DNA from: an uncultured Roseobacter sp. | GTDB taxonomy: Bacteria > Pseudomonadota > Alphaproteobacteria > Rhodobacterales > Rhodobacteraceae | Length of the DNA: 64,000 nucleotides | Assembly (NCBI RefSeq): GCF_947495275.1 | Contig: NZ_CANLYL010000002.1 | Coordinates: 248,001-312,000 of the forward strand | Direction: 5' to 3' | In this document: positions 1 to 64,000 of the stretch, piece by piece | How positions within the stretch are numbered: position 1 is the first letter of the stretch | Layout of the letters: the number at the start of each line of letters is the position of its first letter | The notes under the pieces: model-generated | The model's input: only the letters and a program-made list of their open reading frames with translations | Told to the model about the DNA's origin: nothing | Database searches by the model: none | Position numbers and translations under genes: made by a program

Positions 1-3000
1 ACTTTTGCAGATGGTACGATCCTTGCGGTTGGCGCCGCGATCGTCGTTTTTGGTGGCGGTACACCCACGGGTGATTTCGGCGGCGCGCAAGTTGTAACGG
101 CGTCCTCTGGTTCACTTGGGCTGAACAACGGCGGCGACACGGTTACCTTGGCCAACGCAGATGGCACCCTGATCCAGGAAGTTGTCTATGGATCGGAAGG
201 GGGAAACAATCAGTCAGTGACCCGCGACCCTGATCTTGACGGTGCATTCGTTCAGCACACGGATGCCAGTGGTGCCGAAGGCGCGATTTACTCACCCGGC
301 AGTCAAGTGAACGGTGACCCTTTCGTGGCGGGTCCCGTGATGCTGACAATCAATGAGGTTGACGCGGATCAAACCGGCAGCGATGCAGCGGAATTCATCG
401 AGTTGTATGACGGTGGCGTTGGGGGGACCCCACTTGATGGCTACACTGTCGTTTTGTTCAACGGGAATGATGACACTGCCTATGACGCCTTCGATCTGGA
501 CGGGTTCAGCACGGATGAGAACGGTTTTTTTGTTATCGGATCAGAAAACGTCGCAAATGTGGACCTTGAAGCCTTCACAACGAATGGTCTGCAAAACGGG
601 GCTGATGCCGTGGGGTTATACCTTGGGGACCCCGCCGACATTTCTGTCGCCACAACGGATAATCTGGTTGATGCGCTTGTCTATGACACCAACGATGCTG
701 ACGATGCAGGTCTGTTGGCGGCGCTTGGTCAGACAACGCAATATAATGAAGGGGCGACCAATTCGACGGCAGATGCGCTGGCGCGCAATCCCGACGGTTC
801 AGGTGAGTTTGTTGCGCAAGCGCCAACACCTGGCGAGACCAACGAGGTGATCGCACCACCCGAATTGGTCAAGATTTCGGAAATCCAGGGCAGCACGGCA
901 TTTAACGGCTTTGCAGATTTTGCCACTGTCGGCATAGATGATCGTTCGGTCCTCGAAGGCCAGACCATTCGAATACAGGCCATCGTTACAGCGGACTTCC
1001 AGTCGATGATGTCCAACGTAGAGGGCGCAGACCTCAACGGGTTCTTTGTGCAGGAAGAAGACGCGGACGCGGATGCAGACGCCAGCACATCCGAGGGCAT
1101 TTTTATCTTTGATGACTTTGCGGAGGGCAATCCCGATGTGCAGGTTGGTGATCTTGTTGAGGTGACCGGCACGGTGTCCGAATTCTTCGGGGAAACTCAG
1201 ATATCCGCCAGTGCAGTCGAAGTCATCGCCTCCAACCAACTGCTGCCGACCGCGACGGTCGTCAACCTGGGCAGCGAAGGGGTGATGATTGATCAAGATG
1301 GCGATTTTGTCGCAAATCTTGAGGCCTATGAAGGCATGTTGGTCACTCTGCCGCAAAGCCTCGAAGTCACCGAGCTTTTCCAACTTGGGCGCTTTGGGAC
1401 GCTGAAAGCCTCCGCCGATGGACGGCTGGAGCAGTTTACCCAGAACAACGCCCCGGACGCCGAAGGGTATGCGCAGCACCTGCAGGACATTGCTGCGCGA
1501 ACAATCACTCTGGATGATGGGTCGCGTGAACAAAACGCCGACCTGATCAGAATACCCGATGGAAACGACGGTATTTTGACGGCCAGTGATAGTTTTCGCA
1601 TGGGCGATACGCTAACCAATGTCACCGGCGTTCTGTCCTATTCAGAGGACTTCCAATCCAGTTCTGAAGAGCCTGAATTCCGCATTCATTTGCCGACTGC
1701 GGATTACGAGGCATCCAACCCGCGGACGGAAACGCCTGAAGATGTGGGCGGCAATTTCAAAGTCGCCTCGTTGAACGTTCTGAATTACTTCACCACACTT
1801 GATGATGGATCGAACACCGCAGGCCCGAATGATGACCAAGGGGGCCGTGGTGCAGATGATCTGACGCGCTTTGGGGTAGAGCCGGCAACGGCTGAATTCG
1901 ACCGACAGGTGAACAAGATCGTGCAGGCTGTGGTTGAGATCGACGCGGATGTCCTGGGTCTGGTGGAACTTGAGAACGATGATGATATCGCCATCGCCGA
2001 TCTCGTTGCCCGTGTGAACGCCGAATTGGGCTCTGAGGTCTATGATTTTATTCCGACCGGTGATTTCGGCGGTGACGCGATCACTGTGGGCATGATCTAC
2101 AAGACCGGATCGGTGGCACCTCTAGGCGAAAGCGCAGGTCTGTTCGAGTTCGAAGGCCGCAATTTTCTGGATCCGCTGGATGCGGGGCGCGAACTTAACC
2201 GCCCGGCTCTTGCGCAGACATTCCAGGATCTTTCCAGCGGTGAGACGATCACGGTGGCGGTCAATCACCTCAAGTCCAAAGGGTCGCTTTCGGGTCTGGA
2301 GGCAGACAACGATCAACTTGATGGTCAGGGCAATAACAATGCGACCCGCACCGAAGCCGCGAAGATTCTTGCAGATTGGCTGGCCGCCGATCCAACTGGC
2401 CAAGGGGCCGAGAACACATTGATCGTCGGGGACCTGAATGCCTATGCTCAAGAAGACCCCATCACCGCGCTTGAAGACGCAGGTTATACCGATCTGGCAG
2501 ATACGTTCATCGATGGGGCCACAAGTTTTGTGTTCGATGGTCAAGCCGGAACATTGGATTATGCCCTGGCAAACGATGCGTTGTTGTCAAAGGTCACCGG
2601 GGTGACCGAATGGCGGATCAATTCCGATGAAGCAACGATCACTGACTACAATCTTGATTTTGGCCGCGATCCCACACTCTACAACGGCGATACTGCGGCG
2701 CGAAACTCGGACCACGACCCGGTCATTGTCGGTTTCAACTTCAAATCCGAAGTCTTCGGTACTGCCAAGAACGACAAGCTGGTCGGAACGGAGTTCGATG
2801 ATTTCATCGACGGCCTTGCCGGGCGTGACAAATATACGGGTGGGGATGGCGCGGACACCTTTATTCTGGGTGACCGGGACAGGGACAAGATTCTCGACTT
2901 CTCCAAAGTCGAGGGAGATCGGATTGACGTTTCTCAATGGGGTGTTCAAGGCTTCGAAGAACTGGAGATTTATGGCCAGGGCAGAACGGCGATCCTGGCC

Positions 3001-3444
3001 GATACGATTTCAGGCAATATCGCCAAAGTCAGGTTCGATGATCGCGATACACGCGGTTCCGATCTGACGGAGGAGGATTTCGTCTTTGCGCCTGTGACAG
3101 ATCTGGTTCTGGTTGGCGGCAAGTCTTTCGACCGGCTTAGCGGACGACAGGGCGACGACCTGATTGATGGTGGCCGGGGTTTCAATGTTCTTTCGGGAGG
3201 CGGCGGGGAGGACGTGTTTGTCTTCAACGACAAATCCACCAATCTGGTGACAGATTTCGATGTTGGCATGGATAAAATTGACGTATCCGGCCTTGGCATC
3301 AACACCTTCGAGGACATGGCAATCCGTGACGTGTTTTCAAATGCTCTGGTAAGGGCGGACAAGGGATCAATGTATCTTACCGGGGTGAATTCCGCCGAAC
3401 TGACCGAGGATGATTTCATTTTCTCGGATACGGTGTTTGTCTGA
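1..3444 (+). CDS. Secreted ExeM/NucH-type endonuclease with RTX C-terminus (5' end missing)
   Basis: The reading frame is open from base 1, so the gene begins upstream; a TTG at 148 is internal. The N-terminal part carries lamin-tail-like segments (for example NEVDADQTGSDAAEFIELYD), then an OB-fold-like stretch. An endonuclease/exonuclease/phosphatase domain follows from about base 1750, with VASLNVLNYF, GLVELEND, VNHLKSKG, VGDLNAYAQ and the final RNSDHDP. This order is that of the extracellular nuclease family ExeM/NucH. The last ~230 residues hold two RTX-like blocks (GTEFDDFIDGLAGRDKYTGG and RQGDDLIDGGRGFNVLSGGG), each followed by an F-x-V/K-x-x-D-x-I-D-V segment typical of type I secretion substrates. 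Likely role: calcium-dependent degradation of extracellular DNA, exported by a type I system; two exporters lie at 36-48 kb. The family call is strong; the partner exporter is inferred. Confidence 0.88.
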   Translation, partial: TFADGTILAVGAAIVVFGGGTPTGDFGGAQVVTASSGSLGLNNGGDTVTLANADGTLIQEVVYGSEGGNNQSVTRDPDLDGAFVQHTDASGAEGAIYSPGSQVNGDPFVAGPVMLTINEVDADQTGSDAAEFIELYDGGVGGTPLDGYTVVLFNGNDDTAYDAFDLDGFSTDENGFFVIGSENVANVDLEAFTTNGLQNGADAVGLYLGDPADISVATTDNLVDALVYDTNDADDAGLLAALGQTTQYNEGATNSTADALARNPDGSGEFVAQAPTPGETNEVIAPPELVKISEIQGSTAFNGFADFATVGIDDRSVLEGQTIRIQAIVTADFQSMMSNVEGADLNGFFVQEEDADADADASTSEGIFIFDDFAEGNPDVQVGDLVEVTGTVSEFFGETQISASAVEVIASNQLLPTATVVNLGSEGVMIDQDGDFVANLEAYEGMLVTLPQSLEVTELFQLGRFGTLKASADGRLEQFTQNNAPDAEGYAQHLQDIAARTITLDDGSREQNADLIRIPDGNDGILTASDSFRMGDTLTNVTGVLSYSEDFQSSSEEPEFRIHLPTADYEASNPRTETPEDVGGNFKVASLNVLNYFTTLDDGSNTAGPNDDQGGRGADDLTRFGVEPATAEFDRQVNKIVQAVVEIDADVLGLVELENDDDIAIADLVARVNAELGSEVYDFIPTGDFGGDAITVGMIYKTGSVAPLGESAGLFEFEGRNFLDPLDAGRELNRPALAQTFQDLSSGETITVAVNHLKSKGSLSGLEADNDQLDGQGNNNATRTEAAKILADWLAADPTGQGAENTLIVGDLNAYAQEDPITALEDAGYTDLADTFIDGATSFVFDGQAGTLDYALANDALLSKVTGVTEWRINSDEATITDYNLDFGRDPTLYNGDTAARNSDHDPVIVGFNFKSEVFGTAKNDKLVGTEFDDFIDGLAGRDKYTGGDGADTFILGDRDRDKILDFSKVEGDRIDVSQWGVQGFEELEIYGQGRTAILADTISGNIAKVRFDDRDTRGSDLTEEDFVFAPVTDLVLVGGKSFDRLSGRQGDDLIDGGRGFNVLSGGGGEDVFVFNDKSTNLVTDFDVGMDKIDVSGLGINTFEDMAIRDVFSNALVRADKGSMYLTGVNSAELTEDDFIFSDTVFV

Positions 3445-3834
3445 CCAGACCTGGCGGGAGGCCTCTGTCCAGAACAATCAAACGGGTGCCTGTCTTTGCT
3501 ATGTTGGATCGATGACAGACGATGTGAGACGGCGAGGGATACTTTGGAACCCGCGCAGAAATGTTTTCAGGCCGTTTGTAGGGCCGCAATCGAGTTGATT
3601 GCGCCCTCACGTTTGACGCGCAATTGATGCCATCTCTTTTCCCCGATTTTCACGCCAACCAGGGACAATGAACCCGAGTTTGTGATCTGCATAAATTCTG
3701 AGCATCGACACCCAAGCCTGCTTGCCATTTGAGCAGCGCGACCCGATCATGGGCTTACACGCGTCGTGTCTGTGGATCAAAACCGCCAGCCATGTTGAAC
3801 CCAATTGGTCGGGTTCTGGGAGGTGGCTCCGTCT
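3445..3834. other. Intergenic region between nuclease and urease operon
   Basis: About 390 bases without a convincing gene. A stem-loop lies at 3581-3606 (CGCAATC / GATTGCG plus a GGG/CCC base, loop GAGTT). It could help end the nuclease transcript, but no T-run follows on the plus strand, so it is not called a terminator. The start of ureD is set by a GGGAGGTGG ribosome-binding site at 3818-3826. No clear sigma70-like promoter was found. Confidence 0.4.
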
Positions 3835-4662
3835 ATGACGCATGTAATGCCGGTATCGCGGGAAACGGGTGCCACGCCACGGTCGGTTGGCTCGTTGAGG
3901 CTGTCGACCAAGCGTGTTCAAGAACGTTCGGGCCTCGCCCGCTTCAGAACTTCTGGCTCCATCAAGGTGGCGTTTCCGCGGCGTGATGATGCTGTCGAAG
4001 CCATAATTCTGAATACATCCGGAGGATTGACCGGCGGTGATCGCGTCGATCTGATGGCTGAAGCGGGTGCTGGCAGTCATCTGATCCTGACAACCCAGGC
4101 GGCCGAGCGGGCTTATCGCAGCCGATCAGGCCATGCGCGTGTCGGCACACGATTGGCCGCTGCGGCGGGTTCGACGCTGCATTGGTTGCCACAAGAGACC
4201 ATCGTGTTTGACGGGGCTTCGATAGAGCGTCGGTTACACGTCGATCTGGCAACAAATGCCGAGTTGGTACTGGTCGAACCCATCGTTTTCGGCCGCCGAG
4301 CCATGGGCGAGACCCTGACGTCGGGAACGTTTCGCGACAGCATTACGATCAATCGTGACAACGAGCCGATCTATTTGGACCGGATTGATCTGACCGGGGA
4401 CATCGGTACGCAATTGGCGCGCCCGGCCGTCTGCGCCGGCATGACCTCTCTGGCTAGTGCCCTGTACTGTGGGCCGCGTGCGCAGGGGCTATTGCCGGCT
4501 GTCCGTCAAGCCTTGCCAGCGACGGGGGGGGCAAGCTTGCTGGCACCCGATTTGCTGAGCATTCGGTGCCTTGCATCGGATTCATTTCTTTTGCGTCGAT
4601 CTCTGGTGCCCGTTTTGGAAATGCTCACCGACAACCCCCTACCAAAATCATGGAGCCTTTGA
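3835..4662 (+). CDS. ureD: Urease accessory protein UreD
   Basis: First gene of the urease operon; 275 residues, normal for UreD/UreH. UreD binds apo-urease and, with UreF and UreG, forms the complex that delivers nickel to the active site in the cytoplasm. Recognised from NTSGGLTGGDRVDLMAEAG and LVEPIVFGRRAMGE, both typical of the family, and from its position. The ATG at 3835 is preferred because GGGAGGTGG lies 8 bases upstream; an in-frame TTG at 3805 has no such site. The stop at 4660-4662 is 3 bases before ureA, so the two are co-transcribed. The N-terminus has the usual RxSGSIKVAFPR context. Confidence 0.92.
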   Translation: MTHVMPVSRETGATPRSVGSLRLSTKRVQERSGLARFRTSGSIKVAFPRRDDAVEAIILNTSGGLTGGDRVDLMAEAGAGSHLILTTQAAERAYRSRSGHARVGTRLAAAAGSTLHWLPQETIVFDGASIERRLHVDLATNAELVLVEPIVFGRRAMGETLTSGTFRDSITINRDNEPIYLDRIDLTGDIGTQLARPAVCAGMTSLASALYCGPRAQGLLPAVRQALPATGGASLLAPDLLSIRCLASDSFLLRRSLVPVLEMLTDNPLPKSWSL

Positions 4663-4665
4663 GCG

Positions 4666-4968
4666 ATGCAATTGACCCCCCGGGAAAAAGACAAGCTGCT
4701 GGTTGCCGTGGCCGCCGAAGTTGCGCGCAGACGCCTCGCTCGGGGTGTGAAACTGAACTACCCCGAAGCGATTGCCCTGATCACGGACACGGTTGTTGAA
4801 GGAGCGCGCGACGGTCGTTCAGTCGCAGACATGATGGAAGCAGGAGCCGAGGTCATTAGCCGCGACCACTGCATGGAGGGTATCCCCGAGATGATCCACG
4901 AAGTGCAGGTCGAAGCGACCTTCCCGGACGGGACCAAACTTGTCACCGTTCACAACCCCATCCGATAG
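4666..4968 (+). CDS. ureA: Urease gamma subunit
   Basis: 100 residues, exactly the usual size. Begins [20 protein letters not shown] and ends VTVHNPIR, both signatures of UreA. Together with UreB and UreC it forms the urease trimer that hydrolyses urea to ammonia and carbamate. Start ATG has GGAG 9 bases upstream inside the end of ureD. UreA and UreB are separate here, the usual arrangement in proteobacteria other than Helicobacter, where they are fused. Confidence 0.97.
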
Positions 4969-4978
4969 GAGGCCCGCC

Positions 4979-5284
4979 ATGATCCCGGGAGAATATTTCA
5001 TCACCGATGGGGAAATCGAACTGAACAGCGGACGAAAAACGGTGACGCTCATGGTTGCGAATACCGGAGACCGACCGGTGCAGGTCGGCTCACATTACCA
5101 CTTTGGCGAAGCCAACATGGCTTTGGATTTTGATAGGGATATTGCCCGCGGAATGCGGCTGGACATCGCTGCGGGAACCGCCGTGCGCTTCGAGCCCGGG
5201 CAACGGCGCGAAGTGCAACTCATTCCCATCGGCGGCGCGCGCAAGGTTTTCGGGTTCAATCAAAACGTGATGGGAGAGCTGTAA
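4979..5284 (+). CDS. ureB: Urease beta subunit
   Basis: 101 residues from the ATG at 4979, which follows the strong ribosome-binding site ATAGGAGG. The frame is open further upstream into ureA, but those residues are not UreB-like. Signature segments: [54 protein letters not shown] and the terminal [11 protein letters not shown] structural subunit of urease. Its TAA stop shares one base with the ureC ATG (TAATG), implying translational coupling. Confidence 0.97.
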
Positions 5285-6996
5285 TGCCAGCGATGATTTC
5301 CCGCAGGGAACATGCCGCCATGTTTGGGCCCACGACCGGGGACAGGCTCCGCCTCGCGGACACTGACCTGATCATTGAGGTCGAACGTGATTTGACCGGG
5401 CCATTCGGAGAGGAAGTAAAGTTTGGTGGCGGAAAGGTAATCCGGGACGGTATGGGGCAGTCGCAGGTGACCCGTATCGACGGAGCCGTTGACACGGTGA
5501 TCACCAACGCGCTGATCGTGGACGCGACAGGTATTTACAAAGCTGATGTCGGCTTGAAGGATGGCCGAATCCACAAGATCGGAAAGGCCGGGAATCCAGA
5601 TACGCAACCCGGTGTCAATATCATCGTCGGTCCCGGCACCGAAGTGCTCGCCGGGGAAGGCAGGATATTGACCGCTGGCGGCTTTGACAGCCACATCCAT
5701 TTCATCTGCCCCCAACAAATCGAAGATGCGTTGCACTCCGGTATGACCACGATGCTGGGCGGCGGCACTGGTCCCGCACATGGCACGCTTGCGACGACCT
5801 GCACACCCGGTCCTTGGCATATCGGGCGTATGCTGCAAGCTGCCGATGCCTTTCCGATGAACCTTGCCTTTGCCGGGAAGGGCAACGCGTCATTGCCAGC
5901 CGCCCTCGAAGAGCAGGTGAAGGCAGGTGCCTGCGCGTTGAAACTTCACGAAGACTGGGGCACCACTCCCGCCGCCATAGATTGCTGTCTTTCCGTGGCC
6001 GACGCGATGGATGTGCAGGTGATGATACATACGGATACGCTGAACGAATCCGGTTTCGTCGAAAACACCATTGCCGCAATCAAGGGCCGGACCATTCATG
6101 CGTTCCACACCGAAGGCGCGGGTGGAGGTCATGCGCCCGACATCATCAAGATCTGCGGCGAAGCACATGTGTTGCCGTCCTCCACCAACCCGACACGTCC
6201 CTTCACGGTCAATACGGTTGATGAACATCTTGATATGCTGATGGTCTGCCATCACCTGGACAAATCGATCCCCGAAGATGTCGCCTTTGCCGAAAGCCGC
6301 ATCAGGCGCGAGACCATAGCCGCCGAGGATATCCTGCACGACATGGGGGCTTTTTCGATCATTGCCTCCGATAGTCAGGCCATGGGCCGCGTCGGTGAGG
6401 TTATCATTCGTACCTGGCAGACGGCCGACAAGATGAAAAAGCAGCGCGGGCAATTGGCTGACGAAACCGGGGACAATGACAATCTGCGTGTCCGCCGTTA
6501 CATCGCGAAATACACGATTAATCCGGCTATTGCTCATGGGTTGTCGAGCTACATCGGATCGGTCGAAGAGGGCAAACGTGCCGACCTTGTGCTGTGGCAT
6601 CCCGCGTTTTTTGGCGTGAAGCCTGAGATGGTGCTGATGGGGGGGAGCATCGTCTGCGCACAGATGGGTGACCCGAATGCGTCCATCCCGACCCCGCAAC
6701 CTGTTTACACCCGTCCGATGTTTGGCGCCTACGGCAGGTCTTTGGAGGCAAGTGCTGTGAGCTTTGTATCCCCGGCCGCGATGAGCGAAGGGATAGGCGG
6801 CAGGTTGGGGCTGGCAAAAGAAACGCTGCCGGTCGCGAATACGCGCGACATTGGTAAGAAAGATCTCGTGTTGAATGATGCCACGCCTGAGATCGAGGTG
6901 CATCCTGAAACCTACGAAGTGCGTGCAAATGGTGAGCTTTTGACCTGCCAACCCGCAACCGAGCTGCCTATGGCACAGCGATATTTCCTGTATTGA
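5284..6996 (+). CDS. ureC: Urease alpha (catalytic) subunit
   Basis: 570 residues, full length. Catalyses urea hydrolysis at a di-nickel centre. Visible ligands: the HxH pair in GGFDSHIHF (about H137, H139), the carbamylated lysine in [12 protein letters not shown] (about K220), the histidines of [14 protein letters not shown] and [15 protein letters not shown], and the aspartate of [12 protein letters not shown]. The mobile flap is present as [17 protein letters not shown]. The C-terminus PMAQRYFLY is canonical. Starts one base into the ureB stop. Nothing suggests loss of activity. Confidence 0.99.
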
Positions 6997-7002
6997 GGCC
7001 CT

Positions 7003-7482
7003 ATGACAAAACTACCCGTTGCCCAAAAAATTCATCCTGTCGGCACCTGGAGCGGAGCGGCCTCAACCTGCGCGTTGAGCTATGAAGACCGGTTTTTTCG
7101 CCGCAAGAAACTCACGACACAGGACGGCTGGTCTTTTGTTGCGGATTTTGAAAAAACCGTGTCGCTTAACCATGGCGACGCGCTGGCGCTGAGTGATGGG
7201 AAGCTGGTCGAGGTCAGGGCCGCCCCTGAAAGCCTGCTGGCAATTAGCGGATCGGACCTGCCGCGACTGGCCTGGCATATCGGAAATCGCCATACCCCCT
7301 GCCAGATTGAGGCGACACGGTTGCTGATCCAAAACGACCCGGTCATCGCGCATATGCTGACCCATCTTGGCGCTACGGCGATGGCGGTTATCGAAGCATT
7401 CACGCCGGAAGGCGGCGCATATGGTTTTGGCCGTACTCATTCGCATGAGCATGGGCACAGCGCGCATTCTCATGCCCATTGA
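7003..7482 (+). CDS. ureE: Urease accessory nickel metallochaperone UreE
   Basis: 159 residues. UreE carries nickel to the UreDFG-urease complex. The N-terminal part (FRRKKLTTQDGWSFVADFEK) resembles the peptide-binding domain; the metal-binding domain contains LARLAWHIGNRHTPCQIE-like sequence with the conserved GNRH motif. The tail after residue ~143 is histidine-rich ([14 protein letters not shown], seven histidines), a metal store seen in many but not all UreE proteins. Six bases separate it from ureC. Its 3' end overlaps ureF by 11 bases. Confidence 0.93.
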   Translation: MTKLPVAQKIHPVGTWSGAASTCALSYEDRFFRRKKLTTQDGWSFVADFEKTVSLNHGDALALSDGKLVEVRAAPESLLAISGSDLPRLAWHIGNRHTPCQIEATRLLIQNDPVIAHMLTHLGATAMAVIEAFTPEGGAYGFGRTHSHEHGHSAHSHAH

Positions 7483-8110
7483 TGCCAAATTCCTCACTCT
7501 TGCCCAATGGCTATCCCCGGCCTATCCGATTGGCGCTTTCGCTTACTCTCACGGGATCGAGACCGCCATCGCGCATGGCTGGATCGAAGATGCCGAAGGG
7601 CTGGAGCATTGGGTGCGTGACTGTCTGATCCGCGGTTCTGGGCGCGCGGACGCGGTCTGGCTCCGCCTCGCTTTCGCCTCTGAAGACCCGTGTCTGATAG
7701 ATGCTCTTGCGCGTGCCTTTGCCCCAAGTCAGGAAAGGTTGCGCGAGGCCGCGTTGCAGGGCAGAGCCTTCGTGCAAACCACGAATTCTGTCTGGGGGTT
7801 CGAGCTGCCAAATCTGCTGTTGCCCGTTGCCGTCGGACACGCTGCCCGGATCGCGCACCTTGAAGAGGAAGCCACAGTCAGCCTCTATTTGCAGGCGTTT
7901 GTGACGAACCTTGTTTCGGCGGCAATGCGCCTGATGCCGATTGGTCAAACCGCTGGTCAACGGGTCATCCATCAATTGCAAAACGATTGTCTCAAAGCCG
8001 TTTTCGAAACGCGAAGCGCAACGCCCGATGACGTTTTCAGCAACGCCTTTCTTTCCGACATTGCAGCAATGAAACATGAAACCCAGCAACCAAGGCTATT
8101 CCAATCATGA
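7472..8110 (+). CDS. ureF: Urease accessory protein UreF
   Basis: 212 residues from the ATG at 7472. The frame is open further upstream, but homology begins at [20 protein letters not shown], the classic UreF N-terminus, followed by [14 protein letters not shown]. UreF is mostly helical and regulates the UreG GTPase in the activation complex. The start lies inside the His-tail codons of ureE; an alternative ATG at 7451 would add seven residues. The stop overlaps the ureG start as ATGA. Confidence 0.92.
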
Positions 8111-8718
8111 CAAAGCTAAACGGCCCATTACGGGTGGGGATAGGTGGCCCTGTCGGCGCCGGGAAGACGACACTGACGGCCCGTCTGGCCGAGTTGATGA
8201 AGGCCGACCACTCAATTGGCGTCATCACCAACGACATCTATACTCAAGAAGATGCGGAGGCCCTGATGCGCATGCAGATATTGCCGCAGGATCGCATTAT
8301 TGGGGTTGAGACTGGTGGGTGCCCCCATACGGCGATCCGCGAAGATGCATCCATCAATCTTGCGGCCGTCGCCGAAATGCGCGCTCGCCATCCGGACGTC
8401 GAGGTCGTTTTGATCGAATCCGGTGGTGACAACCTCTCAGCCACCTTCAGCCCGGAACTCGCCGATCTGACGATCTACGTCATCGACGTGGCCGCGGGCG
8501 AAGAGATACCGCGCAAAGGTGGCCCGGCAATAACGCGGTCAGACATTCTTGTCGTGAATAAAACGGATCTTGCGCCGCATGTCGGAGCGTCTCTCGACGT
8601 GATGCGGGTTGATGCCGCGCGTATGCGGGGTGATTTACCGGTTGTTTTTGCCTGCCTGAAAGAGCGGAAGGGTTCCGGGGAAGTGCTTGAGTGTCTCAAG
8701 TCCATATCCGGAATTTGA
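8107..8718 (+). CDS. ureG: Urease accessory GTPase UreG
   Basis: 203 residues, normal size. SIMIBI-class GTPase that powers nickel insertion. P-loop [17 protein letters not shown] near the N-terminus; the metal-binding CPH in [34 protein letters not shown]; and the guanine-specificity motif NKTD in [12 protein letters not shown]. Last gene of the operon: the following gene is on the opposite strand, 30 bases away. No urea transporter gene is visible beside the operon. Confidence 0.97.
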
Positions 8719-8748
8719 CCTGTTTTCGGGGAATTACGGGCTCGCTAC

Positions 8749-9075
8749 CTATTCGGGTGCGCCGACAGTTATCTCGAAAGCTGCGAAATATGCTGCCAGA
8801 TCCTTTAGGTCCTCGTCGCTCAGGTTCTTGACAATAAGGGTCATGCGCCGGTCTTCCCTGGCACCGGTCTGATAGTCTTTGAGGCTTTTCTCCAGATAGA
8901 GAGCGGGCTGTCCTGCGAGATTGGGAACTTCAGGGTCCTTGGATAACCCGTCCTTGCCATGACAGGCCGAGCATTGACGAGACAGCTTCTTGCCGTTCTC
9001 GACATCGGCGGCAAGACTTGGTGCCGCGGCAAAAAGCAGGGCCACGACAGAGATCAGATTGACGTGTTTCTTCAT
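8749..9075 (-). CDS. Small periplasmic cytochrome c (c553-like)
   Basis: 108 residues from the ATG at 9075 (GGAG just upstream); the frame extends further upstream but the signal peptide starts here. A signal peptide (KKHVNLISVVALLFAAAPSLAA) is followed by one heme-c site, CSACH, in SRQCSACHGKDGLSKD. The distal methionine is probably in REDRRMTLIVKNLSDEDL. Class I cytochrome fold. Lies 55 bases downstream of a PQQ dehydrogenase on the same strand, so it probably accepts electrons from that enzyme and passes them to the respiratory chain. Converges on ureG. Confidence 0.88.
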   Translation of the reverse strand: MKKHVNLISVVALLFAAAPSLAADVENGKKLSRQCSACHGKDGLSKDPEVPNLAGQPALYLEKSLKDYQTGAREDRRMTLIVKNLSDEDLKDLAAYFAAFEITVGAPE

Positions 9076-9130
9076 GAAGGCTCCGACAGAAGGGGCGGAC
9101 CGGCTGAACCGGTCCGCAAGTCGCGACGTA

Positions 9131-10369
9131 TCACTCAGAATAGGTAATGCGATAGACTGCGTTCGCAAAATCATCTGATACCAGAAGGGATCCGTCTTTC
9201 ATCGGAATGACATCCACCGGACGGCCATCGTATTCGCCGTTCTCGTTCAGCCAGCCTTCGGCAAATGGCTCGGTTGTGGCGTTGCCTTCGTCGTCAATAA
9301 AGGTGACCATGACGCGCGCGCCGATCGGCTCTGTCCGGTTCCAGGACCCGTGTTGCGCAGAAAAGATCGCATTCTTGTATTTTGCCGGGAACATATTGCC
9401 GTTGTAAAACGACATGCCCAGATCTGCGGCATGTGCAACCGTCTCTACTGCTGGCATCACCACGTCGACCGGAACTTCCTGGCCTGCGTATTCATTGGTG
9501 CGCACGTCTCCGCCGCCGTACCACGGGTGACCAAAATGTTGCCCCGCAGCGGTCTGACGGTTGATTTCACCGGGCGGAATATCATCGCCCATGCCATCGA
9601 CCTGATTGTCTGTCCACCAAAGCTCGCCGGTCACCGGGTGGAAATCATGGCCTACCGAGTTCCGGACACCGTAGGTATAGACTTCTCGGTTGCTGCCATC
9701 ACGATCCATGCGGATGATGCCGCCGATCCCGGTTTCATTGTAAAGATCGAGCTTTTCCGGCGGGGCGACGTTAAAGGGCTGGCCGAGAGAGATATAAAGC
9801 TTGTTGTCCGGGCCTACTTTGACGACGCGGGCTGTATGATTGTAGCTTTCTTCCTCGACCGGGATCAGCGTGCCCTGAGGCACGATGGGAACTGCCACAA
9901 CATCGGGGCTTTCATGGAAAAACTCCGCGGCAGGATACATCATCACCCGGTTACGTTCCGCAATGAACAAGAAGCCGTCCTTTGAAAAGGCGACACCATT
10001 TGGTACGTCCAGTTCCAGAGACGGGGCAAAATCCTTGACCTCATCGGCGACCTTGTTGCGGTCGCGGTCCATGACAGCCCAGACCTTATTCTTCTTTGTG
10101 CCGACGAACAGAACTGTGCCTTGCGGAGCCATTGCCATATGGCGTGCATCCGGAACGAGCGCATAAAGTTGGATTTTGAAACCTTCCGGCATCGTGATGT
10201 TTTCCAGCACCGCCCGGATCGAATCCGCGCTGCCGCTGTTCTGGTCAACAACAGTATGCTCCTTCGTGCCGGTGACTTTGAATGCACCGAGCTTTTCCAG
10301 ATTGCTTTGCGCCATTGCCGTGCCGCCAAGAAGGGCGACGGCCGTTGTTGCTGTAAGAAGTTTTTTCAT
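9131..10369 (-). CDS. PQQ-dependent sugar dehydrogenase (sorbosone-dehydrogenase type)
   Basis: 412 residues from the ATG at 10369, which has GGGAGGATC directly upstream; upstream in-frame codons are not part of the protein. Signal peptide KKLLTATTAVALLGGTAMA, so periplasmic. The body is a six-bladed beta-propeller of the soluble glucose/sorbosone dehydrogenase family; visible family segments are PNGVAFSKDGFLFIAERN, YGVRNSVGHDFHPVTGELWW, DNQVDGMGDDIPPGEIN, HFGHPWYGGG, FSAQHGSWNR and the C-terminal GSLLVSDDFANAVYRITY. It oxidises an aldose or aldehyde sugar with PQQ; the substrate cannot be read from the sequence. It leads a two-gene operon with the cytochrome c at 8749. No PQQ synthesis genes are in the window. 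Confidence 0.87.
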   Translation of the reverse strand: MKKLLTATTAVALLGGTAMAQSNLEKLGAFKVTGTKEHTVVDQNSGSADSIRAVLENITMPEGFKIQLYALVPDARHMAMAPQGTVLFVGTKKNKVWAVMDRDRNKVADEVKDFAPSLELDVPNGVAFSKDGFLFIAERNRVMMYPAAEFFHESPDVVAVPIVPQGTLIPVEEESYNHTARVVKVGPDNKLYISLGQPFNVAPPEKLDLYNETGIGGIIRMDRDGSNREVYTYGVRNSVGHDFHPVTGELWWTDNQVDGMGDDIPPGEINRQTAAGQHFGHPWYGGGDVRTNEYAGQEVPVDVVMPAVETVAHAADLGMSFYNGNMFPAKYKNAIFSAQHGSWNRTEPIGARVMVTFIDDEGNATTEPFAEGWLNENGEYDGRPVDVIPMKDGSLLVSDDFANAVYRITYSE

Positions 10370-10657
10370 ATGATCCTCCCAAATCATGTAATCGCTTTGC
10401 AAATTTCGCCACGCTCGGCGAAACTCGCATTTGACGAAGGGTCCCAAAATTGAACGACCATGAAAGCTAAAGGATCGCGCTTACTTCGTTTCACGCGCGC
10501 CGGAATTATCGGTCTGGGCGAAGATAGCTTTGGTCACACAACCTAAGAACACTAGCCTGACATTGCGGGAATCCAAACACCTGAGAGTTAAGACTTTTGG
10601 GTGCATTTAAGGGTTGATTTGGCAGGATTGTGCAGAAAAATGTCGAATTGATCTCGA
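10370..10657. other. Intergenic, 5' region of the PQQ dehydrogenase operon
   Basis: 288 bases between two minus-strand genes. It must hold the promoter for the dehydrogenase and the end of the aconitase X transcript. I saw no convincing terminator hairpin, gene or repeat. Confidence 0.3.
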
Positions 10658-12334
10658 TCACCTCAACCAATGGGGCAATTCGTCATCAACGATTCCAGAA
10701 GTTGCCGCCGCAGCGCAGGCCGCCAGCCCTCCGAAACGAACCTGCCGCCCCGACAGACCGGGCGCATAATGTGCGTATTTGCCGGAATTCGTCATCAACG
10801 TTTGCGCATCAGTTGGAAACACCGGCTCTGAAATGGAGCACCAACACAGATCGCAAAGGACTTGGACGCCGTTGGCTGTGAGCTCGGACAAGAGGCCCTC
10901 AGCCGCCGCCGCTGCCTTTGTTGCTCGGCTTAAAGTGATAATGGTCGATGTTGAAGGATGGCATTTGCGTCCTGTCATCAAAGACGCGAAGGTGCGCGTC
11001 TCGCTCAGCGAAAAATGCGGACTTCCAAGTGCCACAAGATCGATCTTTGATGGGCCCGTGTTGAACGCTTTCCAGGCGGCTTTAAAGTCTGCCTGGGTCA
11101 GTTGAACCTGCGTGGCACCCGCCTTTGCAGGATGATCTCCCTCTGGTGTGATCCCGGCAAGGTGTAATAACGGGGCCGCCGATGTCGTTCCGAATGCGGC
11201 GCAAACCGCGCGAAGATCGTCCTCACTGGGAGAGGTTCCCTCCAACCCTTTCAGCAGCGGAATTCGGTCCGGTGCCTTTTGCCCGACCAACCATCCGATC
11301 AACGGCCAGATCGCATCGTCGAAGTCTGTCGGCAATGCGACATCGATGATCACTTCTGCCTGTCGATTTTCCGCCAAATACACACCCGACAATGGCGCGC
11401 GGCCCGTCAGTGCAATGAAGAGATCAAGGAAATCAGGATGTTTTGCGCTGCGTGCGCCCAGAACGCTATTGGCATAGATCACCGCGTTGGATTCCGACCA
11501 GCCAATCTGCTCGCCCATCAGGGGGTGATCTGTCGATTGATAGGGGGCGCAGGTAAAGGTAGGTAGCGCGCCCATATCAACATAGACGTCGGCGAGCCGA
11601 CTGGCCGGCAACCCAAGGTTGGGCGGAACATCCTGATCTCGCCAGTTTTGCCGATCAACCGAAATGGCGTTCATGGTCGTGGGAATGCAGACCTTCGCGT
11701 CCAGCGAGGCGATTTTTTCAGCAAAAATAAGATTGGCAGGGCTCGCATAGATGCAGCCATCAATATGCGCCCGTGTCACATCCGTGAGCTGCTTGGCGTT
11801 TTGTGATGACGCAACAGTACAAAGGGTTTCCATCGCAAGTTTCGCGGCGGATCCCATTGTTCCGTCCAGCATAGAACGGTCGCTTTCCGAGAGAGCTAGG
11901 TCCGATATTGGCAATGCATCCAGCCTCAGCGAAAGCCCGTCGGCGAGAAGTCGGGTGCCGGTGATTTCCGCCTGAGACTTCGTTGCCAGGGTGTCATAAT
12001 CGCGTGCAGCCAATCGAACGACGGCGATGGGGCGGTCAAACATGCGTGTGGCGATGATGGCCCCAAGGGTCAGGACGTCTTCCGGCTCGCGAAATATCAG
12101 GGCCGCGGGCGCCCGCCCGTTCATAGCAAGTTCAACAAGGACCCCACTACCTGAGCAGGAGCCGCGGCTGGTCGGCATCATGACAATTCGACCCGCGAGG
12201 CTTTGGCCTGATTGCGGATGATGGGCGTCAATCACCGCGCCGCTGCTGGCATCGACACCACCCCAGAAACTCAGCCCTTCTGTGCAAACCAGAATGCTGC
12301 CCGACGCGGGTGCTGGAACGATCAATTGCGCCAT
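10658..12334 (-). CDS. Aconitase X, fused form; probable cis-3-hydroxy-L-proline dehydratase
   Basis: 558 residues from the ATG at 12334, chosen because GGAAGG lies just upstream; an in-frame ATG at 12349 has no such site. The first ~130 residues are the swivel domain (AcnX small-subunit type) with MPTSRGSCSGSGVLVEL, where the serine-rich loop sits. The rest is the catalytic AcnX domain: HIDGCIYASPANLIFAEK, VCIPTTMNAISVD, TCAPYQSTDHPLMGEQIGW, ESNAVIYANSVLGARS, ALGSPHFSLSE and CDLCWCSISEPVFP. Cysteines in TCAP and CDLCWC fit Fe-S ligands. In bacteria the fused form is known as a cis-3-hydroxy-L-proline dehydratase giving delta1-pyrroline-2-carboxylate. No proline-pathway partner (reductase, racemase) is beside it. 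A related AcnX function is possible. Confidence 0.82.
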   Translation of the reverse strand: MAQLIVPAPASGSILVCTEGLSFWGGVDASSGAVIDAHHPQSGQSLAGRIVMMPTSRGSCSGSGVLVELAMNGRAPAALIFREPEDVLTLGAIIATRMFDRPIAVVRLAARDYDTLATKSQAEITGTRLLADGLSLRLDALPISDLALSESDRSMLDGTMGSAAKLAMETLCTVASSQNAKQLTDVTRAHIDGCIYASPANLIFAEKIASLDAKVCIPTTMNAISVDRQNWRDQDVPPNLGLPASRLADVYVDMGALPTFTCAPYQSTDHPLMGEQIGWSESNAVIYANSVLGARSAKHPDFLDLFIALTGRAPLSGVYLAENRQAEVIIDVALPTDFDDAIWPLIGWLVGQKAPDRIPLLKGLEGTSPSEDDLRAVCAAFGTTSAAPLLHLAGITPEGDHPAKAGATQVQLTQADFKAAWKAFNTGPSKIDLVALGSPHFSLSETRTFASLMTGRKCHPSTSTIITLSRATKAAAAAEGLLSELTANGVQVLCDLCWCSISEPVFPTDAQTLMTNSGKYAHYAPGLSGRQVRFGGLAACAAAATSGIVDDELPHWLR

Positions 12335-12568
12335 TGCCGGGCCTTCCATATCAGCAAATGCAGCGCGGGGCTGAGCGCTTCAGCGGTTGGACGTCGATCC
12401 GAAACCTGAATGGGATCACCAATCGGCCATCTTCCATGTACACTCCAGTCCCCGCCGCATGTGGTCATCCAGATGCGCCAACACTGCTTCCAGACTGTCC
12501 CCTATTGCAAGGCTGATATAGGTGCCGTGCGATTTTCTGAGCGAGCCGCCTCGCCCATGTGCCTTCTG

Positions 12569-13090
12569 ATGCAGGGCAAAGTAGAATTGGGGGTTGGGCT
12601 TCAGCCGTTCCCTCAGACGCGTGAATTGCCCATGTTTCAGGGCGCCAAATATAACAGTCATTCGAAATTGAATTGCGTAATTGCCTGCTTGCAGGCTGAG
12701 CAGGCCGGGGCCGATGAAGCGCTGATGCTGGACCCACATGGTTTTGCGAACACCACAAACGGCTGCGACTTTTTCATCGTGCGCAAAGGAGAGGTTCGGA
12801 CCTCAACCGGGGACTATTGCATGAACGGTGTGACCCGTCCGAAGGCTATCGATCTTTGCCGTGCCAATGATATTCCGGTTCATGAGAAAAGTTACTCACT
12901 CTATGAAGCTTACGGGGCTGACGAAGCTTTTCTGACCGGCACATTCGGGGCTCAGACGCCTGTTGCAGAGATCGATGGCAAGCCGATTGGTGAAAACACC
13001 GGGGCAGGTCCGATGACGCTGAGACTCCGAAAGCTCTACAAGGAACTTGTCGCGCAAAACGTTGCTGATCAGAAAGCCCAGGGTCGTTGA
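12569..13090 (+). pseudogene. 3' remnant of a class IV (branched-chain-like) aminotransferase
   Basis: The plus-strand frame ending at 13090 encodes the C-terminal ~170 residues of a PLP-dependent class IV aminotransferase: KYNSHSKLNCVIACLQ, AGADEALMLDPHGFANTTN, FFIVRKGEVRTSTGDYCMNG, and DEAFLTGTFGAQTPVAEIDG. Family resemblance starts near GKVELGVGLQPF (about 12575). The N-terminal ~120-150 residues, including the region with the PLP lysine, are absent: codons upstream in this frame (from 12410) are not aminotransferase-like, and the region runs into the 5' end of the aconitase X gene. The most likely event is a deletion that removed the 5' half; a minus-strand frame at 12416-12739 has no recognisable function. 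Without its catalytic lysine the product should be inactive. Confidence 0.75.
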
Positions 13091-13195
13091 ATGCGTTTCA
13101 AAGCGGCTGGTTAAAGGCGCGCTGCTACAGCTGATACAAATGTCAGATATAGCTGGTCCGCATTCATCGTGAATGCCGGTCGGGATAGGCGTATC

Positions 13196-13999
13196 TCACC
13201 AGCAACAAAACCCGCCGTCGACCAGCAGATCGACACCCGTACAATAGGACGCTGCGTCAGATAGCAGGAAAACCGCCGGTCCGACCATTTCATTGACATG
13301 CGCCATACGCTGCATGGGCGTTTGCTGCTCGAACTCCTTCGTCTGATGCACCATTTCCGGTCGGGTGTTCATCGGGGTGGCGGTATATCCCGGGCTGATG
13401 GAGTTTACCCGGATACCACGATCCACCCATTCCATCGCCATTGATTTTGACATGTGGATGACCCCTGCTTTGGATGCATTATAATGAACCTGTGACAGAC
13501 CTTTGTTCACGATCACCCCCGACATGGACGCGATGTTCACGATGGCACCGCCTTTGCCGTGATCCAGCATGGCGCGCGCTTCGGCCTGACAGGAAAGCCA
13601 GACCCCTTTCATGTTGATGTCCATGAGGGTCTGGTACTGTTCTTCGCCCATCTTTTCGCAAGGGTTTGCATTGGCGACCCCTGCTGCATTAAGGGCAAGG
13701 GTCAGGGGGCCGAGGACTTCCTGGGTCTGCGAAACGGCGTCGGCCAAAGCGTCGGCATCGGTTACATCTGCTGCGATTTGCAGCGATTTGCGCCCGGTTT
13801 GCGCGATAAACTCAGCTGTCTGCGACAGACCATCATCGCCGCGCCGATCCAGCAACGCAACATCCGCGCCGCATTGCGCGAGGCCCATCGCAATGCGTTG
13901 CCCGATGCCGCTGCCCGCGCCTGTGACAAGTGCCACCTGGCCGGACAGATCGAACATGGCAGGCGTATTCAGGGAGGGATCAGGCATTTCGTTTTCCAT
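13196..13999 (-). CDS. SDR-family polyol/ketose dehydrogenase
   Basis: 267 residues. Classical short-chain dehydrogenase: VTGAGSGIGQRIA (nucleotide binding), NAAGVANANP, catalytic serine in NIASMSGVIVN, YNASK (catalytic Tyr/Lys), and SPGYTATPMNTRPE. Fused to nothing; soluble, cytoplasmic. The start at 13999 has no good ribosome-binding site; an alternative ATG at 13987 would drop four residues. Last gene of the minus-strand ABC-importer operon, 23 bases after SDR 14023. Probably oxidises an imported alditol or reduces a ketose with NAD(P); substrate unknown. Confidence 0.82.
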   Translation of the reverse strand: MENEMPDPSLNTPAMFDLSGQVALVTGAGSGIGQRIAMGLAQCGADVALLDRRGDDGLSQTAEFIAQTGRKSLQIAADVTDADALADAVSQTQEVLGPLTLALNAAGVANANPCEKMGEEQYQTLMDINMKGVWLSCQAEARAMLDHGKGGAIVNIASMSGVIVNKGLSQVHYNASKAGVIHMSKSMAMEWVDRGIRVNSISPGYTATPMNTRPEMVHQTKEFEQQTPMQRMAHVNEMVGPAVFLLSDAASYCTGVDLLVDGGFCCW

Positions 14000-14022
14000 T
14001 CTGTGGTTGTGATCGGCACGGT

Positions 14023-14805
14023 TCAGGACATGATCAGGCCGCCGTCTACGTTGATGGTCTGGCCGGTAATGTAATCGGCGTCTTCGCTGGCAAGAAAGGC
14101 GATCAGAGCGGCAACGTCCTTGCCTTCGCCTGCGCGCTTCATTGGGATATTCTCAACCCAGCTGGCCATAAGTTCACCGGGGCCGAAATCGCCCAGCATT
14201 TCCCCCCAGACGCGGTCGTTATAATCCCACATGTCGGTCTTGATGATGCCGGGGCAGATCGCATTGACGGTGATGTTGTCCAGAGCGACCTCTTTGGCGA
14301 GGCTCTGGGTCAGTCCCATCACGCCAAATTTCGACGCGGCATAGTGGGGGGTATAGATGAATCCGTCGCGTGCCTGACCCGACGCGAGGTTGATCAGCCG
14401 TCCGCCGTTGCCGGATTTCCGCATGCGCCTTATGGCCTCCTGACAGCATAAGAAAACGCCCTTGGTATTCACCGCCATCGTTGCATCCCATTCCGCCTCG
14501 GTCAGGTCTTCGATCTTGGCGATGGTGATGATGCCTGCATTCTGGACAGAGATATCGACCGATCCGAATTCTTCGGTTGCGCGATCATAAAGTTCGCTCA
14601 CCGCTGCTTTGTCAGAGACGTCGCATTGCACGGCAATCGCTGTTCCACCGGCGTTGCGCAAGGTATCGGCCGCTTGCGCCACGCTGTCCTCGACTGACCC
14701 CAGCACCAGATTGGCACCTTCCTGCGAAAAACGTTTGGCGATGGCAAAGCCAATGCCCTTGTTTCCACCGGTCACGACAGCCGTTTTTCCACTGAACCGC
14801 TTCAT
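14023..14805 (-). CDS. SDR-family dehydrogenase (second of the pair)
   Basis: 260 residues from the ATG at 14805, which has AGGGAGATT upstream; the frame upstream overlaps the importer ATPase and is not part of it. Motifs: VTGGNKGIGFAIA, NAGIITIAKIEDLTE, NLASGQARDGF, YAASK, and NAICPGIIKTDMWD. Ends with GQTINVDGG, standard for the sorbitol/xylitol-type branch. Eighteen bases downstream of the ABC ATPase gene, so part of the importer operon. Two SDRs with one importer suggest either sequential oxidation/reduction of one carbon skeleton or two stereoisomeric substrates. Confidence 0.83.
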   Translation of the reverse strand: MKRFSGKTAVVTGGNKGIGFAIAKRFSQEGANLVLGSVEDSVAQAADTLRNAGGTAIAVQCDVSDKAAVSELYDRATEEFGSVDISVQNAGIITIAKIEDLTEAEWDATMAVNTKGVFLCCQEAIRRMRKSGNGGRLINLASGQARDGFIYTPHYAASKFGVMGLTQSLAKEVALDNITVNAICPGIIKTDMWDYNDRVWGEMLGDFGPGELMASWVENIPMKRAGEGKDVAALIAFLASEDADYITGQTINVDGGLIMS

Positions 14806-14824
14806 CAGAATCTCCCTGTTGATC

Positions 14825-16318
14825 TCATGCGGTGGCCAACTCCATGACCGACACATCGTTGGCCTCCGCATGATCCAGAATGCCGGATTGCCGCCCCGCC
14901 GCCATCACCAGAATGCGGTTGGAAACGCCGAGTACCTCTTCAAGATCGGAACTTACCACAACAACGGCGACGCCCTGTGCCGCCAGCCCATGAATAATCT
15001 CGTATATCGAAGAACGGGCGCCCACATCGATCCCGCGTGTGGGCTCATCCAGAAGCACCACGCGGGGATTGCGCGCGAGCCACTTGGCCAGCACGACCTT
15101 TTGTTGATTGCCCCCTGACATCTCGCTCACGTTCTGGCGGCCTATGCCTTTGACCCCGAATTTTTCGATCACCCCATCCGCGAAAGCCTTTATCTTCGGT
15201 GCGCTGATCCATCCTGACTTACTGACGGTTTCGAAATTCGAATAGACGATATTTTCGTCAATGCGGTGGTCCAATACCACGCCCTGAAGCTTGCGGTCCT
15301 CTGGAACCAGGACGATGCCCTGTCTGATGGCGTCTCGCGGTGAGTTCGGTGTGATGTCATCACCGTTCAAAATGATCGATCCCGACCGGATCGGATCTGC
15401 ACCGGCGATTGCACGCACCAGTTCCGTGCGGCCCGCACCGACAAGCCCGGAAATACCAAAAATCTCGCCTTTTCGGACCGTAAAATTCACGTCTTCAAAT
15501 CGGCTAACAGGGGATGTCAGGCCTTTGACCTCAAGGACCGTTTCGTCGGTTGGTTGAGCTATTGGCGGGAACATCTGGTCCATGCTTCTGCCCACCATCG
15601 CTTCGACAATCGTACGCACCGGGATTTTGGCCGTATCGAATTCCTGAACCTTTTCACCATCCCGCATCACCACGACCCGATCAGCGATTTCCCTGATCTC
15701 TTCTAGGCGATGGGAAATGTAGATGACCCCGACACCTTCGGCCTTGACGCGCTCGATTTGCTTGAAGAGCAATTTCGTTTCTTCGCTGCCCAAAGCTGCG
15801 GTGGGTTCGTCAAGGATCAGCAAGCGGGCATTCAGCGTCAGCGCTTTGGCGATCTCGATCAATTGCTGGCTTGCGGTGGACAGGCCTTCGACGACACGAC
15901 GGGGGGATATGTCCAGCCCCAGACGTTCGAGCCCGCTATGCGCTCTGGCTTCCATTGTTGAACGATCAATGCGACCTGCCTTCATTGGATAACGCCCGAC
16001 GAAGATGTTCTCCGCGACAGACAGATGCGGCAGGAGAAGCAATTCCTGATGGATCATGCCAACGCCGGCGTCGAGGGCTTCGCGGGGGGAGGCGGGCGCA
16101 AAGCGCGCGCCCTGCCACGTCATTTCGCCAGAACTCGGCAAGGTTGTACCCGAAATAATATTCGAGACCGTCGATTTTCCGGCCCCGTTCTCGCCAAGCA
16201 GCGCCACGACTTCTCCGGCATGAATATCCAGATCAATACCGTGCAGAACTTCAATGGGTCCGAAGGACTTGTGAATGTTCCGCAGGCTAAGGATCGGTGA
16301 TTTGCCGTCTGGTGTCAT
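14825..16318 (-). CDS. Sugar ABC importer, double ATPase subunit (RbsA/XylG type)
   Basis: 497 residues with two tandem ABC domains. First: Walker A GENGAGKST, signature-like LSTASQQLIEIAKAL, Walker B LLILDEPTAAL. Second: degenerate Walker A GLVGAGRTEL (lysine replaced, as is normal in RbsA proteins), signature MSGGNQQKVVLAKWL, Walker B VVLLDEPTRGID. Energises import of a pentose/polyol-type solute with the permease at 17396 and the binding protein at 16356. ATG at 16318, 37 bases after the binding-protein gene. Confidence 0.94.
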   Translation of the reverse strand: MTPDGKSPILSLRNIHKSFGPIEVLHGIDLDIHAGEVVALLGENGAGKSTVSNIISGTTLPSSGEMTWQGARFAPASPREALDAGVGMIHQELLLLPHLSVAENIFVGRYPMKAGRIDRSTMEARAHSGLERLGLDISPRRVVEGLSTASQQLIEIAKALTLNARLLILDEPTAALGSEETKLLFKQIERVKAEGVGVIYISHRLEEIREIADRVVVMRDGEKVQEFDTAKIPVRTIVEAMVGRSMDQMFPPIAQPTDETVLEVKGLTSPVSRFEDVNFTVRKGEIFGISGLVGAGRTELVRAIAGADPIRSGSIILNGDDITPNSPRDAIRQGIVLVPEDRKLQGVVLDHRIDENIVYSNFETVSKSGWISAPKIKAFADGVIEKFGVKGIGRQNVSEMSGGNQQKVVLAKWLARNPRVVLLDEPTRGIDVGARSSIYEIIHGLAAQGVAVVVVSSDLEEVLGVSNRILVMAAGRQSGILDHAEANDVSVMELATA

Positions 16319-16355
16319 GGCGCTGCCCGTCTGTTCAGATTGCAGACCTATTGCG

Positions 16356-17297
16356 TTATGGATGTTTCTCCACGAAGGTTGGCGCGTTGTCGCAGGTTGT
16401 CAGCACCGCATTGGGGATCTGACGGGCTGGCACGGAAGCGTTGTTTGCAACCGCAATTGCCGAGTTCACGGCCAGAACACCCATCGCCTGCGTGCTTTGG
16501 GTCGCGGTCACAACAAACGGGCCCTCGCATTTGGCAAGATACTCCAGCGCGGCCACATCACCATCATAGCCGCCGATGATGACCTTGTCCGACAGCCCGG
16601 CGACATCTACGGCCTTGGCAGCACCCATTGCGAGACCATCAGCCTGACCAAAAATCATCGTGATGTCGGGGTGGGCCTGAAGCATGTTCTGGGCAATCGA
16701 GAAACCCTCATCGGGCGACCACATCTGGCTCCACTGGTTGTCGACAACTTCCACGCCCGGATTTTCCGCAACGGCCTTCATGCACCCTTCGTAACGCAGA
16801 ACTTCGGGCGTCGTGCCTTTTTGCCCGTGGATGATTGCCATCTTGCCTTCGCCCCCCGCGAGGCCAATGACGTGGTTGCATACCTCATATGCCGATTGGA
16901 CGCTTTCGCCTGCAATGAAGGTGTCGCCGGGCGCCCCATCAGGTTCGCGGTCGACGTTTATCACCGGGATACCTTCGGCGCGGGCCAACCGTGTAGGTAC
17001 TGCAGCTGCTGCGGCACCAGCCGGAATGTAAATAAATGCATCAATGCCTTGCGTAATCAGATCCTGAACCTGGCTCACCTGCGTTGCCGTGTCATTCTTG
17101 GCGTCCACGACGATCACTTCGATGCCCAAAGCGCCAGCATAGCTCTCTACGCCAAGTTTGATCTGGTTGAAGAAGTCAGCCTGCAGATTTGGAACGGCCA
17201 GGCCGATTTTCGAAACACCCTCCGCCACAGCGGCTGTTGGTGCGGCCAGCGCAAAGGCCATGGCAGATGCGAGCAGAGCCCTTTTGGTAAATGTCAT
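16356..17297 (-). CDS. Periplasmic sugar-binding protein (RbsB-like)
   Basis: 313 residues. Signal peptide MTFTKRALLASAMAFALAAP then a type I periplasmic-binding fold of the ribose-binding family: KIGLAVPNLQADFFNQIKLG, VDAKNDTATQVSQVQDLI, GIPVINVDREPDGAPGDTFI, MIFGQADGLAMGAAKAV and IIGGYDGDVAALEYL. The ATG at 17297 has GGAGGAAT upstream. It binds a pentose, tetritol or similar small polyol; residues alone do not decide. Separated from the upstream permease gene by two strong hairpins (17345-17389). Confidence 0.92.
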   Translation of the reverse strand: MTFTKRALLASAMAFALAAPTAAVAEGVSKIGLAVPNLQADFFNQIKLGVESYAGALGIEVIVVDAKNDTATQVSQVQDLITQGIDAFIYIPAGAAAAAVPTRLARAEGIPVINVDREPDGAPGDTFIAGESVQSAYEVCNHVIGLAGGEGKMAIIHGQKGTTPEVLRYEGCMKAVAENPGVEVVDNQWSQMWSPDEGFSIAQNMLQAHPDITMIFGQADGLAMGAAKAVDVAGLSDKVIIGGYDGDVAALEYLAKCEGPFVVTATQSTQAMGVLAVNSAIAVANNASVPARQIPNAVLTTCDNAPTFVEKHP

Positions 17298-17344
17298 TTT
17301 TATTCCTCCATGTGGTTTGGGTCATTGAGCTTGAACCCGATTTG

Positions 17345-17389
17345 GCCCGCTATTGCGGGCAATTTTTTGGGGGCCGGAAAAACGGCCCC
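17345..17389. other. Two adjacent strong hairpins inside the importer operon
   Basis: Hairpin A: GCCCGC-TATT-GCGGGC at 17345-17360, followed on the plus strand by AATTTTTT, so it looks like an intrinsic terminator for plus-strand (antisense) transcription. Hairpin B: GGGGCCG-GAAAAA-CGGCCCC at 17370-17389. On the minus strand, the sense strand of the operon, neither is followed by a T-run. They lie between the permease stop and the binding-protein start. They may protect mRNA ends or block antisense transcripts. Confidence 0.6.
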
Positions 17390-17395
17390 AATAAT

Positions 17396-18376
17396 CTACT
17401 TGCCTCTGTGCTTGAACGTTTCTGCGACCACCGCCAGCAAGATAACGGTGCCGATTATGACGGCTTGTAAAAATGGGGAGACGCTGAGCAGATTGAGACC
17501 GTTACGTAAAACGCCAATGATCAGAACACCAACAATTGTGCCCCCAACGCCGCCGGTGCCACCTGAAAGGCTGGTGCCCCCGATGACCACAGCGGCGATG
17601 GCGTCCAGTTCATAGGCCACACCTGAACTGGGCTGAACTGAATCAAGGCGCGCAGCAAGCAGGACGCCAGCCAGTCCCGCAAGCGTGCTGCACGCGGTAT
17701 AGACGGCGATGGTTTTTCTCTTGACGTTGATACCAGCGAGCCTCGCAACCTCGGGGTTGCCGCCAATGGCATAGAGTTCACGCCCGCCTTTGCGATAGCG
17801 CTGATATAACAGCGCCACGACAAAAACGATGAGCATGACTGCGACCGTCATGGTCAAGAATCCACCATACCTTATGATAGCACCCATATTGAACCAGGGC
17901 GGAAATCCGATGATCTGAGAACCGTTCGTAATCATATTGGCCAGCCCCCTGGCGATAGACATCATCGCCAGGGTGGCGATAAATGCCGGGACCTTGAATT
18001 CTGCAATCATGATGCCGGCGAATGCACCTGTCAGGGCGGCCGCGATCAGCGCGCCGGAAATCGCGGCTCCCATGGGCAACCCAGCCGTAACGTTCAGGTA
18101 TCCGAGCACCATCATTGACAAGGCGAGCACTGATCCAACGGCAAGATCAATGCCGCCTATCAGGATTACAAACGTCATGCCGACAGCCAGAATTCCAAGA
18201 ACGGTGATTTGGTCAAGAATGTTCAGGAAATTGCGGATTGATAAGAAGGAATCGGTTGCAACTGTAAGGAATGCACAAAGTACCAAGAGACCGATGAAAG
18301 GCCCGGTGGCTCCGCTCAAAGAGAAGATTTCCCGAACGCTCAACCTCTCCTTTTTCGGAGGCATTGTCCCCGACAT
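17396..18376 (-). CDS. Sugar ABC importer permease (RbsC/XylH type)
   Basis: 326 residues from the ATG at 18376 (GGGGAA upstream); codons further upstream belong to the control region, and an ATG at 18364 is a close alternative. Eight to ten hydrophobic segments. Family signatures: FLSIRNFLNILDQITVLGIL, GMTFVILIGGIDLAVGSVLA, the cytoplasmic loop YAIGGNPEVARLAGINVKRK, and AAVVIGGTSLSGGTGGVGGT. First gene of the minus-strand arm (permease, binding protein, ATPase, SDR, SDR), divergent from the transketolase arm. Confidence 0.92.
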   Translation of the reverse strand: MSGTMPPKKERLSVREIFSLSGATGPFIGLLVLCAFLTVATDSFLSIRNFLNILDQITVLGILAVGMTFVILIGGIDLAVGSVLALSMMVLGYLNVTAGLPMGAAISGALIAAALTGAFAGIMIAEFKVPAFIATLAMMSIARGLANMITNGSQIIGFPPWFNMGAIIRYGGFLTMTVAVMLIVFVVALLYQRYRKGGRELYAIGGNPEVARLAGINVKRKTIAVYTACSTLAGLAGVLLAARLDSVQPSSGVAYELDAIAAVVIGGTSLSGGTGGVGGTIVGVLIIGVLRNGLNLLSVSPFLQAVIIGTVILLAVVAETFKHRGK

Positions 18377-18395
18377 CAATAGATTCCCCAAAACA

Positions 18396-18407
18396 GCATA
18401 ATTATGC
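18396..18407. promoter_or_regulatory. Candidate operator, perfect palindrome GCATAATTATGC
   Basis: A perfect 12-base inverted repeat just upstream of the permease start, in the divergent control region. It shares ATATGC/TTATGC half-site character with the AGAATAAATATGCA element at 18541. A SorC-type regulator is encoded in the same locus (21849) and would be the natural ligand. Inferred from symmetry and position only. Confidence 0.4.
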
Positions 18408-18506
18408 AAGCAAGATGAAAAATCCTTACCCGAGGATGTGGCGCATGTCAAGCGTTGGGGTTATGCCGCTTTGGTTCTGTCTGTCGCAATGGCAGGTCTA
18501 TATGGC

Positions 18507-18534
18507 TTGACATATGAGGCATAGAATGTATAAC
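18507..18534 (+). promoter_or_regulatory. Sigma70-type promoter for the transketolase/kinase arm
   Basis: TTGACA at 18507-18512 and TATAAC at 18529-18534 with a 16-base spacer, about 30 bases upstream of the transketolase start at 18564. The best consensus-like promoter I saw in the window. Confidence 0.65.
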
Positions 18535-18540
18535 TATATA

Positions 18541-18554
18541 AGAATAAATATGCA
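18541..18554. promoter_or_regulatory. Candidate operator AGAATAAATATGCA
   Basis: Lies just downstream of the -10 box, where a bound repressor would block transcription. It matches the perfect palindrome TGAATAAATATTCA in front of the SorC regulator (21807) at 12 of 14 bases, including the core GAATAAATAT. Shared sequence at two control regions of one locus supports a common regulator. Confidence 0.5.
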
Positions 18555-18563
18555 AGGTTGAAG

Positions 18564-19397
18564 ATGGAAGCTCATGATCTCCGCGCCATTGCGAACCGGA
18601 TGCGTCGTCGCGACCTTCATGCGGTCTATGAAGCGGGGGCAGGCCATATCGGTGGCGAGATGTCCGTGACCGACCTTTTGACCGCACTCTATTTCCATAT
18701 AATGAACGTAAATCCCCTTGAGCCGCGCGACCCAAATCGGGATCGGATGGTGCTCAGCAAAGGACACGCGGCGCTCGCACTCTATGTGGTGCTCGCGGAA
18801 AAAGGGTTCATTCCGAAGGAAGAACTGTCTACTTTTCTGAAGCCTCACTCACGGCTCAATGGTCATCCCAATTGTGTTAAAGTTCCCGGTGTTGAAACAA
18901 ATACCGGTCCTCTGGGGCATGGCCTGCCGGTGGCGGTCGGTATGGCGAAGGCGGCCAAACTGAATGGCCAACGATGGCGCACCTTCGTCATCGTTGGTGA
19001 TGGCGAGATGCAGGAGGGTTCTAATTGGGAAGCGATTATGGCGGCCGCACAGTTTGAGCTCGATAACCTGACCCTGATCATCGATCACAACGGTCTTCAG
19101 CAGGGAGCGAGACTGGCCGAAACCAACAACATCGCGCCGCTTGCTCCAAAACTCAATGCATTTGGCTGGAAGGTCGAGGAGATTGACGGTCACGATATGG
19201 ATCAGATTTGCAAGGCGGTTTCGGTGGAAACTACCAGCAAAGGGAAGCCGAAATGTGTTATTGCCCAGACGACCAAAGGGCAGGGAATTTCCTTCATGTC
19301 TGACAATGTTGCCTGGCATCACAAGGTGCCAAACCATGAACAATTCGAACAAGCGATGAAGGAGTTGGAGGAGGCGGCGAATGAATATGCCCCTTGA
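18564..19397 (+). CDS. Transketolase, N-terminal (TPP-binding) subunit
   Basis: 277 residues; ATG at 18564 with AAGG upstream (a TTG at 18558 is also in frame). This is the first half of a split transketolase: AGAGHIGGEMSVTDLLTALYF, RDRMVLSKGHAALALY, GPLGHGLPVAVGMAKAAKL, and the TPP motif GDGEMQEGSNWEA-to-IIDHNGLQ. Pairs with the C-terminal subunit encoded next, which overlaps it by 17 bases. Transfers two-carbon ketol units between ketose and aldose phosphates; in this locus it probably drains the ketose phosphate made by the FGGY kinase into the pentose phosphate pathway. Confidence 0.93.
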   Translation: MEAHDLRAIANRMRRRDLHAVYEAGAGHIGGEMSVTDLLTALYFHIMNVNPLEPRDPNRDRMVLSKGHAALALYVVLAEKGFIPKEELSTFLKPHSRLNGHPNCVKVPGVETNTGPLGHGLPVAVGMAKAAKLNGQRWRTFVIVGDGEMQEGSNWEAIMAAAQFELDNLTLIIDHNGLQQGARLAETNNIAPLAPKLNAFGWKVEEIDGHDMDQICKAVSVETTSKGKPKCVIAQTTKGQGISFMSDNVAWHHKVPNHEQFEQAMKELEEAANEYAP

Positions 19398-20340
19398 TCC
19401 GGCTGATCTGCATGATTGCCGCGATGCTTTTACCAGCACGCTTGAGGCATTGGCAGCGGCAAATTCCGATATCGTTGCTGTTTGCAACGATTCCGTCGGA
19501 TCCTCGAAATTGGGCGGCTTTCGCGAGAAGTTCCCCAGCCGTTTGATCAACGTTGGCATCGCAGAGCAGAACATGGTCGGCGTAGGCGCGGGCCTCGCAA
19601 ACGGTGGCAAGCTTCCTTTTGTTTGCGCGGCATCTCCCTTTCTGACAGGGCGTGCACTGGAGCAGATCAAGGCCGATGTGGCCTATTCGCAGGCCAATGT
19701 TAAGCTTGTCGGGATCAGTTCCGGCATGGCTTACGGTGAACTTGGTCCCACGCATCATTCAATTGAAGACTTTGCGTGGATTCGCGCGCTGCCCGGCGTT
19801 CCGGTAATTGCGCCAGCGGATCGCATTGAAACGGCCGCCGCAGTCAGATGGGCAGCTGATCATGATGGTCCCTGTTTCTTGAGGTTGAGCCGTGTGGGGG
19901 TGCCGGATATTCTGCCTCACGACCATGTATTTGAGTTGGGTAAGTCAAATGTCTTGATGGAAGGGGGCGACATTACTTTGATTGCCAATGGTGTTTTGAC
20001 CCATCGCGCGTTGGCGGCAGCAACGCTTTTGGAGGATCGTGGTCTCTCTGCACGGGTTCTCAACATGGCATGCGTGCGTCCGATTGATGCCGAGGCAATT
20101 GTACAGGCGGCAAGTGATACTGCTGCTATCCTCACCTGCGAGGAACATACGATATTTGGCGGTCTGGGCAGTGCTGTTGCCGAAGTTGTCGTGGATGAAT
20201 GTCCTGTGCCGATGAAACGTCTCGGGGTGCCGGGCGTTTTTGCACATACTGCATCTGCAAACAGGCTTCTTGACGATTTTGGCATGTCTCCAGAGGGTAT
20301 CGCAAATAGCGCGTTAGAGTTGATTGACCGGAAAGGGTGA
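19381..20340 (+). CDS. Transketolase, C-terminal (pyrimidine-binding) subunit
   Basis: 319 residues. Contains the pyrimidine-binding domain with the catalytic glutamate in LINVGIAEQNMVGVGAGLA, SSGMAYGELGPTHHSIEDFA, and the C-terminal domain ending GVPGVFAHTASANRLLDDFG. Starts inside the last codons of the N-terminal subunit, so the two are translationally coupled and form one heteromeric enzyme. Split transketolases of this type are common in carbohydrate operons, usually as an extra copy beside a housekeeping full-length enzyme elsewhere. Confidence 0.93.
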   Translation: MNMPLDPADLHDCRDAFTSTLEALAAANSDIVAVCNDSVGSSKLGGFREKFPSRLINVGIAEQNMVGVGAGLANGGKLPFVCAASPFLTGRALEQIKADVAYSQANVKLVGISSGMAYGELGPTHHSIEDFAWIRALPGVPVIAPADRIETAAAVRWAADHDGPCFLRLSRVGVPDILPHDHVFELGKSNVLMEGGDITLIANGVLTHRALAAATLLEDRGLSARVLNMACVRPIDAEAIVQAASDTAAILTCEEHTIFGGLGSAVAEVVVDECPVPMKRLGVPGVFAHTASANRLLDDFGMSPEGIANSALELIDRKG

Positions 20341-20342
20341 AT

Positions 20343-21806
20343 ATGGCCGAGCGTGCTGTTCTGGCGATTGACGAAGGCACGACGAATTCCAAGGCGATCC
20401 TCGTCTCCAGACACGGCGACATCATCGCGAGCGGCTCTGCGCCGGTTCCTATTGAGCATCCGAAGTCTGGTTGGGTGCAACAGGATGCTGAGGCGATATG
20501 GGCAGCGACTCTGCAGGCAATTGCCGAATGTACCAATGCGTCTCCCGCAACGGATGTGGTGGCCATCGGTATTTCCAATCAACGCGAATCCATCATGATC
20601 TGGGATCGCAAGACCGGCGCGCCTTGCGGGCCGGTGATAACCTGGCAGTGCCGCCGCACATCTGCGGATTGCGCTGCGTTGAAACAGCAGGGGCATGAGC
20701 CAGATGTCATCGCGCGCACGGGCTTGCCTCTGGATCCGCTTTTCCCGCCGACCAAAGTGGCCTGGCTTCTCGATCAGTATGTTGGAGAGCGCCGCGACAT
20801 CTGCGTCGGCACCATTGATAGCTGGTTGATCTGGAAGCTTAGTGGTGGCGCGGTGCACGCCACGGACCGGTCAAACGCTGCGCGCACCCAGCTTTTTCAT
20901 CTCGCCGATCTGCGCTGGGACGCAACCTTATGTGACCTCTTTGGCGTTGACAGCGCAATGTTGCCAGAAGTGCACGATTCCGGGCATGTGTTTGGGTCGA
21001 CCAAGAATGTGGGGCCCTTGGCGGATGGCATTCCCATCGCTTCGGCCATCGGGGATTCTCACGCAGCCCTGTTTGGGCATGGCGCCTTTGGGCAGGGTGA
21101 CAGCAAGGTGACCTTCGGCACGGGTTCATCGGTCATGACGACGATACCAGCCTTCGTTGTGCCCCCGAATGGCATCACCACCACCATCGCTTGGTCACTG
21201 AATGGAGAGCCAACATACGCATATGAGGGCAACATTCTTGTCAGCGCGTCGATCCTGCCATGGACAGCTCAAATGTTGGGATTGGACGGCGTCGATACCC
21301 TGCTCGATCTTGCGCAGACCGTGTCCGGCACTGAGGGCGTTTCACTTGTTCCGGCCCACGTCGGTCTCGGGTCACCACATTGGAATGCCGAGGCGCGGGG
21401 GCTGATCTGTGGTCTGTCTTTTGGTACTCAACCTGCCCATCTGGCGCGCGCCGCCGCTGAGAGCATGGCGCTTCAGGTGCAGGATGTATATGCCATCATG
21501 GCGCCGGATGATGCGCGGGCAGGGCGGTTGTTTGTTGACGGTGGACCAAGTTCAAACCGTTTCTTGATGCAGATTTTGGCGGACTATCTCGATCATGCGG
21601 TAACGCCTTGCAGAAATCCCGAGGCATCAGCGCTTGGCGCTGCGTATCTGGCGGGGCTGGCAACTGGTTTCTGGCCCAACCTTGAAGCCGTGGCCGGATT
21701 GGTCAGCCATGACAGCGACATCGTTCCGAATATGCCATCGGGGGTGCGCGACGTGAATCTATCGGCATGGAGAAATGCCATTGCCCGTACAACCGTTGTG
21801 AGATAG
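20343..21806 (+). CDS. FGGY-family carbohydrate kinase (glycerol-kinase-like branch)
   Basis: 487 residues from ATG 20343, which has GGAAAGGG upstream; a GTG at 20337 overlapping the previous stop is the alternative. Phosphate-binding loop AIDEGTTNSKAILVSRHGDI; SNQRESIMIWDRKTGAP; the FGGY-equivalent region TIDSWLIWKLSGG; GDSHAALFGHGAFGQGDSKVTFGTGSS; and the adenosine-binding GLFVDGGPSSNRFLMQ-like segment near residue 395. Phosphorylates a ketose or polyol. Its place after a split transketolase suggests a ketose such as a xylulose-, ribulose- or erythrulose-type substrate rather than glycerol. Confidence 0.88.
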   Translation: MAERAVLAIDEGTTNSKAILVSRHGDIIASGSAPVPIEHPKSGWVQQDAEAIWAATLQAIAECTNASPATDVVAIGISNQRESIMIWDRKTGAPCGPVITWQCRRTSADCAALKQQGHEPDVIARTGLPLDPLFPPTKVAWLLDQYVGERRDICVGTIDSWLIWKLSGGAVHATDRSNAARTQLFHLADLRWDATLCDLFGVDSAMLPEVHDSGHVFGSTKNVGPLADGIPIASAIGDSHAALFGHGAFGQGDSKVTFGTGSSVMTTIPAFVVPPNGITTTIAWSLNGEPTYAYEGNILVSASILPWTAQMLGLDGVDTLLDLAQTVSGTEGVSLVPAHVGLGSPHWNAEARGLICGLSFGTQPAHLARAAAESMALQVQDVYAIMAPDDARAGRLFVDGGPSSNRFLMQILADYLDHAVTPCRNPEASALGAAYLAGLATGFWPNLEAVAGLVSHDSDIVPNMPSGVRDVNLSAWRNAIARTTVVR

Positions 21807-21820
21807 TGAATAAATATTCA
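21807..21820. promoter_or_regulatory. Candidate operator TGAATAAATATTCA
   Basis: Perfect inverted repeat TGAATA-AA-TATTCA starting at the kinase stop and ending 28 bases before the SorC regulator ATG. Near-copy of the element at 18541. Suggests the regulator controls its own gene as well as the operon promoter. Confidence 0.5.
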
Positions 21821-21848
21821 TCAAACCTGCCGTTCAAAAAGGTTTCTC

Positions 21849-22826
21849 ATGTCCCGCCTAAATGAGCTTCGTATGATCGCCCGGGTTGCCCAGATGTATC
21901 ACATCGAAGGACAGCGACAGGCTGCAATTGCGGCTCACCTGCGGATATCCCAGGCGACAGTTTCGCGGATGTTGAAACGGGCGCAGGAAGAGGAGATTGT
22001 TCGGACGACGGTCGTGACGCCCTCTGGGACCTACGCCGATCTTGAAACGGTTTTGCGCACCAAGTTCGATCTGAGTGAGGCCATCGTGGTTGAGTGCTCC
22101 GAAGATCGCGATGGGGCCATTATGGCACGTATCGGTGAGGCCGCCGCCCATTTTGTCGAAGCTACTTTGCAAGTTGATGAGGTAATTGGCGTTTCCAGCT
22201 GGTCGGAAACCATTTTGAAGATGGTGGACAATATTCACCCGATGAAAAATGGGAAGGCCAAACATGTGGTCCAGACTTTGGGTGGCATGGGTGATCCGAC
22301 CGTTCAGATTCATGCGAACCAGCTGACCACGCGGCTCGCCAAACTCACCGGTGCGGAGGCGCATTTGCTCAGTGCCCCGGGCGTTGCGCAATCACGCGAA
22401 GCCAAGCTTGTGTTGCTTGGAGACACCTATGTGCGTGAAACGATGGACATGTTCGGCAAAATTACTTTAGCCATCGTCGGGATTGGCGCGATGGAACCCT
22501 CCAGCATGCTGGCGCGGTCGGGAAATACCTTCTCTGGTCGGGAGCTCGCTGCCGTGGAAGAAGCTGGCGGCGTCGGCGACATCAGCCTGCGGTTTTTTGA
22601 TGCGGATGGGAATTTTGTGAAAACCCCGCTGGATGAGCGGGTCATCGGAATGTCACTGGAGGAGCTGTCTCAGATTGACCGCGTCATTGCCTTGGCCGGT
22701 GGGCAATCCAAGACGGACTCAATCCGGGGCGCTTTGCGAACCGGTGTAATAGACCTTTTGATCACCGATAAATTTACCGCCGGACGGCTCGCGGAAATGG
22801 ACAACCTACAGGAACTGTCGGGCTAG
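21849..22826 (+). CDS. SorC/DeoR-type sugar-binding transcriptional regulator
   Basis: 325 residues. N-terminal winged helix-turn-helix: VAQMYHIEGQRQAAIAAHLR-ISQATVSRMLKRAQEEEIV. The C-terminal domain is the NagB-like sugar-binding domain of the SorC family (VIGVSSWSETILKMVD, VVQTLGGMGDPTVQIHANQL, GDISLRFFDADGNFV, and VIALAGGQSKTDSIRGALR). Such proteins respond to phosphorylated sugars. As last gene of the arm, it probably senses the kinase product and controls both divergent operons through the AT-rich elements at 18396, 18541 and 21807. Confidence 0.9.
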   Translation: MSRLNELRMIARVAQMYHIEGQRQAAIAAHLRISQATVSRMLKRAQEEEIVRTTVVTPSGTYADLETVLRTKFDLSEAIVVECSEDRDGAIMARIGEAAAHFVEATLQVDEVIGVSSWSETILKMVDNIHPMKNGKAKHVVQTLGGMGDPTVQIHANQLTTRLAKLTGAEAHLLSAPGVAQSREAKLVLLGDTYVRETMDMFGKITLAIVGIGAMEPSSMLARSGNTFSGRELAAVEEAGGVGDISLRFFDADGNFVKTPLDERVIGMSLEELSQIDRVIALAGGQSKTDSIRGALRTGVIDLLITDKFTAGRLAEMDNLQELSG

Positions 22827-22829
22827 GCT

Positions 22830-22868
22830 ATCGCCGGTCGTCGGCGATCTATCCCAGCAACCGCTGGG
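22830..22868 (+). terminator. Tandem hairpins after the SorC regulator
   Basis: Stem ATCGCCG / CGGCGAT at 22830-22848 (loop GTCGT) and stem CCCAGC / GCTGGG at 22853-22868 (loop AACC), starting 4 bases after the regulator stop. The following GCTCTGCCTTTAT is only weakly T-rich, so efficiency is uncertain. Confidence 0.5.
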
Positions 22869-23127
22869 GCTCTGCCTTTATGCAATCCGTCTCAGCGATA
22901 TAGATGGATCGTGTCGCGGGGGGTGATCGATGTGGTGCAATCATCGGACTGATATTCGCGATGTGCTTGACAGGTTTTCGAACGACACAAAGCATTTGCG
23001 GATTGCCCACACCCGACGACGCGCAAACCCTTGCCGAATAAACGGAGTGCATGGTCAAGCCGGATGTATGCTTATCACTTTGAAACTGCAGGGCTTCCAT
23101 TGTCTGATGGCATCAGCCCGAACACCC
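22869..23127. other. Intergenic, no gene seen
   Basis: With the hairpins, about 300 bases separate two convergent genes. Short frames on both strands here have no recognisable content. Confidence 0.3.
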
Positions 23128-24507
23128 CTAGCCCTTGTAAACCGTAGCGGCATCGCTGAGGTAGTTGTCCCAGGCGAACCAATAGGCAATGTGGCCCGCA
23201 ACTCTCGGCAGGCGGGTGCCGTCAGGACCGACGAGAGCGTCTTCGGTGATGATCCACTCCGATCCGTCCGCAGCTTTCAACCCACCCGATGAAAGCTCGA
23301 ATGTATGATTGCCCCGCTCATAGGCGCGGACGCTACGGCTTTCCGCAGTCCCGATCAGAACTAGGTTTGTACTGTTGATCCCATCGTTAATCAGCCGCTC
23401 TTTGGCGAATGCATCCAGCGGCCAGGCCCGCGCGGCCCCGAACTGGCGGATGGTGAAAACATAGTCTTTCTGGCGATGTTCGCTTTGATCTACGACGGCG
23501 GGAAACATCAGGTCAGGGGAACCGAAGTAATTGGCATAGACAACTCCGGACCCATAGTTGCGCCGATGACCCGTGTCGAGTGACAGAACTTTGCTGCCGG
23601 GATGGGATGTTTTCCACCTGTCCCATGTTGTGATGACAACCGGCCGCTGTTTCAGCTCAATCCCGGAGTTGACCAGCGGCCCCACCACCGGCTTGCCGGT
23701 GAACTGGTTCCAAAGTGAATGGCTTTGGCGATCAAACATCAGCTTGTTGGAACGATAGAGAAATCCCGAAGACCCGAAAACCAGCGGTTTTGATCGACCG
23801 GCAAGCTGCGTTTCAAACAGAATGCCCGATCCGCACAGCGTGCAATAGGCGAGTGCGACAGGCACGCCCCCTATGACTTCGTTGAACATCTCATGCCACC
23901 CCATGATGCGCAGCGGATAGGCTCTGACATCGCCATTGATCGACACGCCGAACACCAGATCCGACCCGCGCAGGTAGGATGCTTCGCTGGCTGAGATCAG
24001 TTGCGGGTTGTCAAGCGAGGGAATGCCATCCTTGCGGACCCCACCCCAGGCGATCTCTTCCAAACGTATCCGCATCTTGTCACGCGCCAGATACTCAGTT
24101 TTCAGAAAGTCGGAAAAATTGGGATCGATTTGCAGCAAAACACGCCGCGTGAACGCGATCTGCGCAGGATGGGGAACAATCTGCGGATTGCGTTCCTGCC
24201 AAAGCATCCAGTCAAACCAACGGGTTCCATGCGACTGGCCAGTGATGTTTTGCAGCACCTCTGCCACTTCGCGCCGTCGCCCTTCCGTAAACCTCAATGC
24301 CCGGATCAGACCCGCCGCCATATCCGGGTTCCCACGGTTTTCGATGAGTTGCAGGGCGGCCTTGTATTCTGATGTTGTTCCAAAAACCTGAGCATCCAGG
24401 GCATCCTGAAGTGCCTTGTCTTCGGAAGATTGCTGTGCCGACACACTTCCCGGTACGAATGCGGACGACAGCGCCAGAGCGGAAAATTGGCGTCGCGATA
24501 GGGTCAT
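23128..24507 (-). CDS. DUF3179-domain protein with Tat signal
   Basis: 459 residues. N-terminus MTLSRRQFSALALSSAFV has the twin-arginine motif SRRQF followed by a hydrophobic stretch and a cleavage-like VSAQ, so export in folded form to the periplasm is expected. The core matches DUF3179: GDVRAYPLRIMGWHEMFNEV, GGVPVALAYCTLCGSGILF (with a C-x-x-C), SGFLYRSNKLMFDRQ, LWNQFTGKPVVGPL, and HPGSKVLSLDTG. The family has no settled biochemical role; the CxxC could bind a metal or be redox-active. No obvious operon partner: neighbours are a convergent regulator and a kinase gene ending 220 bases upstream on the same strand. Confidence 0.88.
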   Translation of the reverse strand: MTLSRRQFSALALSSAFVPGSVSAQQSSEDKALQDALDAQVFGTTSEYKAALQLIENRGNPDMAAGLIRALRFTEGRRREVAEVLQNITGQSHGTRWFDWMLWQERNPQIVPHPAQIAFTRRVLLQIDPNFSDFLKTEYLARDKMRIRLEEIAWGGVRKDGIPSLDNPQLISASEASYLRGSDLVFGVSINGDVRAYPLRIMGWHEMFNEVIGGVPVALAYCTLCGSGILFETQLAGRSKPLVFGSSGFLYRSNKLMFDRQSHSLWNQFTGKPVVGPLVNSGIELKQRPVVITTWDRWKTSHPGSKVLSLDTGHRRNYGSGVVYANYFGSPDLMFPAVVDQSEHRQKDYVFTIRQFGAARAWPLDAFAKERLINDGINSTNLVLIGTAESRSVRAYERGNHTFELSSGGLKAADGSEWIITEDALVGPDGTRLPRVAGHIAYWFAWDNYLSDAATVYKG

Positions 24508-24727
24508 TGGATAGCCTCCGTGAATGCCACCAAGCTGGAACGCTCTGTATTCAACTGCAACTAAAGAGATCGTGAGACCGCGCAGGTTGCCGCGAATGTG
24601 TCTGTATGTGTGAGGTCAAATTGCCCACCAGCCTCGGTTTTCCAGGGGCGTCTTGTTGCAATACGTGTCGAAAGAGAGCAGGGCCGTGCCATGCAAGTCA
24701 CTCAAGCGCACAGGCACCGGTCCCAAG

Positions 24728-26188
24728 TCATGCGTGGAATGGCAGTTCCCGATATCTCTGGTGCCGTTCAAGCAAGTCGTTTCGCCACTCTGGGCGCGGG
24801 GAAACGCTTCTGCTGATTGTTTGTTTGCGTTGCAGAATTTCCGAGGTCTCCAACGGGCTGGCGGCGCATTGCGCAAGTTTCGCGGCACCGATGCAGGCAG
24901 AGATATCGCCATTCACCGGAACCATCATTTCAATGTTCATGAGGCTGGCGATTAATTGCACCCAGAGATCAGACCGTGTGCCGCCCCCCACCGCTACCAT
25001 TTCGTTTATAGGAACACCGGACTGGGTTTGCGCCAGATAAGCGTCGTAAAACTGAAAGGCGACGCCCTCCATGATGGCATAGGCCAAATCAACTTTGTCC
25101 GTGATTGCCGAAATCCCTGATAGAGCCGCTAGCGCGTCAGGGCGATTGTCTGGAGTGCGCACGCCGGTCAGGCTCGGCCGGGCAATTGGGAAGGCGCTCA
25201 TGCCGATATTAGCGATTTTTTGATCCGCAAGCGTGGCCAGTTCAGCAGAAGAGGTGGCGGTCAAATCCGCGATCCAGTCGAGCGATTGCGTGGCGCTCAT
25301 GACCACGCCCATAGACAGAAAGGTGTCCGGAGCCGCGTGTGGAGTGGTCAGTACCGCCTTTTCGGGGTTGGGGCGAAATCGGTCATCCACTGCCGAGAGA
25401 ACACCCGATGTCCCTACGCTAAGTGCAGCGGTTCCGGGGCGCGCGGCACCAACGCCCAGAGCGCCCGCGTAATTGTCGCCGCACCCGGTTGCGACCAGAA
25501 CACGCGATGGCATGCCCCATCGCTCGGACAGCTCGGACTTCAGATAGCCGGCGGCTGCATAGGAGGGTAAAAGACTGGGCAGCTTGCTTCTGTCCCAACC
25601 GGCCGCTTCGATAAGTTCGTCGTCCCAGCTGGCCGTCGCGCAATCCAGCAGCATGGTGCCCGAGGCGTCCGATATATCGCTCGCACGCTCGCCTGTCATC
25701 ATTAGACGAACGTAATCCTTGGGCAGCATCAGGATGTCCGCGCGATCCAGTGCACTTGGCCAGTGTTGCGCCATCCAAAGAAGTTTGGGGGCCGTCAATC
25801 CTGGATCAGGCTGTCCGTTTGTGCGCCAGCCGATGTCAGGAACCCGGTCGAGAAGTATTTGGCACTCCGCCAGCGATCTCTGATCGTTCCACAAAAGGCA
25901 AGGAGCAACCGGTCTGTTTTTTCCGTCAAGCAGCACCGACCCCAACATCTGACCGGACAGCGAAATGCCGACAATACCGGACATCAGTTTCGATTGGTTC
26001 TGGGCCAGTTCGTCGAAAATTTCTGTGGTCAGGTGCCACCATAGATCCGGTTCCTGCTGTGACCAGCCTTGGTGTGGTCGGTCAACTGCGCAAGAGCGCG
26101 ACGCTTGCGCGAGACATTGACCGTCGGCATCAATCAGGGCGATCTTGATGCCGGAGGTGCCGAGATCAATGCCGGCAAAGATGCTCAT
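24728..26188 (-). CDS. FGGY-family kinase (xylulokinase-like)
   Basis: 486 residues. N-terminal phosphate loop AGIDLGTSGIKIALIDADGQ; HQGWSQQEPDLWW; LWNDQRSLAECQIL; PKDYVRLMMTGERASDISDA; the ATP-binding CGDNYAGALGVG and LSVGTSGVLSAVDD; and the C-terminal MVAVGGGTRSDLWVQLIASL. Closest to D-xylulose kinases but the acceptor sugar could be another ketose or an alditol. Its ATG overlaps the regulator stop (ATGA), so it is the last gene of a minus-strand operon: binding protein, permease, permease, regulator, kinase. Confidence 0.9.
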   Translation of the reverse strand: MSIFAGIDLGTSGIKIALIDADGQCLAQASRSCAVDRPHQGWSQQEPDLWWHLTTEIFDELAQNQSKLMSGIVGISLSGQMLGSVLLDGKNRPVAPCLLWNDQRSLAECQILLDRVPDIGWRTNGQPDPGLTAPKLLWMAQHWPSALDRADILMLPKDYVRLMMTGERASDISDASGTMLLDCATASWDDELIEAAGWDRSKLPSLLPSYAAAGYLKSELSERWGMPSRVLVATGCGDNYAGALGVGAARPGTAALSVGTSGVLSAVDDRFRPNPEKAVLTTPHAAPDTFLSMGVVMSATQSLDWIADLTATSSAELATLADQKIANIGMSAFPIARPSLTGVRTPDNRPDALAALSGISAITDKVDLAYAIMEGVAFQFYDAYLAQTQSGVPINEMVAVGGGTRSDLWVQLIASLMNIEMMVPVNGDISACIGAAKLAQCAASPLETSEILQRKQTISRSVSPRPEWRNDLLERHQRYRELPFHA

Positions 26189-27153
26189 TTAGCCTGGTCC
26201 AGTACCGCCAAGGCCGTATGTTCGTCGGTGACCAATGTCCCTACGCACCCCCGTGTCAGCAACGCCCTGATGATCGGCACTTTGTTGAGGCCGCCTGCGG
26301 CAAGGATGACGTTTTCGATCTGATCCAGATCGGGCAACTCCAACCCCAGAACGCGCTCGTTGATCGGGTGATCCACCAAATCCCCATTCGCGCTGAGAAA
26401 GTAACCCATGATGTCACCAACAGCACCACTTGCATGGATGCTCTCAAGGTCGATATCCGGCGGCATCCCGTCTTTGATCAGCAATGATTTCTGCATGTCT
26501 CCCGCTGCAAGGGCGATCCCATCCGCTCGGCGGATTTTCTCGATCGTGGACTGGAAAACGTCCTGCGCGACAAGAATATCCCGGCTTTCCCGCGATCCGG
26601 CGTAGATTGGCGACGTGAAATAACTGTGCTCGGCGTTGCACAGGTCCGCGAGCCGCGTGGTGATTTCGAAACTATTGAGATCGGAGCCCTTGGAAAGCCC
26701 GCCCATGACGGAGATGATCTCAAGGTCAGGGCGGTTGATCGGCTGCATGAAACGCGTCGCCATATTGAGCGTATTGCCCCATGACATACCGAAAAGCCTT
26801 ACATCTCGCTGGCTCAGGTAGCTGGCGAGGTATTGACCGAGCGATGATCCAATCATGGTATGCAGGTCAAACTGCTCACCCGCGATCGGAGCTACCGATG
26901 CCGTTTTGAGACCAAAGGCATTGCAGAGCTTCCACTCAAGCTCCGCGCAGGGCGCGTAAACCGAATTGACCGCGACGCGAACAATGCCGCGGGCCCTTGC
27001 CTCGCGCAGAGATTTGTTGACGCGCAGGCGGGTAAGGCCGAATTTCTCCGCCGCCGCCGCCTGGGTCATGCCTTCCATTTCACACGCCCAGGCCAGCCGA
27101 ACCAAAAGTTGCTCTTCGGCGTCAACAGTATTGGTCTTGGGCGCGCGGGGCAT
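26185..27153 (-). CDS. SorC-family transcriptional regulator
   Basis: 322 residues from ATG 27153, with AGGGAGAGGAA upstream; codons further upstream in this frame lie inside the permease gene. N-terminal helix-turn-helix (VRLAWACEMEGMTQAAAAEK then LTRLRVNKSLREARARGIV). Sugar-binding domain: VRLFGMSWGNTLNMATRFMQ, IISVMGGLSKGSDLNSFEIT, SGAVGDIMGYFLSANGDLV, VILAAGGLNKVPIIRALL. Expected effector: a sugar phosphate, perhaps the product of the kinase encoded next. Best candidate to bind the inverted repeat at 30314-30339. Sits 14 bases after a permease gene. Confidence 0.9.
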   Translation of the reverse strand: MPRAPKTNTVDAEEQLLVRLAWACEMEGMTQAAAAEKFGLTRLRVNKSLREARARGIVRVAVNSVYAPCAELEWKLCNAFGLKTASVAPIAGEQFDLHTMIGSSLGQYLASYLSQRDVRLFGMSWGNTLNMATRFMQPINRPDLEIISVMGGLSKGSDLNSFEITTRLADLCNAEHSYFTSPIYAGSRESRDILVAQDVFQSTIEKIRRADGIALAAGDMQKSLLIKDGMPPDIDLESIHASGAVGDIMGYFLSANGDLVDHPINERVLGLELPDLDQIENVILAAGGLNKVPIIRALLTRGCVGTLVTDEHTALAVLDQAK

Positions 27154-27167
27154 GAATTTTCCTCTCC

Positions 27168-27986
27168 CTACTTCACGGCACCCATGGTCAGGCCGCGAAC
27201 CAACTGCTTGGAGGCAAGCAACGCAAAGATCAACACCGGGATCACGATCAATGTCGATGTGGCCATGATCTTTCCGTAAGGCAGGTTGTATCCTTCCATG
27301 AAAGACACTGCCATTGCAGGCGCCGTTTTTGCGGTTGTACGCGTCAGGACCAGCCCGAACATCAGTTCGTTCCATGAGAAAATAAAAGAAAATATCCCAG
27401 ATACGGCGACACCCGGCATCGCCAGCGGCAGGCAGATTTTCCGCAGGATGATCCATTGCGAGGCGCCTTCAATCCGCGCCGCTTCATCGAGATCATAGGG
27501 TATGCCGCGGAACTGATCGGTGCAGATCCAGATGACAATCGGCAAATTGAAAGTCAGGTAAATCAGGATCAGCGTAATGTGCCTGTCGAGCATCCCCAGC
27601 TGGCGCACGATCAGGAAGAACGGCAGGGCCAGTACAATGGGGGATACCATGCGATTGGTGATAAACCAGAACCACAGGTCCTTTTTGCCGCGAAACTCGA
27701 AGCGGGCAAGGGCGAAGGCTGCGGGCACGCCCAGCAGGATCGCCAGCGCTGTGGTGCTGATTGCGATGATCAGGGAATTCATCAGCGTGCGCAGCACACC
27801 ATCGTCGAAAAGCGCTTCGCGGTAGTTTGCCAAGGTCGGTTCAAACAACCAGACCGGCGGGCTCTCCAACGCCACCACCTGGGTTTTCAAGGATGTGGTG
27901 ACCATCCAGTAGAATGGGAAGACACAGACCAGCAGAATAGCCAGAAGCAACAGGCTTTGTATCCAGATAGAGCGGGACGAGGTCAT
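27168..27986 (-). CDS. Sugar ABC importer permease 2 (MalG/UgpE-like)
   Basis: 272 residues, six hydrophobic segments. Starts MTSSRSIWIQSLLLLAILLV. The EAA loop is present as YDLDEAARIEGASQWIILRK, which contacts the ATPase. Ends LVRGLTMGAVK, typical of CUT1-family second permeases. Three bases after permease 1, with AAGGAAG upstream of the ATG. Confidence 0.94.
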   Translation of the reverse strand: MTSSRSIWIQSLLLLAILLVCVFPFYWMVTTSLKTQVVALESPPVWLFEPTLANYREALFDDGVLRTLMNSLIIAISTTALAILLGVPAAFALARFEFRGKKDLWFWFITNRMVSPIVLALPFFLIVRQLGMLDRHITLILIYLTFNLPIVIWICTDQFRGIPYDLDEAARIEGASQWIILRKICLPLAMPGVAVSGIFSFIFSWNELMFGLVLTRTTAKTAPAMAVSFMEGYNLPYGKIMATSTLIVIPVLIFALLASKQLVRGLTMGAVK

Positions 27987-27989
27987 GGC

Positions 27990-28865
27990 TCAGACTTCCT
28001 TGTAGAAGACGCGAATGTAGATTTGGCTCAAAATGATCGTGATGATCAGCAAAATGATCGCCTGAGCAGAGGCTAACCCTTGATCAAACGCCCGAAACCC
28101 GACCCGCTGAATCATCAATGATATCAGCTCGGTGGAGGATCCGGGCCCGCCGCGTGTGAGCGTGAAAACCATATCAAAGAGTTTCAGGGTATCCGCGGTG
28201 CGCAGGATCAGGACCGCCACCAACCCGGGCATGAGAAAGGGTAACTGGACGTAGCGCAGAACAGTCCACCAACTTTTGGTTTCGAGGCGCGCGGCTTCTT
28301 CGATCTCATCGGGGACCATCGTAAGGCCCGCCAGCAAAACAAGCGCTACAAAGGGGGTCCACTGCCAGACATCCCAGAAAATGATCATGGTGAATGCGTT
28401 TGTCGGATCGCCGATCCAATTGATGTTGCCACCGCCAAATGGGGACAGAAACTGATTTACCACACCGAATTTTTGATTGAACATGACCTGGCCGAGAAGG
28501 CCCACGACCGCGTAGGTCGTCGCCATTGGCAGCACAAGAGACAGCCGTGCCAGCGTTTTCAATAATGTCAGGCCGGGCTTGTGCAAGATCAGCGCAATCC
28601 CCAAGCCAAGCGCCAGTTGCAAGGGCAGAGCGATGCTTAGCAGGGTGAACGTGCGCCCCATCGCTTCCCAGAAAACGGAATCTGTCAGTACATCCCAGTA
28701 GTTTTCCAGCCCGATGAATTTGACGCGTTTGAGCTTGGTCAGATTATAGAAATGCAGACTGGTCCAGGCCGCGTAGAGCAAAGGTACAATGCCGATTGCG
28801 GCCAATGCGATGACGGAGGGGCCAATAAAGGCGAAGATCGTTTTTCTGGGAACTTTGCCGGGCAT
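27990..28865 (-). CDS. Sugar ABC importer permease 1 (MalF/UgpA-like)
   Basis: 291 residues, six hydrophobic segments. Contains FIGLENYWDVLTDSVFWEAM (typical CUT1 periplasmic loop) and the EAA loop VPDEIEEAARLETKSWWTVL. Forms the membrane channel with permease 2. Follows the binding-protein gene after a 68-base gap that holds a strong hairpin. Confidence 0.94.
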   Translation of the reverse strand: MPGKVPRKTIFAFIGPSVIALAAIGIVPLLYAAWTSLHFYNLTKLKRVKFIGLENYWDVLTDSVFWEAMGRTFTLLSIALPLQLALGLGIALILHKPGLTLLKTLARLSLVLPMATTYAVVGLLGQVMFNQKFGVVNQFLSPFGGGNINWIGDPTNAFTMIIFWDVWQWTPFVALVLLAGLTMVPDEIEEAARLETKSWWTVLRYVQLPFLMPGLVAVLILRTADTLKLFDMVFTLTRGGPGSSTELISLMIQRVGFRAFDQGLASAQAIILLIITIILSQIYIRVFYKEV

Positions 28866-28889
28866 TTCGATGACCTTTTACGGGGCAGA

Positions 28890-28907
28890 GGGGCGCCGAA
28901 GCGCCCC
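28890..28907 (-). other. UUCG-capped hairpin between binding-protein and permease genes
   Basis: On the minus strand: GGGGCGC-TTCG-GCGCCCC, a 7-base G/C stem with the very stable C(UUCG)G loop. It lies just after the binding-protein stop and before the permease start, with no T-run. Such hairpins commonly stabilise the upstream message so that the binding protein is made in excess of the membrane subunits. Confidence 0.65.
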
Positions 28908-28933
28908 CGCCGTCAATGTTAGGCTGGCGGTGG

Positions 28934-30283
28934 CTATTGCGCGAGTGGTTTGTCACCGCTGTAGTATCCGGCGTCCTCAAGCACTTCTTCCATGCGCGCA
29001 CCCAGCTCGGTTACACCCTCCTCAATGCTGACTTCTTCCAGCATGATCTTGGTGCCCCATTCCTGCACGATCTCGGTGATTTCCGGCCACTCGGCAAAGC
29101 GCGGACGGAATTCCGGGACACCATCCTGCCAGCTTTCGACCAGGGCGGGGATGAACTTGTAGGTGTCAGCCAATGCGGGATCGGCATAGGCCGATTGTCG
29201 TGCGGGCACCCCACCGCGTTCCAGGTATTCACCTGCGTTCGCCTTGGATGTGGCCCATTGGATAAACAGGTAGGCTGCCGCTTGCTCCGCATCATCGGCC
29301 TGCGCGGCGACGGCCATGGAAAACCCGCCTAGAGCAGGCTTCCGTCCCGCTGGTCCTGTGGGTTCCGGTGCGATTTCCACACAATCAGCAATTTTCGAGG
29401 TCTCCGGGCTGACAACAGTGGAATAGAAAGCCGACCACTCGGTGATCATGGCCACATCACCCTGGCTGAACGCGTTCACGGTTTCCGCGTGATCATAGGC
29501 GACGATGCCATCGGGCATATATTGCATCAGGTCCTGCCGGAATTGCAGACCCGCAAGGCTTTCTTCCGACATCAGGTTCGATTTGAATTCGTCATTCAGG
29601 AACGATCCGCCGAAGGGCCAGAGCATGCGCGCAAAACTATCCGCAGATTGTGTCTCGTTCCGTTTGGATTGCAAGGCGTAGGCGTATTTGCCGTCCTTGG
29701 TGAGCGCGGGGCCGTAGACGTTTTTCAAGTCATCCCAGGTTTTTGGCGGGCCATCAAATCCGGCTTCTTCCAGCATGCAGCTATTGTAGAACAGCAATCC
29801 GGAATAGTTGTCGACGGGCAAGCCGTAGATTGTGCCGTTCCAGCCGCCAAAGGCGTTCAGGACCAACGGGAAGAAGTCATCCATGTCCAGATCGGGGTCC
29901 GCCAGATCGGGATTTGAGGTGAACTTGTCCAGCGGGACGATCCAGTCGTTCTCGGCGAAATTACCGATCCAGACCAGGTCGATCAGCGCGACATCAAGAT
30001 CGCCGCCTGCGACGAAATCCCGAACCTGTTCACCCAGCGCGTTTTCGTAAGGATGCTTGATAATATTGACTTTTATCCCGGTTGCTTCCTCGAATTCAGG
30101 CAGCATCGCTTCGATCGCTTCATATCCCGGGCGTAACAAGAACACGACATCGACAGTGGTGCCGGCATAAGGTTCAGCGGCTTTCTCAAGGCTCCATGCG
30201 TGACCATCGGCCAGCACATTTGATGCACCAAAACACAGGCCTGCGGCCATTGCGGTGGTGCCCAACATTTTTTTGAATTTCAT
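28934..30283 (-). CDS. Extracellular solute-binding protein, family 1 (CUT1 sugar/polyol type)
   Basis: 449 residues from ATG 30283, which has GGGAGGAAC upstream. Signal peptide MKFKKMLGTTAMAAGLCFGA ending near VLADG. Mature protein shows VVFLLRPGYEAIEAMLPEFE, FVAGGDLDVALIDLVWIGNF, YGLPVDNYSGLLFYNSCMLE, and GGFSMAVAAQADDAEQAAAY. It resembles binding proteins for alditols and oligosaccharides in Rhizobiales and Rhodobacterales. First gene of the minus arm; divergent from the ATPase gene, with which it shares a control region. Confidence 0.92.
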   Translation of the reverse strand: MKFKKMLGTTAMAAGLCFGASNVLADGHAWSLEKAAEPYAGTTVDVVFLLRPGYEAIEAMLPEFEEATGIKVNIIKHPYENALGEQVRDFVAGGDLDVALIDLVWIGNFAENDWIVPLDKFTSNPDLADPDLDMDDFFPLVLNAFGGWNGTIYGLPVDNYSGLLFYNSCMLEEAGFDGPPKTWDDLKNVYGPALTKDGKYAYALQSKRNETQSADSFARMLWPFGGSFLNDEFKSNLMSEESLAGLQFRQDLMQYMPDGIVAYDHAETVNAFSQGDVAMITEWSAFYSTVVSPETSKIADCVEIAPEPTGPAGRKPALGGFSMAVAAQADDAEQAAAYLFIQWATSKANAGEYLERGGVPARQSAYADPALADTYKFIPALVESWQDGVPEFRPRFAEWPEITEIVQEWGTKIMLEEVSIEEGVTELGARMEEVLEDAGYYSGDKPLAQ

Positions 30284-30313
30284 GTGTTCCTCCCATCGGA
30301 AACTGTTGACATC

Positions 30314-30339
30314 CATTTGTATCGGATCACATACAAATG
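30314..30339. promoter_or_regulatory. Candidate operator: 9-base inverted repeat
   Basis: CATTTGTAT at 30314-30322 and ATACAAATG at 30331-30339 are perfect inverted copies 8 bases apart. They lie in the divergent control region between the binding protein (start 30283) and the ATPase (start 30422). A TTGACA at 30306-30311 reads toward the ATPase, so the repeat would cover that promoter. The SorC regulator at 26185 is the likely ligand. Confidence 0.55.
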
Positions 30340-30421
30340 TAATGAATGGCGCAGATGTCAACATGAAAATGTCGGCAGGTCATCGGTAAAGGCGTGCTGC
30401 GACCACAAGGGAGTCAGATCT

Positions 30422-31468
30422 TTGGCGACAGTTGATCTAAGCGGAATAAGCAAGTTTTACGGGGCAATGCAGGCCCTTTTTGATGTGTCGCTCAGCGTGC
30501 CGGATGGGGCCTTCGTGGTTTTTGTCGGGCCGTCCGGTTGTGGCAAGTCAACGTTGCTTCGCACGATCGCCGGTCTCGAATCAGTTGACGGCGGGACTGT
30601 TGAGATCGGCGGCAAGGATGTGACGCAGCTTGAACCGGTTGATCGCGATGTCTCGATGGTTTTTCAATCATATGCCCTTTATCCGCACATGAGCGTCCGC
30701 GCGAACATGGAGTTCGGGATGAAAGTTGGAGGCGTCGGGGCAGATGAACGCAACGCCCGGGTCGAAGAGGCCGCCAAGATACTGCAGCTCAGTGAACTGC
30801 TGGACCGCAAGCCAGGTCAGCTATCGGGTGGACAGCGGCAGCGCGTCGCAATTGGTCGTTCAATTGTAAAGAAGCCCAAGGTTTTTCTGTTTGACGAACC
30901 GCTTTCCAATCTGGATGCAAAGCTGCGTGTTCAGATGCGGGTAGAGCTCGAAGCGCTGCATGATCAACTCAACGCCACAATGATCTACGTGACACACGAC
31001 CAGGTTGAAGCCATGACCATGGCGGATCAGATTGTTGTGCTTAACGCTGGTCGAATTGAACAGGTCGGCAGTCCGATGGACCTCTATCACCGGCCTGCTT
31101 CGGAATTCGTGGCCGGGTTTATCGGGTCGCCGGCAATGAACATTTTTGACACCACGTCCATTTTTGCCGGATCGCTTTCGCGGCAGGAGCAGACAGCTCG
31201 TCTTGGCATCCGCCCGGAACATATTGTTCTGGGAAAGGTGGGGCAGGGCGACGTCGATCTGAATGTCGCGGTAAAAGAGCAATTGGGTGGCGAGAGTTAC
31301 CTCTACCTGCAAGGTGATGATGGCGAACGCCTTGTCGTTAAAACCGATGGAGAAGACGCGACAAAGGCCGGGCAAAGCGTCAGTATCTCGATGCCCGCTC
31401 ACCGGGTGCATCAGTTCGATGCCAACGGGGTGACCTTGTCGAATAACGCCGGAGGCGCGCCGGTATGA
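30422..31468 (+). CDS. Sugar ABC importer ATPase (UgpC/MalK type)
   Basis: 348 residues from a TTG at 30422 with GGGAG 8 bases upstream; the frame is open from 30284, but those codons do not look like protein and cover the control region. Walker [11 protein letters not shown]-loop [14 protein letters not shown], signature [15 protein letters not shown], Walker [14 protein letters not shown]-loop [14 protein letters not shown], and a C-terminal regulatory (TOBE) domain with [11 protein letters not shown]. Energises the importer encoded on the minus arm. Its stop overlaps the next start as ATGA. Confidence 0.93.
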
Positions 31469-32826
31469 GCCACTGGAAGGCGCAATTTGACAACCTCATC
31501 GCGCCCGCGGTCGCCAAATCCGCCGTGACAAAGCATCTGATTATTGACCGCGGGGCGATCACGCATGTTGGTGAAGTTGCCGCATCGGTAACATCGTCGC
31601 AAAGAGCGATCCTTTTCGCCGATCGCGCGGGCTTTGATGCGGCGGGGTATGCCACACGGGATCAACTGGCCTCCGCCGGGTTTGCCGTTGATCAGTTGAT
31701 CCTGAACGATGATCCTTTGCCCAAGGCTTCGGTTGAAGAAGCCGAACCTTTCATCGAGACGCTCAAATCTGATCCCTTGCTGCTGCCGGTCTCGGTGGGA
31801 TCTGGTGTGATAAATGATCTGGTCAAATTCGCCTCCTACGAGACAAATCGGCAATACGTAAGTGTTGCGACGGCGGCGTCGATGGATGGCTATACCAGTG
31901 CCGGTGCCCCGCTAGCCCGGGAGGGGTTCAAAGTGACGATTCCCACCCGCGCGCCAATGGCCCTGATTGCTGATCTTGATGTGATCGCCAAGGCACCCGC
32001 AGAGATGACCGGTTGGGGCTACGGCGATCTGGCGGGTAAATCTCCGGCGGGTGGGGACTGGTTGCTGGCAGAACTTGTTGGCGCAGAGGTAAGAGATGCA
32101 ACCGCCTGGCCATTGGTTCAGGACCATTTGCGCGGCTGGCTTTGCGATCCGCAGGCATTGGCTCACGGGGATCGCGATGCGACGGCGCGGCTTTTCATTG
32201 GGCTCACGGCTGTTGGCTTCGCAATGGAGTTTCATGGCTCATCGCGTCCGGCCTCCGGCGCGGATCATCAGATCGCCCATATGTGGGAGATGGAAGATCT
32301 CAGCTTGGAGGGGCGCAAGGTCAGTCACGGTGCCGCTGTTGCTGTCGGCTGTGTTGTCACGTTGGCCCTTTATGACTGGTTGCTCGGGCAGGATTTATCA
32401 CAGATCACTGGCCCTGTTCCCGATTTGAATGCGGCTTTGGATGAACTTAGACGGGTCATTCCGGACGCACGCATCGCAGATCGGGCCGTTCTGCAAACGC
32501 AGGAAAAATGGATTGATCCCGCGCTGCACGCGGACAGGCTGAAACGCATTTGTACTTATTGGCAGGACACGCGTGGAATCATCCGCCAACAATTGTTTCG
32601 CACAGGTGAAATGGTTGCGATGCTCAAAATGGCCGGGGCACCGGCCTTTGCAAAAGATATTGGGGTCAGTTCAGTCCATCTGGAGCGAACGATCAGAGCC
32701 GCAGCTTACATACGCAGCAGGTATACGATCCTCGATTTCCTCAAGGAAACGGGTCTTTTTGAGCGCGCACTCTCCGAGGTTCTGCCAAAGCTTGATCAGC
32801 TCGCCGCTCATGGAGGCAAAATATGA
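31465..32826 (+). CDS. sn-Glycerol-1-phosphate dehydrogenase-like protein (AraM-like)
   Basis: 453 residues. Belongs to the DHQS-like/iron-alcohol-dehydrogenase fold, glycerol-1-phosphate dehydrogenase branch. NAD site: VSVGSGVINDLVKFAS and ATAASMDGYTS; metal ligands are probably the aspartate in GWGYGDLAGKSPAGGDW and the histidines in SRPASGADHQIAHMWE and VSHGAAVAVG. Characterised relatives (archaeal EgsA, Bacillus AraM) interconvert glycerol-1-phosphate and DHAP. In an operon with kinase, isomerase and epimerase a larger polyol phosphate may be the substrate. The C-terminus (~390-453) is longer than in the archaeal enzymes. Cytoplasmic. Confidence 0.85.
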   Translation: MSHWKAQFDNLIAPAVAKSAVTKHLIIDRGAITHVGEVAASVTSSQRAILFADRAGFDAAGYATRDQLASAGFAVDQLILNDDPLPKASVEEAEPFIETLKSDPLLLPVSVGSGVINDLVKFASYETNRQYVSVATAASMDGYTSAGAPLAREGFKVTIPTRAPMALIADLDVIAKAPAEMTGWGYGDLAGKSPAGGDWLLAELVGAEVRDATAWPLVQDHLRGWLCDPQALAHGDRDATARLFIGLTAVGFAMEFHGSSRPASGADHQIAHMWEMEDLSLEGRKVSHGAAVAVGCVVTLALYDWLLGQDLSQITGPVPDLNAALDELRRVIPDARIADRAVLQTQEKWIDPALHADRLKRICTYWQDTRGIIRQQLFRTGEMVAMLKMAGAPAFAKDIGVSSVHLERTIRAAAYIRSRYTILDFLKETGLFERALSEVLPKLDQLAAHGGKI

Positions 32827-33380
32827 ATCTTTCAGAACTCGCCCACAGGGCAAATGAGGAAGTCGGTGATGTCTTGCAAAACGCCTTGCCGGATCAGGTG
32901 ATTGCTATGGCGTCCCCGATCTTGAGCGCCAACCACATCGCGCTATACGGAGTGGGCCGCGAGGGGTTGATGATCAAATCTCTGGCCATGCGGCTTTTTC
33001 ACCTTGGCCTTGACGCGCATATGATCGGGGACATGACCACACCACACATCGGGGAAGGTGATCTGCTGATCGTGAGTGCCGGTCCGGGGTATTTTTCCAC
33101 CGTCGCGGGGTTGATCAAACAGGCCAAGATCGCTGGGGCGCAGGTATTATGTGTGACGGCTGAACAGGATGGGATTGTCCCGAAATCCGCAGATCACGTT
33201 GTTCTGCTGTCGGCCCAGACAATGGCCAATGATCAAGGCGGTGACGGTTCAATATTGCCGATGGGGTCGCTTTTTGAGGCGGTGATGTTCATGTTCTTCG
33301 AAATGCTGATCCTGCATTTGCGGGATGCAAAAGGAGTTTCCGCAGAAGACATGCGCGCCTTTCACACGAATATGGAGTAA
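32823..33380 (+). CDS. SIS-domain sugar isomerase, 6-phospho-3-hexuloisomerase-like
   Basis: 185 residues, the usual size for phosphohexuloisomerase (HxlB). One SIS domain: ALYGVGREGLMIKSLAMRLF, HLGLDAHMIGDMTTPHIGEG, LLIVSAGPGYFSTVAGLIKQ, GAQVLCVTAEQDG. The ending MRAFHTNME resembles the RHANLE tail of HxlB proteins. HxlB converts D-arabino-3-hexulose-6-phosphate to fructose-6-phosphate. No hexulose-phosphate synthase gene (formaldehyde fixation) is nearby, so a different route to a 3-ketose phosphate is implied. Start overlaps the upstream stop (ATGA). Confidence 0.82.
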   Translation: MNLSELAHRANEEVGDVLQNALPDQVIAMASPILSANHIALYGVGREGLMIKSLAMRLFHLGLDAHMIGDMTTPHIGEGDLLIVSAGPGYFSTVAGLIKQAKIAGAQVLCVTAEQDGIVPKSADHVVLLSAQTMANDQGGDGSILPMGSLFEAVMFMFFEMLILHLRDAKGVSAEDMRAFHTNME

Positions 33381-33383
33381 ACA

Positions 33384-34154
33384 ATGACGGCCTGGCAGGA
33401 ACGCTTTGCGATCAAAGATCGCGTTGCCTTGGTGACGGGGGCATCCTCTGGTATAGGCGCGGAAATCTGTGAGGTCTTTGCCGACGCTGGCGCACGCGTC
33501 ATCGCCACCGGGCGGAATGAGGACAAGCTTGCTGCTCTGCAATCTGATATTGCGGCAACGGGGGGAAACTGCCGGATCATCCCTGCGGATATCGGCGAGA
33601 TCGATGGCGCAGAGGGCGTGGTTTCCCGCGCTCTGGCAATGGCGGGGACAGTTGATATTCTGGTCAACAGTGCTGGCACTGCGATTGTGGGCCCGGCGAC
33701 AGAGTTTTCGCTGGAGGACTGGGACCGGACAATGGCGCTGAACCTGCGCGCACCGTTTATCCTGGCCCGAGGACTGGCGCCGAAGATGATCGCGCAAAAA
33801 CGCGGTAAGATCATTAATATTTCATCGCAAACCGGTGTGATTGCGCTGCCTGATCATGCAGCCTATGCCGCCTCCAAAGGCGGACTAAATGCGCTGACCA
33901 AAGCTTTGATGACCGAGTTCGCCCCGCATAACGTCCAGGTGAACGCTATCTGCCCAACTGTCGTCATGACGCAGATGGGACGCAAGCTTTGGAGTCCACC
34001 CGAGAAATCCGGCCCTTTTCTGGCGGCAACGCCGCTGGGTCGCTTCGGGGAGCCGGTCGAGATTGCGGATATGGCCCTTTATCTCGCGTCGCCCGCATCT
34101 GATCTGGTGAACGGCGCACTGATGATGATTGAAGGGGGCTATTCAAGCGTATGA
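33384..34154 (+). CDS. SDR-family dehydrogenase
   Basis: 256 residues. VTGASSGIGAEICEVFADAG (nucleotide site), NSAGTAIVGPATEFS, catalytic serine in INISSQTGVIALPDH, YAASK, NAICPTVVMTQMG, and a C-terminus DLVNGALMMIEGGYSS. Resembles gluconate-5-dehydrogenase and polyol dehydrogenases. Three bases after the SIS gene; its stop overlaps the next start. Probably interconverts an imported alditol or sugar acid and its keto form. Confidence 0.85.
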   Translation: MTAWQERFAIKDRVALVTGASSGIGAEICEVFADAGARVIATGRNEDKLAALQSDIAATGGNCRIIPADIGEIDGAEGVVSRALAMAGTVDILVNSAGTAIVGPATEFSLEDWDRTMALNLRAPFILARGLAPKMIAQKRGKIINISSQTGVIALPDHAAYAASKGGLNALTKALMTEFAPHNVQVNAICPTVVMTQMGRKLWSPPEKSGPFLAATPLGRFGEPVEIADMALYLASPASDLVNGALMMIEGGYSSV

Positions 34155-35002
34155 TGCGAGGATTTGGGGTCCATACCAGCATGTGGACGATGACATGGGA
34201 TCGCGAGGGCGCGGAACGTGCAGTGGCCGCTGCCGTAGCAGACGGTATGGATTTCATCGAAATTGCTTTGCTCGACCCGCCGTCTGCGGATGCTGATCAC
34301 AGCCGGTCTTTGTTGGAAGAGGCTGGTCTTTCGGCGGTATGTTCGCTGGGATTGCCAGAGGCCGTCTGGGCGTCGCACAATCCCGAGGGTGCGGTTGAAT
34401 TTTTGAAAGTTGCGATAGAGAAGACGGCCGCGATGGGTGGCCTTGCGCTCAGCGGCGTGACCTATGGCGGCATCGGTGAACGCTCAGGCCTGCCGCCGAC
34501 GCAACAGGAGATCGACAACGTTGCAAAAGCGCTGCAGATGGCCGCCGGATATGCCAAAAAAGCTGGTATTCTATTTGGCATCGAACCCGTGAACCGATAC
34601 GAGTCCCATCTGATCAATACTGCGGCACAGGGTGTCGCGATGATCGAAAAAGTGGGATCGGACAACATGTTTTTGCACCTGGATACCTATCATATGAATA
34701 TCGAGGAAAAGGGTGCGGGTAACGGGATTTTGGATGGGCGTGATCATCTGCGCTACATTCATCTGTCGGAAAGCGACCGGGGGACGCCGGGCATGGGCAC
34801 CTGCGACTGGGACGAGATTTTCGCAACACTTGCCGCGGTGCAATTCAGCGGTGGACTGGCGATGGAAAGCTTCATCAACATGCCGCCCGAGATCGCGCAT
34901 GGTCTTTCCGTCTGGCGACCGGTCGCCAACAATCATCGCGAAGTCATGGATCAGGGGCTGCCTTTCCTGCGTAACAAAGCCAAGCAGTATCGGCTCATTT
35001 AA
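34151..35002 (+). CDS. Sugar isomerase/epimerase TIM barrel (ketose 3-epimerase-like)
   Basis: 283 residues, the size of tagatose/psicose 3-epimerases. Metal and catalytic residues of that family are recognisable: the glutamate in LFGIEPVNRYESHLINTA, the aspartate/histidine in FLHLDTYHMNIEE, the histidine in RYIHLSESDRGTPGMGTCDW, and the glutamate in LAMESFINM. Free ketose 3-epimerases use a manganese-bound cis-enediolate mechanism. In this operon it could adjust ketose stereochemistry before phosphorylation. A hydroxypyruvate-isomerase-like role is less likely given the sequence details. Confidence 0.83.
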   Translation: MMRGFGVHTSMWTMTWDREGAERAVAAAVADGMDFIEIALLDPPSADADHSRSLLEEAGLSAVCSLGLPEAVWASHNPEGAVEFLKVAIEKTAAMGGLALSGVTYGGIGERSGLPPTQQEIDNVAKALQMAAGYAKKAGILFGIEPVNRYESHLINTAAQGVAMIEKVGSDNMFLHLDTYHMNIEEKGAGNGILDGRDHLRYIHLSESDRGTPGMGTCDWDEIFATLAAVQFSGGLAMESFINMPPEIAHGLSVWRPVANNHREVMDQGLPFLRNKAKQYRLI

Positions 35003-35005
35003 CCC

Positions 35006-35911
35006 ATGTCCTACACATCCCTTATGACGACCGATGCTGCGTTTTCACGGTATGAGGAAATCCGCAGGCGTCTTCCCCAGACGACATTTCCGTCCCGGAG
35101 CCAAAGTCGTGCATCCCTTGCACAAGTGGCTGACGATGTGGATGCATTTGTGCTGGACGCTTTTGGTGTCCTGAATGTTGGCCAAACCCCGATCCCAGGC
35201 GCTGTCGAACGAATGGCGGAGCTGCGCAAAATGGGTAAAAAACTGGTCGTGCTGACCAACGCGGCCAGTGATACGCGCGTGGCAGCCCTGAAGAAATATC
35301 GTAAATTGGGGTTTGATTTCACGGCTGATGAGGTCGTCGCCAGCCGCGATGTGTGCGCCGCACGGCTCGGTGATCACCTGCCGCTGGGACGATGGGGCGC
35401 GCTGTGTACCGATGTCGATACCTTCGTGGATCTTGATACAGACATTGTCCGCTGGACCGCAGCCGAGCCTTGGGATGTGGACGGGTTTCTGTTTCTGTCC
35501 AGCGCGGCCCTCGATGCGGCGACCATGACCGCCCTGAAGGCTGATTTACACAGGCGCATGCGGCCGCTCCTGGTCGCCAATCCCGATATCGTGGCCCCGC
35601 GTGAAACGGGTTTGAGCTGTGAACCCGGATATTTTGCCCATTTGCTGGCAGATGAGACCGGCGTTGAACCAGTGTTTTTTGGCAAACCCTTTGGCAATGC
35701 ATTTGATGATGTCAAACGGCGGTTGCAGGGGATCGCGCCTGAACGCATTGCGATGGTTGGCGACACCCTGCATACTGACATCCTCGGTGGCCGTGCCGCT
35801 GGTTTCAAAACCGTCCTGATCGAAAGGTTCGGATTGTTTTCTGGTACGGATGTTGGTCCCTATATTCGTCTGTCCGGGATTGTTCCTGACTACATCTGTC
35901 CCGTCACTTAG
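35006..35911 (+). CDS. HAD-superfamily class IIA hydrolase with altered motif I
   Basis: 301 residues. Cap type and order fit HAD subclass IIA (NagD/AraL/glycerol-phosphate phosphatase relatives): motif I FVLDAFGVLNVGQTPIPGA, motif II VVLTNAASDTR, motif III lysine in FFGKPFGNAF, motif IV IAMVGDTLHTDILGGRAAGF. Motif I reads D-A-F-G, so the usual general-acid aspartate two residues after the nucleophile is phenylalanine. Last gene of the operon, 3 bases after the epimerase. May remove phosphate from a dead-end sugar phosphate, as proposed for AraL, but the motif I change leaves its chemistry open. No ribosome-binding site is obvious. Confidence 0.78.
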   Translation: MSYTSLMTTDAAFSRYEEIRRRLPQTTFPSRSQSRASLAQVADDVDAFVLDAFGVLNVGQTPIPGAVERMAELRKMGKKLVVLTNAASDTRVAALKKYRKLGFDFTADEVVASRDVCAARLGDHLPLGRWGALCTDVDTFVDLDTDIVRWTAAEPWDVDGFLFLSSAALDAATMTALKADLHRRMRPLLVANPDIVAPRETGLSCEPGYFAHLLADETGVEPVFFGKPFGNAFDDVKRRLQGIAPERIAMVGDTLHTDILGGRAAGFKTVLIERFGLFSGTDVGPYIRLSGIVPDYICPVT

Positions 35912-35980
35912 ACAGGGCAATCGACGTCCTAGAGTTGTTGCGGAAACGAGCCAGACGTCACCCGTTTTTGTGTTCCCCGA

Positions 35981-36015
35981 TGAAAAGTGCCCCCGCCAGA
36001 AGTGCTGGCGAGGGC
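35981..36015 (-). terminator. Intrinsic terminator for the type I secretion operon
   Basis: Stem GCCCCCGCCAG (35989-35999) with CTGGCGAGGGC (36005-36015), loop AAGTG, one mismatch. Read on the minus strand it is followed by CACTTTTCA. It lies about 85 bases after the HlyD-type adaptor stop and also faces the convergent HAD gene, so may act in both directions. Confidence 0.6.
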
Positions 36016-36098
36016 GTCTGAAGCGCATGTTGATAAACAGGGCAATTGTTAAAAAGGGTCACAGAAAAAAATGCACTCGTTAAGATTTGCGCTTCAAA

Positions 36099-37466
36099 CT
36101 ATTCGATAAAGGTTCTCGCGATCCGGTCACTGAGTGGCTGGGTCAGATAACTGATCGCAGTACGCTCGCCCGTATTGACAAAAAGGTCTGCGGGCATTCC
36201 AGGTAGAAGTTCGAGATCGGCAATCGCTTTGGGCTGATCTGCGTTCAGTTTTACGCGGGCGATGAAATAGCTCTCACCGGTTCTGGCGTCTTCCAGGCTA
36301 TCTGCCGAGATGTCGAAAATCTGCCCCGTTGCTTCTGGGATATCGCCTTGATCGAATGCAGAGAGACGCACGCGGGTGCTCTGGCCTACTTTAAGTTTTT
36401 CGATATCCGCCGTGTTGATCCGCGCTTCAACGATCAGTGGGTTGTCAGCTGGAACGATATCCAGGATGGCTTCGCCGGGGCGCACAACGCCCCCCGCAGT
36501 AAAGAGGCTCATATTGACGACACGGCCATCTGCTGGCGCGGCAATGTATATCCGCTTGAGGCGTTCTGTGGCACCGGCATAGCGGGGTGCCACCACGGAG
36601 ATTTGGGCATCGACGGCGGCCAGTTCCGTTGCGATGGCTTCATCTCGCAGTTTTTGCTGGCTCAGATGCGCGAGTTTCAGCTCCCCGATCTGGTTTTCGG
36701 CCTGAGCCTGCTGGGTCGCCAAGGAGGCGTCAATGCCACGCAGTCGTTCAATTTCGATCCGGCGCGCGGTGACCCGCGTTGCCGCGACGAGGCCCTTGTC
36801 AAAAAGAGTTTCGAGATTTCCCAGTTCGGTTTTGGTGATCTCCAGCTGACGCGCGTTGGAACCGCGCTGCGCTTGAATTCCGGCAACTTGGTCACGCAGG
36901 CTTTCGATACGTTGATCAAGGATGTCGCTTTCCGTCTGCCGCGCCCGCGCCTCGGTGGCAAAAAGCTGTTTCTGGGTGAGATATGCGGAGTGCCAATACT
37001 CTTCCTTTGCGACCCGAGAGGCTTCAGCCACATCTTTCTGCGAGAACACACTGGCGCCATTGATCTGTGCCATAAGGCGGGCGCGTCTTACGGTAAGCTC
37101 TCCAAGCTGGCTGCCAAAAACATCGAGATCGACGTCAAGCTCAGCGCTGTCCAGCTCGACAAGCGTCTGACCTGCCTGCACAAAATCACCGTCTGATACG
37201 AGTATGCTGCGCACGATACCGCCATCCAGATGCTCGACTGTCTTGCGATTTCCCTCGACCACAAGCGAAGCCGGAGCCACAACCGCGCCGTCCAATTCAG
37301 AGGAAAACGCCCAGTAAAAAGATCCACCAAGAAAGATGATAAGCATCGCAATTCCAGCCAGAACAAAGCCTCTGATGCGTGGTTCCGCCGCGGGGCCGCT
37401 GATGCGGTTATAGTCTTCGAGGCGCAAGACCTCTTGAGCCCGGGGTGCCGAAATAAGTGCAGTCAT
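36099..37466 (-). CDS. Type I secretion membrane-fusion protein (HlyD/PrtE family)
   Basis: 455 residues. One N-terminal transmembrane segment (FVLAGIAMLIIFLGGSFYWA), then a lipoyl-like part (VVEGNRKTVEHLDGGIVRSI), a long coiled coil at about 120-280, and a beta-barrel region (IYIAAPADGRVVNMSLFTAG, GEAILDIVPADNPLIVEARI). Ends with LLPGMPADLFVNTGERTAIS, the HlyD signature region. Links the inner-membrane ABC exporter to an outer-membrane TolC channel, which is not in the window. ATG overlaps the exporter stop. Confidence 0.93.
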   Translation of the reverse strand: MTALISAPRAQEVLRLEDYNRISGPAAEPRIRGFVLAGIAMLIIFLGGSFYWAFSSELDGAVVAPASLVVEGNRKTVEHLDGGIVRSILVSDGDFVQAGQTLVELDSAELDVDLDVFGSQLGELTVRRARLMAQINGASVFSQKDVAEASRVAKEEYWHSAYLTQKQLFATEARARQTESDILDQRIESLRDQVAGIQAQRGSNARQLEITKTELGNLETLFDKGLVAATRVTARRIEIERLRGIDASLATQQAQAENQIGELKLAHLSQQKLRDEAIATELAAVDAQISVVAPRYAGATERLKRIYIAAPADGRVVNMSLFTAGGVVRPGEAILDIVPADNPLIVEARINTADIEKLKVGQSTRVRLSAFDQGDIPEATGQIFDISADSLEDARTGESYFIARVKLNADQPKAIADLELLPGMPADLFVNTGERTAISYLTQPLSDRIARTFIE

Positions 37467-39208
37467 TGTGCTGTTCCTTCCATCCGGAGTTGCTGTTTCA
37501 CGCGCTTGACCTGTTTTGGTCGTTGCCCATCCAGAACGTTTTGTTGGGTCGGTCGCAGGACATCGTCCTTATCGCCAAACTGGGTTTGCGTGCCGTTGCT
37601 GAGTATGAGCACCTTGTTCACGGCTTGCAGCGTGCTGGGGCGATGGGTCATGACGATTACGATGGCCCCGCGTTCACGCGCGCTCTGAATGGCCTTGCGC
37701 AGGGCCTGTTCGCCGGTTGAGTCCAGATCGGAGTTGGGCTCGTCAAGCACAAGGATGAAAGGGTCATTGTACAGTGCGCGCGCCAGAGCGATCCTTTGAC
37801 GCTGACCGCCTGACAGGAAATATCCGTTGCCGATCTTGGTCTCATATCCATCCGGCAGCGTGCTGATCAATTCATGCACGTCGGCAGACATCGCGGCCTG
37901 TAATACCTGCGCATCATCAATGGTGGTGGAGAAACGCGCGATGTTTTCCCTGATCGTGCCATCAAACAGATCCACATCCTGAGGCAGATACCCGACCAAT
38001 CGGCCAAGATCTTCGGTATCCCATTTTGACATGGCCGTGCCATCCAACGTGATGGCGCCGCGTTGGGGCATCCAGATGCCTGCCAGCATCTTGGCCAGCG
38101 TTGATTTGCCCGATCCACTTGGGCCAATGACGGCCACAACGTCTCCGGCGTCCAGCGCGAAGTTGATGCCGCCGATTGTTGCGTTTTGGGCACGCGGAGG
38201 TCCTGCCTGCGCAATGCTTGCTGCCAGGGAGATTTCCGGGCGAGGCAACTGCAGCCGTGGCGGCGCGGAGGGATAGTCGGCGGCGAGAGATTTTAGTTTG
38301 TGATAAGAGCCACGCGCTGCCAGAAAGCTGCGCCACTGGCCGATGAGCTGATCAATGGGGGCAAGGGCCCGAGCCAGCACGATGGTCGCGGCAATCATGA
38401 CCCCGGCGGTGGTTTCACCGCTGATGGCTAGTGCGGCGCCAAGACCCAGAATGGCAGATTGCAGGCCCATGCGGATGGTTTTCGAGATCACCGAAAATGT
38501 GGCGATACGGTCGCTTGCTTTGGTTTTAAAGATTTGAGTCTGTGCCTGAAGAGCGCTCCAGCGACGCGCGAGGTCACTTTTCATCCCCATGGCGTGGGCC
38601 AGTTCGGCGTTGCGTTCGCTGGTTTGAAAAAGCGCATCTGACCGGCCTCGGGCAAAGGCGGCATCCTGCATTGGCGTTTGCGCTCTGGCGTTGTTGATCA
38701 GCGCCAGAAGCGTCAGAACCACGGCCCCGGAGACACCGAGCAGGCCCAAGAGCGGATGCAGAACGTAGAGCAGTGCAAGGTATATCGGAATCCAGGGGGC
38801 GTCGAAGAAAGCCGTAAGTGTCGTTCCGGAAATGAAATCCCGAAATCCGTTCACGTCATCGACGGGGTTTTCACCGGCGACAGAATGCCCTTGAACCCGG
38901 CGGCGCATCGCTGCGGCAAGAATGGGCTCACCAATCTCTAACTCAAAGCGTGCACCAAGCCGGTTAAGGATACGCATCCGCATCAGGTCCAGACATCCTA
39001 TCACCACGAACACGCCTCCCAGAAGTAGTGTCAGGGCAATCAGCGTCTCGATGTTCTGGCTCGTTAGCACCCGGTCGTAGACCTGAAGCATGTAAAGCGG
39101 CCCTGCGAGCATGAGAAGGTTCAGAAAGAGGCTGAAGACAGCCACGGCGGCAAATCCGCTGCGCAGCGCGCCCCAGGCTTTTTTGACGGAGTTGGATTTC
39201 TGGAACAT
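37463..39208 (-). CDS. Type I secretion ABC exporter (PrtD family)
   Basis: 581 residues: six membrane segments in the first ~330 residues (FAAVAVFSLFLNLLMLAGPL, YMLQVYDRVLTSQNIETL) and an ATPase domain: Walker A IGPSGSGKSTLAKMLAG, LPQDVDLFDGTIRENIARF, signature [15 protein letters not shown], Walker B FILVLDEPNSDLDS, H-loop MTHRPS. No C39 peptidase domain, as expected for RTX exporters. Sixty bases downstream of a large RTX/CHRD protein gene on the same strand, the likely cargo. Confidence 0.95.
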   Translation of the reverse strand: MFQKSNSVKKAWGALRSGFAAVAVFSLFLNLLMLAGPLYMLQVYDRVLTSQNIETLIALTLLLGGVFVVIGCLDLMRMRILNRLGARFELEIGEPILAAAMRRRVQGHSVAGENPVDDVNGFRDFISGTTLTAFFDAPWIPIYLALLYVLHPLLGLLGVSGAVVLTLLALINNARAQTPMQDAAFARGRSDALFQTSERNAELAHAMGMKSDLARRWSALQAQTQIFKTKASDRIATFSVISKTIRMGLQSAILGLGAALAISGETTAGVMIAATIVLARALAPIDQLIGQWRSFLAARGSYHKLKSLAADYPSAPPRLQLPRPEISLAASIAQAGPPRAQNATIGGINFALDAGDVVAVIGPSGSGKSTLAKMLAGIWMPQRGAITLDGTAMSKWDTEDLGRLVGYLPQDVDLFDGTIRENIARFSTTIDDAQVLQAAMSADVHELISTLPDGYETKIGNGYFLSGGQRQRIALARALYNDPFILVLDEPNSDLDSTGEQALRKAIQSARERGAIVIVMTHRPSTLQAVNKVLILSNGTQTQFGDKDDVLRPTQQNVLDGQRPKQVKRVKQQLRMEGTAQ

Positions 39209-39267
39209 GGTGTGGACCCTTTTTGTTGGCAGGGACGGCGAGGCAACCCGCCGTCCCGTTTGTCGGC

Positions 39268-42200
39268 TTAGACCGCGAAGTCGTCTTCGCTCAGCTGCGT
39301 GCTGTCGATGCCTTCAAGGCGCAGGGAGCTGTCGGAGGAGAAGGACAGAACCGCATCAGCGCCATCTTGTGTGAGGCTGCTTGCCAGGTCGAAATCCGGG
39401 CCAAAGTCACTCAAGCGGATTTGGTCCACACCAAGCTGGAAGTCGGTGACCACATCGTTCCCGTCGCCCGGGGCGAAGTTGAACGTGTCCGCACCTGCGC
39501 CGCCGGTCAGCAGATCATTGCCGCCTTCACCGCTTATCAGGTCGTCACCATCGCCACCGTTCAGGACATTGTCGAGATCGCTGCCAATGATGACATCGGC
39601 GTCGTCGGATCCGATCACGTTCTCGATCGAACTCAGGACATCGGTTTCGATCACATTGTCGATCACATCCAGACCGATCACACCGGTGCCGCCTGTGGCA
39701 TCCGTGTCCAGTGTTGCTCCTGCGTCCACCAGCGTGTCCTGCACAACCGGGCCGTTGGCACCGGCGGGTGCATTGTGCAGATGGATTGCAGATACAACGC
39801 CCGGGATCGGAGTGTTCAGATCCGCCTCATTGAGGCCAACAACGCTCAGTTCGGAAGAATAGAGCACCTCACCTGCCTCGTTGAACGAGATTGTGACTGT
39901 TGCCTCGCCTGTGGCGTTGCTGTCCGATGTTGGCCCGGGTTCCTGGCTGGCATCCAGCGATCCAGCAAGCTCGATCACACGGTCATGACCGGTGCCTGTG
40001 TCGCTGATGACCTCCAGTTGGCCACGGATCTCGCCAGCGGGGAAATCAGATGTGTGGATGTTGTAGTAGAGGTTACCCGCCACTGCCTGCTCCACAAACT
40101 GTGCCCCATCGGCGATGGCTGAACCGAACTGACCCGGTGCGACGACGGTCTGATTGACCACTGACACGTTAAAGCCGGTTTCACGTGTCGCCGTTCCGCT
40201 ACCGTTTGGCCCCAGATTGACCGTAACAGCCACATCGAGGTCGGAGAAATCGACCGTGTCGAAGCCGTCGCCCCCGTCGATGAAGTCGTTGCCAAGACCG
40301 CCAACGATAACGTTGTCACCGTTGCCTGCGATCAGGACGTCATCGCCCGCGCCGCCGTCGATGGTGCCATTGATCTGGCCAAGGTCGACCACAACGTCAT
40401 CACCTGCACCCAGGAGCACGTTGCCGTTGACCACACCATCGTCGTCGTTGACGAAAGTGACTGTACCCGCATCGGTCGCGTCAATGGCATTGACGTTGCC
40501 GCGAATCTCACCTTCGTTGATGATCGCACCCAGCAGTTCAAGACCGCCATCAACCCGGATACCTGCAGCAGCATCGCTGTCTTCAGAACCGGCGATAAGG
40601 CCGTTGTTCTGCACCAGACCGGCAAAGCCTGCATCTTCCTGATTGCTGAACAGACGCAGACCGTCACCAACCTGATTGCCTTCAACCGCGTCACCACGGC
40701 CCTGGAACGTGCCATCGTTGATAACGGCCGCGGAGACAATATCGCCATCCACGTCGCCGGTTTGCAGAGCAACGCCTGAGCCATTGTTACCTAGGCCAGC
40801 ATCGACGAGGCCGGAGTTGGTGAAGCTGTAGTTGTCAGCGGTACCATCTGCATAGACTGTGCCATTGCGCTGATTACCCGTACCAAGGATGGAGCCTTCG
40901 TTGACAACGTCGAGGCCTTCGCCATCGATGTTCAACGCGCGGCTGTCAGAGGAGACCGTTCCGCGGTTGATGAAGGACCCCCCGGAATGGTCGCCCGTAC
41001 CGAAGTAGACACCGTTTTGGACACCGGCGAAGGTACCGCCTGCTTCGTTGACCAACTCACCCTGGAAGTTGACATTGTTCACAGCCCGGAACGCACCGGT
41101 GGTGCCTTGCGCGCTTTCGGAAGTCACCGAACCCGAGTTGGTGATCGACCCCTCAAAGAACGCGGGGCCAAATCCGGCGTCAGACCGCACACCTTCGAGG
41201 CGGATACCATCACCTGCGGTACCGGCAGCGGCCGAAGCCTGACCACGCCCGGAAATGTCGCCCGCGTTGGTAATCTCAACGTCGCCGTTGCCCTCAGCCG
41301 CCAGCGACAGGGAGATACCTGCGCCCTGATTGCCTTCACCGGCATCAACGGTGCCGTTTGCAAGGTTCTGGATCGAGAAGCCGCTTGCCGTATCATCCGC
41401 ATAGATTGTGCCGTTGCGCTGATCGCCGGTGCCCAGAATGTCACCGCCATTGACGAGATCAACGCCTGACCCGTCGATGTTGACCGCCCGGCTGCCGGAT
41501 TGGATCGTGCCAAGGTTAAGAATATCCAGATCATGTTCGGCATTGCCGACATAAAGACCGTTGCGGACCCCTTCGATCGTCCCGGTTTGGGTGTTGAGAA
41601 TGCGGCCGTCCGCGCCAACGCCATCAGCAATTCGGATACCCGCTGCCGTGCCCTGATCGCTTTCAGAAGATACCAGACCGCTGTTAACGATATCGGTATC
41701 AAGGATCGCACCTTCGGCCCCGTCATCGACGCGAATACCATCGCCCGCAAGACCGGTGTTGGCCGCAGCCTGCCCGCGGCCCTGAATGGTCGATCCAAAA
41801 CCGTTGAAGATGGATGTTGATACGACGTCACCTACTTCGTCGCCAACCTGCAAGGACACACCCGCGCCCTGATTGCCGTCGCCTGCGTCAATGGTGCCGC
41901 CTGCAAAGTTGCTGATCGAGACGTCTTCGGCAGTGCTGTTGGTATAGATCGTACCATTGCGCTGATCACCCGTGCCGATGATGTCGCCAAAATTGCGAAC
42001 GTCGATACCTTCACCTTGAATATCCACCGCCCGGCTGTCAGAGGAGATCACGCCACCTCTGAAGTTGTCCAGCTGACCGGAGCTATTTGGCCCAGCGAAG
42101 CGAACGCCGTTGAACTCTCCCGCGATCTCACCAAAGTTTCGAATGGTGGCACTGCCGGATACCAGGATACCGCTTGCCAGCGCATCCGCACCGGAATTGG

Positions 42201-42465
42201 CTTCGATGCTGCCGGAACGAAAGTTGAAGACCTGTGCATCCTCACCTTCAACAGCTACCGCAGCTTCGGCATTGTTCGTTTCGATTTCACCAAAGTTCAG
42301 CAAACGGGCAAAATCATTGTCCAGCAAGAACGCCGGCGTGTTGTCGACAACGGTGCTCTGAAAGAAACCGTTTGTCAGGGTTTGTCCGTCTCGGACCGTT
42401 TCTTGTGCCAGCGTCGACGTCGTCAAAAGACGGGCGCGCAGACCAGCGAGTAGTTCGGAAAGCAT
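39268..42465 (-). CDS. Large secreted repeat protein with CHRD and RTX regions
   Basis: 1065 residues, very acidic, no classical signal peptide; GGAG precedes the ATG. Residues ~50-660 are beta-rich repeats like those of passenger/adhesin proteins, with three long units of about 182 residues (see repeat entry). Then RTX nonapeptides (GGAGDDVLIAGNGDNVIVGG), a CHRD-like region (NLYYNIHTSDFPAGEIRGQL and AIHLHNAPAGANGPVVQDT), and a second RTX block (NVLNGGDGDDLISGEGGNDL) before a C-terminal TDFQLGVDQIRLSDFG-type secretion signal. Encoded directly before the exporter and adaptor genes, so it is probably their substrate and ends up at or outside the cell surface. Function unknown; adhesion or biofilm matrix is a guess. 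Confidence 0.85.
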   Translation of the reverse strand: MLSELLAGLRARLLTTSTLAQETVRDGQTLTNGFFQSTVVDNTPAFLLDNDFARLLNFGEIETNNAEAAVAVEGEDAQVFNFRSGSIEANSGADALASGILVSGSATIRNFGEIAGEFNGVRFAGPNSSGQLDNFRGGVISSDSRAVDIQGEGIDVRNFGDIIGTGDQRNGTIYTNSTAEDVSISNFAGGTIDAGDGNQGAGVSLQVGDEVGDVVSTSIFNGFGSTIQGRGQAAANTGLAGDGIRVDDGAEGAILDTDIVNSGLVSSESDQGTAAGIRIADGVGADGRILNTQTGTIEGVRNGLYVGNAEHDLDILNLGTIQSGSRAVNIDGSGVDLVNGGDILGTGDQRNGTIYADDTASGFSIQNLANGTVDAGEGNQGAGISLSLAAEGNGDVEITNAGDISGRGQASAAAGTAGDGIRLEGVRSDAGFGPAFFEGSITNSGSVTSESAQGTTGAFRAVNNVNFQGELVNEAGGTFAGVQNGVYFGTGDHSGGSFINRGTVSSDSRALNIDGEGLDVVNEGSILGTGNQRNGTVYADGTADNYSFTNSGLVDAGLGNNGSGVALQTGDVDGDIVSAAVINDGTFQGRGDAVEGNQVGDGLRLFSNQEDAGFAGLVQNNGLIAGSEDSDAAAGIRVDGGLELLGAIINEGEIRGNVNAIDATDAGTVTFVNDDDGVVNGNVLLGAGDDVVVDLGQINGTIDGGAGDDVLIAGNGDNVIVGGLGNDFIDGGDGFDTVDFSDLDVAVTVNLGPNGSGTATRETGFNVSVVNQTVVAPGQFGSAIADGAQFVEQAVAGNLYYNIHTSDFPAGEIRGQLEVISDTGTGHDRVIELAGSLDASQEPGPTSDSNATGEATVTISFNEAGEVLYSSELSVVGLNEADLNTPIPGVVSAIHLHNAPAGANGPVVQDTLVDAGATLDTDATGGTGVIGLDVIDNVIETDVLSSIENVIGSDDADVIIGSDLDNVLNGGDGDDLISGEGGNDLLTGGAGADTFNFAPGDGNDVVTDFQLGVDQIRLSDFGPDFDLASSLTQDGADAVLSFSSDSSLRLEGIDSTQLSEDDFAV
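40486..42036 (-). repeat. Three ~182-residue internal protein repeats
   Basis: Units begin SRAVDIQGEGIDV (residue 144), SRAVNIDGSGVDL (325) and SRALNIDGEGLDV (508), i.e. 181 and 183 residues apart. Each continues with a GTGDQRNGTIYADxTA-like segment, a VDAGxGNQGAGVSLQ-like segment, a GRGQA-like segment, GDGIRxxx, and NSGxVxSESxQGT. DNA boundaries are about 42036, 41493, 40944 and 40486. The units have diverged, so this is an old internal duplication. Confidence 0.85.
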
Positions 42466-42914
42466 GGGGAGACTCCATAATTGTTTTTCGGTTGCGGACA
42501 GCTGCCAGGAGGCAAATTGTCCGTGCCCTATTTCTTATGAAGCCGGTGTTGGCCTGAGAAATTCACGGTCTGAATGAGTGCCATAAGCCCACCAAATACT
42601 CACAGCGCCCGTGATCTCTGAAATTATTTTATATAATTTTATCAATTAGTTAGGATAATCCTGTATCACCTGTGAAACTATTCGATGTCGCTTGCTGACA
42701 TTAATGTCAGCTGTGTTGAGCCAATTTTTTGACCTGAAATTCGACTTTTGGCTTTCAGAAGGAGGCTTGGATCAAGGCTGATCAAACTATGTCGAGCAAA
42801 GATATCGCTGTGGCTGCACAAAAGAAGTTTCGCCGCCCGCAGTTGCGACGGCAGGTTTCGGGAACGAAAAGTTCGAGTAACGGGCGGAACCCTCTCCGCA
42901 AGTTAACGCACTTC
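42466..42914. other. Control region upstream of the large RTX/CHRD protein
   Basis: About 450 bases with no gene. It contains an AT-rich inverted repeat AAATTAT-TTTAT-ATAATTT (42621-42639), an AGGATAATCCT palindrome (42652-42662), and an 18-base palindrome described separately. The dense symmetry suggests a regulated promoter for the secretion operon. Confidence 0.5.
42694..42711. promoter_or_regulatory. 18-base perfect palindrome GCTGACATTAATGTCAGC
   Basis: Perfect two-fold symmetry over 18 bases, about 230 bases upstream of the RTX/CHRD start and about 200 bases after the LysR-type gene stop. Typical size and form of a dimeric regulator site. Which protein binds is unknown; the adjacent LysR-type regulator is one candidate. 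Confidence 0.55.
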
Positions 42915-43892
42915 CTAAAGGGGCAGTTTGATGGCTGCCTTTAGCGCGCCTTCTTTCGGTTGCGATGCAACCGTCCCCGGGGGAGGGGCCTCTTGAATAT
43001 GACTGCGCATAGCGTCAATGACCGCAGTGCGGGGGTACTCTGGCCGTGTGATTGCGCCAAGCTCGCGGATGTTCCCTTCGTCGTTGAAGGGAATAAAGTC
43101 GAGGCCGAAGTTGTCACTCCGGAACTGCATCGCGGCGATGGCATTTATCATCGTGCAGGCGTCACTTTCGGCGACATGCCGGCAAACCGTTTCGAAGCGC
43201 GCTGTTCGAACATCAATGCCGACGAGCTCCGTCACATCGGTGGAAGGTTGCGGCAAATCCTTTTCCAGATCGTACCCGAAGGAGGTGTCAAATCGAACCA
43301 GCAGATCCGCGGGGACCTCATGCGCCCAAATGCTCGAATGTTTGCTGAGAAAATGCCCCTTACGTACACCGAGATACAAGGGCTCCAGCCAAAGCGATGC
43401 GAAATCCATCGGTTTTTTTGATGCTTCATAGAGGGTTGTGTGGCTCTTGCGCGCAATGAATGCCACATCAATGGCCTTGCTTTCGACCATATGCGCCAAT
43501 TGGGCAGGGTATTCTTCGACAATGATGACCCGCATGTCGGGGTAGAGATGGGCAAACATATCACGAAAGTAGCGCGACAAATATGCAGCGAGCGTTGGTG
43601 TCATCCCCAACCTTAGCGGCATGGTATCCACATTTCTGTGCTGCTGAGCTACATCGTCGATCCGCTCGACCAGCCCGTTGATCTGCCGGGCGGCAGCCAG
43701 AAACTCCGATCCGAACTCGGTCAGATGTACATCTCGATTTCCACGTTTGAAGATATCGAGGCCCAGTTCGGCTTCCAGTTTCTTGATCTGATTGGATAGT
43801 GCTGGCTGGCTTACGTTTACGATTTCCGCCGCGCGGGTGAAATTACGGTGATCCGCTACGGCAATCACATACATTAAATCTCGCAGGTTCAT
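42915..43892 (-). CDS. LysR-type transcriptional regulator
   Basis: 325 residues. N-terminal helix-turn-helix MNLRDLMYVIAVADHRNFTR then AAEIVNVSQPALSNQIKKLE, close to the OxyR/CynR branch. The effector domain follows (LRLGMTPTLAAYLSRYFRDM, VAFIARKSHTTLYEA). The tail after ~290 (EAPPPGTVASQPKEGALK) is longer than usual and probably disordered. Two cysteines (about C237 and C246) occur with the 9-residue spacing seen in OxyR but at a later place in the domain. Target genes unknown; it sits alone between two type I secretion loci. Confidence 0.9.
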   Translation of the reverse strand: MNLRDLMYVIAVADHRNFTRAAEIVNVSQPALSNQIKKLEAELGLDIFKRGNRDVHLTEFGSEFLAAARQINGLVERIDDVAQQHRNVDTMPLRLGMTPTLAAYLSRYFRDMFAHLYPDMRVIIVEEYPAQLAHMVESKAIDVAFIARKSHTTLYEASKKPMDFASLWLEPLYLGVRKGHFLSKHSSIWAHEVPADLLVRFDTSFGYDLEKDLPQPSTDVTELVGIDVRTARFETVCRHVAESDACTMINAIAAMQFRSDNFGLDFIPFNDEGNIRELGAITRPEYPRTAVIDAMRSHIQEAPPPGTVASQPKEGALKAAIKLPL

Positions 43893-44544
43893 CGGACTTA
43901 TATCCTAACTGTGAACTATGGCCGGGGGCATATGACACGCCTGAAGCCGCGAAAGCTGCCGTCACTTATAAAACCGCAAAACCGATCAAATACCCGTGCA
44001 TACTGGCCGCGGCAGATATCGTTGCGCAAGTCTGCGGCCTGTCACCTCGCAGGTAAGTGAAGGAGCGCGAGGGGGATTGCAACGGACGGCTTTGAATCTT
44101 GTGCGTTCATCACAGTCTGGAGCGGCGCAAATGCCAGCGACATCGTACCGAAAAAGGAACGGTGATCCGGCACGATCCTGCCGCCTTGGAAATAGGGTCG
44201 CAATAACATGCCGACGAGCTCTGTGATCCGGCGAATTGAAGCTTGTCCTCAGGGTTTCGGGCGGGGTCGCTTGACCCTTGCTGACAGCACGAACTAGGTC
44301 TCCCCTGCCAGTCGAGGACGTATCACCGCGAAGGGCATGAGCCGTATGAAATCATGAATACGGCCCAAAACCAGTTCCCTGTTTTTGGAGCTGCTGTAAC
44401 GCTCTGGGCGCATGTTGTGTCCGGGTCCGGTCGAGACATGCCCTGATCAAGCATGTCGGCAGTCTGGTCAATGAGCGCGAATGTCGAACCGGTTGCCCCT
44501 GTCAAAGGGGGCACCAAAATTTACGGTAAACGAAGGAAGAAATC
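43893..44544. other. 650-base region without a gene
   Basis: Lies between the LysR-type gene and the CAP-domain gene, which point away from each other, so it holds both promoters. A perfect hairpin GCCGTAT / ATACGGC is at 44341-44364. Short frames on both strands (43996-44226 plus; 44323-44517 minus) lack recognisable content or a ribosome-binding site. The CAP gene is preceded by AAGGAAG. Confidence 0.35.
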
Positions 44545-45780
44545 ATGTCTCAAGCAAATGCACTCGAGCAACTCATGCTTAACTTGATCAACGAAGAACG
44601 GGCCGCGGCAGGGGTCCAACCACTGACATTTGACGACAGATTGAACGATGCATCCGAAGATCACAGCGCATGGATGCTCGATTCAAACCGTTTCTCGCAC
44701 ACCGGGGAGGGGGGCTCCAGCCCAACAGCCCGGATGGAGAATGCTGGCTTTGAGTTCGAAGGATCCTGGCGTTCAGGTGAAAACATCGGATGGCAAAGTG
44801 AGCGCGGTGACCCTGGTCTGGAGGATGATGTCGAACAGATTCATGACAGCCTGATGCGCAGCCCCGGGCATCGGGCCAATATCCTGAACCCTGACTTTGA
44901 AGAGATCGGGATAGGTATTGAGCGCGGAGATTTCACCTCGGGCAGCACTTACGATTCAGTGATGGTCACGCAGAACTTCGCAACCACTGATGCAGAGGAT
45001 CCAGCAGATCCTGCTCCAACGGATGATACTGACCCACCTGTTGTCACGGATGTTGATGAGCCGGTGACTGATGACGGGACGGACGACCCCGTTGATATGG
45101 AAGAACCCGATGACAGTGGTGACGACACTCCGGTGGATACGGTGGATGATCCGGCTGACGACGACGATGAAGAGCCCGTCGATACTGCCGAAGATGACGA
45201 CGATCCGGTTGATGCGGACGATCCTGCGGATACGCCGTCGGACGATGAGGATGATCCTGTAGATACTGCTGAAGACGACGAGACACCGGATGACGGTGAG
45301 GAGCCGGTTGATACGGCAGATGACGAGACGCCTGATGATGATGAAGAGCCGGTCGATACTGCGGAAGACGATGACACGCCGGATGACGGTGAGGAACCCG
45401 TTGACACCACAGATGACGAGACACCGGACGAAGATGACGATCCCGTCGATATGGCAGAGGATGATGACACGCCAGCCGATGACGACGATAGCGACGTTCC
45501 GGCTGACGATGATATGGCCGCCTGTGACGGCAATGGGATCATCTTCGTGAACTTCGGTGACTTCAACATCGACTTCAACTTTTACGGCGTCGACGAAGAC
45601 ACAGACGATACCGAAACGCCAGACGATGTCGCGATGGACGAGGACAACGGGGACGAAGGCATGGACGACGATGCCCCCTGTGTGACCTTTGATGTCGATG
45701 CATTCCTTGCGCAAGTCAGCGAAATGCTAACGCAAATCGATTGGGAGCTTGATGGCTTCCAATGCTCTGAAATGGCGTAA
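44545..45780 (+). CDS. CAP/SCP-domain protein with long Asp/Glu-rich tail, probable type I secretion cargo
   Basis: 411 residues. Residues 1-148 are a CAP (SCP/PR1) domain of the bacterial YkwD type: LMLNLINEERAAAGVQPLTF, DHSAWM (H40), RSGENIGW (E79), MRSPGHRANILNPDFEEIGI (H109), VTQNFATT. There is no signal peptide. Residues ~150-335 are almost all D, E, P, T and V (see repeat entry), and a short C-terminal part has three cysteines (DMAACDGNGIIFVNF; DDAPCVTFDV; GFQCSEMA). The next two genes are a type I exporter and adaptor. The missing signal peptide and acidic tail fit export by that system, with the tail perhaps binding calcium outside. Function unknown. Confidence 0.8.
   Translation: MSQANALEQLMLNLINEERAAAGVQPLTFDDRLNDASEDHSAWMLDSNRFSHTGEGGSSPTARMENAGFEFEGSWRSGENIGWQSERGDPGLEDDVEQIHDSLMRSPGHRANILNPDFEEIGIGIERGDFTSGSTYDSVMVTQNFATTDAEDPADPAPTDDTDPPVVTDVDEPVTDDGTDDPVDMEEPDDSGDDTPVDTVDDPADDDDEEPVDTAEDDDDPVDADDPADTPSDDEDDPVDTAEDDETPDDGEEPVDTADDETPDDDEEPVDTAEDDDTPDDGEEPVDTTDDETPDEDDDPVDMAEDDDTPADDDDSDVPADDDMAACDGNGIIFVNFGDFNIDFNFYGVDEDTDDTETPDDVAMDEDNGDEGMDDDAPCVTFDVDAFLAQVSEMLTQIDWELDGFQCSEMA
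44992..45549 (+). repeat. Acidic low-complexity repeat region in the CAP protein
   Basis: Runs of a unit near EEPVDTAEDDETPDDG, repeated with variation about eight times, rich in GAT/GAC/GAG codons. At the DNA level the repetition invites slippage, so length may vary between strains. No RTX nonapeptides (GGxGxDxux) are present. Confidence 0.85.
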
Positions 45781-45873
45781 TGCCTTGCTCTGGGGGGAGG
45801 CACCACGTGCTTTCCCCCAGACGACCCTTCAACAAGAGACCTCTTTTCCGTCTTTAGATAATCGAGATAAATC

Positions 45874-47604
45874 GTGAAACAATTGAACCATGGCGCGGCA
45901 GAACTGCGCCGCGCTCGCAAAACCGGCTCCAGCCTCCTGGCGTCAACATTTTTGTTCAGCATTTTTGTGAACTTGCTCATGCTGACCGGCCCTCTTTTCA
46001 TGCTACAGGTTTACGACCGCGTGCTTGCATCCGGGTCCGAAGAAACCCTCGTGGCTCTCTTTTCGCTTGTTGCAGTGCTATATGTGTTTTTCGGTGTTCT
46101 CGATTTTGCCAGAGGCCGGTTGCTGACCAGATTCTCCGCCCGTTTTCAGGCGGTTTTGGATGCGCGGGTGTTCAGAGCGGTCCTGAAGCTTTCGCAATCC
46201 GCTCCCCCTGGAAAGGTGTCAAAGGCTGGTTTACGAGACCTGACGCAAGTTCAAAACGTTTTGTCTTCTCCTGTGATGCTGGCGCTTTTTGACATCCCCT
46301 GGTCGCCCCTTTTTATCTTGGTGATATTCGTCTTTCACCCATTGCTGGGATGGATCGCGGTTGCTGGTGCAGGGGTGCTCATCGTGCTGACCATGGTGCA
46401 TAATTTCCTGACCAGAGACAAATCCACGAAAGCCCAATCCGCAGGTCTTACCGCACAGCGTTTTGCCGACAAGTCCTGTGAGCACAGCGGTTTGGTACGC
46501 GCATTGGGCATGCGCGACGCAACCGTCGACCACTGGAAAAAGCTGAGTGATCAGGCGCTGGAGCAGAGCATCCAGAATGCGGACCAGTCTGGCGTTATGA
46601 CGTCAACAACCAAGACATTCAGGTTGTTTCTGCAATCCGCCATTCTGGCCGCAGGTGCTTTTCTGACCCTTCGAGGCGACCTCACAGGTGGGGCGATGAT
46701 CGCAAGTTCTATTCTGCTGGGGCGCGCCCTGGCGCCAATCGAAAAGCTGTTGTCGCAATGGTATTTGCTGCAGCGCGCGCATGAGGCTTGGAATTCCCTT
46801 TCAACGCTTTTGTCAAGAATTCCACCGGACCCGCAGATGCTGAAACTGCCGCGGCCCAAGGCCGAAATATCTATGTCAAAGGTATCGGTGATGGCCTCAG
46901 GCAGCCGCAGACCGATATTGCAACATATCAGTTTCGCGGTCGGACCCGGTGAGGTCTTGGGTGTGATCGGGCGTAGCGGTGCCGGCAAATCAACCCTCGC
47001 GGAAACATTGCTCGGACTTTCGCCACTTGCCACAGGTACCGTCCGTTTGGGTGGTGCGGAGATTGGTCACTATGATCCTGACAGCTTTGGCAGCTATGTT
47101 GGGTATCTGCCACAGGATCTGACCCTCTTTGACGGCACGATTGCACAGAACATCGCGCGCATGTCTGTGAGCCCGGATGACAGCAAAGTTGTCGAAGCGG
47201 CCAAACGCGCCAATGCACATGAGTTCATACTTTCGCTACCGAACGGATATGACACCCGCGTGTCAGAAAATGAGGCGCAGATTTCCGGTGGCCAAAAACA
47301 ACGGGTGGCACTCGCAAGGGCGCTTTACAACGATCCGCTGCTACTGGTTCTTGATGAGCCGAATTCTGCCTTGGATTCCGACGGATCTGCGGCACTCAAT
47401 CAGACCATTCGAGACTTTCGCAATAACGACAAGGCCGTCATTCTGATGACCCACCGGACGGCTGCGCTGTCAGAATGCGACCGGCTGATCGTATTGGACG
47501 AGGGTCGGGTTCGCGCATCGGGACCCCGCGATGAGGTCATCAAAAACATGTTGAGCAGAACTAGAGATGGGGCGCAGGTCGTCGCCATGGCAGGAGCGAA
47601 GTAA
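45874..47604 (+). CDS. Type I secretion ABC exporter (second system)
   Basis: 576 residues from a GTG at 45874. Membrane part with LFSIFVNLLMLTGPLFMLQ and VYDRVLASGSEETLVALFSL; ATPase domain with Walker A IGRSGAGKSTLAETLLG, LPQDLTLFDGTIAQNIARM, signature ISGGQKQRVALARAL, Walker B LLLVLDEPNSALDSDG and H-loop LMTHRTAAL. PrtD family, no peptidase domain. Starts 93 bases after the CAP-protein stop; its own stop overlaps the adaptor start by one base (TAATG). Related to but clearly distinct from the exporter at 37463. Confidence 0.94.
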   Translation: MKQLNHGAAELRRARKTGSSLLASTFLFSIFVNLLMLTGPLFMLQVYDRVLASGSEETLVALFSLVAVLYVFFGVLDFARGRLLTRFSARFQAVLDARVFRAVLKLSQSAPPGKVSKAGLRDLTQVQNVLSSPVMLALFDIPWSPLFILVIFVFHPLLGWIAVAGAGVLIVLTMVHNFLTRDKSTKAQSAGLTAQRFADKSCEHSGLVRALGMRDATVDHWKKLSDQALEQSIQNADQSGVMTSTTKTFRLFLQSAILAAGAFLTLRGDLTGGAMIASSILLGRALAPIEKLLSQWYLLQRAHEAWNSLSTLLSRIPPDPQMLKLPRPKAEISMSKVSVMASGSRRPILQHISFAVGPGEVLGVIGRSGAGKSTLAETLLGLSPLATGTVRLGGAEIGHYDPDSFGSYVGYLPQDLTLFDGTIAQNIARMSVSPDDSKVVEAAKRANAHEFILSLPNGYDTRVSENEAQISGGQKQRVALARALYNDPLLLVLDEPNSALDSDGSAALNQTIRDFRNNDKAVILMTHRTAALSECDRLIVLDEGRVRASGPRDEVIKNMLSRTRDGAQVVAMAGAK

Positions 47605-48911
47605 TGGAAAATGACGTGAAGACAAGATGGCACGCAAAGGCCCCGTTGATGATTGGGTTCTCTGCGCTGCTTCTGCTGGTCGGTGTAGTTGGCGCCTGGA
47701 GTACCAATACCGAGATCGCTGCTGCTGTGGTTGCTGAAGGTATGGTCGAAGTTGAATCCAACCGGCAGGTTATTCAGCATCCCGATGGTGGTGTTGTCGG
47801 GGAGATTCTTGTCAAAGATGATGACTACGTGGAGGCTGGCGATGTTTTGATCCGTCTGGACGGGCGTCTTTTGCGCTCGGAACTGACGGTTGTTGAGATT
47901 CAGTTGCACGAAATCCTTGTACGCAAGGCGCGCCTTCAAGCTGAACGAGATGACAGTGATGATATCACGTTTGGGCCCGTATTACTGGCTTTGTCCGAAG
48001 CCTCTTCCGAAGTTTCCGCCCTTATTGAGGGGCAGACCAATCTGTTTCGCGCGCGCGCGGTTTCTCTTGAAAAAGAACTGGAACAACTGGCTGAGCAAGT
48101 CTCGCAGATTGGCAATGAGATCATCGGCACCGAAGCTCAATTGACCGCTTTAGCCGAACAGCAAAAGTTAGTGAATGATGAGAAGATCAGTGCGGAACAG
48201 CTGCTGGAAAAAGGGTTGATGCAGGCGTCGCGCGTGACGACGTTGAGGCGAGATGCAGCGGGCATCACGGGAGAACTCGGGCGCTTGTCGGCGCGCAAGG
48301 CGCAGTTGAACGGGGAGATCGCCGCGCTGAACATTCAAAAACTCAGGCTGAAGACGACCCGGCGTGAAGAAGCGATAACGATGCTGCGCGACCTGCAGCC
48401 GCAGGAGGTCGAATTGACCGAGCGTGCCTTGTCGCTGCGCGAAACCCTGTCTCGGTTGGATATCCGCACGCCCGTCAGCGGCATTGTCTATGGGACAACC
48501 GTTTTTGCGCTCCAATCGGTGATCCAGCCAGCGGCGCCAATCATGTTCGTGGTGCCACAGGATCAGCCCTTGGTCGTTTCGGCACGCATCCCGTCGCGCA
48601 ATATCGACCAGGTTTTTGTGGGACAGGAAGCTTCTTTGCGATTCACAGCCTTCAGCCAGCGAACGACGCCCGCGATTTCGGGTCAGGTATCCAATTTGTC
48701 TGCGGATGTCTTTGCCGATGAGGCAACCGGTGCCAGCTACTATCAGGCCAGGGTGAAGCCCGACCCACAGGAAATGAGCCAGTTGCAAGGGCAGGAACTG
48801 CTGCCGGGCATGCCGGTTCAGCTGTTTATCAAATCAGAAGAGAGGACGCCGCTTAGTTTTCTGGTCAAGCCGCTGATGGATTACCTGACACGCGCCTTTC
48901 GTGAGGCTTAG
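47604..48911 (+). CDS. Type I secretion membrane-fusion protein (second system)
   Basis: 435 residues. Transmembrane segment near residue 15 (LMIGFSALLLLVGVVGAW), VEVESNRQVIQHPDGGVVGE (lipoyl-like), a long coiled coil at about 100-270, and the barrel region DIRTPVSGIVYGTTVFALQS to LLPGMPVQLFIKSEERTPLS. HlyD family. Pairs with the exporter encoded just before it. The outer-membrane TolC protein is not encoded nearby. Confidence 0.93.
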   Translation: MENDVKTRWHAKAPLMIGFSALLLLVGVVGAWSTNTEIAAAVVAEGMVEVESNRQVIQHPDGGVVGEILVKDDDYVEAGDVLIRLDGRLLRSELTVVEIQLHEILVRKARLQAERDDSDDITFGPVLLALSEASSEVSALIEGQTNLFRARAVSLEKELEQLAEQVSQIGNEIIGTEAQLTALAEQQKLVNDEKISAEQLLEKGLMQASRVTTLRRDAAGITGELGRLSARKAQLNGEIAALNIQKLRLKTTRREEAITMLRDLQPQEVELTERALSLRETLSRLDIRTPVSGIVYGTTVFALQSVIQPAAPIMFVVPQDQPLVVSARIPSRNIDQVFVGQEASLRFTAFSQRTTPAISGQVSNLSADVFADEATGASYYQARVKPDPQEMSQLQGQELLPGMPVQLFIKSEERTPLSFLVKPLMDYLTRAFREA

Positions 48912-48962
48912 GAGGGGTCGCGCCCCTCGGAGGTAACTGGCGTCCGAGGTCAGAGGCGGTTT

Positions 48963-49583
48963 TCAAATGTCAAAGAAAACCGTCTCATCCTTGCCATGCA
49001 GACGAATGTCGAACCTGTAGACCGGCTTTTCACCGCTCTCGTCGCGCATCGCGATCAGTGTTTGTCGCCGTTCCGGCCATTCTATCAGACCGAGCACCGG
49101 ATCTTTGAGATTTGCCTCTGCTTCATCTGAAAAATAGATGCGGGTGTTGAGCCCGACGTTGATGCCACGTGCGACAATCCAGAGGTTGATATGGGGGGCC
49201 ATCTGTTGCCCGCCGTGTCCGCAGACCGCCCCGGGTTTGATGGTATCAAAGCGCCAGAGGCCCGTCTCAAAATCGGTGATAACGCGCCCCCATCCCCGGA
49301 AACCCTCTTCGACCTCTGCCTCTTGCTCGGGATGCGCATAAATGCCCTTCGCATTGGCTTGCCAGGCTTCAAACAGGGCATCTTTGATCGGACTGCCCGC
49401 AGCATCAATGATCGCGCCTTCAACTCGAATGCGTTCTCCGGCGGCGTTCGGTCCAGCGATGTCCTGGCCCAGCTCATGCGCATAGATATCAAATCCGGCA
49501 GCGCCGGGCGCCAGACCGATATGTACATAGGGGCCGGCCGTTTGCGACGGGGTCTCCTTGAGGTAATTCAGGTCCCGGGTCAT
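48963..49583 (-). CDS. pcaG: Protocatechuate 3,4-dioxygenase alpha subunit
   Basis: 206 residues. SQTAGPYVHIGLAPGAAGFD, IRVEGAIIDAAGSPIKDALF, EAWQANAKGIYAHPEQ, WGRVITDFETGLWRFDTIKP, HINLWIVARGINVGLNTRIY. The alpha subunit lacks the full set of iron ligands found in PcaH. Together they open the ring of protocatechuate to beta-carboxy-cis,cis-muconate. Three bases after pcaH in the order pcaC-pcaH-pcaG. Confidence 0.95.
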   Translation of the reverse strand: MTRDLNYLKETPSQTAGPYVHIGLAPGAAGFDIYAHELGQDIAGPNAAGERIRVEGAIIDAAGSPIKDALFEAWQANAKGIYAHPEQEAEVEEGFRGWGRVITDFETGLWRFDTIKPGAVCGHGGQQMAPHINLWIVARGINVGLNTRIYFSDEAEANLKDPVLGLIEWPERRQTLIAMRDESGEKPVYRFDIRLHGKDETVFFDI

Positions 49584-49586
49584 GGT

Positions 49587-50315
49587 TTAGTTCCCCTCCG
49601 GACGAGTCTCGAAATAGGTTGATCGCCGCCCCCTGAGCACAATGTCGAATTTATAGGCAAGCGCATCCAGAGGCATCGAGGCATTCATGTCCAGCTTTGC
49701 GACCAGCTGTGCACGCGCTGCTTCATCGGGGATTGTATTGACGATCGGGCATTTCTCGATCAACGGATCCCCTTCGAAATAAAGCTGGGTGACCAGACGC
49801 TGCGCGAAGGCACTGCCAAAGATCGACAGGTGAATGTGGGCCGGTCGCCAGCTGTTTACCCAATTTCGCCAGGGATAGGCACCGGGTTTGACCGTGCGAA
49901 AGGAATAGTACCCTTCGGTGTCGGTGAGCGTTCGGCCGCACCCTCCGAAATTGGGATCAACGGGGGCAAGATAGCTGTCTTTTTTGTGTCGGTACCGGCC
50001 TCCGGCATTCGCCTGCCAGGCTTCAACAAGCGTGCCCACGACAGGCCGGTGGTTCTCATCCAAAACCCGGCCATGCAGGATGATCCGTTCACCGATCGGG
50101 CTTTCTCCCGGGCGGGCGTAGTTTGTCAGCAGGTCGTTGTCGCCGACGGCGATATCGTCCTGACCAAAGACCGGTCCGGTTAACTCGGATGGGGAGTTCT
50201 CAAGGCTGATCAACGGAAACTGCGGGGACCGCGTAACGGAGGTCTTGTAGTCAGGCGTCAGGGCCGATGGCTGCCAACGCCAGTCTCTTTGGTAAAAATC
50301 ACCTTTGTACGTCAT
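49587..50315 (-). CDS. pcaH: Protocatechuate 3,4-dioxygenase beta subunit
   Basis: 242 residues. Carries the non-heme Fe(III) ligands: a tyrosine in [18 protein letters not shown], a tyrosine in [11 protein letters not shown], and the H-x-H of [13 protein letters not shown]-terminal [20 protein letters not shown] is typical for the beta chain. Start overlaps the pcaC stop as ATGA. Cytoplasmic, intradiol ring cleavage. Confidence 0.96.
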
Positions 50316-50722
50316 TTTTTTGGATCTTTCCCACCGGGCGCTGCCTTCGTGGCGTCCATTTCCGCAAAGGTCGCTTTCGCGAGTTTCAGCGCGTGATTGG
50401 CGCGCGGCACCCCGGCGTAGATGGCCACATGCTGAAAGGCTTCCTGAACATCGACGATGGAAGCGCCGGTATTGGCCGTCGCCCGAATATGCATGGGGAT
50501 TTCGTCGAAGTTTCCGGTCGCCGCCAACAGTGCCAGCGTGATCATCGAGCGCTCGCGCGGCGAGATTGCATCAGACGCCCAGACGGTGCCCCAGGCGGCC
50601 TCCGTAATCAAATCCTGAAAGGGCCCATCCAATTCGGTTTTGGCGGCTTCAGCCGCGTCGACGTGCGCATCGCCAAGAATTTTGCGGCGCACGGACATTC
50701 CGGTCTCTGATCGATTGCTCAA
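50312..50722 (-). CDS. pcaC: 4-Carboxymuconolactone decarboxylase
   Basis: 136 residues, standard length. [99 protein letters not shown]. Catalyses the step from gamma-carboxymuconolactone to beta-ketoadipate enol-lactone. First gene of the minus-strand pca operon; pcaB and pcaD, needed to complete the branch, are not in the window. Divergent from pobA. Confidence 0.95.
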
Positions 50723-50748
50723 GTCCTGACTCTCCCGATTTAGCCTGA

Positions 50749-52011
<1,263 letters not shown>

Positions 52012-52053
52012 GCAGATGATCGCCTTGCAGACGCGGAACCGTGGCGGTATCGC

Positions 52054-53730
52054 TTAATCCTTCAGGTAATTCTTGCGCGCAGGTCCGCGATATCCGGCTG
52101 TCAGCTCCTCAGGCACTTCAGAGCCGTCGATGAGGAAAGGCAGTATTCCTTTACGGCCCGATGCGCCGCGCCCCGCTTTAATCTGTTCGTCAGAAATCGT
52201 CACACGTTGCGCCATTCGACGCCCCCATTGGGCAAGATCATCGTAGAGTTTTTCAACAGCTTCGGCATGTAGATCGGTTTTGGCAAGATCGTGAAACTCT
52301 GCGGGATCTGTCTCCAGATCGAACAGCATGGGGCGAAAGCCGCCTTCGGCATGGATCAGCTTGTAGCGTCCATCAAACACCATGAAGAGACGCGCATCCC
52401 GTGGTTCCAGACCAAGCGCCTGGCAGTGGGATGTCCCTGAGTAGTCATACTCGCTAATGGCGAATGTGCGCCAATCGGGGGATTGGCCATGAAGCCAGGG
52501 CGTCAGCGCACGGCCTTCAAGAATGTGATCCGGCATCTTCCCTCCGGCGAAATCGACGAAGGTCGGTGCAAGATCGATGCTTTCCACCAAGGCGTCACAT
52601 GTCGTGCCCCGCGTGGGCTCTGCCTCAGAGCGTGGATCATAGATGATCAGCGGTATCTTCACGCTTTGCTGGTGAAAAAGCTCCTTTTCGCCCATCCAGT
52701 GATCGCCCAGATAATCTCCATGATCAGAGGTCAGAACGATCATTGTATTTTGCAATTTTCCCGTACTTTCCAGATGATCCAGCAGGACACCCAGTTGATC
52801 ATCGCATTGCTTGACCAGCCCCATGTAGGCGGGAATGACCTTGTTGCGCACGCTTTCTTGTTGAAACGCCCGGGCGACTTTACCGTTGATGTAGGCCTCG
52901 TAGACAGGATGCGGATTGATGCGTTCATCCTCGTGCCGCAACGCAGGCACCACGTGATCCGGCCCATACATGCCGTGATAGGGCGCGGGCACGATGTAGG
53001 GCCAATGTGGCTTGATGTAGCTTAGATGCGCGCACCAGCCATCCTGAGCCTGGTCGACATATTTGATGGCTTCACGTGTGAGCCAAGGGGTTTCGCTGTC
53101 TTCTTCGCGGATGTTTGCGGGTCGGTCGGCATTGGTGAACATCCAGCCTGATGCCATATCACCCTGCGTCCCAATGCCTGCATTTGCGAAATGTGCCCAC
53201 GGGTTTTCGGAAGGATATCCCTTTGCTTTCAGGTATTCGTTGTAGGGTGATCTCTTCTCGTCATAGAACCCGTCTGGACCTTCGGCCCAAAGCCCGTCAT
53301 CGCGTACCCAGGCGTCAAATCCACATTCTGATTGGCGCACTCCGATGATATCCGTCTGGTCTATGCCAAGCCGTTCCATACCCTCCAGATCAGCTTTCAT
53401 ATGGGTTTTGCCGATGAGGACACACTCCATCCCTTCGCGGCGTAGATGGTCTCCCAAGGTATGTTCGCCGACCCGCAAGGGAAATCCGTTCCACTGCGCA
53501 CCGTGCGAGGAAGTGTAGCGTCCGGTGTAGAAGCTCATGCGAGAGGCCCCACAGATCGGAGATTGGACAAAGGCGTTTGTAAACCGCACACCCATGCGGG
53601 CCACACGATCAAAATTTGGCGTCTGCAAATGTGGGTGACCCGCGCAAGACAGATAATCAAACCGAAGCTGGTCGTACATCACGAACAGGATATTCATCGC
53701 CGGTTTTGACGTTCGCGCAGCGTCAGTCAT
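52054..53730 (-). CDS. Sulfatase-fold hydrolase, phosphonate monoester hydrolase/arylsulfatase type
   Basis: 558 residues. Alkaline-phosphatase superfamily with metal site MNILFVMYDQLRFDYLSCAG, nucleophile motif PICGASRMSFYTGRYTSSHG (C60, later converted to formylglycine), and VLTSDHGDYLGDHWMGEKEL. Segments SYIKPHWPYIVPAPYHGMYG, VDFAGGKMPDH and the long C-terminus resemble Rhizobium/Burkholderia phosphonate monoester hydrolases more than choline sulfatase. The nucleophile site is C-G-A-S-R rather than C-x-P-S-R; alanine at this place is known in the superfamily. No signal peptide, so cytoplasmic. Substrate: an aryl or alkyl sulfate, or a phosphonate/phosphate ester. Strong AAGGAAGG ribosome-binding site. 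Confidence 0.85.
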   Translation of the reverse strand: MTDAARTSKPAMNILFVMYDQLRFDYLSCAGHPHLQTPNFDRVARMGVRFTNAFVQSPICGASRMSFYTGRYTSSHGAQWNGFPLRVGEHTLGDHLRREGMECVLIGKTHMKADLEGMERLGIDQTDIIGVRQSECGFDAWVRDDGLWAEGPDGFYDEKRSPYNEYLKAKGYPSENPWAHFANAGIGTQGDMASGWMFTNADRPANIREEDSETPWLTREAIKYVDQAQDGWCAHLSYIKPHWPYIVPAPYHGMYGPDHVVPALRHEDERINPHPVYEAYINGKVARAFQQESVRNKVIPAYMGLVKQCDDQLGVLLDHLESTGKLQNTMIVLTSDHGDYLGDHWMGEKELFHQQSVKIPLIIYDPRSEAEPTRGTTCDALVESIDLAPTFVDFAGGKMPDHILEGRALTPWLHGQSPDWRTFAISEYDYSGTSHCQALGLEPRDARLFMVFDGRYKLIHAEGGFRPMLFDLETDPAEFHDLAKTDLHAEAVEKLYDDLAQWGRRMAQRVTISDEQIKAGRGASGRKGILPFLIDGSEVPEELTAGYRGPARKNYLKD

Positions 53731-54090
53731 TTATAACCTTCCTTTAGATTTCGCTCAGCGTTTATCTATCCTAGCGGAACGCGGCGGAGGTGCCACCCAA
53801 TGTGTTGACGGGATGAAATTGATTTTGATCCATGGCGCGCAGGAAGGCGCGCACTGCTCCAAATCATCGAGTGCTTTGCAAAATTCGACCGTTTTTACTA
53901 TTCGGATTGTGTCATTCCGGTCCGCCGCAGAGCTCGACTTCAGAGCAGCTCGATGGCAGGGTTGCAAAATTCAACTGCTATGGGTGTGAACCAAGCATCT
54001 CTGGTAACCGTCGTCTTCGGATCAAACACACGGACAGTGCTCTGCGATGGGGCGTCTTAGGGCCACGAACAATTTCAGCTTCGCGTTTGC
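53731..54090. other. Intergenic, no gene seen
   Basis: 360 bases between two minus-strand genes: promoter of the sulfatase and end of the GGDEF/EAL transcript. Short frames only, none recognisable; no strong hairpin found. Confidence 0.3.
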
Positions 54091-56616
54091 CTATCCGATC
54101 ATCATGCGACCATTGCTACTGCGCAGATCTGTCACGAAATCGGTAACCGCATCCGCACTCATCGGATGTGCCAGTCCATAGCCTTGCAGATAGCAACAAC
54201 CGAGTTTCTGTAGTATGGCGACGTGGGCGGTGGTCTCGACACCCTCGGCGATGACATCAATGTTCAGCATTTTGCCTATGTCGATAATTGTTCTCACAAG
54301 TTTTTGCTGACGCTTGGAGCCGACGATTGGCTGCACCAGCGTGCGGTCGACCTTCAATCTTTTTGGCGCGATTTGAAGCAGGCTTGCAATTGAAGCGTGA
54401 CCGCTCCCAAAATCATCAATTTCGACCTCGATGCCAAGCTCGCCTATCAGCGAGAGGTTTCGGTCGATAACGTCATTTTGGGCGTCCAGGAAGGCAGATT
54501 CCAGTAATTCGAACGAGAGCCGTCCCGTTGGCAGATCCAGCTTCCCAAGTCTGTCGGCAAGACCGGGATCATTCAGCCGGTGTGAAGACACGTTCACTGA
54601 AACCTTGGGAATGTCCAAACCACGCGCTTCCCAGCTTTCCATGTCACGCAGCGCTTGGTGCAACACGAGTTCATCAAATTGTGCAAGCAGCCCCATATCT
54701 TCCGCCGTCTGGAGGAACTCATTTGGCATTATCAAACCAAAATCGGCGCTTTCCCACCTGACCAGCGCTTCCATACCCGTGAGCTCAAGTGTTTTTGCAT
54801 CGAATTGGGGCTGGTAATGGCAGGTGATTTCACCCTGATCGAACCCGGCCAGCAGGGCGTCGAAAGAGTTTTTGCGCCGACGCGCCTCTTCCTTCATCTT
54901 GCTGTTGTAGAACCGGTACCGACCCCGCCCGGCTTTCTTGGCCTCATACAAGGCAAGATCTGCGTCAATGAACAGATTGCTGTTTGCGTCCTGATGTACG
55001 GGTGAGACTGCAATGCCAATGCTTGTGCCAATGTTGCATTGCTGTACGCCGTAATAATAAGGCGCTGACATATCGGCGATGATCTTTTCTGCAATATCCG
55101 TCAGGATATCCTTAGGGGGTGCATCAATGAAGAATGCGACGAATTCGTCGCCGCCCACGCGGGATACAAGAGCGGAATCCGGCGTATTGCGTTGCAGTAT
55201 ATCGGCGGCATGCTTCAACGTGGCGTCGCCCGCATCATGTCCCAATGTGTCATTGATCTGCTTAAAGTGATCGATATCGAAGTGCAGCACAGCCATTTTC
55301 GATGGATGTTTGTGAGCTTTTTTGCTGTGTTCAGTATAAATCTGATCAAGGTGCCGGCGATTTGCCAGACCGGTCAACGCATCATGCCTGCTCTCATGCT
55401 CAAGTCTCAGCCGTGCCTGCTCCAGCTCCTGGGCTCGCTCATGGTCGTTTGTGACGTCAAAATTCACCCCATAGTAACGCGGGCCGGTCTGCACATCGTC
55501 CACATATTTACCACGACTACGGATGTAGCGAATTGATCCGTCGGGCGCTAAATGCCGGTAGTCATAAGCAACGTCTACCTGCCGCTCAAGACACTCTTCA
55601 GCATATGCAAGGGTAGCTTCGCGATCATCCGGATGGATGAAATTGGCCCAGTCGTCGCCATCACGCCTGTTTTTGCCGTCCGTGATACTGAACATCTTAA
55701 GCAACCTGTCGTCCCAGAAAGCTTCGTTGGTGTTCACGTGAAACTCCCAACGTCCCATCTCGGCCGCTTCCATTGCAACATCCAGACGCTCGGCCATCCT
55801 GAGCCATTCCATCTGCACCGTCTTGATATCGGTGATGTCTGTATCAGTGCCGACAATTCGTGCAGGCTGCCCCTGCGCATCGCGGCGCACCACGCGGCCA
55901 CAGCTCAGGATGCAAATCCAATGCCCTTCAGTATGGCGCTGCCGGAATTTGTAGTTGATGATATCGGTTTCCCCGGACTCCAGACGTTGCAGCTCTTCTT
56001 TGATGTGGTCCAGGTCCTGTGGGTGAATGGTCTTTAGCCAATCTTCGGTTGTCTCGGGAGCGGCTTCATCCACTTCAAGGCCGCGGAGCGCGCGCCATTC
56101 CGGGGACAAGCGATGCCGTCCACGCTCGAAATCATGGTCCCAGACACCTTGGTTTGCGCAGGCCAAAGCGAATTTCCACGGCGCTTCCTCTGCGTCCGGG
56201 GCATCGGGCTGCTGCATGTTTGACGGCGTATGCGCCTGCTGAAATAGAAAACCGGTCGAGTTGTCATGACCGTCTTGCAAGGGGGTTATTGAAAAGTGAT
56301 GTGATGTGTCGCCAGCATTGATACATGTGTGGATCGGCAGCCCGTCGCAGGCCTGCATCTGAGCCACTATTTCCGAGACCTCGTCAGGTGACGATGCTGT
56401 CAGCAGGCTGCGCGCATCTGCCCCCTGAAGGGGTGCTGGCGCATTGCCTGCAAAAAGAGATCGGAACAGATGATTTGTGCAAACAACATGGAAATCCGCC
56501 CCAACATAAAACGCCGGGACGGTCAACGCATCGACAAGCGGGCTTATGGCCAAACCCGGACTGATGTTCGATCTATGATGCATCACGCCCCTTTTCACGG
56601 ACCTGCATGAGGTCAT
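54091..56616 (-). CDS. PAS-PAS-GGDEF-EAL cyclic-di-GMP signalling protein
   Basis: 841 residues from ATG 56616; an in-frame ATG at 56583 with AAAAGGGG upstream is a good alternative (830 residues). No membrane segment, so cytoplasmic. PAS-like domains at roughly 20-130, 145-270 and 280-400 (ACANQGVWDHDFERGRH; EMGRWEFHVNTNEAFWDDRL). GGDEF domain at ~410-570 with an intact RVGGDEFVAFF active site and DALTGLANRRHLDQIY. EAL domain at ~580-835 with GMEALVRWESADFG, VSVNVSSHRLNDPG, EIDDFGSGHASIASL, KVDRTLVQ and DVIAEGVETTAHV, all catalytic features retained. It may both make and degrade c-di-GMP, tuned by a PAS-bound signal. No gene partner is visible. Confidence 0.93.
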   Translation of the reverse strand: MTSCRSVKRGVMHHRSNISPGLAISPLVDALTVPAFYVGADFHVVCTNHLFRSLFAGNAPAPLQGADARSLLTASSPDEVSEIVAQMQACDGLPIHTCINAGDTSHHFSITPLQDGHDNSTGFLFQQAHTPSNMQQPDAPDAEEAPWKFALACANQGVWDHDFERGRHRLSPEWRALRGLEVDEAAPETTEDWLKTIHPQDLDHIKEELQRLESGETDIINYKFRQRHTEGHWICILSCGRVVRRDAQGQPARIVGTDTDITDIKTVQMEWLRMAERLDVAMEAAEMGRWEFHVNTNEAFWDDRLLKMFSITDGKNRRDGDDWANFIHPDDREATLAYAEECLERQVDVAYDYRHLAPDGSIRYIRSRGKYVDDVQTGPRYYGVNFDVTNDHERAQELEQARLRLEHESRHDALTGLANRRHLDQIYTEHSKKAHKHPSKMAVLHFDIDHFKQINDTLGHDAGDATLKHAADILQRNTPDSALVSRVGGDEFVAFFIDAPPKDILTDIAEKIIADMSAPYYYGVQQCNIGTSIGIAVSPVHQDANSNLFIDADLALYEAKKAGRGRYRFYNSKMKEEARRRKNSFDALLAGFDQGEITCHYQPQFDAKTLELTGMEALVRWESADFGLIMPNEFLQTAEDMGLLAQFDELVLHQALRDMESWEARGLDIPKVSVNVSSHRLNDPGLADRLGKLDLPTGRLSFELLESAFLDAQNDVIDRNLSLIGELGIEVEIDDFGSGHASIASLLQIAPKRLKVDRTLVQPIVGSKRQQKLVRTIIDIGKMLNIDVIAEGVETTAHVAILQKLGCCYLQGYGLAHPMSADAVTDFVTDLRSSNGRMMIG

Positions 56617-56785
56617 AAGGCGTGGGATTTAAGGTCCAGTTATCACTTAAAAGTCTAACTGTTTTGTTCTTTTGCGCCAATTCTGGCTGTCAATCAGAAG
56701 TTCTTTGCGGATGCGCCTGCCGAAAGATGTGTAGAGGTGCGATCACCGACGCATCCCTGTCAGAGGGCGCCAAGTGAGCTTGTTT

Positions 56786-57526
56786 TCAGGCATTTCGGCT
56801 TAGCAAATAGGTATCCATAATCCAGCCGTGCCGTGCGCGCGCTTCCTCGCGGGTGGCGACAATCCTTTCGGCGGCTTCAGAAATATGCCCGCGATCCAGA
56901 ATTTGTTCTTGCATGCCTAGATAAGCGCCCCACCAGATCATCATGTCTTCTGATTGGAACTGCTGGAATCCCGCTTCACCATCCAGCATGACAACGACCC
57001 GCTCGACGCCTTCGGGCCAGCCTTCGTCGCGCAGGCGCCTGCCCGTTGTGATGTGGATGGGTCCATTGATATCATTCAGGGGTATCGCATGCGCTGCGGT
57101 GAGGGCCTGAATAGATGTAATGCCGGGGAAAACGCGGATTTCTGGTTTCGGGACTAGTCTCTGGGCTATGCGTAACGTGCTGTCATAGAGCGACGGATCG
57201 CCCCAGACCAGCAATGCGACGGGCCCCGGTGGTGTGTTTTTGTCTGAGGCTGCGTGCCATCTCTTCGCAATTTCATCATGCCAACTTTCGACCCGTTCCA
57301 GATAAGGCAGGGTTTCATCCCGAAGCGGATAGTCAAACGGCACAATCACGGCCTCTGAGCCACTGGCTTTGATAATCCGGTGACGCAACTCGGCCAGATC
57401 GTCTTTCCCCTGTCCTTTGTGCGGCATCAGGATGACCGACGCATCGCGAATAGCGGCCATGCCTTCCCCGGTGACGTGGGCCGGGGAACCAGTGCCAATA
57501 CCGATGAGCCAAAGGGTGTCGATCAC
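56786..57526 (-). CDS. cobF: Precorrin-6A synthase (deacetylating)
   Basis: 246 residues from a GTG at 57526 with GGGAAA upstream. SAM-dependent methyltransferase fold: LIGIGTGSPAHVTGEGMAAI, VILMPHKGQGKDDLAELRHR, LLVWGDPSLYDSTLRIAQ, RVFPGITSIQALTAAHAIPL and ending ARHGWIMDTYLL. CobF methylates C1 and removes the extruded acetyl unit, a step specific to the aerobic cobalamin route. Downstream of the riboswitch-controlled CbiM gene but separated from it by a terminator whose tail runs into this gene's ribosome-binding region. Confidence 0.94.
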   Translation of the reverse strand: MIDTLWLIGIGTGSPAHVTGEGMAAIRDASVILMPHKGQGKDDLAELRHRIIKASGSEAVIVPFDYPLRDETLPYLERVESWHDEIAKRWHAASDKNTPPGPVALLVWGDPSLYDSTLRIAQRLVPKPEIRVFPGITSIQALTAAHAIPLNDINGPIHITTGRRLRDEGWPEGVERVVVMLDGEAGFQQFQSEDMMIWWGAYLGMQEQILDRGHISEAAERIVATREEARARHGWIMDTYLLSRNA

Positions 57527-57540
57527 TCTGAATTTCCCAA

Positions 57541-57574
57541 AGAAAATCCCGGACCCCGCCTGGGGATCCGGGAC
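57541..57574 (-). terminator. Intrinsic terminator between the CbiM gene and cobF
   Basis: Stem TCCCGGA+CCCC (57548-57558) with GGGG+TCCGGGA (57563-57574), one bulged base, loop GCCT. Read on the minus strand the stem is followed by TTTTCTTT. It starts 18 bases after the CbiM-like stop and ends 14 bases before the cobF GTG. Expected to end most of the riboswitch transcript before cobF. Confidence 0.8.
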
Positions 57575-57591
57575 CGTGATTTACGTGACGA

Positions 57592-58269
57592 TCAGGCTGC
57601 GGTGTAGAGGCGCTGCGTGAACAGACCGGATATGGATTTGGAACGCAGTGTCTTCGCGCCTGCCAGAACCGCCAGGTCAGCGATGGGTTCAATCAGCACG
57701 ACAAGCATGTAAGCGAGACCGAAGGTCAACACGGACTGGAATGTTTCGGCACCGATGCCCTGACCGTAGAACGCCCAGAAGGCGACCCATGCCACAACGC
57801 CACCCTGATAAAGGCCGGACAGCTTCAAAACGTCCGAATAGGCCAGATCGACATAGGCTTTGTCTTCGGGGACGAACCGGCTGGCCACTGCGTGCATGGC
57901 AAAGAGCGGGACAAGCAGGGTGGTCACATTGACGAAGAACATCGGCATATCGCTGGGCGCGAAGAACGTGCCCTGGATCAACAGGCCCAAGGCAAGGCCC
58001 AGGGCGGCAGGTGCGGCACCCATTAGCAAAAACAGCGTTGTTCCCAGGATGAAGTGCACTTCGGAGACGCCAACCGGGAAATGCGGCAGAACCTCAAAGA
58101 AGATAAATGTGCCGATGGTGGCCATGGCGGTGCGCGCCGCGAACGAGCCGATGTTGCTCTTGGCAAGATCGCTCAGCGCCAGTTTGGCCGTATATCCGGC
58201 GGCACCTGCTGCTGTTGCATAGGCAAAAGCCATTTTGGCCCCGTCTACGACACCCGGTTCGATATGCAT
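57592..58269 (-). CDS. CbiM-like cobalt transporter membrane protein
   Basis: 225 residues, mostly hydrophobic (about six segments). Begins MHIEPGVVDGAK: in CbiM/NikM proteins the mature N-terminus Met-His binds the metal. Further family segments: FPVGVSEVHFILGTTLFLLM, APAALGLALGLLIQGTFFAP. Preceded by a cobalamin riboswitch, so cobalt rather than nickel is the likely substrate. CbiN, CbiQ and CbiO partners are not adjacent; they may be encoded elsewhere or the protein may work alone. Ribosome-binding site GAAAGGA. Confidence 0.85.
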   Translation of the reverse strand: MHIEPGVVDGAKMAFAYATAAGAAGYTAKLALSDLAKSNIGSFAARTAMATIGTFIFFEVLPHFPVGVSEVHFILGTTLFLLMGAAPAALGLALGLLIQGTFFAPSDMPMFFVNVTTLLVPLFAMHAVASRFVPEDKAYVDLAYSDVLKLSGLYQGGVVAWVAFWAFYGQGIGAETFQSVLTFGLAYMLVVLIEPIADLAVLAGAKTLRSKSISGLFTQRLYTAA

Positions 58270-58342
58270 GTTTGCGTCCTTTCTCTGCTGCCCCTCCGGC
58301 AGCGCTTGGTCCGTGCGAACACGGGGGGATTATCTTTCGGAA

Positions 58343-58490
58343 CGGCAGGTCTCCTGACTTGCGGGTCACTGCGCGCGGGTCCTTCCCAGCCTTTGGCCAG
58401 TGGGTCATCCGTTGCGCTTGCCGCTTACAGTTGCGGGGGCAGTCCGGGCCTTTCACCCAATTCCCTTTTCAGCCACAGAATGTAGCACCG
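58343..58490 (-). ncRNA. Cobalamin riboswitch
   Basis: On the minus strand the conserved blocks occur in order: GGTGCTACA, GAAAAGGGAA, GGACTGCCCCCGCAACTGTA with AGCGG, CCACTGG...GGGAAGG, and the B12-box region CAAGTCAGGAGACCTGCC. About 75 bases separate it from the CbiM-like ATG; in between a hairpin GCTGCC-GGAGG-GGCAGC (58287-58303) holds a GGAGG in its loop and may be part of the expression platform. Cobalamin should shut off the cobalt importer. Confidence 0.95.
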
Positions 58491-58542
58491 TCCTTTAGTC
58501 CTATCCCCGATGATCGCGCCCGAACAAGCAAAAAAACGACTT

Positions 58543-59262
58543 TCAACTCTCGGCAAACGGCCCATAGAGGATCAGGGCGGGTTTATCGCTGATTTCCTGC
58601 GCCAGATTTCGCGCCAATTCGGAAACTGTGGTGCGTATGATCGTCTGATCGGGTCCGCTGACGCTCTCGGCGAGAATCGCGGGTGTATCGGCGGGCAGCC
58701 CCTTGTCGGTGAGCGCATCGAGCAATTTGGGAAAAGTGCGCTTGCCCATGAAAACCACCGTGGAGGCAGAAGGGTCCGCCAGCGCGCGCAGATCAAGGTC
58801 CTCAGGCAATTGCCCGCTCACATCGTGGCCGGTCACAAACTGCACGCGACGCGCGGTCAGGCGACGCGTCAGGGGGATGCCCGCGGCGGCGGCCGCGGCG
58901 CAGGCCGACGGGATGCCGGGGATGATCTCGTAAGGAATGCCTGCCTCGCGCAGCGCGACAAGCTCTTCTTCGAGACGGCCAAAGAGACCGCTATCGCCGG
59001 ATTTCAGGCGCACGACCCGTTGATCCATCTGCGCATATTCCACCAGAAGACGGCTGACGTGATGCTGTTTCGGCGAGGGTCTGCCCGCGCGTTTGCCGAC
59101 ACCGACCAGATCAGCGCCGGAGCGGGCGTGGCTGAGGATCGGACCGGAGGACAGATCATCAAAAAGCACCGCATCCGCGCGTTTCAGCCGGTCCACCGCC
59201 TTGAGGGTCAGCAATTCCGGATCCCCGGGGCCGGAACCGACGAAACTCACAAAACCGGTCAT
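58543..59262 (-). CDS. cobA: Uroporphyrinogen-III C-methyltransferase
   Basis: 239 residues. FVGSGPGDPELLTLKAVDRL, SHARSGADLVGVGKRAGR, PKQHHVSRLLVEYAQMDQRV, PYEIIPGIPSACAAAAAAGI and TVVFMGKRTFPKLLDAL. Makes precorrin-2 by two SAM-dependent methylations, the entry to cobalamin. The usual GGDPFVFGR segment reads SGDSGLFGR here, a mild departure. Start overlaps the cobB stop as ATGA; ends about 50 bases before the riboswitch. Confidence 0.9.
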   Translation of the reverse strand: MTGFVSFVGSGPGDPELLTLKAVDRLKRADAVLFDDLSSGPILSHARSGADLVGVGKRAGRPSPKQHHVSRLLVEYAQMDQRVVRLKSGDSGLFGRLEEELVALREAGIPYEIIPGIPSACAAAAAAGIPLTRRLTARRVQFVTGHDVSGQLPEDLDLRALADPSASTVVFMGKRTFPKLLDALTDKGLPADTPAILAESVSGPDQTIIRTTVSELARNLAQEISDKPALILYGPFAES

Positions 59263-60578
59263 TGGGCTTCCTCAGCCGTGATCAGGTGGAAAAACGTGCC
59301 CGTGACATGGCCGCGATGCGAGCCTGTCTCGGGAACGGCATTACCATCCGCATCGGCCACACGCGCGAGGGGCGCATCAGGTTGTTCGAGGATGGTGGAA
59401 TAGTGGAATTCATGACCGCGCAGGGCCGCACCCGGCTCGTGGCCGGGCAAGGGTGCTTCGAGAACCGCGCGCCGGTATCCAAGGTGGAACTTACGTTTTT
59501 CGTAGCTGGTGACCAGACCCAGCAATCCGGCCATTTGATGGCGCGTGCCCTCTTTGTCGATCAGCGCTTCACCCAGAGCCATATAGCCGCCGCATTCGCC
59601 GTGAACGGGTCGGGTTTCAGCGTGTTTCGCAAGGCCGGATTTGAAGGTTTCCGCCGCAGCCAGAGTGCCACCATGCAGTTCCGGGTATCCACCCGGCAAC
59701 CAGACAAGATCCGCCTCTGCATCGGGAGCTTCATTGGCAAGTGGCGAGAACGGCAGGATTTCGGCACCATGGGCGCGCCAACCTTCGAGCAAATGCGGAT
59801 AGGTGAAGGAAAAAGCGGCGTCCCGAGCCAGCGCAATCCGCTGTGCCGGTGGCTTCGGGAGGCGTGCGCGCGCGTGTGCGGGTATTTGCCCTCTTGCGGC
59901 AGCCTTGATCGCTGCAATATCCACGTGCTCTCTCAGAAAATCCGCATATCCGGCAATTGCCGCGTCAAGATCGGGGTGCTCGACCGCCTGTATCAGACCG
60001 AGGTGGCGTTCCGGCAAGGTCAGATCGCCGCGCCGGGGCAGAACGCCCAGAACGGTGATGCCCGCCTGTTCCATACCACGACGCGCCAGCCGTTCATGAC
60101 GCGGCGAGGCACAACGGTTCAGGATTACACCGGCAAAGGGAACATCAGGGTTGTAGGCCTGAAACCCGAGTGCCGTGGCTGCAGCTGATTGCGCCTGCCC
60201 GCTGACATCCACGATCAGCACGACCGGCCAGCCCAAACGCTGCGCGGTCTCCGCACTGCTGCCAAAACCGCTTTGTCCGCGCGTGGCGACACCGTCATAA
60301 AGACCCATCGACCCTTCGGCGACACAAATCTCGGCCCCTTTTGCCTGATCGCAGATCGCCCCAAGCAGATCCTCGCCCATGGCCCAGGTGTCGAGGTTGA
60401 AGGACGCGCGCCCGCTGGCCGCGTGATGAAAGGCCGGATCAATGTAGTCCGGCCCCGATTTGAAAGGCTGCACGTGCAATCCGTCATCGGCCAAGGCCCG
60501 CAGAAGGCCCAGCATGACGGTTGTTTTGCCGGTGCCTGAAGACGGCGCGGAAATCATGATGCCGGGCATATCAGTCAT
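59259..60578 (-). CDS. cobB: Hydrogenobyrinic acid a,c-diamide synthase
   Basis: 439 residues from ATG 60578, with GGAG upstream; codons further upstream lie in cobM. Two domains: an N-terminal ATPase with the P-loop [18 protein letters not shown] and [15 protein letters not shown], and a C-terminal class I glutamine amidotransferase-like domain with nucleophile cysteine in [16 protein letters not shown] and [15 protein letters not shown]; a histidine is in [11 protein letters not shown]. Amidates the a and c side chains of hydrogenobyrinate using glutamine and ATP. Overlaps cobM by 8 bases. Confidence 0.94.
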
Positions 60579-61365
60579 CGCCGTGGCTCCAGCTTGCCCA
60601 GGGACTTTGCGCCGATTGGGGCCGGTATCGCCGGTCGTAATCGGCCGCATAAAGGCAGCTTTCGTCAAATCCTTCACCACCAATTGCCGGACCCACTAGG
60701 ATCAGTGCGGTGCGGGATATACCGTCATCCATCTTGCTAGCGATATCCGAGAGCGTGCCCTTGATGATCTGTTCGTCAGGCCAGCTTGCCCGGTAGACCA
60801 CGGCAACGGGACACTCAGGACCATAGGCGGGCGACAGATCGGCGATCACACGGGTCAGGTTCTGCACCGACAGGTGGATCGCCAGCGTTGCCCCGGTTGC
60901 GGCGAAATTCGTCAGCGTCTCCCCGGCAGGCATCGACGACGCACGCCCAGGAGTGCGGGTCAGAACCACCGATTGCGCCAGACCCGGCAACGTGAGTTCG
61001 GACCCAAGTGCTGCCGCCGCCGCCGCAAAGGAAGGCACACCAGGGGTTACGGAGACCGGGATGCCCGCACCCCGCAACCTGCGCATCTGTTCGCCCATGG
61101 CCGACCAGACCGAGAGATCGCCCGAATGCAGACGCGCCACATCCTTGCCGTTGGCATGGGCTGCGCGCATCGCTTCGATGATGTCATCAAGGCTCATCGC
61201 GGCGGTGTTCACAATCTCCGCGCCCTCCGGGCAGTGTTGCAGAATCGCTTCGGGCACAAGGGACCCGGCGTAAAGGCACACAGGGCAGGCGGCGATGATG
61301 TCTCGCCCGCGCAGGGTCAGCAGGTCCGGTGCGCCGGGTCCGGCGCCAATGAAGTGAACGGTCAT
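60571..61365 (-). CDS. cobM: Precorrin-4 C11-methyltransferase
   Basis: 264 residues. [97 protein letters not shown]. Transfers a methyl group from SAM to C11 of precorrin-4. Start overlaps the cobE stop as ATGA. Part of the minus-strand operon cobL-cobE-cobM-cobB-cobA. Confidence 0.95.
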
Positions 61366-61730
61366 GATTTCTCTTTCACGGCGAGCGCACAGGTCGCCAG
61401 TTTGTCTGCGGAGATATGTCTTGCGGTCATCAATTGCGCCCCAGGTCCGGCAGCGGCCAGAGCGGCGGCTTCGGCCACGGATCCGATGTTGCGCTCCACG
61501 ATGGATTTCAGCGATTGGGTCACGGTGGATTGTTGTTCCAGAAGATCTGCGGGGATGCTCCTGACAGGCACGCCGATCTCCTCGGAAAAGAGGCGAAACA
61601 CTTGCCTTATGGCTTTGTCATCGGGTGCGGCGATACATTCGGGCATCACGTCCACGCAGGCGCGTTCAAATGCATCGGTCAGACTGCCCAGGGAGGCGTC
61701 TTTGCGAAATCCAAATCCGGCAACAATCAT
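61362..61730 (-). CDS. cobE: Cobalamin biosynthesis protein CobE (CbiG C-terminal type)
   Basis: 122 residues from ATG 61730, which overlaps the cobL stop (ATGA) and has GGAG 9 bases upstream; an ATG at 61745 would add five residues. [40 protein letters not shown], and [33 protein letters not shown] match the CobE/CbiG-C family. Needed for cobalamin synthesis in Pseudomonas and Rhodobacterales; its exact reaction is not settled. Confidence 0.88.
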
Positions 61731-62926
61731 AGGGTCACGCTCCATTGTACGATGGGGTAGCTGGCTTTCCAGCCGCGTCGCGGACCCAAGGGTTCGGACC
61801 GGGACAAATCCAGCCGGAGCAGTTCACCCCCCAGCCGAGTCTGCGCGCCCAGCACCAAAGCTTCGCTTTCCAGCGTCACGGCATTTGCCACGAGACGCGT
61901 GCCGGACGACAGGTTCGATTGCAACCAGTCTAGCAGTTCATGGCTCAACCCGCCGCCAATAAAAACTGCCTGCGGGTCTTGCAGGTTTTTGAGGGCCTCG
62001 GGCGCGTGTCCCGTGATGGTTTTCAACCGGTCCACACCCAATCGTTCCGCGTTGCTTTTGATGCGCGCTGCGCGGTCCGCGCGTGGTTCAACGCAGGTTG
62101 CCCGAAGCGATATGTGGCTCAGCAGCCATTCAATCGCAATCGAACCGGACCCGCCGCCAATGTCCCAAAGATGCTCAAACGGGCGCGGCGCCAGCGCAGA
62201 GAGGGTCATGGCGCGCACCGGGCGTTTGGTCATCTGACCATCACTTTCAAACCACTCATCCGCACGGCCGCTGGCCAGAGGCATCGCCTGACCCTCGCCT
62301 GCGATGTCAACAGCGACGCATACCGGGTGGGTGAAGGGTTTCGGCACCCCCGCATCGGCTTTGAAAGTGGTCACGCATTCCCTCGGACCGCCGAGCGCTT
62401 CGAAAACGGTCAGGGTGGCAGCACCAAAGGTCTCGTGCGCCAAATATGAACATAATGCTTCAACGGCGGGCCCGTCACGCAGCAGCACGATCATTTTTGC
62501 GCCTTGCGCCAGTGACGGGCGCAAACGTGTTAAAGGTGCTGCATGCAGGCCAAAGCAGGGTGTCTTTTCAAGCGACCATCCCATGCGGTTCGCCACCTGG
62601 GAAAAGGTCGACGGCGCGGGCAGGCTGATCCATTCACCATCCGCCAGATGGCGGGCAAGAGTCGCGCCAGCCCCGAACCAGAACGGATCGCCAGAGGCCA
62701 GAACCACGACCTGCCGACCGCGCAACCCCAGCAACATATCAATGCCATCGGCAAAAGGTACGGGCCATTCAATGGTTTGGCATGGCAAGCTGCCCAGCAG
62801 CGCAAGGTGGCGGGGCGGACCCATCACGATTTCTGCAGCGCTCAGGGCGGATTGGCTTGCAGGTGGCAGGCCATTGAGGCCATCTTCGCCCAAACCGATT
62901 ATGGTCACCCAAGGAGCCTCAGACAT
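61727..62926 (-). CDS. cobL: Precorrin-6Y C5,15-methyltransferase (decarboxylating)
   Basis: 399 residues from ATG 62926; the frame continues upstream antisense to cobK but homology starts at PWVTIIGLGEDGLNGLPPAS. N-terminal CbiE-type methyltransferase (~1-205: GPPRHLALLG, VVVLASGDPFWFGAGATLAR) and C-terminal CbiT-type domain (~215-399: LWDIGGGSGSIAIEWLLSH, AVFIGGGLSHELLDWL). Methylates C5 and C15 and decarboxylates. First gene of the minus-strand operon; its start codon shares two bases with the divergent cobK start. Confidence 0.94.
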   Translation of the reverse strand: MSEAPWVTIIGLGEDGLNGLPPASQSALSAAEIVMGPPRHLALLGSLPCQTIEWPVPFADGIDMLLGLRGRQVVVLASGDPFWFGAGATLARHLADGEWISLPAPSTFSQVANRMGWSLEKTPCFGLHAAPLTRLRPSLAQGAKMIVLLRDGPAVEALCSYLAHETFGAATLTVFEALGGPRECVTTFKADAGVPKPFTHPVCVAVDIAGEGQAMPLASGRADEWFESDGQMTKRPVRAMTLSALAPRPFEHLWDIGGGSGSIAIEWLLSHISLRATCVEPRADRAARIKSNAERLGVDRLKTITGHAPEALKNLQDPQAVFIGGGLSHELLDWLQSNLSSGTRLVANAVTLESEALVLGAQTRLGGELLRLDLSRSEPLGPRRGWKASYPIVQWSVTL

Positions 62927-63680
62927 GGCACCAAACCTGCTTGTTCTCGGCGGCACAACCGAAGCTACCGCGCTGTGTTGCGTGCTGGCGGCACAGGGCG
63001 TTCGCGGCACCGTTTCCTTTGCCGGGCGCGTTGCGCGACCCGTCCGTCAACCGCTGCCCCAGCGGGTGGGCGGGTTTGGCGGGGTGGACGGTCTTGTGGC
63101 CTTTCTGCGGTCCGAAAAGATAACCCATGTGGTCGATGCAACCCATCCTTTCGCCGCACAAATGAGTTTCAATGCGGTTGAGGCCTGCGCGCGCACCGAC
63201 ATCCCGCTTACGGCTTTGACCCGTGCACCCTGGTGCAGCGTGGTCGGAGATAGCTGGACCCATGTGCGCGATATTCCCGAGGCGGTTGCCACCCTTCATG
63301 GCCCGCCGGAGCGGGTGATGCTGGCCATCGGGCGCATGCATCTGGCTGATTTCGCGCCGAACCCGCAGCATTTCTATCTTCTGCGGCTTGTTGATCCACC
63401 GCAGGAGCCGCCGCCCTTCCCGGACCACCATGTTCTTGTGGATCGTGGACCCTTCGATAGTGACAGTGACCTTGCGCTGATGCGGGAGCATCGGATTTCG
63501 CGGGTTGTGTCCAAAAATTCCGGTGGCACAGGTGCTTACGCCAAAATCGCCGCAGCGCGCAGATTGGCTGTGCCGGTCATCATGATCGACCGACCGCCGG
63601 TTCCGCGACGTCTGGAGGTTCATAGCCCCGAGGCGGTTTTGCACTGGCTGCATCACGGGGTCACCGATCTGGGGGTGTAG
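62925..63680 (+). CDS. cobK: Precorrin-6A reductase
   Basis: 251 residues from ATG 62925 with AAGGAG upstream, lying inside the 5' end of cobL. Frame is open from 62304 but antisense to cobL. NLLVLGGTTEATALCCVLAA, DATHPFAAQMSFNAVEACAR, HVRDIPEAVATLHGPPERVM, VVSKNSGGTGAYAKIAAARR. Reduces precorrin-6A to 6B with NADPH. The only plus-strand gene in the cob region; it diverges from cobL and its 3' end overlaps cobJ by 28 bases tail to tail. Confidence 0.95.
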   Translation: MAPNLLVLGGTTEATALCCVLAAQGVRGTVSFAGRVARPVRQPLPQRVGGFGGVDGLVAFLRSEKITHVVDATHPFAAQMSFNAVEACARTDIPLTALTRAPWCSVVGDSWTHVRDIPEAVATLHGPPERVMLAIGRMHLADFAPNPQHFYLLRLVDPPQEPPPFPDHHVLVDRGPFDSDSDLALMREHRISRVVSKNSGGTGAYAKIAAARRLAVPVIMIDRPPVPRRLEVHSPEAVLHWLHHGVTDLGV

Positions 63681-64000
63681 ACGATGGGCGCTCCCTTTCG
63701 CTCGATGATCCGCGTGGCCGAAGACCCCACGATAACCATCGTGCGCATATCGGCCATTTCCGGTTGTGCCTCCGGCAGCGGAACAACGCGTATATCTTCG
63801 TCAGGTGTTGTGACGGCGCGCGCAAAGATCACCGGGCGGGCATCGCCACAGGCGGCTTTCAGGATGTCCAGCGTTTTCGCAAAGCCTTCGGGGCGCGATT
63901 TCGAGCGCGGATTGTAAAAGGCCATGGCGAAATCGGCTTCAACGGCCAACCGCAAACGCTTTTCGATCACGGCCCAGGGTTTCAGATTATCGCTAAGGTT
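63653..64000 (-). CDS. cobJ: Precorrin-3B C17-methyltransferase, C-terminal part
   Basis: Only the last ~115 codons are in the window; the frame is open to base 64000, reading LSDNLKPWAVIEKRLRLAVE on entry. DFAMAFYNPRSKSRPEGFAK and TMVIVGSSATRI are typical of CobJ/CbiH. The N-terminus lies beyond the window. Ring contraction enzyme of the corrin pathway. Its last 28 bases overlap the end of cobK on the other strand. Confidence 0.93.
   Translation of the reverse strand, partial: NLSDNLKPWAVIEKRLRLAVEADFAMAFYNPRSKSRPEGFAKTLDILKAACGDARPVIFARAVTTPDEDIRVVPLPEAQPEMADMRTMVIVGSSATRIIERKGAPIVYTPRSVTP

Follow-up and report, generated by a model that had tools for sequence, protein, structure and literature searches.

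A candidate sugar-alcohol operon of an uncultured Roseobacter in which an AraM-family gene stands in the place of an MDR alcohol dehydrogenase

The window, a 64,000-nucleotide stretch of DNA from an uncultured Roseobacter sp., carries two divergent gene arms, and all eleven genes listed in an earlier sequence-only reading were found where it had placed them; nine were profile-scanned, which confirmed their names, and the two permeases were named from annotated orthologues. The reverse strand encodes an FGGY kinase of the XylB family (24728..26188), a SorC-family regulator (26185..27153; PF04198, 174 bits; 94% to its counterpart in locus L005), permease 2 (27168..27986; orthologue annotated 'carbohydrate ABC transporter permease') and permease 1 (27990..28865; orthologue annotated 'sugar ABC transporter permease') of a CUT1 system, and the solute-binding protein of that system (28934..30283). 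The forward strand encodes the CUT1 ATPase (30422..31468; 458.8 bits with the UgpC-type subfamily model, above its cut-off of 432), an AraM/G1PDH-family dehydrogenase (31465..32826), an HxlB-like SIS protein (32823..33380), a GolD/DthD-like SDR dehydrogenase (33384..34154; GolD/DthD model, 249 bits, cut-off 286), an accessory ketose 3-epimerase (34151..35002) and a HAD-IIA protein (35006..35911). The genes are as tightly packed as had been described, with 4-base overlaps at 26185/26188, 31465/31468, 32823/32826 and 34151/34154 and 3-base gaps at 33380/33384 and 35002/35006. The most likely starts are 27153 for the SorC regulator (322-aa orthologue in L005; ORF extending to 27456), 30283 (M28) for the binding protein (ORF extending to 30364) and a TTG at 30422, preceded by AAGGGAG, for the ATPase (ORF from 30284). 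Between the divergent arms lies a candidate operator, CATTTGTAT-N8-ATACAAATG (30314..30339), which has a single match in the window versus 0.01 expected; it is identical in L005 and L065, and was not found in most of the other loci. The enzyme set is unusual; no description of an identical locus was found in the open-licence literature, and a search of the main texts of PMC9007349 and PMC10130141 with polyol terms returned nothing on it.

Since the block is conserved in other species, a chance arrangement can be ruled out. We sorted loci with a related binding protein into type A, which holds an AraM-like gene, and type B, which holds an MDR alcohol dehydrogenase. Among 46 non-redundant loci (47 entered; L010 equals L076), 28 were type A, 17 were type B, none held both genes and one was cut off. 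This count leaves aside short loci (L001-L004, L036-L064; duplicates of longer stretches, or too short), loci whose maps show no related binding protein (L022-L027) and loci lacking the transporter (L034, L085-L090, L106, L107, L110-L115). The 28:17 ratio is biased by loci retrieved via AraM itself; free of that bias is a search with the binding protein alone as query, which hit 16 of 394 genomes (AraM-like 11, MDR 4, cut off 1). The recurrence of the AraM-SIS neighbourhood in other genomes was confirmed, with a SIS gene in 25/28 type A loci and likewise in 14/17 of type B, and the ketose 3-epimerase was present in 6/28 and 4/17, respectively, within the available stretches; L015, L066, L070 and L078 end early, and gene absences there mean little. 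No SIS gene of the same kind was found in L008 or in the outlying MDR loci L031-L033.

Synteny shows that the AraM-family gene occupies the place of the MDR alcohol dehydrogenase in sister loci. At least four switches of locus type are needed to explain the starred branches of the binding-protein tree, and the window's genus holds both types (L081, L082). Culturable strains with a type A locus include Roseobacter insulae and Tateyamaria omphalii. On the SorC tree only two changes are forced, and given these, enzymes and transporter may have recombined with each other. No close MDR homologue was found in the seven type A genomes examined (best match 29-35%), and two type B control genomes gave MDR matches of 82-85%. 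Neither MDR protein scanned (L028 and L030) passed any NCBIfam cut-off, so the family does not fix the MDR substrate. The kinase and HAD protein also differ by locus type, and types A and B may for that reason make different intermediates.

The AraM-like dehydrogenase belongs to PF13685 (116.5 bits) and has the G1PDH fold, closest to AraM, with the metal ligands of that family present; its score against the NCBIfam G1PDH equivalog model is 154.9 bits, below the cut-off of 413. Like AraM and the G1PDHs of archaea it retains SRPASG, and its substrate may accordingly be a phosphorylated one. Bacillus subtilis AraM, a Ni2+-dependent G1P dehydrogenase (PDB 9h4x), is about 30% identical over 290 residues and shares K156, but it sits in an arabinose operon rather than a polyol-type one and has Ala where the window protein has Trp184, a substitution next to a metal ligand that is shared by the 20 rows of the AraM-like alignment. 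Elsewhere, AraM genes lie beside FGGY kinases and RpiB in Rubrobacter, and AraM-HAD neighbours occur in Rubrobacter and Rhizobium. Passages of PMC4244643, PMC5059525 and PMC5125639 gave background on AraM and on metal sites, and PMC9700705 supplies a precedent, a protein annotated as G1PDH that reduces glycolaldehyde and has no notable activity on G1P.

The SIS protein resembles HxlB in length, in its GxGR and PMGS-x-x-E152 motifs and in H60 and a C-terminal H181-x-N, and it scores just under the cut-off of the HxlB model (TIGR03127; 156.1 versus 160 bits). H60, E152 and H181, which we take to be the catalytic residues of HxlB, are kept in all rows. By contrast, the HxlB residues at the positions that hold phosphate in other SIS proteins (S47, S86, S88 and T91; S, S, S and T in 5/5 HxlB controls) are replaced by E47, A86, P88 and F91 in the window protein, and the same four residues stand in 39/39 genes of types A and B (L096 left out, L114 and L115 tabled apart). 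Three SIS genes, in L110, L111 and L113, retain S86 and T91, and the distant gene of L114 has other changes at the phosphate-holding positions. The phosphate contacts of two other SIS proteins, NagS and NanR, served for comparison (PMC12680351 among the sources). In a SIS tree built with a quick method, HxlB and this subfamily fall on opposite sides of a branch with support 99. The subfamily elsewhere adjoins FGGY kinases (L085-L090) or ketose epimerases: in L107 a SIS gene and a free-ketose epimerase gene, and in L034 a SIS gene and an epimerase remnant, share an operon-like block in which no FGGY kinase was recognised. The sequence-only reading had noted no HxlA gene in the locus, and none in the genome reached the cut-off (best match 22.3 bits versus 200). 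By its residues the SIS protein does not qualify as a 6-phospho-3-hexuloisomerase, and it probably acts on an unphosphorylated sugar; we propose free-sugar isomerisation because the phosphate residues are lost and because epimerase and FGGY genes are its neighbours.

Both the kinase and the HAD protein depart from the standard motifs of their families. While the kinase scores above the XylB cut-off (TIGR01312, 420 versus 380 bits), type A kinases have Leu after SG[QH]M (24/24) where XylB has His, and His was present in both type B XylBs with a readable motif (L080 and L083); overlong ORFs made the motif unreadable in other type B kinases and in FGGY2 proteins, which are left out of the count. 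We take this His to contact the substrate in E. coli XylB. The Leu in 24/24, together with a second, separate XylB in the window's genome (52% to its type B counterpart in L028), weakens the case for a plain xylulokinase, and the ketose phosphorylated may be other than D-xylulose. The HAD-IIA protein (99.4 bits, cut-off 100.15; motif I DAFGVL) belongs to a set in which motif I reads D-[AS]-F in 21/21 rows, two of them from one organism (L010/L076). In HAD proteins the second Asp of the DxD motif I has a role in phosphatase function, and its absence here weakens the comparison with the phosphatase AraL, such that a plain AraL-like phosphatase is doubtful. The ketose 3-epimerase has a close solved relative in 7dz2, a D-tagatose/D-allulose 3-epimerase (460 bits over 282 residues), and scored 146.9 bits against the NCBIfam D-psicose 3-epimerase model, below the cut-off of 300.

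The transporter group points to pentitols over hexitols; the sequence-only reading had proposed an imported hexitol or ketose. The best solved relative of the binding protein is 5iai, presumably solved with ribitol. A structure model of the binding protein itself (pLDDT 39.5) is too low in confidence for ligand inference. The type B loci L067 (Dinoroseobacter shibae) and L028 (Ruegeria sp. THAF33) have binding proteins at 81-82% and permeases at 87-89%, and share SorC, SIS and SDR orthologues with the window locus. They differ from it in having an MDR dehydrogenase and no AraM, a HAD-IA protein (DFDGV; the HAD-IA alignment rows include the reference twice) in place of HAD-IIA, and an additional SDR together with a pentulose kinase (TIGR01315, 654 bits, cut-off 409, scanned in L028); L028 also holds a XylB above cut-off. 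We take Dshi_0546-0549 to be listed in GapMind/Fitness Browser as a xylitol transporter and Dshi_0551 as a xylitol dehydrogenase, a numbering that fits the gene order of L067 (ATPase, binding protein, two permeases, SorC, MDR). Growth of D. shibae on xylitol, ribitol and D-arabitol is reported in PMC3789786.

With a probability of roughly 60%, we read the locus as a sugar-alcohol operon, most likely for at least one pentitol (xylitol, ribitol, arabitol), in which an AraM-family enzyme replaces the MDR dehydrogenase. The CUT1 system would import the polyol, and the SorC protein would sense it or a product of it. Ketoses would then arise through NAD(P)+-dependent oxidation of the polyol by the SDR and the AraM-family enzyme. 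Rearrangement of the free sugar would fall to the SIS protein, joined in some loci by the ketose 3-epimerase, and the FGGY kinase would phosphorylate the resulting ketose for entry into the pentose phosphate pathway. The SIS, SDR and HAD proteins are superfluous for a plain conversion of xylitol to xylulose-5-phosphate, a point against the pentitol reading. A more far-reaching version, which we offer tentatively and would not bet on, has the route run on free sugars until its last step: the SIS protein would have founded a subfamily that lost its hold on phosphate and isomerises free sugars, either aldose to ketose or 3-ketose to 2-ketose, ahead of FGGY kinases in several different import operons, and the AraM-family enzyme beside it would be a G1PDH relative turned polyol dehydrogenase. 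To our knowledge, a free-sugar isomerase would be new for the SIS fold.

A route in which phosphorylation comes first is unlikely, though it has a model in the rhizobial erythritol operon, which combines an FGGY kinase, a SorC regulator, a polyol transporter, the GlpD-like EryB and the TIM-barrel EryC. The window locus resembles that operon in its kinase, regulator, polyol transporter and a possible keto-shifting step, and differs in having AraM for EryB, SIS for EryC and no RpiB in the locus. Here the kinase would make a polyol phosphate, the AraM-like enzyme would oxidise the carbon adjoining the phosphate, at the end that resembles sn-G1P, and the keto group would be moved by the SIS protein. 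The SRPASG motif and K156 shared with B. subtilis AraM, the best fold match to AraM, the Rubrobacter neighbourhood with FGGY kinases and RpiB, and the adjoining FGGY and SIS genes of L085-L090 all fit such a route, but a SIS protein stripped of its phosphate-holding side chains, a free-ketose epimerase in 10/45 typed loci and W184 beside the metal ligand do not.

The sequence-only reading had favoured C3 oxidation of a hexulose phosphate by the AraM-like enzyme, followed by HxlB-type isomerisation to fructose-6-phosphate, and this we consider very improbable. The alternation of the AraM-like gene with an MDR alcohol dehydrogenase means that no 3-keto-phosphate step is required, and all four phosphate positions are altered in the SIS genes, the genome lacks an HxlA above cut-off and the transporter's kin belong to a pentitol user, D. 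shibae; among named families HxlB is nevertheless the one closest to the SIS protein, which keeps the three catalytic-type residues. Of the earlier scheme of import, oxidation and phosphorylation, the polyol locus with unusual enzymes stood and the C3-keto hexulose-phosphate route fell, and the SIS score under cut-off likewise tells against a RuMP reading. Scarcely probable at all is a true G1P dehydrogenase serving archaeal-lipid G1P use, an ether lipid or a redox valve with the HAD phosphatase. PF13685 membership, the metal ligands and the AraM-HAD neighbours of Rubrobacter and Rhizobium would suit it, as would growth on G1P of the marine Phaeobacter sp. MED193, reported in PMC12718374. Against it stand the alternation with MDR dehydrogenases, a HAD protein without the second Asp and a binding protein far from UgpB (26 bits, cut-off 411), and the lipid variant is further weakened by the lack of any PcrB match in the window's genome.

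If the polyol reading is true, bacterial 'sn-glycerol-1-phosphate dehydrogenase' annotations can hide polyol dehydrogenases, which matters to the debate over archaeal-type lipids among bacteria. The SIS fold, which has been described as a phosphosugar-binding domain, might then include a branch for free sugars. Sister loci with either dehydrogenase offer a ready comparison for assigning both. AraM homologues also occur in Verrucomicrobia (L022 and L023), where the one neighbour scanned, in L023, is an MFS transporter.

The divergent locus at 24728-35911 of the window comprises 11 genes, with an FGGY kinase, a SorC regulator, two permeases and a binding protein on the leftward arm, and an ATPase, an AraM-like dehydrogenase, a SIS protein (32823..33380), an SDR, a ketose 3-epimerase and a HAD-IIA protein on the rightward arm. 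Family scans upheld the assigned names of nine of the proteins, several of them at scores below the curated NCBIfam cut-offs, and the names of the two permeases were taken from annotated orthologues. Genes of the enzyme arm are joined by 4-base overlaps or 3-base spacing, as are the kinase and SorC genes, and both the gene set and the tight packing described in the sequence-only reading were borne out. Between the arms lies a perfect inverted repeat, CATTTGTAT-N8-ATACAAATG, which is the sole match in the 64 kb when up to 3 mismatches are allowed (0.01 expected). The same repeat is present in loci L005 and L065, and no inverted repeat of this kind was found in most other loci examined. We regard it as a candidate SorC operator.

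Searching genome contigs with the AraM-like protein yielded 19 loci, 17 of which have neighbours in common with the window; the remaining two are distant Verrucomicrobial loci that lack the window's neighbours. Few genomes carry the AraM-like protein: 4 of 149 in the family, its own among them. The binding protein (E <= 1e-110) turned up in 16 of 394 family genomes and in 2 of 385 at class level, again counting its own. The window locus is a real, conserved and rare variant of a polyol operon.

With the binding and SIS proteins as queries, and up to 20 kb read around the matches, a second type of locus came to light. This second type carries a related transporter and mostly SorC and SIS genes too, but has an MDR alcohol dehydrogenase in place of AraM, directly before the SIS gene in Ruegeria-like loci and elsewhere in the block in others. 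The two MDR proteins scanned (from L028 and L030) scored below every NCBIfam cut-off. Among 46 non-redundant loci, 28 carried AraM, 17 carried MDR and none carried both, the last (L070) being cut off by a contig end. The SIS gene was found in 25 of the 28 AraM loci and 14 of the 17 MDR loci, and the window-type SDR in 25/28 versus 9/17, with another SDR in 13/17 MDR loci. The window-type kinase (24/28 AraM loci; 0/17 MDR loci) and HAD-IIA (20/28; 0/17) were confined to the AraM type, and HAD-IA to the MDR type (7/17; 0/28 AraM loci).

The window kinase scores above the XylB cut-off, but at the position following SG[QH]M, which is His in XylB, AraM-type kinases have Leu (24/24); the two readable MDR-type XylBs have the His. 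The window's own genome encodes a second, separate XylB with 52% identity to the MDR-type XylB. Motif I of HAD-IIA reads D-[AS]-F-G-V-L in 21/21 rows (20 organisms), and HAD-IA of the MDR loci has DFDGV in 7/7. Another putative HAD lies at 4753-5541 of L008.

The 16 genomes drawn by the transporter alone comprised 11 with AraM, 4 with MDR and 1 with neither assignable. The binding-protein tree required 4 label changes, all forced by starred branches (shuffled mean 14), the SorC tree 3 AraM/MDR changes, 2 of them forced, and the SIS tree 3 (AraM) and 6 (MDR), 1 forced. No close MDR was found elsewhere in seven AraM-type genomes (best 29-35% identity versus 82-85% in two MDR-type controls). On these counts and trees, either enzyme set is served by transporters that are related, and the sets may have moved as blocks. 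At the level of gene content the two dehydrogenases alternate, and we infer that they are functionally interchangeable.

HxlB (6-phospho-3-hexuloisomerase) is the nearest family of the SIS protein, which scores just under the HxlB cut-off. In other SIS proteins, phosphate is held by Ser135, Ser179, Ser181 and Thr184 in NanR (PMC12713135) and by Ser54, Ser119 and Ser121 in NagS (PMC12680351), giving one Ser in loop 1 and S-x-S(-x-x-T) in loop 2, with the spacing of SIS positions 86, 88 and 91; these contacts were placed on the SIS protein by motif rather than superposition. At the phosphate positions all 5 HxlB controls (four with adjacent HxlA, plus 1m3s) carry S, S, S, T, and so does an HxlB-like protein of Pantoea next to which no HxlA is annotated. 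The SIS genes of the locus have E, A, P, F (25/25 AraM-type; 14/14 MDR-type), and in nine more, located in other surroundings, the residues are E, A/V, P and L/I/F. Those of L110, L111 and L113 have E, S, P, T, and two distant genes have S, S, S, T (L115) and M, C, V, T (L114). H60, E152 and H181 are conserved in every row. A branch with support 99 separates this SIS group from HxlB in a tree made by a quick method, in which the program flagged long branches. The pocket is altered in sequence, and the group would not hold a phosphate in the usual way.

These residues bear on the route to fructose-6-phosphate via an HxlB-type step that had been put forward for this locus. The lack of HxlA noted there extends to the whole genome, in which none scored above the cut-off, and with E, A, P, F at the phosphate positions this route is unlikely. 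The SIS subfamily also occurs in other contexts. In L085-L090 the gene adjoins an FGGY kinase, mostly with a different CUT1 transporter, and in L106 it accompanies SorC, a CUT2 transporter, a putative TIM-barrel protein that matches no NCBIfam model, and a kinase of the DhaK type. In the CUT2 blocks of L107 (7841-13890) and L034 (7771-13206) it sits between the binding protein and the ATPase; the last gene of the L107 block is a ketose 3-epimerase with 74% identity to the window's, and a 43-residue match to such an enzyme follows in L034. No FGGY kinase or polyol dehydrogenase was recognised beside these two blocks, among the part of the ORFs scanned for L107. All of these contexts would be compatible with a free-sugar isomerase acting ahead of a kinase or epimerase, and an enzyme shifting the keto group of a phosphorylated sugar would match L107 poorly. 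L085, a sugar locus, also carries an M42 peptidase, a BtpA-family protein and an aldo/keto reductase.

One MDR-type locus, L067, belongs to Dinoroseobacter shibae, which is reported to use only 19 of 190 carbon sources, including ribitol, D-arabitol, xylitol and myo-inositol (PMC3789786). Its genome was identified from 3000 and 1000 bases of two contigs, which were 100% identical to D. shibae plasmids throughout. Fitness Browser/GapMind is reported to link Dshi_0546-0549 with the uptake of xylitol and Dshi_0551 with its oxidation, and the L067 genes, compared by their order, agree with this numbering. The closest solved relative of the binding protein is 5iai, presumably a ribitol complex. The growth spectrum, the Dshi assignments and 5iai point to pentitols as the likely substrate class, with hexitols less likely. 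The substrate, the order of reactions and all enzyme activities of the locus are inferred.

Further AraM-like proteins occur in rhizobia (7950-9305 in both L025 and L026), where Asn replaces the Asp of S-x-DG and the SRP motif is lost; their neighbours are a SorC-like regulator, an FGGY kinase and a HAD-IIB protein, and they perhaps have yet another function. In the window, a second sugar locus (13196-22826) lies next to the main one. Its two SDRs and its CUT2 transporter of the ribose type are on the minus strand; they are followed by a split transketolase pair, an FGGY kinase resembling GlpK (464 bits, cut-off 498) and a further SorC-like regulator. A putative secreted protein of 459 residues (23128-24507) also adjoins the main locus, and is found in the same place in Roseobacter insulae (81%). 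From ORF translations, an HlyD-like/ABC pair adjoins a 1065-residue repeat protein at 36099-42465 on the minus strand.
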